From assembly GCA_031286045.1 (NCBI GenBank), contig JAITVA010000310.1, forward strand, positions 1 to 33,801: a DNA stretch of 33,801 bases, written 5' to 3'. The position numbers and the translations under genes were made by a program. The DNA is from Propionibacteriaceae bacterium (GTDB lineage: Bacteria > Actinomycetota > Actinomycetes > Propionibacteriales > Propionibacteriaceae). Every line of letters begins with the position of its first letter. Position 1 is the first letter of the stretch. Below the pieces are notes generated by a model, which was given only the letters and a program-made list of their open reading frames with translations, was not told where the DNA came from and did no database searches. Positions 1 through 33,801 of this stretch are shown piece by piece.

Positions 1-1063
1 ACGTCTGCTCCGCCACACCCAAATCACCACGCCGCAAAGCAACCTTCGCCACATTATCAAGACTCACAGACAAGTCACGAGCCGACTCAGGCGTACCCAA
101 CTGCCGATTAAGATCCTCACCTCGGGTTCGCTCGCGGTCGACTAGCCTTCTACTGACATCTAGCCCAATCCCCAAACTATTGGAGTGTCTGAAAATACTG
201 TCGTATGTGCGGAGAGCAAAGCTATCTGCAGCAGGCTGATCAAGACTGGATGCAGCGCCCTCCACTTCATTCACCGCCTCGATGATTAGGCTGTCCACCA
301 AGTCAGTCGACGCCCCGCTGCAACTCTCGACCGCAGCGGAAGCAAGGTTCACAAATAGGAGGCCGATATGCGAGGCGTACCCTTTGATGGTCATATCATG
401 TAGTTGTTGACGCGCACGAATTGGATTGTCGGGGAGGCTGCGATAGATCGCGTTGATGTCGTTGATGGCATTCTTGGCCTCCTGGTCAAACAGCGCCTCC
501 GGAACAACAATAGTGGGAGGTCGCCAGGGTCCAGTAATCTCATGGGTCATCGTGATGGCGTCATCCCAGACTCGCGGCTTGGGCAATTGGGCGGCGACCG
601 ACGGCTCGATCAAACGCGCAAAGCTCACGATTGACCACAAATCAGGAGCACGCAAAATCGCGAAATCTTGAAGATATGGCGGTGCCAGAACAACGCAGGC
701 CCCCCCGCCCAGCAGACGGGTGCGGAGCAAGTTGAGCGTCGCCAGCGCATCCAGGTTCGCGCGTGCAGTCGCGTGAACGAGATCGACCACCAGAACTCCG
801 GCGATAGGGAGATAGCGCGCAGCCCAGGATGAGAAACCCTCCGAATAGCGTTGAGTGTACGACCAACTTTCGGTGCTGGCGAGATTCTTCAGCCGTTGCA
901 TCATCAACAATAGATAGTGTTCAACATAGTCAAACTGGCCGTCAATGAACACAAAGGATACTGAAGGCCGTGACTCAAGCATCGCCAAGTGGTGCGCGAG
1001 GTCTCGCCACACGCAATCAAAACTATCGCGTGTCAGTCTTTGAGGGCTCTTTCCTTTTGTCAC
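1..1063 (-). CDS. TPR-repeat protein with an N-terminal degenerate ATPase/STAND-like region; C-terminus truncated by the window edge
   Basis: Hand translation from GTG at 1063 is open to position 1 (MTKGKSPQRLTRDSFDCVWRDLAHHLAML...VLVVDLVHATARANLDALATLNLLRTRLLGGGACVVLAPPYLQDFAILRAPDLWS...TPESARDLSVSLDNVAKVALRRGDLGVAEQT). LNLLRxxLL + APDLWS resembles STAND-like NTPases; the end resembles TPR units. GTGA overlap with the upstream ATPase stop. Not in the ORF track because it runs off the edge. Confidence 0.8.
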   Translation of the reverse strand, partial: MTKGKSPQRLTRDSFDCVWRDLAHHLAMLESRPSVSFVFIDGQFDYVEHYLLLMMQRLKNLASTESWSYTQRYSEGFSSWAARYLPIAGVLVVDLVHATARANLDALATLNLLRTRLLGGGACVVLAPPYLQDFAILRAPDLWSIVSFARLIEPSVAAQLPKPRVWDDAITMTHEITGPWRPPTIVVPEALFDQEAKNAINDINAIYRSLPDNPIRARQQLHDMTIKGYASHIGLLFVNLASAAVESCSGASTDLVDSLIIEAVNEVEGAASSLDQPAADSFALRTYDSIFRHSNSLGIGLDVSRRLVDRERTRGEDLNRQLGTPESARDLSVSLDNVAKVALRRGDLGVAEQT

Positions 1064-2397
1064 TTCGACGCAGACTCATGTGATTCGGAGCTCTCTCTCT
1101 CAATCAGTGGGACAAGGAGAGGGTGCACCCCCATCCAATCTTCACCGTTGCTGTACCGCAGAATCGCTCCGATCGACTGGAGATCCTCGTAGTCGGCCAT
1201 GTCATCGATTCCAGGCTCGTAAGGGGGTTCCCCAGGACTCTGGTGCCGTAGAACCGCGCGCAGGATCTTTCCTCGTTGTGCCGTGATGGTGTCTCCCGTC
1301 ATTCTTCTGCCCGCTTCCCGTGTAGCGAGCAACAGTTGTTCCTCCGTGACCGGGGCCGCATCAGTCATAAGTAAAACTCGCGTCAGCACCTCGAAGAGCG
1401 AACGAAAAAACCCTCCGGAAGCCAGAATGGCCTTCCGCTCAAGATCAGGTGAGGCAAAGAGGGACAGCGAATCCCCGCCAGGTGCTCGCTGTGCAAGAAC
1501 CCGGTGTAGTGCTTCTAGTCCCTCCTCGCACGGAGTTCCATCGCGCTCTTGGGTCTTGACGCAATACAAACGGAAGACCGGCCACGGAACGCGGTCTTGG
1601 ACATAAGCGGGCGCACAATAGACCGTGTGCAGATTGGGAAGTTCAAGGTCGTCACGATCATTGACGAAGACACTAATGACGGAATCTCGCACGGTCGCAT
1701 ACGTGCCTCCCCAACCCCTCCAGTGCTCTAGCGAGTCGATCACCAGAAGCGGAGTTAATGGGGACCTCCCTCGTAACGCAATGGCTGCTTCTGAGATGAG
1801 TGCATGCAATTCAGCACGCACCGTTGCTCGGTTCTGCCTCATCGCTCGCTCGACTATTTCACGCTGGCTTGGGTCGATATCAATGAAAGAAGGCAACTCA
1901 AAGGACATCGGGCCGACTGACACCGACCCAGACCCCAGTCGGTCAGGAAGGGCGAGATGGATTCGGTCAAAAGACTTCTTAAGCCGCGACCACCACGTCT
2001 GTGCGCCAATTGATTCCACCGGCACCTGCTGGACAACTTCCCTCAAGAATGCAGCGGCGATACTAGGCAGCAGCAGCCCAGGCGACAACGGCTGAGCCGG
2101 AGAAAGTAGGCTTTCCATGTCGATTCGCACATAGGCGCGACCATGCGCCATCGCGTCTCTGCCCAGCTTGATCAATTCAGTGCTTTTGCCGCTTCCTCGT
2201 GGGCCACACAACACCTGCGTGGTACTTGTCCCTGCTGAACGCTGGATGACACGTGACATCTGAGAGTCGGCAGACTCTTCCCCTCGAACACTAGAGTCAT
2301 CAATGTCTACAAAGTACTTTAGGTCTGGATCCGATTGCGCTGTGGCCGCAGCGGCGACGCTCTGGTAAAACTGAGTCACATACTTCTCATCAAGCAT
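1060..2397 (-). CDS. P-loop ATPase (AAA/STAND-like) of an ATPase + TPR pair
   Basis: 445 aa ORF with Walker A GPRGSGKSTEL and Walker B-like LLVIDSLEHW; overlaps the next gene by GTGA. Confidence 0.8.
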   Translation of the reverse strand: MLDEKYVTQFYQSVAAAATAQSDPDLKYFVDIDDSSVRGEESADSQMSRVIQRSAGTSTTQVLCGPRGSGKSTELIKLGRDAMAHGRAYVRIDMESLLSPAQPLSPGLLLPSIAAAFLREVVQQVPVESIGAQTWWSRLKKSFDRIHLALPDRLGSGSVSVGPMSFELPSFIDIDPSQREIVERAMRQNRATVRAELHALISEAAIALRGRSPLTPLLVIDSLEHWRGWGGTYATVRDSVISVFVNDRDDLELPNLHTVYCAPAYVQDRVPWPVFRLYCVKTQERDGTPCEEGLEALHRVLAQRAPGGDSLSLFASPDLERKAILASGGFFRSLFEVLTRVLLMTDAAPVTEEQLLLATREAGRRMTGDTITAQRGKILRAVLRHQSPGEPPYEPGIDDMADYEDLQSIGAILRYSNGEDWMGVHPLLVPLIERESSESHESASK

Positions 2398-2453
2398 GCC
2401 AAAAGCATACCGTCCCAGCTAACTCAAAGTTGAGAATCCAGCGAGCATCGCAC

Positions 2454-2486
2454 GAAAGAGGAAGCTAAGTGTTCGCTTCGTCTTTC
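2454..2486. other. Stem-loop between uracil permease and ATPase genes, possible terminator/attenuator
   Basis: GAAAGAGGAAGC / GCTTCGTCTTTC, 11 of 12 paired, 9-nt loop; no T-tract. Confidence 0.4.
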
Positions 2487-2535
2487 TCGCGCAAAACATC
2501 CCTGAAACTGCGCAGTCGCTCGCCTGTTCAGACCA

Positions 2536-3876
2536 TCAGTGCTCTGCCTTGTGGCTGCGGGCGGCGAACTCATCTTCCTCGTACTGCCCCGACGATGAAC
2601 TCGGACTGGCTGGCTCGTCGAAGTCAGTGCCGCGCCACTTAGCGATCGACCTCATGAGGTGATACATCACGATGGCTCCGATCGAGCCGACGGCGATGCC
2701 ACCGAAGCTGGCCTCACCGATGTTGAAGGAGAAATCGCCGATCCCGGCGATCAACGCGACGGCGGCTGTGAAGAGGTTGATGGGTGAAGAGAAGTTGACG
2801 TGATTCTCAACCCAGATGCGCGCCCCCAACATGCCGATCATGCCGTAAAGCACGGTGCCCGCGCCGCCAAGCACACCGATGGGGATGGTGTTGATCAGCG
2901 CGCCGAATTTGGGGATGAGCGACAGTAGCAGGGCGAAGGCGCCAGCCACCCAGTAGACCGCCGTGGAGTAGATCCTGGTCGCCGCCATCACGCCGATATT
3001 CTCGGCATAGGTCGTCGTTCCCGACCCACCGCCAGCGCCGGCGAAGATCGTGGCCACGCCATCAGCCAACAACGCCCGGCCCATCAGCGGGTTCATGTCC
3101 TTGCCAGTCATCAGGGCGACAGACTTGACGTGGCCGACGTTCTCAGCGATCAAGACCAGGATGACGGGCAGAAACAGGCCGAGGACCGACCAGTCGACCT
3201 GTGGAGTCTGGAAATGCGGGAACCCGATCCAAGCGGCCTGACGCACTGGCTCAAAGTCGACCTGACCTTGGGCGAGCGCCGCGATGTAACCGATGATGAC
3301 CCCGATCAGGATCGACAGCCGACCGATCATTCCGCGGAAGATAACTGTGACAAGCAAGATCGCGACGATGGTGATCAGGGCCGTCCATTTGGCCGCCTTG
3401 ACGTTGTTCCAGGCGGCGGGCGCCAGATTGAATCCGATCAGCATGACGATCGTGCCGACCACGACCGAGGGCATGAGCTTCTCGATCCACCCCGCCCCCG
3501 CGACATGGACGACCAAACCAACCAGCGCCAGCAGCACACCGGCACAGACCACACCGAACAAGGCCGTTCCAAAAGAGCCCCCATCGGAGGCGACGGCGGC
3601 AGTGATCGGGGCGATGAAGGCGAAGGACGAACCCAGGTAGCTCGGCAACTTGTTGCCCGTGATGATCAGGAACAGGATTGTGCCGATGGCGGAGAAGAAC
3701 AGTGTGGTGGCCGGAGGGAACCCAGTCAGCAGCGGCACCAGGAAGGTCGAACCGAACATGGCGATGACGTGTTGCGCGCCAAAGCCGATCGTCCGTGGCC
3801 AACTGAGTCGCTCCGACGGGTCGACGACATCTCCAGGTTTGATGGATCCGTCGCCGTGCAAGGTCCAGATGGCCAT
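2536..3876 (-). CDS. uraA: Uracil/xanthine permease, NCS2 family
   Basis: 446 aa polytopic protein, GFGAQHVIAMFGSTFLVPLLTGFPP, SFAFIAP, FAGAGGGSGTTTYAENIGVMA; AAGGAG upstream of ATG. Confidence 0.92.
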   Translation of the reverse strand: MAIWTLHGDGSIKPGDVVDPSERLSWPRTIGFGAQHVIAMFGSTFLVPLLTGFPPATTLFFSAIGTILFLIITGNKLPSYLGSSFAFIAPITAAVASDGGSFGTALFGVVCAGVLLALVGLVVHVAGAGWIEKLMPSVVVGTIVMLIGFNLAPAAWNNVKAAKWTALITIVAILLVTVIFRGMIGRLSILIGVIIGYIAALAQGQVDFEPVRQAAWIGFPHFQTPQVDWSVLGLFLPVILVLIAENVGHVKSVALMTGKDMNPLMGRALLADGVATIFAGAGGGSGTTTYAENIGVMAATRIYSTAVYWVAGAFALLLSLIPKFGALINTIPIGVLGGAGTVLYGMIGMLGARIWVENHVNFSSPINLFTAAVALIAGIGDFSFNIGEASFGGIAVGSIGAIVMYHLMRSIAKWRGTDFDEPASPSSSSGQYEEDEFAARSHKAEH

Positions 3877-4156
3877 GGCAGCTCCTTCGTTCGCAGGGAA
3901 GCGCCCATGACCGTCGTGTCGCCTGTTGGCACACGGTCGAGCATCGGCTCCTCAGGTTCTGGGGGAACTCTAGAGCAGAGCTCCGACATTTTTGACGCGG
4001 CTGAGACGCGCCATTTTCGTGGCATCGGGTCCGACTATGATTAGGTTCTGATTTTCCTCATGACGGCGGCGACCCTACAACTTCTCTATCGCCAACGCAG
4101 CGACTGCACCAGGGGCCTCACCCACGGTCTTCTCATCGCGAAACGGGCGCCATTGC

Positions 4157-4180
4157 TAACCCAGATATATACTGAGGTTA
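4157..4180. promoter_or_regulatory. Dyad operator candidate of the TA operon, overlapping RBS and antitoxin start
   Basis: TAACC-CAG-ATATATA-CTG-(A)-GGTTA: nested arms with one inserted base; the last A is the A of the ATG. Confidence 0.6.
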
Positions 4181-4485
4181 TGTCAACCACCGTGATGAAC
4201 GTGAAAGTGGATGTCGACCTCAAGCGCGAGGCCCAATCACTCGCCAGAAGCCTAGGTATTCCTCTCAGCGCTGTCGTGTCGAGTTCTCTCAAGGCATTCG
4301 TCGCGGCCAGAGAAATCACCTTCCGGGACGATGAACGTCTCGCCCCGTCAGTTGAAGCAGAGCTCCTGCAAATGTCGGCGGACGCGCAAGCCGGTCAGTG
4401 GGACGACTTCTCGCCTAGTTTCGACAATAGCCACGAGGCCATCGCCTGGCTTCAAAGCGCTGTGGAGTCCGAGACCACCGCATGA
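4180..4485 (+). CDS. RelB/DinJ-family antitoxin
   Basis: MSTTVMNVKVDVDLKREAQSLARSLGIPLSAVVSSSLKAFVAAREITF; GAGG just upstream of ATG at 4180 (track ORF starts at 4060, upstream); ATGA overlap with toxin. Confidence 0.85.
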   Translation: MSTTVMNVKVDVDLKREAQSLARSLGIPLSAVVSSSLKAFVAAREITFRDDERLAPSVEAELLQMSADAQAGQWDDFSPSFDNSHEAIAWLQSAVESETTA

Positions 4486-4742
4486 ACGTGCGCTTCTCCA
4501 AACGTCTCGTCAAACAACTCGCGAAGCTATCCAAACGAATCCAAGCCACGACCTACACCCGAATTGACCTGATGCTGGCCAACCCAGACGACCCCATCCT
4601 GCGCCGCCACCGCCTCAAAGGCCATCTCCACCACCTCTGGAGCATCGACATCACCAGCGATGTTCGAGCCCTCTACGAAACCATCGGCGACGACGCCATC
4701 ATCTACCAGCTCATCGGCACTCACTCAGAACTATATAGGTAG
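4482..4742 (+). CDS. RelE/YafQ-family mRNA interferase toxin
   Basis: 86 aa; RRHRLKGHLHHLWSIDITSDVRALYETIGDDAIIYQLIGTHSELYR; 4-nt overlap with antitoxin. Confidence 0.87.
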   Translation: MNVRFSKRLVKQLAKLSKRIQATTYTRIDLMLANPDDPILRRHRLKGHLHHLWSIDITSDVRALYETIGDDAIIYQLIGTHSELYR

Positions 4743-4881
4743 TGCGCACTGAGAACGAGCGCGCGGGTTATCCGTCTCTACCGCAGTGGCTGTGTGGCGC
4801 GTCAAGCGGGAGTGCAGTGCCGTGAGTAAAGTAGCCCGGTCTCCACGACGGTGACATGGATAAGGCCTTGTCCAAGGTCGG

Positions 4882-4950
4882 GGTGACACAACTGGGCAAA
4901 GAGTGAGTCTTCAAGCGGCCATAGTCATACTTTGGCCTAGTTGTGTCACC
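4882..4950. repeat. Dispersed ~70-nt imperfect palindrome, copy 1
   Basis: GGTGACACAACTGGGCAAAG ... CTTTGGCCTAGTTGTGTCACC inverted arms. Confidence 0.75.
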
Positions 4951-4965
4951 GAAACCACTGGAAAC

Positions 4966-5032
4966 GGCGACACAACTAGGTCAATGTATGCATCTGGAGG
5001 TACGAAAGGACATACTTTGCCCAGTTGCCGCC
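4966..5032. repeat. Dispersed ~70-nt imperfect palindrome, copy 2
   Basis: GGCGACACAACTAGGTCAATGTATG ... CATACTTTGCCCAGTTGCCGCC; right arm is a diverged direct repeat of 4926-4950. Confidence 0.65.
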
Positions 5033-5238
5033 AGTTGCCATCAAGAGCCGTCTTGCTGACGGCACCGAATCGCGTCACTCGGGTGTCAGGTCGCGTCACT
5101 CGAGACGTCGAGTCGCCCACCCCTCAGCCATCCCCCACCAGCGTCAAAGCCACGACAGCGACATGGACAACCCTTACGAGCGCCAGGAACACAGTACGGG
5201 TCGCAGGAGAAACGCCAACTCGTTCTCAAACCGGCTCT

Positions 5239-5278
5239 TGGGTGTGGTCGACACAGTGGCCGTCGCCGACCACACCCA
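5239..5278 (-). terminator. Terminator-like stem-loop downstream of the 6-alpha-glucosyltransferase gene
   Basis: TGGGTGTGGTCG / CGACCACACCCA perfect 12-bp stem, 16-nt loop, about 15 nt past the stop codon; no strong T-tract. Confidence 0.5.
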
Positions 5279-5293
5279 TAGAAAACCACTGAA

Positions 5294-8185
5294 TCAGAAG
5301 GCTCCGAAAGTCGTGCCTGCGTCACCATGCTCTGGAGTGATGAGGATGTTGTTCCCGCCGGGCTCCCACGCGTCCACGGTATCGGGGAAACCAGTCTCGC
5401 CCCGCTTGACACATTTCCACTCGATGGCAGACGACGGCGGCAACCCCTCGATCACCCCAGTCCACGTGGGATATGCGCTGGGTTCAAGCTTGACCGCACT
5501 CGCTGCCGACCAGTTCCCCAGTTGTGGCGCACTTCCCACCACATAGACAGATTGACCGAAAGTGGTATTTCCATTCTCACAGGTGAACCGGGCCTGCACT
5601 GGAAGCTGATCAAGCGCGAACGCGAATGATTTCTCCAGATCAACGGACGAAGGATCCGCCTTAGCGACAATCACGCCACTGCCGGCGTTGTACCATCCAC
5701 TGCTAGCCAGATCAAAGCCTGTCTTATTCGGGTACTTCGTCAGAGTGACCCCGCCCAATGTCACCTGGGAGGCCTGACTCCCACCAGTCACCAACTCAAC
5801 CACAGTCGCCCGCGAAGTCGGCGCACCAGCGTAAGCGCCTGAGGCCGAACCCACTGTGACTGTCGCCGTATCCCCGGTCAGAATCTGACTGATATCTGTC
5901 GTTCGCACCGCCCCAGACTGATAGGCCGTGGTCGCCCCATCATCCTCGTAAAGCGTGAAACTGCTCGAGTTGTCGTCGGCGTAGACAGTGGCGATGAGCT
6001 CATCATGAACGGAGCCATCCGTTCGATGGCCAGCAATGTCTTTGGTTCCAGCATCCACGAACGCCTTGGGAATGATGGCGCCCGCTCGAGCATATGCTGG
6101 GAGCGTGAACACCCCGTTACGCCAGACGGGAACATCCCTGATCCACTGACCCGAACTCTCAATGCGCTCATTGGTGTGGATGTCGATCCACGATCCCACC
6201 GGTAGATAGACGTCCCGCGATCGCTCCGCCTGACCGGCCACGATAGCAATCAACAGATCCCGACCAAGCATCTTCTCATGACCCATTTCCCTGACTTCAG
6301 GGTCGTCTTGGTAGTAGTAGACCAGGGGTGGCGCCAGTGGTTCACCGAACTGGTTGGCACGATGGGCCAGTGAGTAGTAGTACGGAGCCAACTCATAGCG
6401 ACGCAACAAATTCTCGCGATTGCTCGCCTGATCACCGATCTTATCCGGTGTCGTCTCGAAACAGTTGCAGAGGTTTTCCGTGTGGGGCCGAATCGGAGTG
6501 TCGAACCAGGCACTGTCCGCGAACCACTGGGTGTACAACTCATCAAGATCACTGTCCAGCATTTCTCGCCGGAAACCACCGATATCGGACCCGTAGTAGT
6601 CGACGCCAGACATAGACATATGCATCTGAGCGTTCTGCTGGCTGGCCAGAGCCTTCATCGTCGAGCCTATATCAGCGGACCACATCGCCGCCCCAGTCCG
6701 CTGGATGCCAGCGGCGCCAGTTCTGGTGAGCAAGAATGGTCTGACGGTCTCCGAGTTGCGCTCATATCCGTCAGCGACGCTCTCCGCCCACAGAAGGCCA
6801 TAGACATTATGGTAGTCGGCATGCGCGTGCTTGCCTGGAAGGACGCCCGCTGTCCAATCTGCCTCGTCGTACATCTCCGGTTCACCCAGATCGAGCCAGT
6901 GGCCGAGCACCCCCTCGTCCACCAGGTGCTGGCGCTGCTCATCATGCCAAACCGCTCCTGCGGCCGGCTGTGTCCAGTCGATCATGCCACCCTTGCCCCA
7001 CCAAGGGTTGCCAGTCAGATAGACCGGCGCACACGTCGGACAGCCCGCTCGAACCAAGTAGCCGCTGGCTGCCATGGCCGCATGCTCAGGGAGGTTCTGC
7101 CCGACATAGGACTCCTCAATCGGAATGATGCCCACTCCGTCTTCGGCATAATCGGCGAGTTTGGCTGCTGGATTCGGAAAAGCCCGAATGTCCCAATCGA
7201 TACTACCCATGGCCGTGTCATCTGAGTTGGCAGTCACCCCACCAAACCACTGCACGTCGAGCATCGCTCCATCCACCGGAAAGGCTGACTCCCGTAGCCC
7301 TGCGATAGTGGAGTCCAACTCCGCCCAGTTGTCGAAGCCGAACTCCGAAGCCCACAGGCCAAAAGCCTTCATCGGTGGCACCGGTGGCAATCCGGTCAGT
7401 TCCATGTAGTCCTGACGCAGATCCGGCAGGTCTTCCCCAGACATGACGTACCAGCGGAGTTGATCGCCCCAGGTGCGCATGGTCCACGGATCCCCGGTCA
7501 GATTCCACTCCTGTTTGTAAATCTGGTCGACAAACAACCCATAGTTCGCATGGTTCGCGCCGACTGCGAACAAGACAGGAATTTGGGCATTGCCGACGGG
7601 GCCATTCTCATTGTCGTAGGTCATCGCATTGCCATAGTTGCCGCCTGGGCTTCGAACTCGTCCCACCCAATCGCCGTCGGCACTGCCACCAGTGAAAAAC
7701 TGTTGCCCTAAGCCATAGGCGTTCTCCATTGATCCCTGACTGATGTTGAGGCCTTTCCAACCCTGAGAAAGATCAGCCGGACAAACCTCATGAAGGCGCA
7801 GTTCGGGCATTCGAGTCGTGTCGGTGACGGTGACGCAAAGACTAGTCTGATCAACCCCGATCCGCAGATCAGCAGTCTCCACAGTCGAACCAAAGACCCG
7901 GTACACGCTCGGCCCCAGGTAATCAGTCTTCTCCACCTGGGCGGTGGTGAACAGCGGATCATTAGTCCCAGGGGATGTTCCAGCTCCAGCCACCTCAAAG
8001 TGAACAAGGTCGTCGTCGAGCACCTCCACAATAAGATAACTAGAACCGAGCAGGTATTGAGTCCTCTGAATCCCAAGCGGAGACGCCGCACTGGCTTCGA
8101 TCCGCGTCAAAGCGACACACGTTGCCGGCATAGTCAAAGCTGCGATCGCCACAATCAAAGGACGACGTAATCGCGAAGTAAACAT
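5294..8185 (-). CDS. ctsZ: Secreted GH31 6-alpha-glucosyltransferase (cycloalternan pathway), with C-terminal CBM20-like domain
   Basis: Signal peptide; EVLDDDLVHFEV, MLDVQWFGG, GHWLDLGEPEMYD, QMHMSMSGVDYYGSDIGGFRRE, RPHTENLCNCFETTPDKIG, FGQSVYVVGSAPQLGNW; resembles Bacillus globisporus CtsZ as I recall it. Confidence 0.88.
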   Translation of the reverse strand: MFTSRLRRPLIVAIAALTMPATCVALTRIEASAASPLGIQRTQYLLGSSYLIVEVLDDDLVHFEVAGAGTSPGTNDPLFTTAQVEKTDYLGPSVYRVFGSTVETADLRIGVDQTSLCVTVTDTTRMPELRLHEVCPADLSQGWKGLNISQGSMENAYGLGQQFFTGGSADGDWVGRVRSPGGNYGNAMTYDNENGPVGNAQIPVLFAVGANHANYGLFVDQIYKQEWNLTGDPWTMRTWGDQLRWYVMSGEDLPDLRQDYMELTGLPPVPPMKAFGLWASEFGFDNWAELDSTIAGLRESAFPVDGAMLDVQWFGGVTANSDDTAMGSIDWDIRAFPNPAAKLADYAEDGVGIIPIEESYVGQNLPEHAAMAASGYLVRAGCPTCAPVYLTGNPWWGKGGMIDWTQPAAGAVWHDEQRQHLVDEGVLGHWLDLGEPEMYDEADWTAGVLPGKHAHADYHNVYGLLWAESVADGYERNSETVRPFLLTRTGAAGIQRTGAAMWSADIGSTMKALASQQNAQMHMSMSGVDYYGSDIGGFRREMLDSDLDELYTQWFADSAWFDTPIRPHTENLCNCFETTPDKIGDQASNRENLLRRYELAPYYYSLAHRANQFGEPLAPPLVYYYQDDPEVREMGHEKMLGRDLLIAIVAGQAERSRDVYLPVGSWIDIHTNERIESSGQWIRDVPVWRNGVFTLPAYARAGAIIPKAFVDAGTKDIAGHRTDGSVHDELIATVYADDNSSSFTLYEDDGATTAYQSGAVRTTDISQILTGDTATVTVGSASGAYAGAPTSRATVVELVTGGSQASQVTLGGVTLTKYPNKTGFDLASSGWYNAGSGVIVAKADPSSVDLEKSFAFALDQLPVQARFTCENGNTTFGQSVYVVGSAPQLGNWSAASAVKLEPSAYPTWTGVIEGLPPSSAIEWKCVKRGETGFPDTVDAWEPGGNNILITPEHGDAGTTFGAF

Positions 8186-8245
8186 GTCAAGCCTTTCGTA
8201 AGGACTGGGCGGACCAAAGGCTCCGCCCCGGGCAATTCTGAGTAG

Positions 8246-8280
8246 GAGGCGAGGCCAAGAACCTTGTTGCGTCTCGCCTC
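8246..8280 (-). other. Intercistronic stem-loop 2 between the two secreted transferase genes
   Basis: GAGGCGAG / CTCGCCTC perfect 8-bp stem. Confidence 0.5.
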
Positions 8281-8298
8281 GCTCATTGATCTTGTGAT

Positions 8299-8340
8299 GA
8301 GGCTTCGGGTGGCCGGATGAACCAGTCCACCCGAAGCCTC
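8299..8340 (-). other. Intercistronic stem-loop 1 between the two secreted transferase genes
   Basis: GAGGCTTCGGGTGG / CCACCCGAAGCCTC perfect 14-bp stem, 14-nt loop. Confidence 0.7.
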
Positions 8341-8368
8341 GGCAGCAGCGCCATTCTGGGGAGCACCA

Positions 8369-11300
8369 CTATCGGGGAATCAAACCAAGATTGTCTAGAT
8401 TGATACCACCGTCGTCCATGGCCCCGTACACGATTCGAACACTGTGCCTGCCAGGGGTGAGACTGGAAGGAATACACGCCGTGCCCCACTGGTCCCAAGT
8501 CCCGGTCGGTGGGAGGCTGACAGGACCCAGGCTGACACCGTCGACATAGACTGTTCGACTGGCCGAGACACTAGCCCCGTTGCTATACCGGAACCCCAGT
8601 CGCTGAACGTCAGCGGCATCGACCCAGACATCGAACTGCACTGCGTCCCCGATGGAAGCGAACTCATCGACAAACCCCGGCCCCGTGTAGCCAATATGAT
8701 TGGCGTTGGTCGCCACGGTGATCTGGGTGGCGAACTCCGCTTCGTAAGCCGCTTTGTCGACCCCAGACAGGCTGATCGTTCGACTGGCGGGACTCGCGCC
8801 AACCTTGACGTAGGTGAGTTGCTCACGGGCATCCCACCACCAAGCCGAATCGACGGATGCCAACGCGGTCAGATCAGTAGCCTCGGGCAACGCCAGCCCA
8901 CTGACAGTGACTGCCGCTGGCTTGGTGCCGGACACCTGGAAGGTGCTGGTGGTGGTCAGCGATGGCGCCACAACAGTGACCGAGCGCTCAGTTCGATCAG
9001 CCGCGACTTGGATGAGGCGGTGGGCTGAGGCGCTATCCTCAAAATAGTCATAGCTACTTTCTGACGTGGGATACACTCGGAACACCAGGTTGTCGTAGGC
9101 ATTGACATCGTTGCGCATGGCACCGCCAAGTTCGTACTTGTTGTTCAGATTGAGCGGAATGATAGCACCCGCGCGCGCATAGACAGGGATGGTATCGACA
9201 CCGGCGTAGTATTGTTTGACGCTGTCGCCGATGGCGCGGCCACCATTCCAGAAGTCGTACCACTCGCCTTGCGGTAGATAGACGTCCTTCACCGCTTGAC
9301 CCTCGCTAGTGAGCGGCGCCACCAATAGTTGCGAGCCAAAGAGATACTGCTGATCGTGCCCGGCTGCGACCGAATCATCGGGAAACGCCAGACTCATCGC
9401 TCGCATCATCGGAACACCGGTGCTGGCACTGCGATCCGCCTCGGTATAGAGGTAGGGAACGAGGTTCATTCGAATGTTGGCGAACTTCGCGAAGGTGGGC
9501 ACGACGCTGGAGTCCCCAGTACGAGCCTGAACGTTCCACGGAGTCCGGGCTTCCGATGGGCTCGGATCTGATTTCTCCGAGTGATACTGCATAATTGAAG
9601 AGAAGGTAGCTTGAGCGGTGGCTCGGAGATAAAGCTCGGCGCTGGGGAAGGAGCCAGTGAATCCCGCCAAGTCCCATGCCCAGAAGGGGACACCGGACTG
9701 ACCAGCGCTCTGCCCCGCTCGAACTGCCTCTTGGAAAGCACCGAAGCTGGAGGACTGATCGCCTGCCCAGAAGATTGAAGAGGCCTGACCACCAGCAGTG
9801 CCGGCCCGGCTGAAGATCGCGCCATCACCAGCGGTGGCTGTCTGCACATAGGTGTTGTAGGCGGAGGTGTATTCGTTGGGATAAGCATTATGCATTTCAT
9901 CCCCATGGCGTCCGTCGCTCACCGTCAGATTTCGACCGAACAACGCCTCACTGCCGTCCGTCTTGAAACCATCTACTCCCATGCCAATGAGATAGTCCCG
10001 CTTACTCATCCACCAGTCGGTCGCAGCCTGATTGGTGAAGTCGGGCACGGTGCTGTCTCCAAACCACTGACCCGTTGGAATCCGATATGGCGCACCCGTC
10101 GCATCTTTCACAAGATAGCCCTGCCTTTCGGCGTAAGCCTGATCATTGAGATGTTGTTGTGGCGCGACACTCGGATTCGAGGTAAAGTTTTGTTTCAATA
10201 CTGGAATCTGCCACAGCACCACCCGAACTCCCTGATCATGAGCCTTCGCGATCATCTGCTCGGGATCACTCCATGCAGTTCCAGAGGGGAAAGTCAAGGA
10301 ATCAGCACTCAGTGCCCCACTACCGTCGGTTGGCGTGTATTGGGCATCTTTCCAGACATAGAAGGTCGCTTCATCGCTCCACTGTTCGAGAACGACGACG
10401 CTATGAGGAATACCCGAACTCTCAACTTGATCAAGCCAGCCTTCGACCTCCGCCTGAGTGTTCCACTCATTCGCCGACGCCCACAGTCCGAACGCCCATT
10501 TCGGTGGCAATTGGGGCCTTCCGGCAACACTAGTGAAATCATCGAGCATCTCAGCCTGGCCACCAGTGTAGAACTGGTACCCCAAAACGGAGTCCAGACC
10601 TCCTCCAGTGTCGACCGTGAACCCGGCCATGTCGTTCAGGTGAGTCGCCAGATTGAAGATCACGTATCGATCAGTCGGGATGTAGACGCCATAACCAGTG
10701 GAGTTCGCGAAATAGGGCACCGAGTAGTAAGTGCGCTGAGTCGTACCCTGATCCTGATACTGGTTGTAGACATAGTTGTGGACGTCGGTGCCTCGATGAT
10801 CGAGTCGGTCATACCGCTCACCGAACCCTTCGAAACGCTCGCCAACCGGACTCAAGAAATGATCCTCAATCTTGGTCACGGTAGTGGCGCCGTCGCTAGC
10901 CCAACCAATGTTTCGGAAGACCTGGGGATCGTATTGTTGCGTGATCAGCGTCGCCCCGTCACCTTTGTAAACCGACAAACGGTATGGATGCTTCTGAACC
11001 CTCAGAACCACATCAGTCGTGGCGATTTCCAACTGATCAGGCTGGTCAAGAACCGTGTATCCACCCATACCGACGAGACTCAGAGCCGAGCCCGTCGGTG
11101 ACACTTGAACGTCGAAACCGTCAAGACGCGGAAAGGCAAAACGAATCGCGGGTGTGAAGTCACCGGCACTATCACCGGTCATAACATCAACGGAGGTGCC
11201 GTTGTCGACATAGGATGTCACGTCAGTCACCGTGCTCCACGAGGTTGTAGCGAACCTGAACGGACCGACACTGCGCTGCCCACCGCCATTGACATCTGCC

Positions 11301-11728
11301 CGAACGGTGTACTCAACCTGGTCCCCACGCCCAAAAGAACCCAAATTGATCACCCAATAACTATTATTGCCTGAATTGTGGTTCCAGGCAGCACCGATAG
11401 GCGTCTGATCAACCCCGTTCAGCGACCATGTGACCCAGACTGTCTGCCCTGGAGCCACCGGCCAAGTCGTCGCCCGAAGCGTCACTTCTTCACCGTCCAT
11501 CGGATCACGCGGACTCCTCTCCGTCGGCTCTGTGCTGTAGAGATCATCGATACCGTACGGGCTATGCCAAACCCCTTCGAGCGCGTTGGCCTGAGCCGCC
11601 GGCGCCGCGATGAGGTTGACCATCAGCGCGCTCGCGACCAGACCAATGAGCACCGAAAGGTGAAGCTTGTGAGATCCCGCGCCAGAGGGGCGAGAGTGGA
11701 AACCGCCAAAAAGAGAAGGAATGTGCAT
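8369..11728 (-). CDS. ctsY: Secreted GH31 3-alpha-isomaltosyltransferase / cycloalternan-forming enzyme with C-terminal CBM35-like domain
   Basis: Signal peptide; GVWHSPYGIDDLYSTEPTERSPRDPMDGE, NSGNNSYWVINLGSFGRGD, VVLEQWSDEATFYVW, GVDGFKTDGSEALFGR, SGVPFWAWDLAGFTG, YEAEFATQ...NANHIGYTGPGFVDEF; resembles B. globisporus CtsY / CAFE. Confidence 0.92.
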   Translation of the reverse strand: MHIPSLFGGFHSRPSGAGSHKLHLSVLIGLVASALMVNLIAAPAAQANALEGVWHSPYGIDDLYSTEPTERSPRDPMDGEEVTLRATTWPVAPGQTVWVTWSLNGVDQTPIGAAWNHNSGNNSYWVINLGSFGRGDQVEYTVRADVNGGGQRSVGPFRFATTSWSTVTDVTSYVDNGTSVDVMTGDSAGDFTPAIRFAFPRLDGFDVQVSPTGSALSLVGMGGYTVLDQPDQLEIATTDVVLRVQKHPYRLSVYKGDGATLITQQYDPQVFRNIGWASDGATTVTKIEDHFLSPVGERFEGFGERYDRLDHRGTDVHNYVYNQYQDQGTTQRTYYSVPYFANSTGYGVYIPTDRYVIFNLATHLNDMAGFTVDTGGGLDSVLGYQFYTGGQAEMLDDFTSVAGRPQLPPKWAFGLWASANEWNTQAEVEGWLDQVESSGIPHSVVVLEQWSDEATFYVWKDAQYTPTDGSGALSADSLTFPSGTAWSDPEQMIAKAHDQGVRVVLWQIPVLKQNFTSNPSVAPQQHLNDQAYAERQGYLVKDATGAPYRIPTGQWFGDSTVPDFTNQAATDWWMSKRDYLIGMGVDGFKTDGSEALFGRNLTVSDGRHGDEMHNAYPNEYTSAYNTYVQTATAGDGAIFSRAGTAGGQASSIFWAGDQSSSFGAFQEAVRAGQSAGQSGVPFWAWDLAGFTGSFPSAELYLRATAQATFSSIMQYHSEKSDPSPSEARTPWNVQARTGDSSVVPTFAKFANIRMNLVPYLYTEADRSASTGVPMMRAMSLAFPDDSVAAGHDQQYLFGSQLLVAPLTSEGQAVKDVYLPQGEWYDFWNGGRAIGDSVKQYYAGVDTIPVYARAGAIIPLNLNNKYELGGAMRNDVNAYDNLVFRVYPTSESSYDYFEDSASAHRLIQVAADRTERSVTVVAPSLTTTSTFQVSGTKPAAVTVSGLALPEATDLTALASVDSAWWWDAREQLTYVKVGASPASRTISLSGVDKAAYEAEFATQITVATNANHIGYTGPGFVDEFASIGDAVQFDVWVDAADVQRLGFRYSNGASVSASRTVYVDGVSLGPVSLPPTGTWDQWGTACIPSSLTPGRHSVRIVYGAMDDGGINLDNLGLIPR

Positions 11729-11749
11729 ACGAACCCCTTAGTTCAGTAT

Positions 11750-11768
11750 TAAATTAAGTTCTAACTTA
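11750..11768. promoter_or_regulatory. Operator candidate upstream of ctsY sharing a half-site with the ROK intergenic operator
   Basis: TAAGTTCTAACTTA palindrome (11755-11768) within TAAATTAAGT, compare TAAAGTAAGT at 19930-19939. Confidence 0.45.
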
Positions 11769-12003
11769 TCATCGCCTTCGAACGGCTGTCAACGGAGTTT
11801 TCTCACTCACCGCTCACCACGGCCCATCTGCCTTCCGGTGCCACCATTGCTGAGTCAGGCCCAACATCAACGCGAGTGACCGGGGCCAAAGGTTGCGCCA
11901 ACGGCACATGGAAACAACCCCCATGCCGAACCTCCAAGGCTCTCACTGGGCACAACGACTGCGCGGTCGCACCGCCGAAGGGACTCTCGGTGGAAGAACG
12001 CGC

Positions 12004-14283
12004 TCAGACGGTGTGCTCGAAGACCGACCGCAGTTCGGCCCAGCGATCGGCGCGCACGTAGACCGGGACGCGATGGCGCGGAGTTTGACTGGCGACCACC
12101 ACCGGCCCCTGAACGGCCTCGCCACACCATGCGTCAACCCAGGAGCCCCTAGGCAGGTAGACCGGCCAATCGTTCGCCCCTGGCTCCAGCACTGGGGTGA
12201 CCAGAAGATCGTCGCCCAGCATCCATTGCAGCGGATGCTCCCAGATGACGGGGTCATCGACGAAGTCGAAGAACATCGGGCGCATCAGGGGCTTCGATGT
12301 AGTGACGGCGGCGCGGGCCTGGGCTGCTAGGTAGGGGATCAGACGTTCCCGCAATTCCACGATCTGACGAACCTCACCAATGACTGCCGCATCACCAGTT
12401 TGCGCCGCGATGTTCCACGGGGTTCGGTCACGCGACGGGCGACGATGATGGTTGAACTCGGAGTGGTACTGCATGATCGGCACGAAAGCGCTGGCTGCCA
12501 TCGCGCGGATGTACAGTTCGGCGTCGGGGGTCGGACCAGAGAAACCGGCGATGTCCCAACCCCAATACACCACCCCTGAAGCGGCGGCGTTGAGACCAGC
12601 CATGATCGACCAGCGGAAGGCCTCCCAGGTCGAATTCTCGTCACCGGCCCAGAAAGCTCCGTGGGCGGAAGAACCGGTGTACCCAGAACGAGAGAATGTC
12701 ACCGGCGCCTTGCCACACTCAGACAGGAGACGACCGTAAGCGGCCGCATAGCCCACCGGATAGGTGTTGTTCTTCTCTGCGCCTCCTCGACCGTCGAGGT
12801 AGACCAGATCCGGTCCCCAGGCGTGCTCCCCACCGTCAGTCTTGAAACCGTCGACTCCGATTTCGTCCACCAGGTAGCGCCGCCGATCGGTCCACCAGCG
12901 TGCCGCTCGTTCATCGGTGAGGTCAGGCATCAAGGCCAGAGGGAACCACCAGCCGCGATTACGGTAAGGTCGCAGGCTCCCATCGGGCGCCTCCTCGGAC
13001 ACAAGCACTCCATCGCGAAGTGCGGCCTCAGCATCAGCCTTCGCCTGCCCCTGAGGATGAGGACGCATCTTCATCAAAGGAATCTGCCACAAATGGACCC
13101 GCACACCCTGCTCGTGCAGCGTGTCAACCATGCCCTTGGGGTCAGGCCAGGCGCCATCGGGGGGAAAACTGAAGTCGGTCAGGTGGAAGGGGGAGCCGTC
13201 CTCATGGGTCTGGTAACGGGCGTCTCGGAAGATCGTGAATGTCGACTCGTCGCTCCACGCCTCAATGACCACATTCCCGACCGGGATGCGGTGGCGCTGA
13301 TGCAGGTCGATCTGACGCATCACCTCAGACTGGCTGTTCCACTCGTTGCCGGATGCCCAGAGCTTGAAGACCCATGCGGGCAGTTCCTGAGGCCGCCCAG
13401 TCTCGGCAAGAAAGGCGTCAAGCACCTCGGAGGGCATGCCCTGGTAGAAACCGACATGAAGACCGGTCTCATCCCCGCTAGGCAGGTCGGACTCAGCCTC
13501 CACCATGATCCGATCCCGGCGACTGGCTCCGATGTCGAACCAGACCCGGCGACTGGTGCGAACATGGAACCCCCATCCGTCGCCCCCGATGACATGGGCA
13601 AACGGGATCGGGAAGTAGGTTCGCCGATGCATCCCCTGGCTCTTGTACTGCTCAAAGACTTGGTTGTCGAGAGTAGCGCCCACCTGATCGAGGCGATCAT
13701 AGCGTTCGCCGAAACCGACAACATGTTCGCCTGGCTTCAGAGGCAACGCGAACCTGACTCGCCAGATACGTTGGCCGTCATCCAAGACCTCGACTCCGCT
13801 GACGGCGCCATCAGTCGGCTCCCCCGGCGACACGGTCGTACTCGACCACGCGCCGACCGAATCCTCGCAGCGAATGAAGGAGGCTGCGGCGAGACGCCAC
13901 TGGGCGGTACGGGTGGTGAACCAGCGAGTGACCTCAGTTTTGCGACCCTTATGGACAGCGACAAACCGATAACTGAACTCTCCGGCCGGCGGACTGGAAA
14001 GCTCCACCTGCCAACCACCGGATGTCCGATTCTGGCGAGCCTGGGCTGCAGCCAAATGGCCGCCATCAACCGACTGGCCTCGTGACGAGCGGACCACGGG
14101 AAACAAGGCCTGAATCCGTACCGGCTCCTCACCGTGCTGGATCTCCACGGTCACGCTGCTGGGCTGGCCCGAACAGCGGACGCCGAGACGGAGCTGCTCG
14201 CCTGCCACGGGATGGACGGGCCAGCGTTGCTCAGTGTCGGGAACATAGGGATGGCCAGCGCCAACGGGCCGATGCTGAATCAT
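12004..14283 (-). CDS. Intracellular GH31, cycloalternan-degrading-enzyme-like
   Basis: No signal peptide; paralogous to the isomaltosyltransferase (VGFGERYDRLDQVGATLDNQVFEQYKSQGMHRRTYFPIPF, NVVIEAWSDESTFTIFRDARY, IGVDGFKTDGGEHAWG, SGVVYWGWDIAGFSGPTPDAELY). Confidence 0.85.
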   Translation of the reverse strand: MIQHRPVGAGHPYVPDTEQRWPVHPVAGEQLRLGVRCSGQPSSVTVEIQHGEEPVRIQALFPVVRSSRGQSVDGGHLAAAQARQNRTSGGWQVELSSPPAGEFSYRFVAVHKGRKTEVTRWFTTRTAQWRLAAASFIRCEDSVGAWSSTTVSPGEPTDGAVSGVEVLDDGQRIWRVRFALPLKPGEHVVGFGERYDRLDQVGATLDNQVFEQYKSQGMHRRTYFPIPFAHVIGGDGWGFHVRTSRRVWFDIGASRRDRIMVEAESDLPSGDETGLHVGFYQGMPSEVLDAFLAETGRPQELPAWVFKLWASGNEWNSQSEVMRQIDLHQRHRIPVGNVVIEAWSDESTFTIFRDARYQTHEDGSPFHLTDFSFPPDGAWPDPKGMVDTLHEQGVRVHLWQIPLMKMRPHPQGQAKADAEAALRDGVLVSEEAPDGSLRPYRNRGWWFPLALMPDLTDERAARWWTDRRRYLVDEIGVDGFKTDGGEHAWGPDLVYLDGRGGAEKNNTYPVGYAAAYGRLLSECGKAPVTFSRSGYTGSSAHGAFWAGDENSTWEAFRWSIMAGLNAAASGVVYWGWDIAGFSGPTPDAELYIRAMAASAFVPIMQYHSEFNHHRRPSRDRTPWNIAAQTGDAAVIGEVRQIVELRERLIPYLAAQARAAVTTSKPLMRPMFFDFVDDPVIWEHPLQWMLGDDLLVTPVLEPGANDWPVYLPRGSWVDAWCGEAVQGPVVVASQTPRHRVPVYVRADRWAELRSVFEHTV

Positions 14284-15431
14284 GACAAGCCTCTCTCGAT
14301 TCCCAATGCTGGGCCAACGGCGTCAAGCTCCTGCCCCAAACGCAGGATCATGGCATGACTCCACAACAGTGGGCAGGCCACATCACCCCACCGATCCACC
14401 CAAGCGTCGCGCCGATCTGGCGCCAAGAGAAGCCCACCGTCGACCTGCTCCGGCACATCACCGTTTTCTTTCGCCTGACGAACAGCCCAGTTCAGCGTCT
14501 CGACCGCCCCCTTTTGATCGCCCTGAGCCAACCGGGCCAGCCCCAAAAAGCAAGTCAACAGGGGCCAGCGCCCGCCCCCGAAGAAGGTGTCCGCGCGGAA
14601 ACGGTAGACGCCACCCTCAGCCATGAGGCAGGACTCGATGGCAGCGACCGTTCCGCGCGCGACTTCCGAGCCAGGACGAACCACCCCAAGAGGCGCGATC
14701 AGAGCCGACAGACTGCCATCGACGACAGTGCTCCCGATCCACTTGGTCAGATGGGCTGGCTCTTCAGGAGCAAGGCCCTGGGCCGCGATCAGGTCTTCGA
14801 TGCTCCGCACGACAGTCTGAGCCGACTTTCGCCGAACCTCATCGAGGACACCGGAGAGGGCTGCCGAGGCCAGGCCCGCCTGAACACATCCGAGGGTCGA
14901 CACATGCACCGCTTCAGTGTGCTCTTCCCACCAGTCGAAACAGGGCCTGCGCCAAGAGCTGACAAGATAGTCCACCGTCAATCTCAGAGCGCCCGCCCAG
15001 CGGTCGATGGAACGGTGATGACGGCGGGCATGAGCCGTCGCGGCCCAGACCCAGGTGCCATAACCGTCGAGCTGAAAGTTCTCCCAACCGTCCTCCACGG
15101 AACTCCCGTCGAAGCGGAAACGAGTCGGCAGCATCTGCGAGTCAGGCAGCGGATCGCCGACTCGAGCGGCCGCGACGATAGCCTCAATTCTTGATCGGCG
15201 GTCGAGCACCACCCGCGCGCACCAATCGAAGAACGCTTCCGCAGACTCCACCTCTCCGATCGCTGACATGGCGTCCGCACTGAAAGAACCGTCTCTGAAC
15301 CAGCAGAAACCGCGATAGGCGAAGAAAGATTCGCAAGCCGGGTAGGCCCCGCTCGGCTGTTGGGCCTCAAGAATCACCGATCGAGAGTGTCGGATCACCG
15401 ATCCGACATCCGGTGATAGTGCGTTTGTCAT
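14280..15431 (-). CDS. GH15-like glucoamylase/isomaltose-acting glucosidase, cytoplasmic
   Basis: CWFRDGSFSADAM, WENFQLDGYGTWVWA, FDWWEEHTEAVHVSTLG; ATG at 15431 preceded by GAAGG (track starts at GTG 15443); ATGA overlap with the next GH31. Confidence 0.75.
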   Translation of the reverse strand: MTNALSPDVGSVIRHSRSVILEAQQPSGAYPACESFFAYRGFCWFRDGSFSADAMSAIGEVESAEAFFDWCARVVLDRRSRIEAIVAAARVGDPLPDSQMLPTRFRFDGSSVEDGWENFQLDGYGTWVWAATAHARRHHRSIDRWAGALRLTVDYLVSSWRRPCFDWWEEHTEAVHVSTLGCVQAGLASAALSGVLDEVRRKSAQTVVRSIEDLIAAQGLAPEEPAHLTKWIGSTVVDGSLSALIAPLGVVRPGSEVARGTVAAIESCLMAEGGVYRFRADTFFGGGRWPLLTCFLGLARLAQGDQKGAVETLNWAVRQAKENGDVPEQVDGGLLLAPDRRDAWVDRWGDVACPLLWSHAMILRLGQELDAVGPALGIERGLS

Positions 15432-15480
15432 AACTACCTTCACTGTTCAAAGGATGCGAGTACCTGGCTGAATGATGGCC

Positions 15481-15507
15481 GGGTCGGGTCGACGTGAGAC
15501 CCGACCC
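15481..15507 (-). other. Intercistronic stem-loop directly after the solute-binding-protein gene
   Basis: GGGTCGGGTC / GACCCGACCC perfect 10-bp stem, 7-nt loop, about 11 nt past the stop codon, no T-tract. Confidence 0.7.
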
Positions 15508-15517
15508 GACAAGGACT

Positions 15518-16780
15518 TCACTTCAGAAGCGGATCGACCTTCGTGGCTGCGGCTGCGACGGCTTCTTCAACACTGACCCGACCGGCAGCGGCTTCGGTCA
15601 ACTGCTCCGTGACCAAATCCTGCATCTGAGCCTGGTTGTCGCCAATGGATGGAGACAAGGCAACCTTGTCGAGCGCGTCGAACACGGCCTGACGATTCGC
15701 CGGCGCCCCAGCCTTGAGATAGGCGCCGAGCTTGGCCTCGTCAGAGATCGGGGGCAGTTCCCACCCGGCAGCCAGGCGGGTGTCCACCATGACATCAGAA
15801 CTCGTCATATACTCGACCCACTTTTGTGCGGCTTCCGCATGCTTGCTGGTCGCCGAGATCGCCATGGCGTTGGAGAACATGGCTGATGCCTTGGTTGTGT
15901 CACCGGGCTCGACCGCAATGTCCCAAGCGAAGGGGACGTCCGCCAAAGAACCGAACATCCAAATGCCAGTGTGCCACATCGCCAATTTGCCGTCGGCAAA
16001 GAGCTTCGAGTCGAAATCGGCCGTGCCTGCACCCTGCTCAGCCGTCGGCATGACTGTGCCAGACTTCTCCACCAGCCACTTGGCGGCCGCGATGCCTTGG
16101 GGCGTGTTGAAGGCGGTGTCAGTGCCGCCGGCGTTGAGGTACTTGCCTCCGGCTTGCGCGACCACCTTGTAGTACTCGTTGTAGCTGATCGGCTGATAGT
16201 CACCCCACTGACCGGCTTCCTGGTTGGTCAGTTTCTCAGCAGCGGCCTTCTCATCGGCCCAGGTCCAGTCAGCCGCCGGATAGGCGACACCAGCGGCGTC
16301 GAAAAGATCCTTGTTGTAGTAGAGCACGACGTTGGAGAAGGAACTTGGCAGGGCGTACTGTGTGCCATCGGTGGCGTAGGCCTGCGCCAAATTGGCCTGG
16401 TACACGGAGGTGTCGACCCCCTTGATCGCAGCCAGGACGCCATTGGCCTGGTACGCCTTGTAGTTGGCGTACTCGATGTCGAAGACGTCGGCGACAGTGC
16501 CGCCCGCAATGTCGGTCTGTAAAGCAGTGAAGTAGTCGGCATAAGGCAAGGTCTTGACGTCGACAGTGATTCCCGGGTTCGCAGCCTCGAAAGCGTCGAC
16601 GATCTTCGTGAGGTTCGCTTCGTTGGCCCCGGCCGAGATGAAGTTGGTGTAGGTGATGGTGACATCCTCACTGCCCGCAGTGGACGACGTGCCGCCGGGC
16701 GTGCCGTTTGAGCAGGCCGCCAGGCTGAGTCCGACAACGGCGGCGAGGCCGAGACGGACGAGATGGGTGAGACGTGACAT
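15518..16780 (-). CDS. Extracellular sugar-binding lipoprotein of a CUT1 ABC transporter
   Basis: Lipobox LSLAACSNG; VDVKTLPYADYFTALQTDIAGGTVADVFDIEY; GAAAGGAACC RBS. Confidence 0.9.
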   Translation of the reverse strand: MSRLTHLVRLGLAAVVGLSLAACSNGTPGGTSSTAGSEDVTITYTNFISAGANEANLTKIVDAFEAANPGITVDVKTLPYADYFTALQTDIAGGTVADVFDIEYANYKAYQANGVLAAIKGVDTSVYQANLAQAYATDGTQYALPSSFSNVVLYYNKDLFDAAGVAYPAADWTWADEKAAAEKLTNQEAGQWGDYQPISYNEYYKVVAQAGGKYLNAGGTDTAFNTPQGIAAAKWLVEKSGTVMPTAEQGAGTADFDSKLFADGKLAMWHTGIWMFGSLADVPFAWDIAVEPGDTTKASAMFSNAMAISATSKHAEAAQKWVEYMTSSDVMVDTRLAAGWELPPISDEAKLGAYLKAGAPANRQAVFDALDKVALSPSIGDNQAQMQDLVTEQLTEAAAGRVSVEEAVAAAATKVDPLLK

Positions 16781-16805
16781 GACAGGGTTCCTTTCTAGAG
16801 ATTTC

Positions 16806-17720
16806 CTATTTGATGCCTGTGTTGGCGACGCCCTGAATGACGTACTTCTGGGCGAAGAGATAGATGGCGAGCATGGGCAGAATGGAGACGATCGAACCGG
16901 CCATCATCACATCCCAGCGTGTGGTGTACTGACCCTGAAGACCGGCCAGAGCCAGCGGCAAGGTCTTCAACTCGTTGGAGCGGAGGATGATCAGGGGCCA
17001 CAGGAATGAATTCCATGAGTTCATAAAGGAGAAGACGGTCAAGGTGGCGATCGACGGCCCCACCAGGGGAAGGATGATCCGGGAGAAGATCGTCAGATGG
17101 CCAGCTCCGTCGATACGAGCGGCTTCGTCGAGTTCGCGGGGCAGCGAGTTCATGGCTTGGCGCAGCAAGAAGACACCAAAGGCACTGGCGACGGAAGGCA
17201 GGAGGACCCCGAGGTAGGAGTCGACGAGGCCGAGATTGCGCATCTGCACGAACAGCGGAACCAGCAAGACCTGCATGGGGATCATCATGGTCGCCAAGTA
17301 GAGGGCGAAGACGATGCTGCGACCGGGGAAGGGCATGCGCGAGAACACATAGGCCGCCATCGAACTGGTGATGATCTGCAACACCGTCGTCGCCACGGCC
17401 AAACCCAGGGAGTTCGCGATGATCCTGGCGAAGGGAGTCTTCCGGAACAGTTCGGCATAGGCGGCGAAGGAGGGATTGTCCGGAATGAGTTCCGGTGTGG
17501 CCGACATCCCCACCCCTGAGCTGACCGAGGTCGACAAGCTCCACAGGAAGGGGAAGAACATGACACACGCGCCAAGGATCAAAGCGACCAAAAGAACGGC
17601 CTTCCAGACCGGGCGGCGTCTGATCGGTGGCGTAGTCGATGATGGGTTCTCGGCGCCAGGGGTCCGACCGCGAGACCAAGCCGGTCTCTTTGCGGCAGTG
17701 GCTTGTCGCTGATCAGGCAT
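16806..17720 (-). CDS. CUT1 ABC sugar transporter permease, MalG-like
   Basis: EAA-type loop ELDEAARIDGAGHLTIFSRIILPLVGPSI; C-terminal KYVIQGVANTGIK. Confidence 0.92.
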   Translation of the reverse strand: MPDQRQATAAKRPAWSRGRTPGAENPSSTTPPIRRRPVWKAVLLVALILGACVMFFPFLWSLSTSVSSGVGMSATPELIPDNPSFAAYAELFRKTPFARIIANSLGLAVATTVLQIITSSMAAYVFSRMPFPGRSIVFALYLATMMIPMQVLLVPLFVQMRNLGLVDSYLGVLLPSVASAFGVFLLRQAMNSLPRELDEAARIDGAGHLTIFSRIILPLVGPSIATLTVFSFMNSWNSFLWPLIILRSNELKTLPLALAGLQGQYTTRWDVMMAGSIVSILPMLAIYLFAQKYVIQGVANTGIK

Positions 17721-18687
17721 AATTCACCCACTTCCGCTGACCAATCATCTGAACGACAGTGACGAGTAGAACCAGGAGGAAGAGCATCCACGACAGAGCC
17801 GAGGCTGTGCCCGCCTGTGAATAGCGGAAAGTCAGGTCGTAGACGCGCTCGACAACCACTGTCGAGGCGCCGGCCGGGCCACCGCCGGTCATGGCATACA
17901 CCTGATCGAAGACCTGGAAGCCGTTGATGAGGGAGATGACGGTGACAAAGAAAGTGCTTGGAGTGAGCATGGGGAAGGTGATGTGCCTTAGCCGTGCCCA
18001 CCAGCCGGCTCCATCGACTCGGGCCGCCTCGTAAAGGTCCTGCGGAATGGACTGGAGCCCGGCGAGGAGAATGACCATGACGAACCCGAGGTCCTTCCAG
18101 GCGGAGGCCAGGATGATCGAGGGAAGCGCCCAGTGAGGGTCGGTCCACCAACCAGGCCCCTGAACACCAACCAAGGACAAGAGATAGTTGGCGACGCCAC
18201 CGGACGGATTGAGGAGCCAACGCCACACCAAGGCGACCACGATCCAGCTCGTGACCACCGGAAGGAAGTAGACACCTCGGAGGAAGTTGCGGAAGGGCAC
18301 CGCCGAGTTCAAGGCGATGGCTAGCCCCAGACCACCGACATAGACCAGTGGAAAGTAGCCGACGATGTAGAGGACGGAGTTGAGGAAGGCTCGCTGCGTC
18401 AACGGATCATGAATCAAGTCGATGTAGTTCCCGACCCCGACCCAGGTCATGTCGGACAGAAGATTCCATTTGTGGAACGACACCCACAAAGCCGAGAACA
18501 TCGGGTAGACCGTGAAATAGACCAGCGGAATCGCACTGGGAGCCAAGAACAGGATGATGATCAAGGCATACTTCACCCGACTGGCGCGACGTCCTCGCCG
18601 AGCGGCGCCTGCGCTGCAGGAGCCCTTGGTCCGATCAAGAGATCCGGCGACTGGACTCATCGAAGCGGAGGACAGACCGACGCTCAT
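17713..18687 (-). CDS. CUT1 ABC sugar transporter permease, MalF-like
   Basis: QDLYEAARVDGAGWWARLRHITFPMLTPSTFF; overlaps malG-like start by 8 nt. Confidence 0.92.
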   Translation of the reverse strand: MSVGLSSASMSPVAGSLDRTKGSCSAGAARRGRRASRVKYALIIILFLAPSAIPLVYFTVYPMFSALWVSFHKWNLLSDMTWVGVGNYIDLIHDPLTQRAFLNSVLYIVGYFPLVYVGGLGLAIALNSAVPFRNFLRGVYFLPVVTSWIVVALVWRWLLNPSGGVANYLLSLVGVQGPGWWTDPHWALPSIILASAWKDLGFVMVILLAGLQSIPQDLYEAARVDGAGWWARLRHITFPMLTPSTFFVTVISLINGFQVFDQVYAMTGGGPAGASTVVVERVYDLTFRYSQAGTASALSWMLFLLVLLVTVVQMIGQRKWVNYA

Positions 18688-19913
18688 GATCGACGCCTCA
18701 GGTCACTCGACGAGCCAACGTCAGTCAGACGTTGACGAACCCACTCGCCCTGATCACCCGACACCCCTTGAGCGTCGAAGGGAGTGCCCAAGACCAAACA
18801 AGCAGCGCCTTGAGCCCAGCGGTCGTCCTGCCAGGTCTCGACCGCCACAGGCACACCCCGTCTGGCTGGCACCACGGCTGATCGGAAGGCTGGCTCGAAG
18901 CCATACATCCAGTGTCGCCAAGCGGCCACGCCCTCGCCGAGCACAATCACCACCTCGGGATCGATGGTGTTGACCACGCCTGCCAGCGCCCGGCCGAGTC
19001 GGCGCCCGGCCTGAGTGAGAATCTCCTGAGCACGGGCATCACCGTGGTCGGCCCGAATGCGTAAGGCGTCAATACCTTGTTGAGAACCGATGACACCAGC
19101 CGATCGAGCGCTGTTGACCAAGCCTTGTTGACCAATCACCGCCTCCAGGCACCCTTGAGCGCCACATTGGCACAGCGGTCCACCTTCCACGGTCGGAATG
19201 TGCCCGATCTCTCCGGCAGCGCCTGAGTGCCCCCTGAACACCGCTCCGTCAATGATCAGACCAGCGCCGACACCAGTGCCAATCGTCACGACCAGCGCGT
19301 CAGCATGACCCCGAGCCTGTCCATAAAGGACTTCGGCGGTCGCCAAAGCATTGACATTATTGTCAACCAAAACTGGCAGGTCGAACTCGTGCCGCAAGGT
19401 AGCGCCGACAGGAACGCCATTCCATCCGAGCTGAGTCGATTCGACTGTGCCGACGCTTTGCTGGTCGACACTGCCCGGAACGGCAAGTCCGATGCCGAGC
19501 AGGCGCGGACTGACGCCGCCTTCGATGAAGCCACGAAGGATGGCCGTCAGCGCGACCAAGGAACCGGGCGCTGATGCTCGAAAAGGCTCCGTGGCGGACC
19601 TCAGGACTCCTCCGTCGATACCCGCTTCGACGACGGTGACATGATCCGCCGCCACTTTGGCACCGATGACACTGCCCGCCGCTGATGCTAGACCGAGCAA
19701 ACGAGCCGGGCGACCGCCCTTCGAAGGCGAACTCTCCAGCTCAGTGATCAGGCCATCGTCGAGCAGACCCTTGGTCACCTGTGTCACCAAAGCGGGTGAG
19801 ACACCCAGAACTCGCGCAAGGTCTGTTCGCGAAGCAGGACCATGACCACCAATGAAAGTCAATACAGCAGATCTGGTCATGTCTGCCTTCGCCGAGAACT
19901 GCATCGTCACCAC
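18684..19913 (-). CDS. ROK-family transcriptional regulator 1
   Basis: N-terminal wHTH (SRTDLARVLGVSPALVTQVTKGLLDDGLI), VDNNVNA, GTGVGAGLI, CQCGAQGCLE zinc motif; overlaps permease start by 4 nt. GTG start uncertain. Confidence 0.9.
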   Translation of the reverse strand: MVTMQFSAKADMTRSAVLTFIGGHGPASRTDLARVLGVSPALVTQVTKGLLDDGLITELESSPSKGGRPARLLGLASAAGSVIGAKVAADHVTVVEAGIDGGVLRSATEPFRASAPGSLVALTAILRGFIEGGVSPRLLGIGLAVPGSVDQQSVGTVESTQLGWNGVPVGATLRHEFDLPVLVDNNVNALATAEVLYGQARGHADALVVTIGTGVGAGLIIDGAVFRGHSGAAGEIGHIPTVEGGPLCQCGAQGCLEAVIGQQGLVNSARSAGVIGSQQGIDALRIRADHGDARAQEILTQAGRRLGRALAGVVNTIDPEVVIVLGEGVAAWRHWMYGFEPAFRSAVVPARRGVPVAVETWQDDRWAQGAACLVLGTPFDAQGVSGDQGEWVRQRLTDVGSSSDLRRRS

Positions 19914-19939
19914 TTACTTTCTTTGTAAATAAAGTAAGT
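19912..19939. promoter_or_regulatory. Near-perfect 28-bp ROK operator candidate between divergent regulators
   Basis: ACTTACTTT-CTTTGTAAAT-AAAGTAAGT: perfect 9-bp arms plus inner TTT/AAA symmetry. Confidence 0.7.
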
Positions 19940-20133
19940 ACATCCTAAGGAGAACTTTGAGCCACGTCAACTCCTTGGGTCACGCTTTATCACGGTTATG
20001 AGCGTCAAACTATCAGTTAATTATCATGATTCTCGACCCTTAGTTTCTTTATTCGGGAAAAAACGAAATCCTCTTCTCCACAATCTTCCAGAAAATGCGA
20101 CAATGAGCGCGAGAGTCAAGTAAAGGAGACGGG

Positions 20134-21327
20134 GTGAAACCACACACAGCCCAGGCCGACATCACACGATCTGCCATCCTCGCCCACGTCAGCACCAGGC
20201 ACGGCTGCTCCAGAGCTCAACTCGCCCGGGAGCTTCGGGTCTCCCCCGCCCTGATCACCCAATACACCCGGGACCTGATCGCTGACGGCCTACTCGTCCC
20301 CCTCGCTCACGAGGCGTCCCGCGGCGGTCGACCGGCCCAACTTCTCGGTTCAGCCACGACCACGGGTGACGCGATCGGATGCAAGGTGGCAGCCGACCAC
20401 ATCACCATGGTTCAGGTCCGCGTCGACGGGATGATCACCCGCGCGGACACTCTTGCCTTCGAGGCGACCGCTGGAGCCGCCGTCCAACACTTAGGCGCCG
20501 CGCTGCACGCCTTCATTGAGCAGACCCCGACCGGACGACTGCTCGGAGTGGGAGTCGGCGTGCCAGGCGATGTCGACGAGCAAACAGTGGGGACTGTCGA
20601 TTCGACCCAACTGGGTTGGCGAGGGCTGCCGCTTGGCGACTCACTCCGCCGCAAACTCGGCCTGCCGGTCATCGTGGAGAACAACGTCACAGCCCTGACG
20701 ATCGCCGAGGCTCTCTATGGACCCGGCCTCGGTCATGACAACCTCCTCGTCGTCACCATCGGGACAGGCGTCGGCGCAGGCATCATGTCGAACGGAAATC
20801 TCCTGCGCGGCCGCAGTGGCGGAGCCGGTGAGATCGGTCACCTCCCGATTCAGGAGAATGGTCCCCTCTGCCAGTGTGGCGGTCACGGCTGCCTTGAGGC
20901 CGTCTTGGGCGAAAGAGCCTTGACGCAGCAGGCCCGCGAGACTGGCCTGATCAGGTCGGATGCCAGTATTGACGCAGTCCGCGATCTAGCGGACCAGGGT
21001 GACCCAGCCGCCCAGCAAATATTCATCGACGCTGGCCACACCTTCGGGCGAGCGATGGCTGGCGCAGTCAACCTTCTCGACCCAGAAGTGCTCATACTCC
21101 TCGGGGAAGGTATGTTGGGCTGGCGTCACTGGATCCCAGGCTTCGAGCCAGCATTCCGGTCGGCCCTCATCCCACGCAATCGGGCTATACCCGTTGTGGC
21201 AGAGACCCTTCAAGATGAGCGGTGGGCTCAAGGCGCCGCCTCGTTAGTGCTATCGACCCCTTTCGACACTCAGGAGCACAGCGGGGAACAAGGACGCCTC
21301 ATCCGGCAACGGTTCCTCAAGCCATGA
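20134..21327 (+). CDS. ROK-family transcriptional regulator 2, paralogue of regulator 1
   Basis: SRAQLARELRVSPALITQYTRDLIADGLL, GTGVGAGIM, CQCGGHGCLE; AAGGAG then GTG. Confidence 0.9.
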   Translation: MKPHTAQADITRSAILAHVSTRHGCSRAQLARELRVSPALITQYTRDLIADGLLVPLAHEASRGGRPAQLLGSATTTGDAIGCKVAADHITMVQVRVDGMITRADTLAFEATAGAAVQHLGAALHAFIEQTPTGRLLGVGVGVPGDVDEQTVGTVDSTQLGWRGLPLGDSLRRKLGLPVIVENNVTALTIAEALYGPGLGHDNLLVVTIGTGVGAGIMSNGNLLRGRSGGAGEIGHLPIQENGPLCQCGGHGCLEAVLGERALTQQARETGLIRSDASIDAVRDLADQGDPAAQQIFIDAGHTFGRAMAGAVNLLDPEVLILLGEGMLGWRHWIPGFEPAFRSALIPRNRAIPVVAETLQDERWAQGAASLVLSTPFDTQEHSGEQGRLIRQRFLKP

Positions 21328-21446
21328 GCCGCCACGCAGGCGCGCTTGGCCATGCCGCGACAACCCCGCCCGCCACGACACGACGGGCAAGCAGGCAGAG
21401 TACGGTTGGGTGTGTCGTTGGCGGCGAACCCATGAAGGAGACATCC

Positions 21447-22613
21447 ATGACCTACGATTTCGACACCATCCTTGATCGACGCGAGACCAACTCGCTGAAG
21501 TGGGACGTGGCTGAGGGCGAACTGCCCATGTGGGTGGCTGACATGGATTTCCGAGCCGCCACCGAAATCACGGAGGCGGTGGTCAAGCGGGCGGCGACGG
21601 GCGTGTTCGGGTACTCCATCGTTCCAGCCGAGTTCCGTCGGGCAGTCTCACGATGGTGGACCACCCGTTATGACTGGGCGGTCGATCCAGCTTGGGTCGA
21701 CTTCTGCGATGGCGTGGTTCCGGCTATCTCCTCACTTGTCCGCACCCTGACCGCTCCTGGTGAGGGTGTCGTCGTTCAATCACCGGTGTACAACTGCTTC
21801 TATTCCTCCATCCGCAACTCTGGGCGTACCGTGCTGGTCAACGACCTGTTGTACATCGATGGTCGTTTCCGGATCGACTGGCCCGACCTCGAAGCCAAGC
21901 TGGCCGACCCGAAGGCGCGGGTTCTCCTTTTGTGCAACCCACAGAACCCGACCGGCGACCTCTGGACCAGCGCGGAACTGGCTGATCTGGGCGCGCTCGC
22001 CGCCGCTAACGACGTCGTGGTCATCGCCGATGAGATTCATTGCGATATCACAGAGCCTGGCGTCCGTTACCAACCCTTCGCCGCAGTTGACGCCGTGTGC
22101 GAACAGAACTCGATCACCCTGGTGTCCCCCACCAAGGCCTTCAACATCCCCGGTCTCCAAACCTCTGCCGTGATCGCCGCCAACCCTGAACTACGTGAGC
22201 GCGCCATCGCTGGGCTCAATCGCGATGAGATTGCCGAACCGAACGTCTTCGCCGTCGAGGCTGCCGTCACGGCCTACACCGTCGGTGTCGAATGGCTCGA
22301 CGAAATGCGTCACTATGTCTGGCGCAATCGGGCGCGACTAGAACAGTTCGTCGCCGAACAGATCCCCGATCTCCATGTCATCCCGAGCCAAGCCACGTAC
22401 CTGGCCTGGATCGACTGCGGCGGGCTGGGCGAAGACAGCCAAGACTTCTGCGCCTTCCTGCGCCAAGAGACTGGGTTGGTGCTGAGCGCGGGTGAGATCT
22501 TCGGCGACAATGCTCACACCTTCGTGCGGATGAACCTGGCCTGCCCGGCGACCATGCTCGACGATGGCCTCGACCGGCTCTACCGTGGCGTCGCCGCCTG
22601 GAAGAAGCGCTGA
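21447..22613 (+). CDS. patB: PLP-dependent cystathionine beta-lyase / aminotransferase, MalY-PatB family
   Basis: MTYDFDTILDRRETNSLKWD...LPMWVADMDF, LLCNPQNPTGDLW, IADEIHCDI, SPTKAFNIPGLQTS; AAGGAG upstream of ATG 21447. Confidence 0.88.
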   Translation: MTYDFDTILDRRETNSLKWDVAEGELPMWVADMDFRAATEITEAVVKRAATGVFGYSIVPAEFRRAVSRWWTTRYDWAVDPAWVDFCDGVVPAISSLVRTLTAPGEGVVVQSPVYNCFYSSIRNSGRTVLVNDLLYIDGRFRIDWPDLEAKLADPKARVLLLCNPQNPTGDLWTSAELADLGALAAANDVVVIADEIHCDITEPGVRYQPFAAVDAVCEQNSITLVSPTKAFNIPGLQTSAVIAANPELRERAIAGLNRDEIAEPNVFAVEAAVTAYTVGVEWLDEMRHYVWRNRARLEQFVAEQIPDLHVIPSQATYLAWIDCGGLGEDSQDFCAFLRQETGLVLSAGEIFGDNAHTFVRMNLACPATMLDDGLDRLYRGVAAWKKR

Positions 22614-22627
22614 CCGTTCAGTCAGCG
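22608..22627. terminator. Small hairpin between convergent patB and argF
   Basis: CGCTGAC / GTCAGCG perfect 7-bp stem, 6-nt loop, no T-tract. Confidence 0.35.
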
Positions 22628-22670
22628 TCCACCCCAACCGAGGCGGCGATGTCGTCAACCCTGGACGTGG

Positions 22671-23672
22671 TCAGCTCCGCCCCAAGGTGGCGACCATGAT
22701 CGCCTTGATCGTGTGCATCCGGTTCTCGGCCTGATCAAAAACAATCGAGGCGGGCGACTCGAAAACCTCGTCTGTGACCTCCAGCCCATCCTCGATGCCC
22801 GCCAATCGCAGAATCTCGCCACCCATAGTGGTGCTCTGATCATGGAAGGCGGGCAGGCAATGCATGAACTTGACGTCTGGGTTGCCCGTCGCGGCCATCA
22901 TCTGGGCGGTGACCCGGTAGGGCATCAGCATGGGAATGCGTTCCAACCACACCTCCTTGGGCTCACCCATCGACACCCAGACATCGGTGTAGATGAAGTC
23001 GACCCCCGCGACACCCTCGGCGACATCACTGGTGACAGTGATCCGCGCGCCCGACTCAGCCGCTATGGCGCGGGCCTGTTCTTGAACATGCGGCCAGTTC
23101 TGCAGCGACTGGGGGGCGACGATGCGCACATCCATGCCCATGATGGCCCCAATGGTCAGCAGTGAGTTGCCGATGTTGTAGCGCGAGTCACCGACGTAAG
23201 CAAAGGACAATTCGCGTAATGGCTTGTCGCAGTGCTCTTTCATGGTGAGAAGGTCGCAGAGGGATTGCGTCGGATGCCACTCGTTGGTCAATCCGTTCCA
23301 CACGGGCACACCGGCGTGTTTGGCCAGCTCTTCGACGATGCGTTGGCCGTTGCCACGGTACTCGATGCCGTCATACATCCGCCCCAGCACCCGCGCCGTG
23401 TCGGCGATCGACTCCTTGTGACCGATCTGGCTGGAGACTGGGTCGAGATAGGTGGTGTGCGCGCCCTGGTCGTAGGCCCCGACCTCGAAGGCGCAGCGCG
23501 TGCGAGTGGAGGTCTTTTCGAAGATCAAGGCGATGTTCTTGCCCGTCAAATGGCGGCGTTCGGCGCCCGCCTTCTTGGCCGCCTTCAGTTCCGCCGCCAG
23601 GTCGAGCAAGTAAGTCCACTCGTCAGCAGTGAAGTCGATTTCCTTGAGGTAATGGCGTCCGCGCAAGTCCAT
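22671..23672 (-). CDS. argF: Ornithine carbamoyltransferase
   Basis: [49 protein letters not shown]. Confidence 0.95.
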
Positions 23673-23699
23673 GATGCTCCTTTCGAGGAAACACCAACC

Positions 23700-23903
23700 T
23701 TACCGTGTGTCAGGCCTGGTCGAGCACCAGGCCTGATTGGATGGTATCGCCTGATAGGGACGCAGCTCAATGACGTTGTCGTCGCGCAGACTGACCTCCA
23801 CTTGAGCGCCGGGGGTGTCGAGCTTCAACCGACGTCGAATGGCCGCAGGCAGCGATATGGTGCCACGAGAGCTGATGGAGACGAACACGGGTGCGATTGT
23901 CAT
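23700..23903 (-). CDS. SpoVT-AbrB domain protein (antitoxin/regulator-like)
   Basis: MTIAPVFVSISSRGTISLPAAIRRRLKLDTPGAQVEVSLRDDNVIELRP; ATG 23903; track ORF over-extended to 24035. Confidence 0.75.
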   Translation of the reverse strand: MTIAPVFVSISSRGTISLPAAIRRRLKLDTPGAQVEVSLRDDNVIELRPYQAIPSNQAWCSTRPDTR

Positions 23904-24021
23904 GGAATTACTATAAGCTGCCTTTACCGAATAACGGAATTTCTGCAGCCATCCACCTACTACCCAGATCATCAGACAGCCAATCAGATTCCACCGCCTG
24001 GGTACACTGGTCGCGGAAAGG

Positions 24022-25329
24022 ATGACACAGACCATGGCCCGTGGATTGACCCATCACCCCCACACAGACACTGGCGCCGAGTTGGCGCCAGAAGCGCACG
24101 CCATTGTGCGCACCGGAAAAGCGCTGCTGAGTTGTGGCGCCGAGACCTACCGGGTGCGGCTTGGCATGGAGCAGGTCGCGGCTGCCATCGGGATCGAGTG
24201 GCTCCAATCCCATGTCACCTTGTCAGAGTTGACTGTCACCTTGTTCAAGGGGGCGAGTTTCCGCACCCAAGTCGGCAATGTCCACTCGGTCGGCGTCAAC
24301 GGCGACAAGCTGTCGCAACTCGAACGAATGACCGCCGAACTGGCCAGCGGGAGCACGCCACGTCAGGTCGAAGACCGGCTCGACACCATCGACGCCCGGG
24401 AGAAGTTGTACGCGCCTTGGCTACAAGCCTTGTGTGCCGCGATCGCCTGCGTGGCCGTGGCCTTTCTCAACAACGCCTGGTCGGTCGAGATCGCCGGCGT
24501 CTTCGTCGGAGCCTTCCTGGGGCAGTTCCTCAAAGCCCTGTTCGGCAAGGCTCGTATCAATGTCTATCTGACCACCATGATCGCCGCCCTCCTGGCCGCC
24601 TTCGTCTATATGGGCGTGACCGCAGGGCTGAGTTGGCTCGTCCACGACACCTCCACCCACGGAGCAGGCTTCGTGCCCGCCTTGATCTTCCTCGTGCCCG
24701 GATTTCCGCTGGTCAACGCCCTGCTCGACTTGGTCAAAACCGACATGACCGCAGGGCTGAGCCGCTTGGCCTATGCCTTCATGATTCTGGGTTCCGCCTC
24801 GGCCGCCCTGCTGGTGACCGCCTGGATCGGTGGAGCCTCGCCCGATCCCCTGCCGCCACCGGCCCTGCCTGGTCCGGTGTGGTGGGTTCTGGCGCTGGTC
24901 GCGTCAGGGGTGGGCGTGGCTGGTTGGTCCGTCATGTTCAATGTCGGTCGGCGCGGCGCGGTTCTGGCCGGTTGTGTCGGGCTGGCCGGGAACGCTGTTC
25001 GCCTGGTCATGCTCGACCTGTGGGCGGCCCCCGCCTGGCTGGCCGCCATGATCGGCTGCCTGGTCATCGGCGCGCTGGCCACCGTCTTGGGCTTGCACAA
25101 CAAACTGGCTGGTGTCACTCTTTGCGTTCCGGCCGCCCTCATCATGGTGCCCGGCGCATCGGCCTACCGAGCCCTCACCTTCTTCTCCGAGGGCAATTTC
25201 GCCGACATGACCACCAACGCCTCATTGGCCATCTTCACCATCGTCGGCATGGCCATCGGGCTCAGCCTGGCACGGATCCTGTCCAACCAGACCTGGATAT
25301 TCGACCAGCGCCGGGCGTTGGGGGCGTGA
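24022..25329 (+). CDS. Threonine/serine exporter family protein (ThrE-like)
   Basis: GKALLSCGAETYRVRLGMEQVA, TLFKGASFRTQVG, LIFLVPGFPLVNALLDL, VPGASAYRALTFFSEG. Confidence 0.88.
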   Translation: MTQTMARGLTHHPHTDTGAELAPEAHAIVRTGKALLSCGAETYRVRLGMEQVAAAIGIEWLQSHVTLSELTVTLFKGASFRTQVGNVHSVGVNGDKLSQLERMTAELASGSTPRQVEDRLDTIDAREKLYAPWLQALCAAIACVAVAFLNNAWSVEIAGVFVGAFLGQFLKALFGKARINVYLTTMIAALLAAFVYMGVTAGLSWLVHDTSTHGAGFVPALIFLVPGFPLVNALLDLVKTDMTAGLSRLAYAFMILGSASAALLVTAWIGGASPDPLPPPALPGPVWWVLALVASGVGVAGWSVMFNVGRRGAVLAGCVGLAGNAVRLVMLDLWAAPAWLAAMIGCLVIGALATVLGLHNKLAGVTLCVPAALIMVPGASAYRALTFFSEGNFADMTTNASLAIFTIVGMAIGLSLARILSNQTWIFDQRRALGA

Positions 25330-25333
25330 CCAG

Positions 25334-26020
25334 CTAGCGGCTCCCACGCCGACTGCGTATACCGCCGGCCATCAAGACGGCGCCCATCACAGCGAAAACC
25401 AGACCCACCGCGCCGAGGCCCGCTCCCGCCAGGGGTGACCACCCAGCACCAACCAAGCTTGTGCCACCGGTGTGTGCGACCGGGGGATCGCTTCGAACTG
25501 GAGAGGACGGTGTCGGCGTCGGCTGTGTCAGCGGCGGCGGCGTCGTCGCGACCTCGGTGACGGCGAAGACCACATCGTCGACCTTGTCGCCCTCCGCATC
25601 GTTTTGACGCACCACCACCTGGGTGACCAAACCGGGAGCGGGGCCGACGTGAACCTGAACGAGAAAAACCCGTTGATCGTAGGTGTAGCCCGCGCGCGCA
25701 GGGTCGATGATCTGCGCCAACTCATACTCATAAAGACCCGCTTGGTCATAGGCGATAGGGCCCACGGTCACGACCTCGTCGCCGCTCATGCTGAACCGGT
25801 ACTCCTGAGAGTCCTCCCCTTCCGGCATCGGATCACCCGGCCTGGTCGCGGTGAGCCTGTAGTCGAACACACCGTCGTCCGCAGGATCAGAGCTGGTGAA
25901 CGCTTGGCCCACGTCGAGACTGACCGAGCTCGCCGCGTAGGCTGGCGACGGCAAGAGGAGCATAGCCAACGACACCGTGGCGAGCGCTCCCACCACTTTT
26001 CCCACCCAACTTCTCATCAT
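25334..26020 (-). CDS. Minor (base) pilin, Spy0128/FctB-like
   Basis: Signal peptide; pilin-type isopeptide fold pattern (VFDYRLTA...GLYEYELAQI...RVFLVQVHV); PPVAHTGG + TM + RSRRGSR; ATGA overlap with sortase. Confidence 0.75.
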   Translation of the reverse strand: MMRSWVGKVVGALATVSLAMLLLPSPAYAASSVSLDVGQAFTSSDPADDGVFDYRLTATRPGDPMPEGEDSQEYRFSMSGDEVVTVGPIAYDQAGLYEYELAQIIDPARAGYTYDQRVFLVQVHVGPAPGLVTQVVVRQNDAEGDKVDDVVFAVTEVATTPPPLTQPTPTPSSPVRSDPPVAHTGGTSLVGAGWSPLAGAGLGAVGLVFAVMGAVLMAGGIRSRRGSR

Positions 26021-26964
26021 CAGACCAGACCTCGTTCCAGGCCTCTTCGGCCCCTAGTGCGTGCTCTTTGTTTGAGGACCACCACAACCACCGCTGCCAC
26101 CCCGACCAGCAGTGCCACCACTATCCATGGGCCAGCGCTTGCCAACAAGTCGACTCGTGCGTCCACACCCGCGCCGTCACGTGAAAACTCAGCCTCGGGG
26201 CGAGCGAAGGCGTCGACAAATGACTGGTCGGTGAGGACTGCGACCAGGATGTCTCGGCCATTGGTCGACGATGATGAACAGGTCGTCAGCAAGACCAGGC
26301 GATCGCTGGCGTCGACCCCGACATCCCTGACATGTGTCGCTTTGGCGATGAGACTGTCAAGCACCGACTGTCGCTGGGTGTCGCCGACCGCTGCGGTGAA
26401 GACATCCTGGTCATAAGCGTCTGTATGAATGAAGGCGAAGAATTCAATCCCATGGTCGGCGTCGTCAAAAAAAAGATTGCCGAATCGATGGGTGTCGAAG
26501 GTCGCCTGGTCGGCGAAGGTCCCAATGTCGCCGAACATCGCGTTCTTCTCCATGTGGTGCCCGTAGAGAACACTGTTGAAATCCCCGAAATGCGGATCGT
26601 TCTCGTAGTCCAAAAAGATCGATCCGCTCAGGGAGTACTCGCCCTCAGCGCTCGTGTTCACATATTTCAGATTGTCCGACCCTTGGGCCACCGGGTAATC
26701 GATGTTCGTCCCGTAGACCGTCAGCCAAGCGAAGACATCCGGGTTGATGGAGCGCAACTGACTGAAGCTCTCACCCTCGTCGACGGTCGGCTTCCAGATG
26801 GCGTGACGGGTCGCATCAGCCTCTCGGTGGATCTGATCCGAGTCCCACAGCGCGTACCCGGCGAAAGCCACTAGCAGCAGCACAGCTGTCAACGTCGCCA
26901 TGTCGATGACATGACTCGTCCATCTGACAACGGCTCTGCCAGCGGCTTTCGCCCGAATACTCAC
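26020..26964 (-). CDS. Class B-type sortase (pilin polymerase candidate)
   Basis: N-terminal TM; INPDVFAWLTVYGTNIDYPVAQGSDN, SVLYGHHM (His), LVLLTTCSSSSTNGRDI (Cys/Arg); GTG start with GGAAGAGG. Confidence 0.9.
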   Translation of the reverse strand: MSIRAKAAGRAVVRWTSHVIDMATLTAVLLLVAFAGYALWDSDQIHREADATRHAIWKPTVDEGESFSQLRSINPDVFAWLTVYGTNIDYPVAQGSDNLKYVNTSAEGEYSLSGSIFLDYENDPHFGDFNSVLYGHHMEKNAMFGDIGTFADQATFDTHRFGNLFFDDADHGIEFFAFIHTDAYDQDVFTAAVGDTQRQSVLDSLIAKATHVRDVGVDASDRLVLLTTCSSSSTNGRDILVAVLTDQSFVDAFARPEAEFSRDGAGVDARVDLLASAGPWIVVALLVGVAAVVVVVLKQRARTRGRRGLERGLV

Positions 26965-26991
26965 AATGGGCCTCTTCCTATGTCAACCGAC

Positions 26992-28305
26992 TCAGGCCTC
27001 AGCCTTGGCGCGACGACGCGACCGCACCACCACATAGCCAGCGAACCCGATCACGGCCAGACCGATCATCACGATATAGGGCAGATTGTTCGCGCTGATG
27101 CCCGTGATCGTCACGGTCTTGTAGGTGTTGGTGAAAGCGGCGACGTTGGAGCCGGAGGCGGTGTACACAGCCGACGCGGTTCCAAGACCAAGGAGCTGCC
27201 CGACAGTCGCAGTGTTGTTCGCACCGATCACGCCGCCTTTCACACTGGTGAGGTTGGTGGGCACATAGCTTGGCGTGTAATCAGCCGTTGCGGCCTCCTC
27301 CACCTCAACCTTTGTGCCGACAGGGGTGTCGACGAAGACCAAGGACTGACCATGCTTCAGCTTGATGTTCTCAGCAGTGGCGGTCGTGAAGCTGATCTCA
27401 TAGTTGCCGTCGACTTCGCAACCGGTGCCACAGTTGGCAGCGGTGGTCACCTTGGCGCCAGTGCTATCGACCACATAGGCCTTGTAGACGGTGTCCGTAG
27501 CAGTGACAGTCACCGGATTCGTCACCTTCACCGAGAAGTCAAAGTAGCGGGTGGTGTCACCCAGAGCGCCGGCGACAGTCTTGCTCACCTTCAGGTTCGG
27601 GTTGGTCGCGTTTCCGGCGTCTGTCCTCGTGTAGGTGTTGGTCCAGTCCATCTGTGAATAGTCGCCCGCGACAGACGGTTTGCCCCCCAGCGTCGGATCC
27701 ACCTTCGTGTCGACGACGTCGCTCGCCACGTCTTTCGCCTTGAGCGTGGTGGTCAGCGCGCCGGCATAAAACGTGCCGTTCGCGTCCTTGTACACATAGA
27801 CGGTGAGCTCGTATGCCGCAGTCGAATACGCCATATCATCGCTGAAGGGAGAACCGGTTTTCTCGGTATAGGTGTCCTGTTTTTCTGTCACGCGGTAGGT
27901 GTAAACACCCTCGTGCGGCCAGGTGATTCCGGCCAGGATGTCGGTCGTCTCTTTGGACACTGTCTTGGCGCCGTCGCCGGTCGAGCCATTGTCCGAGGAC
28001 GACAGGGTGACCGTCTTGGCGTCGATCGTTGGCATGGTAGTCAGGTCACCGGCCGCGGTGCTCCCGTTCAGTGACACCTTCGTAAGCTCGAAGGTGAAGG
28101 TCGCGTCGGGCGTGGGGGTGTTGACCGGCATCACCAGATTCTTCGTGGCCACAGCCTTGACCGGGTTGGTCGCCGTGCCTCCTGTGACCACGTTGTTCCC
28201 ATCGACCACATTCTCGGCCATGGCGGGTGCGGTCAGGCTCAGACTCATGGCCACCGCGATGGCTAGCCCTGTCGCTACGCCATATAGGGTTCTCCCTGTT
28301 TTCAA
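26992..28305 (-). CDS. Major (backbone) pilin, FctA/Spy0128-like with two isopeptide-type domains
   Basis: Signal peptide; ATKNLVMP...FTFELTKV...YTYRVTEK...YELTVYVY, second LKVSKTVAG...AAFTNTYK; TVTITGISANNLPYIVMIGLAVIGFAGYVVVRSRRR. Confidence 0.85.
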   Translation of the reverse strand: MKTGRTLYGVATGLAIAVAMSLSLTAPAMAENVVDGNNVVTGGTATNPVKAVATKNLVMPVNTPTPDATFTFELTKVSLNGSTAAGDLTTMPTIDAKTVTLSSSDNGSTGDGAKTVSKETTDILAGITWPHEGVYTYRVTEKQDTYTEKTGSPFSDDMAYSTAAYELTVYVYKDANGTFYAGALTTTLKAKDVASDVVDTKVDPTLGGKPSVAGDYSQMDWTNTYTRTDAGNATNPNLKVSKTVAGALGDTTRYFDFSVKVTNPVTVTATDTVYKAYVVDSTGAKVTTAANCGTGCEVDGNYEISFTTATAENIKLKHGQSLVFVDTPVGTKVEVEEAATADYTPSYVPTNLTSVKGGVIGANNTATVGQLLGLGTASAVYTASGSNVAAFTNTYKTVTITGISANNLPYIVMIGLAVIGFAGYVVVRSRRRAKAEA

Positions 28306-28388
28306 CTCATTTCCTCTCTCGTAGTTGTTGAATTGTCAGTCTTGGATGCGCTGCCACGTTCTCCTCGTCCAGCGCGGGTGAAGCGTCG

Positions 28389-29003
28389 TCAGATGCCGCG
28401 TCCACGGATGATCATCATCACCTTCCCCCGTAGATCATCGGCGTCGACGCAACCGTAGATGCGACTGTCGGTGGCGCCGTCACGGGCATCACCCAGAAGG
28501 AAGACCTGCCCTGGGGGCACGGTCAGCGGGAAGCCCACCCCGTCGCTGTAGCGCGGTGTGGCTTGATAGATCTCTGGCTCTTGTTGGAGAGATCCGTTAA
28601 CCACCAAGCCGTCTTCGGTGATATCAACAGTGTCGCCAGCGGCGGCGACGACGCGTCGTACCTGGGATTGACCCTCGTGCTCGACAACCACAGCGTCTTG
28701 CGCCTGGTAGCCACCCGGGGCGTAGCGGTAATACACCACCAAGTCACCGTCTTCGACGGTCGGGACCATACCCGGCTCGTGATAACGGATGATGCCGAAA
28801 ACGAAGATGAAGGCCAAGACGAAAACCGTCACGATGGCAGCGACCTTGAGTCCCAGATGCAAAAGATCCTTCGACAGCGAGCCTGGTCGCTCCTGCGGTG
28901 GCAATGCCCGCGCAGGCGTGGCGTCGTGGGCCATGGGCGGCGGGGACGCCACTGATGTCGGTGACGCCGGCGCGCCAGCCGGGACTGCGGTCACTTCACC
29001 CAT
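28389..29003 (-). CDS. Signal peptidase I-like protein (SipA-like), catalytic residues apparently lost
   Basis: Transmembrane anchor; HEPGMVPTVEDGDLVVYYR, VRRVVAAAGDTVDI, LLGDARDGATDSRIYGCV boxes of the S26 family. Confidence 0.85.
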   Translation of the reverse strand: MGEVTAVPAGAPASPTSVASPPPMAHDATPARALPPQERPGSLSKDLLHLGLKVAAIVTVFVLAFIFVFGIIRYHEPGMVPTVEDGDLVVYYRYAPGGYQAQDAVVVEHEGQSQVRRVVAAAGDTVDITEDGLVVNGSLQQEPEIYQATPRYSDGVGFPLTVPPGQVFLLGDARDGATDSRIYGCVDADDLRGKVMMIIRGRGI

Positions 29004-31978
29004 GATCGCCTCCGCATGAGCACCAACAAGAGTAGAATCGTGCCGGCGAAGCCGACCAGGGGGGTCAAACTGGCCGCCTCCGCGGAACCGGGCCCGACCC
29101 CCGCTGGCACCGGTATCACCACCGGTTTCAGGCCGTCCTTTTTCGCTTTCTCAAAGGTCGTGATGGCGTCTTGGAGGTCTTTGGTCGCCTGGTCGACATC
29201 CACCTGACAGACTCCATCGGCGTCAAGAACACACTGGGCCGCCTCCTTCGCAGCGTTCAGAGCATCCAGTTCAGCCTGGGTCACCCACGTGTTCCAGGGG
29301 TCGACATCCGTCCCGTCAGTGCTGACCTTGACCCCGGTGGGCGCGGACGTGGCAGTCGTGATCGCTCCGGCGAGCGCCGTCTTGTCGACCGCTTTCGTTC
29401 CAAAGGCGCGGATCTCACTGACCGCGACCGCTTCCGCATCCATCTGATTGAGGGCGGGATTGACGATGCACTTCACTTGTAGGCGCACATAGCGGGCTTG
29501 AATATCGGTCAAGGAGATGGTGACCGTCTGCGTGGTTCCAGTGCCACCCAATCCTGACGAAGAGAACGACACCGGAATCCAGCCCTCCATACCAAAATCA
29601 GAATTGATCGCTGCCTGCGGCACCCCCGTAGCGAAATAGCCCCCATTCTGGTTGACCGCCTCACCATTCGGCCAGGTGTCACCGACGTCAGGATGGATCC
29701 ACATGAGAACCTCCGAGATTTGTTGGTGCTCCCTCCCGCTGCGTTTATCCAGCTCAATCTGGGTGATATCCATCAACTCGCCGTAATCGAGATCAATGAA
29801 GTAGGGTTGCTTGACAGGGCTGCCACTGCCATTGCTGCCGCTGCCGTAGTTCGAATGCCAATACGTGGTGGTGCTCCCATCGGTGAGATCTCCTGGATCG
29901 GTCTTGTCGCCACCGGCCGCCGTGTACCACGACTGCGTGCGAAACCGATCAAGTGGCATCTCGTTGTTCACTGCCTTATTGAAATCGACAGTGGCCTTGG
30001 CCAAAGCTGCCGTGGCCGCGTCAACCTCAGCCTGAGTGACCTCCGTGCTAGTCAACACCGCGTTCGCCGCAGCCTGAGCGTCCGCCAAAGCCTTGAACTC
30101 AGCCGCCGTCGCCCACTTCACCCCCGATGCGACATCACACCCATCCTCACTCTTGGCAACATCGACCTGCGCCGCCTGAGCCGCCGACAACGCTGACTCC
30201 AACGCAGTCTTGCTCGGCTTCGTGCCAGCCTCCTTCGCATTGTTGAAGGTCGTGATCGCGGCCTGCAGTTTCGCGGCAGCATCGGCGACGTCCGTCTGAC
30301 AGAGACCATCGGTCCCATAGGCGCACTCGGCCTCTTCCTTCGCAGCGTTCAAAGCGTCCAGTTCGGCCTGGGTCACCCACTGTTTGGCCGGGTCGACATT
30401 CAACCCATTCTCGGCGACCACCACACCCGTCGGCGCAGCCGCCGCCGCGTCAAGAGCCGTCTTCAAGACGGACCTATCAGCCGCCTTCACCCCGAAGGCG
30501 CGAATCTCACTGACCGCGACAACGGCAAGAGTGTTGTTCGGGGGATCGACGCAGGTCACCTCAAGACGCACGTAGCGAGATTCAACACCAGCCAGGTCAA
30601 TGGCGACCGTCTGCGTCTGGCTGGAACCACCCAATCCGACAGTCGGCGGATCCTCAACCTCAACCCAGCCATCCGGTTTAAAGTCCTCTTCAATGTCGGA
30701 CTGGGCCACCCCAGCGATGAAATAGTTATCGACCTTCTGGCCATTCGGCCACAGGTCACCGACCTCAGGATGAACCCAGACGCGGACGTTCGAAATCTGC
30801 TGCGGGGTCCTCCCGCTACGTTTGTCCAGCTCAATCTGGGTGATACTCATCAACTCGCCGAAGTCAAGATCAACGAGATGAGGGCCCGCCGCGGTCCCAC
30901 CACTGCCACTAGTGCCAGTACTGAAATTCGAATGCCAATAGGTAGTGGTCTGCCCGTCGTCAAGATCCCCGGGTTCAGTCTTGTCGGCGCCTGCCGAATA
31001 CCACGATTCCGTGCGATAGCGGATGAGCTTCAGCACGTCGTTCACGGCATTGTCGAAGTCAGTGGTGGCCTTCACCAAAGCTGCTGTGGCCGCGTCGATC
31101 TCGGATTGAGGGACATCTGGGGTGGCGAGCACCGCGTTGGCCGCGGCCTGAGCGTCCGTCAGAGCCTTGAACTCAGCCGTTGTCGCCCACTTCACCCCCG
31201 ACGCGACATCACACCCATCCTCACTCTTGACAATATCAACCTGCACCGCCTGCGCCGCCGACAACGCCGACTCCAACCCAGCCGTGTACGCCGGGCCAGT
31301 ACCGAAGGCGCGGATCTCGCTGACGACAGTAAAGGTAGGAGTCTCCGCCGGTGGGTTGACGCACGTCACCTCAAGACGCACATAACGTGATTTCACATCA
31401 GTCAAGGGGATGCTGACCGTCTGAGTGGTGCCAGAACCACCCAGACCGACAGGCGAGAGCCCGGTGACCTCCTCCCAACCAGCGTCGTCGAAATCGGAAG
31501 CAATAGCCGTCTTGTCTGCATTCGCCGCGAAATAATCGGTCACCGACTGCCCATTCGGCCACGTCGCCCCTGTGTCACCATGAATAAACACGCGAACTTC
31601 AAAAATCTGATAACCCGTACCGCCTGCGCGTTTGTCCAACTCGATCTGAGAGATGTCCTTGACTGTTCCGTAGTCAAGATCAATGTAGTAGGGTCCCGCA
31701 GCCGTCGAGCCGCTACCGACACCCCAGTTCGAATGCCACCAAGTCGCAGTGCTACCGTCAGTGATGTCCGTGGCCTGCAACGAGTCGGTTGCCCCCCCGG
31801 TGTGCCACGATTCGGTGCGAAAACGCTGCAGCTTCAACTCTGGGTCACTGGCGAGCGTGACAATGGAGTCGTCTTCTTCCGTCGGGTCGGCGAAACTTGA
31901 CGAACTGTGGCTTATTCCTGCCATGCCCACACACATGACCAGCAATATGAAAGCATAGAACCGCTTTCGCTGTTTCAT
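28991..31978 (-). CDS. Large pilus tip/surface adhesin with three discoidin (F5/8C-like) domains and four FIVAR-like modules
   Basis: Signal peptide; repeated RFRTESW...DITDGSTATWWHSN...IDLDYG...QIELDKR units and ALESALSAAQA...W.T.AEF.AL modules; C-terminal TM + MRRRSWVK. Confidence 0.85.
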   Translation of the reverse strand: MKQRKRFYAFILLVMCVGMAGISHSSSSFADPTEEDDSIVTLASDPELKLQRFRTESWHTGGATDSLQATDITDGSTATWWHSNWGVGSGSTAAGPYYIDLDYGTVKDISQIELDKRAGGTGYQIFEVRVFIHGDTGATWPNGQSVTDYFAANADKTAIASDFDDAGWEEVTGLSPVGLGGSGTTQTVSIPLTDVKSRYVRLEVTCVNPPAETPTFTVVSEIRAFGTGPAYTAGLESALSAAQAVQVDIVKSEDGCDVASGVKWATTAEFKALTDAQAAANAVLATPDVPQSEIDAATAALVKATTDFDNAVNDVLKLIRYRTESWYSAGADKTEPGDLDDGQTTTYWHSNFSTGTSGSGGTAAGPHLVDLDFGELMSITQIELDKRSGRTPQQISNVRVWVHPEVGDLWPNGQKVDNYFIAGVAQSDIEEDFKPDGWVEVEDPPTVGLGGSSQTQTVAIDLAGVESRYVRLEVTCVDPPNNTLAVVAVSEIRAFGVKAADRSVLKTALDAAAAAPTGVVVAENGLNVDPAKQWVTQAELDALNAAKEEAECAYGTDGLCQTDVADAAAKLQAAITTFNNAKEAGTKPSKTALESALSAAQAAQVDVAKSEDGCDVASGVKWATAAEFKALADAQAAANAVLTSTEVTQAEVDAATAALAKATVDFNKAVNNEMPLDRFRTQSWYTAAGGDKTDPGDLTDGSTTTYWHSNYGSGSNGSGSPVKQPYFIDLDYGELMDITQIELDKRSGREHQQISEVLMWIHPDVGDTWPNGEAVNQNGGYFATGVPQAAINSDFGMEGWIPVSFSSSGLGGTGTTQTVTISLTDIQARYVRLQVKCIVNPALNQMDAEAVAVSEIRAFGTKAVDKTALAGAITTATSAPTGVKVSTDGTDVDPWNTWVTQAELDALNAAKEAAQCVLDADGVCQVDVDQATKDLQDAITTFEKAKKDGLKPVVIPVPAGVGPGSAEAASLTPLVGFAGTILLLLVLMRRRSWVK

Positions 31979-32105
31979 GTCGCTCCATTCCCCTCATGCC
32001 ATTGCCCCCCGATGGCAGTCACATTGCGAGACACAGTCATCGTCACGTCTCCGCGAAACCGGTCACGCTGCTGGTTGCTGCCTGTTGGCTATATTATTGA
32101 ACCAT

Positions 32106-32130
32106 TATTCCGAATAGTCAATTCGTGAAT
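32106..32130. promoter_or_regulatory. Two tandem TATTC/GAATA dyads between pilus operon and LMW-PTP gene
   Basis: TATTCCGAATA (32106-32116) and ATTCGTGAAT (32121-32130). Confidence 0.4.
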
Positions 32131-32177
32131 ACTTTTTGCCTCTTAACCCTGCCACCAAGCTATGGCAGACTGAGGCA

Positions 32178-32687
32178 GTGAGTTCTGTAGAGCCTCGGCA
32201 TATCGCCCGCCCCGACAGCGAAGACTGCCTCCATATCATCTTTGTGTGTTGGGGCAACATCTGCCGTTCTCCAATGGCCGAACGGGTCGCGCAGAAAATG
32301 GCCCAAGACGCTGGGCTCACCACTGTCCATCTCACATCGGCAGCCACATCCAGCGAAGAGATCGGCAACCCGATCGACCCTCGTGCGGTCCATGTGTTGC
32401 AAACCCATGGGTACCGATCAGATGGCCACCGGGCCCATCAGATCAGCGCCAAGGAGATTCAGCAAGCCGATCTCGTCATCGGTATGGAAAGGCTCCATCT
32501 CGACATCATGACGCGCCGCCTGCCCGGCGCCACCAACCTGGCCCTGATCACCGATTTCGATCCGAGCAGTGATCACGACGACATCGACGACCCTTGGTCC
32601 GGTCCGCCCGACGGATTCACCATAACGCTGAACCAGATCGAAGCCGCCATGCCAGGCGTGCTGGACTGGGCGCGCCACCACCGCTGA
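32178..32687 (+). CDS. Low molecular weight protein tyrosine phosphatase
   Basis: IIFVCWGNICRSPMAERVAQ P-loop, DIDDPWSG; GTG 32178 proposed start, uncertain. Confidence 0.88.
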   Translation: MSSVEPRHIARPDSEDCLHIIFVCWGNICRSPMAERVAQKMAQDAGLTTVHLTSAATSSEEIGNPIDPRAVHVLQTHGYRSDGHRAHQISAKEIQQADLVIGMERLHLDIMTRRLPGATNLALITDFDPSSDHDDIDDPWSGPPDGFTITLNQIEAAMPGVLDWARHHR

Positions 32688-32717
32688 ACAGTGTCGACCC
32701 CTGCTGACCTGGGCTGT

Positions 32718-32787
32718 GGCGGTCACAAGTGTGCAAAAGGTGGGCCTTCACCAGGTGAGAATGATCGGTTGCCCTAGTTGTGACGCC
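32718..32787. repeat. Dispersed ~70-nt imperfect palindrome, copy 3
   Basis: GGCGGTCACAAGTGTGCAA ... TTGCCCTAGTTGTGACGCC; termini resemble copies 1 and 2. Confidence 0.6.
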
Positions 32788-32875
32788 ATATCCACCCACA
32801 ATAGGGACATAACCCGTACAACAAACGCTCAAGGGGGCTCATGCCCATGAGTTTTGCTCACTTACGACCTCTACA

Positions 32876-33801
32876 ATGACTGGCGTGGTTGATCTTGATC
32901 AGTTGGGGCTACCTGCCTTACCCCAGGCCTTGCCCCGACCGACTGTCGACGCACACACTCACTTGGACTCAGTTGAAGAGCGTACTGGCTTGTCAGCCGA
33001 TCAGTCATTGGAGATCGCCGATGCTGTCGGCATTCACTGGGTGATCGAGGCGGGCGACACTGCGGCCGACTCGGCCTGGGGCGAGGCCTTGGCGCGCAGT
33101 CATCCCCAGGTCGTCGCCTGTGTGGCTCTGCATCCCAACGAGGTGGCCCGCCATCCGCAGCGCTTCGAAGAGGACTTCGCCGCCATCGCACGGCTGGCCA
33201 AAGCGGGGGACCATGTGCGGGCGATCGGTGAGACGGGGCTCGACTACTACCGCACGACCGATCCCGTAAGTCAGGCCAGCCAACGTGCCGCTTTCGCCCG
33301 ACATATTCAACTGGCCTGCTCGGTCGGAAAAACCCTGATGATCCATGACCGCGACGCGCATGACGACGTGTTGGCAGTCCTGGACGACTCGTCGAAGCCG
33401 CCGCGCGTCGTGATGCACTCCTTCTCCGGTGACTCTGATCTGGCGCAGGCCTGCGTCGAGCGTGGCCACTGGCTGAGTTTTCCTGGGGTGATCACCTATA
33501 AGGCCAACCATCATCTGCGCCGGGCCCTGGCTGTGACCCCGGACGACAAGATCCTGGTTGAGACGGATGCCCCCTTCTTGACGCCGGTGCCCGCGCGCGG
33601 TCGGCCCAACGGCCCCTACCTGGTCGCTCACACCATTCGCTTCATCGCCGAGCAGCGCGGTTGGGAGTTGGGCGAAGCCTGCGACCGGTTACGCGAGAAC
33701 GCTTTCGCCGCCTACGGGGGGCACTGGGGCGACGCAGTGGGTGAGACAGCGAATCAGGTCAGCCCAAAGAGGGCTGACTCCGAGCAAAGTGGTTCTGACC
33801 G
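32876..33801 (+). CDS. tatD: TatD family metal-dependent hydrolase/DNase, truncated at window edge
   Basis: Hand translation: VDAHTHLDSVEERTG, ACVALHPNE, AIGETGLDYYR, MIHDRDAHDD, VMHSFSGD, ILVETDAPFLTPVPARGRPNGP; open to edge so absent from ORF track. Confidence 0.92.
   Translation, partial: MTGVVDLDQLGLPALPQALPRPTVDAHTHLDSVEERTGLSADQSLEIADAVGIHWVIEAGDTAADSAWGEALARSHPQVVACVALHPNEVARHPQRFEEDFAAIARLAKAGDHVRAIGETGLDYYRTTDPVSQASQRAAFARHIQLACSVGKTLMIHDRDAHDDVLAVLDDSSKPPRVVMHSFSGDSDLAQACVERGHWLSFPGVITYKANHHLRRALAVTPDDKILVETDAPFLTPVPARGRPNGPYLVAHTIRFIAEQRGWELGEACDRLRENAFAAYGGHWGDAVGETANQVSPKRADSEQSGSD

Follow-up and report, generated by a model that had tools for sequence, protein, structure and literature searches.

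An ATPase gene and a Walker-less partner gene at a Propionibacteriaceae contig end: probably a STAND-like conflict switch split over two polypeptides

The window analysed here is a stretch of 33,801 nucleotides from a Propionibacteriaceae bacterium and represents an entire contig (C240), whose end is window position 1. Two overlapping genes occupy this end, both on the minus strand, as are all features of the pair described below: ORF1 (1060-2397), an intact frame of 445 amino acids encoding an ATPase, and ORF2 (2-1063), which begins with GTG and encodes at least 354 amino acids of a Walker-less partner. As reported in the preliminary description of this DNA, the stop of ORF1 overlaps the start of ORF2 by 4 nt in the sequence GTGA (1060-1063), and the second frame is open to the left edge, reaching position 2. 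Since the contig goes no further, the truncation of ORF2 comes from the assembly and is not just an effect of where the window was drawn. Searches of the genome assembly for the rest of ORF2, with the C-terminus of a relative and with a profile, retrieved the window alone. Relatives from the same genus match both ORF1 (E-values of 5e-67 and 4e-54, with 35% and 33% identity) and ORF2 (6e-23 and 9e-19, with 30% and 28% identity), and in both sister genomes the ATPase and its partner are adjacent in the order seen here, surrounded by unrelated flanking genes. By these comparisons, ORF1 and ORF2 are genuine genes. A first search of genome contigs using a single protein as query had given no match.

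The remainder of the window contains several other features. A type II toxin-antitoxin pair (4183-4742, plus strand) consists of a RelB/DinJ-like antitoxin (ORF end at 4485) overlapping a RelE/YafQ-like toxin (approximately 4482-4742). Three consecutive glycoside hydrolase family 31-like genes, encoding 963, 1119 and 759 amino acids (5294-14283, minus strand), stand first in what looks like a polysaccharide-use cluster; after them (14280-21327) come a likely ABC sugar transporter and ROK-type regulators. A likely sortase/pilin cluster (25334-31978, minus strand) comprises a sortase (26020-26964), a signal peptidase (28389-29003) and surface proteins (26992-28305 and 28991-31978, with discoidin-like repeats); this cluster and the toxin-antitoxin pair were read from sequence. 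No RNA features or tRNAs were found in the window.

Alignment, AlphaFold and Foldseek assign ORF1 to the AAA+ ATPases of the ORC/Cdc6-STAND clade, with a lid and a C-terminal winged-helix-like end. The best Foldseek matches of the AlphaFold model (pLDDT 89, pTM 0.90) are ORC4/Cdc6, TnsC, mS29/DAP3, Apaf-1, CED-4 and the RADAR ATPase RdrA, which places ORF1 in the ORC/STAND clade, and the protein has the hallmarks of that clade, namely Walker A and Walker B motifs, a sensor-2 arginine, a helical lid, a C-terminal winged helix and an ORC/Apaf-1 fold. The Walker A motif GPRGSGKS (2182-2205) corresponds to GxRGSGK[ST] in all 37 full-length relatives, a conservation that is partly by construction as most of them were retrieved with a Walker A pattern. 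In the Walker B motif LLVIDS (1732-1749), Asp221 is an aspartate in 37 and a glutamate in one of the 38 aligned sequences. The SGGFFR motif of the lid (1402-1419) contains an invariant Gly329 and Arg332 (35/38), the latter probably acting like sensor 2 by analogy with ORC and STAND proteins. The winged-helix-like end carries the motif WMGVHPLL (1114-1137), which reads WxxVHPL across the 38-sequence alignment (W 37/38, H 35/38, P 37/38). Pfam detected AAA_16 alone in ORF1, weakly and below threshold. PADLOC and NCBIfam gave nothing above cut-off for the window proteins; the best matches, seen in some relatives, were to mad8 (1.5e-6) and DS41_1 (4e-5), and the DS41_1 match of the window copy spans only the P-loop.

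In the N-terminal region of ORF2 (residues ~12-152; 608-1030) the preliminary description saw the late part of a STAND-like ATPase. We reject this reading, as AlphaFold predicts a complete, compact alpha/beta domain here, which we consider a putative docking domain. In the model its five strands alternate with helices (pLDDT ~90) and the AAA+ lid is absent. It is thus predicted to share with compact iSTAND/BrxB-type domains a five-stranded alpha/beta core devoid of both Walker motifs and a C-terminal helical bundle. The earlier observation that this protein has no Walker A holds beyond the window: ORF2 has none, and an alignment of 37 partner N-domains shows none either. Two motifs were observed in these domains: LNxxR (LNLLR, 722-736), with an invariant Arg114 (R 37/37, N 36/37), and APDLWS (632-649), with Asp141 invariant in the 37-partner alignment. 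A further arginine, two residues past the second motif at partner position 146, occurs in 30 of the 37 partners and is a valine in the window copy. This position lies where the helix preceding the last strand ends, and by analogy AAA+ proteins carry an arginine finger there. The domain is absent from Pfam. Its Foldseek matches are AAA+ proteins (Orc3, RFC and other clamp loaders, RuvB, Avs4; E ~1e-3), with low TM-scores that are explained by the two-domain query. A profile comparison of the partner N-domain with the ATPase by hhalign gave a probability of 13%, at which homology is not established; we therefore call this domain iSTAND-like by fold, not a proven STAND descendant. A sequence match of ORF2 in the PDB to the toxin RnlA (E 0.44) was taken as chance.

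Beyond this domain, the ORF2 model (pLDDT 89 and pTM 0.55 overall) shows a flexible linker to about residue 188 and is then all-helical to its end. Residues 194-354 (2-484) are predicted to form alpha-helical repeats, probably as an alpha-solenoid. The first canonical TPR-like unit, LGTPESARDLSVSLDNVAKVALRRGDLGVAEQT (2-100), is broken by the contig end and shares 79% identity over 28 residues with a repeat of the L017 partner. The TPR-like repeats announced for ORF2 are therefore only partly borne out by the window copy, which is incomplete and in which Pfam detects no TPR; they gain support from the predicted helical repeats and from the homologues, 24 of 33 partners matching the Pfam family TPR_12.

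An alignment-based search of genome contigs yielded 38 loci from about ten phyla (Actinomycetota, Myxococcota, Acidobacteriota, Planctomycetota, Verrucomicrobiota, Pseudomonadota, Chloroflexota, Hydrogenedentota, Thermodesulfobacteriota and a WOR-3 bacterium), and in nearly all of them the gene directly 3' of the ATPase encodes a partner with the signature LNxxRN..L...APDLWSVR. The partner starts between -36 and +31 nt relative to the ATPase stop in 33 homologous loci, at or before the stop in 18 of these. When partner and ATPase profiles were searched independently in 34 genomes, chosen because they carry the ATPase, 49 of 50 partner domains were encoded on the ATPase strand, directly downstream of an ATPase; the one exception is found 1.3 kb upstream of a complete ATPase-partner pair at the same locus. 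This adjacency makes the two-gene unit look obligate, and the pairing of a functional-looking ATPase with a Walker-less, repeat-bearing partner, proposed from the window alone, is thus found again in the homologues; a lack of co-occurrence, which would have counted against the proposal, was not observed. Conversely, 18 of the 67 ATPase matches in these genomes have no detected partner, some of them being at contig ends or next to a more divergent partner (L051). Among 397 genomes of the phylum that were not chosen for the ATPase, intact partner domains occur only where the ATPase is present; in addition, one orphan fragment on a 3-kb contig (G326), where the ATPase is absent, looks like a remnant. 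The distance matrices of ATPase and partner are correlated (r=0.88, permutation p=0.0002), with a contribution from shared species ancestry, and r is 0.64 for distant pairs only. Two loci have other layouts. In a verrucomicrobial locus (L121:4666-9900) the order is partner, ATPase, partner, which suggests that one ATPase may serve two partners. In Archangium violaceum (L026:9989-12049) the C-terminus of the ATPase is fused to an AAA_15/AAA_21-like ATPase, and no separate partner is seen between the fused gene and the contig end.

What follows the N-domain of the partner is variable, and this swapping of modules is a direct observation. Besides the TPR arrays, we found tails composed of SIR2_2-NACHT-FGE (L035), TIR_2 with another P-loop region behind it (L027), metallophosphoesterase, NA-iREase3, NACHT and WD40 (L105), nSTAND1 (L112, L113) and nSTAND1 with HEAT-like repeats (L103), as well as nSTAND1-WD40 tails on Acaryochloris conjugative plasmids (L069, L071), the L069 partner having 1920 amino acids with TPR, nSTAND1-like and WD40 regions. 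Some of these assignments come from reading the sequence: the metallophosphoesterase and NACHT in L105, the HEAT-like repeats in L103 and nSTAND1 in L069. The SIR2 and TIR tails presumably point to NAD+ depletion in those members, judging from what is established for these domains. Paralogue expansion accompanies this diversity: one actinobacterial MAG (G735; L102-L111 and L050) contains 14 ATPase matches (11 near full length and 3 partial) and 8 partner domains, whose tails, where read, include TPR arrays, nSTAND1 with HEAT-like repeats and metallophosphoesterase-NACHT-WD40, and it would be good material for diversification studies. Tail swapping and paralogue expansion have been used by Kaur and colleagues to define conflict systems (PMC7159879, PMC8195603). 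The TPR arrays are near-identical in DNA (9 x 144 bp at 92%, 15 x 123 bp at 88% and 2.9 x 141 bp at 95%). This may be the reason that so many partner ORFs, ORF2 included, leave their contigs inside repeats.

The partners of the nearest relatives are short, ending after 1-2 TPR units (377 amino acids in L016, 372 in L020, 429 in L017 and ~389 in L018), while that of L019 is open at 528 amino acids or more. An end of the left frame just beyond the window, without TPRs or an effector, would count against the interpretation in the preliminary description; this applies in part, since the partners of these relatives have TPRs but no known effector in their 372-429 amino acids. No recognisable effector was found in the short partners or in the window copy, and the genes that come next in L017 and L020, which by our reading are sugar epimerase-like, UTP-sugar transferase-like and diaminopimelate epimerase-like, do not resemble one either. 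The window copy may thus be sensor-only. Such short TPR-only partners in the nearest relatives are also what would be expected of a signalling or regulatory switch without an immune role, comparable to MalT or AfsR. In such a switch, a STAND-type ATPase and a TPR partner would respond to a metabolite or peptide by controlling transcription or physiology; the TPR-only members, including the window copy, would be of this kind, and the immune fusions would be later co-options. MalT-like TPR matches occur in 14 of 33 partners, the TPRs of AfsR match the partner profile, and the neighbouring genes are mostly metabolic or transport genes. However, no DNA-binding domain was recognised in the partners, and the patchy presence, differing neighbours and repeated SIR2, TIR and NACHT tail swaps are unlike a conserved regulator. 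We regard this alternative as unlikely.

The distribution of the pair is indeed patchy: the ATPase is present in 3 of 19 genomes of the genus and in 2 of 397 of the phylum, and flanking genes differ among all three genus genomes. Mobility is apparent from its location on two Acaryochloris conjugative plasmids (L069:3427-17148 and L071:997-16372), near NACHT, HicAB and tyrosine recombinase genes in the first case and near CHAT, NB-ARC and TIR genes in the second. Carriage on plasmids with recombinases nearby, together with the high Foldseek rank of ORC/Cdc6 and TnsC, could also fit an ATP-dependent assembly or DNA-transaction factor, in which an ORC/TnsC-like ATPase and its adaptor would act on mobile elements, for instance in target selection or plasmid maintenance. 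Yet no transposase or replication gene was seen to recur with the pair, and the tails are protein-binding repeats or NADase and NACHT modules instead of nucleases or integrases, making such a function very improbable. The role in conflict anticipated by the preliminary description draws support from the alternative tails and the paralogue expansion, but the enrichment near defence genes that it suggested looking for was not seen: the 100 neighbour proteins at 19 loci, counted without a matched control set, are mostly housekeeping (metabolic, transport), with only scattered single PADLOC matches. Searches of phage records and IMG/VR gave no match, and in the open-licence literature we found no paper naming the APDLW motif or the ATPase-partner pair.

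Taken together, the observed pairing, patchy spread, plasmid carriage, differing tails and paralogue expansion support a modular conflict system in the form of a split NLR-like switch. We therefore propose, with a probability of roughly 0.6, that the two genes together encode an NLR/STAND-like conflict switch whose parts are divided between two polypeptides, and that this is probably a little-studied alarm system of the immune type. The strongest evidence for this interpretation comes from the relatives, not from the window copy. The window ATPase is on a long branch (2.35, compared with 0.59 for L016), and this, together with the loss of the arginine at partner position 146, indicates that the window copy could be diverging or decaying. 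If it were a decaying remnant, with a truncation that is real in the genome and not confined to the contig, the absence of the missing tail from the rest of the assembly would also be accounted for. However, both frames are open and all ATPase motifs intact, the contig breaks within a repeat unit, the kind of place at which near-identical repeats can be expected to stop an assembler, and many partner ORFs in other MAGs leave contig ends in the same way; decay of this copy is accordingly improbable.

In the split switch that we propose, ORF1 would most likely be the nucleotide-driven switch and assembly subunit. ORF2 would dock onto it via its degenerate AAA-like domain, which is presumably unable to bind ATP, and would thereby present its C-terminal module. 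In most members this module would be a recombining TPR array, likely a sensor; in others, which have SIR2-NACHT-FGE, TIR, metallophosphoesterase-NACHT-WD40 or nSTAND1-WD40 there, it may act as an effector or as an additional signalling unit. Sensing of an invader or stress product by the C-terminal module would trigger nucleotide exchange in the ATPase and assembly of a hetero-oligomer, which in turn would activate the module or a downstream target, probably resulting in abortive-infection-type immunity. While the motifs and predicted folds are direct observations, we infer the physical interaction, the assembly, the ligand and the immune outcome. Precedents for such docking are BrxC with the compact inactive STAND protein BrxB (PMC12839542), the iSTAND of MoxR-vWA systems (PMC7159879) and the nSTAND2 operons (PMC8195603).

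A broader and more tentative reading is that the pair belongs to a widespread, unnamed split-NLR family, with a constant ATPase and Walker-less docking core, interchangeable sensors or cell-suicide effectors, and TPR arrays diversified by repeat recombination, of which the window would contain a sensor-only actinobacterial member. If so, the NLR/STAND switch would be divisible between two genes, one for a reusable ATPase and one for an exchangeable sensor/effector, with a dead ATPase domain linking the products, and the pair would offer a tractable experimental handle on how inactive AAA+ subunits gate immune assembly. A profile of LNxxR...APDLWS downstream of an ORC-like ATPase would then retrieve many more systems away from defence islands, where they escape guilt-by-association.

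Several known systems resemble the pair in part. Like RADAR (RdrA and RdrB), it is a two-gene unit, and RdrA is among the fold matches of ORF1; in contrast to RADAR, it has no deaminase partner, and RdrA chains have ~835-850 residues, whereas the ATPase here has 445. With single-chain STAND/NLR proteins (Avs, NACHT, Apaf-1, CED-4) it shares the ATPase fold, the logic of a C-terminal TPR/WD40 sensor and the SIR2 and TIR modules, and Avs4 is among the fold matches of the partner. However, the switch is here one polypeptide and the sensor or effector another, and a dedicated Walker-less domain would connect them. Compact iSTAND domains are known from BrxB and BrxF of BREX (NAR 2026 gkag035, PMC12839542) and from MoxR-vWA systems (eLife 2020;9:e52696, PMC7159879). 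They are rapidly evolving five-stranded alpha/beta domains without Walker motifs or a C-terminal helical bundle, and their partners are the ORC/Cdc6-clade ATPase BrxC or another AAA+ ATPase (PMC12839542, PMC7159879). The N-domain of ORF2 is likewise predicted to be five-stranded, is Walker-less and is encoded beside an ORC/Cdc6-clade ATPase. In contrast to BrxB and BrxF, it is predicted to lack the three-stranded cap after strand 4, the ORF2 model having only helices between strand 4 (residues 122-127) and strand 5 (147-152), and in contrast to both BrxB/BrxF and the MoxR-vWA iSTAND, the iSTAND-like domain here is N-terminal to repeats or effectors. No BREX genes were seen at the loci read, nor were MoxR or vWA genes in the window or at three annotated plasmid loci.

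Along with these compact iSTAND domains, the closest designs are the counter-invader nSTAND2 operons, in which two adjacent genes encode an active and an inactive STAND-type ATPase, the inactive one being fused to variable modules (eLife 2021;10:e70394, PMC8195603). These operons are mobile and said to be closest to DAP3/CR-ATPases, and their inactive protein mostly carries GT4 or HEPN effectors (PMC8195603). The pair resembles them in having an active ATPase adjacent to a Walker-less partner with variable modules, and the fold search with ORF1 returned DAP3/mS29 among its best matches. It differs in its inactive domain, which is compact, has no AAA+ lid and is usually followed by TPRs. Both products of an nSTAND2 operon have STAND-type cores, one active and one with eroded NTP-binding motifs; here the pairing, the active ATPase and the Walker-less partner are seen, but the partner core is AAA-like by fold only, the hhalign probability being low. 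No match to the Pfam nSTAND2 model was obtained, and neither GT4 nor HEPN effectors were recognised among the tails found (33 partners; 25 most frequent Pfam families). The pair is probably a paired active/inactive STAND-type conflict operon, and one that is probably distinct from nSTAND2 as described in the literature.
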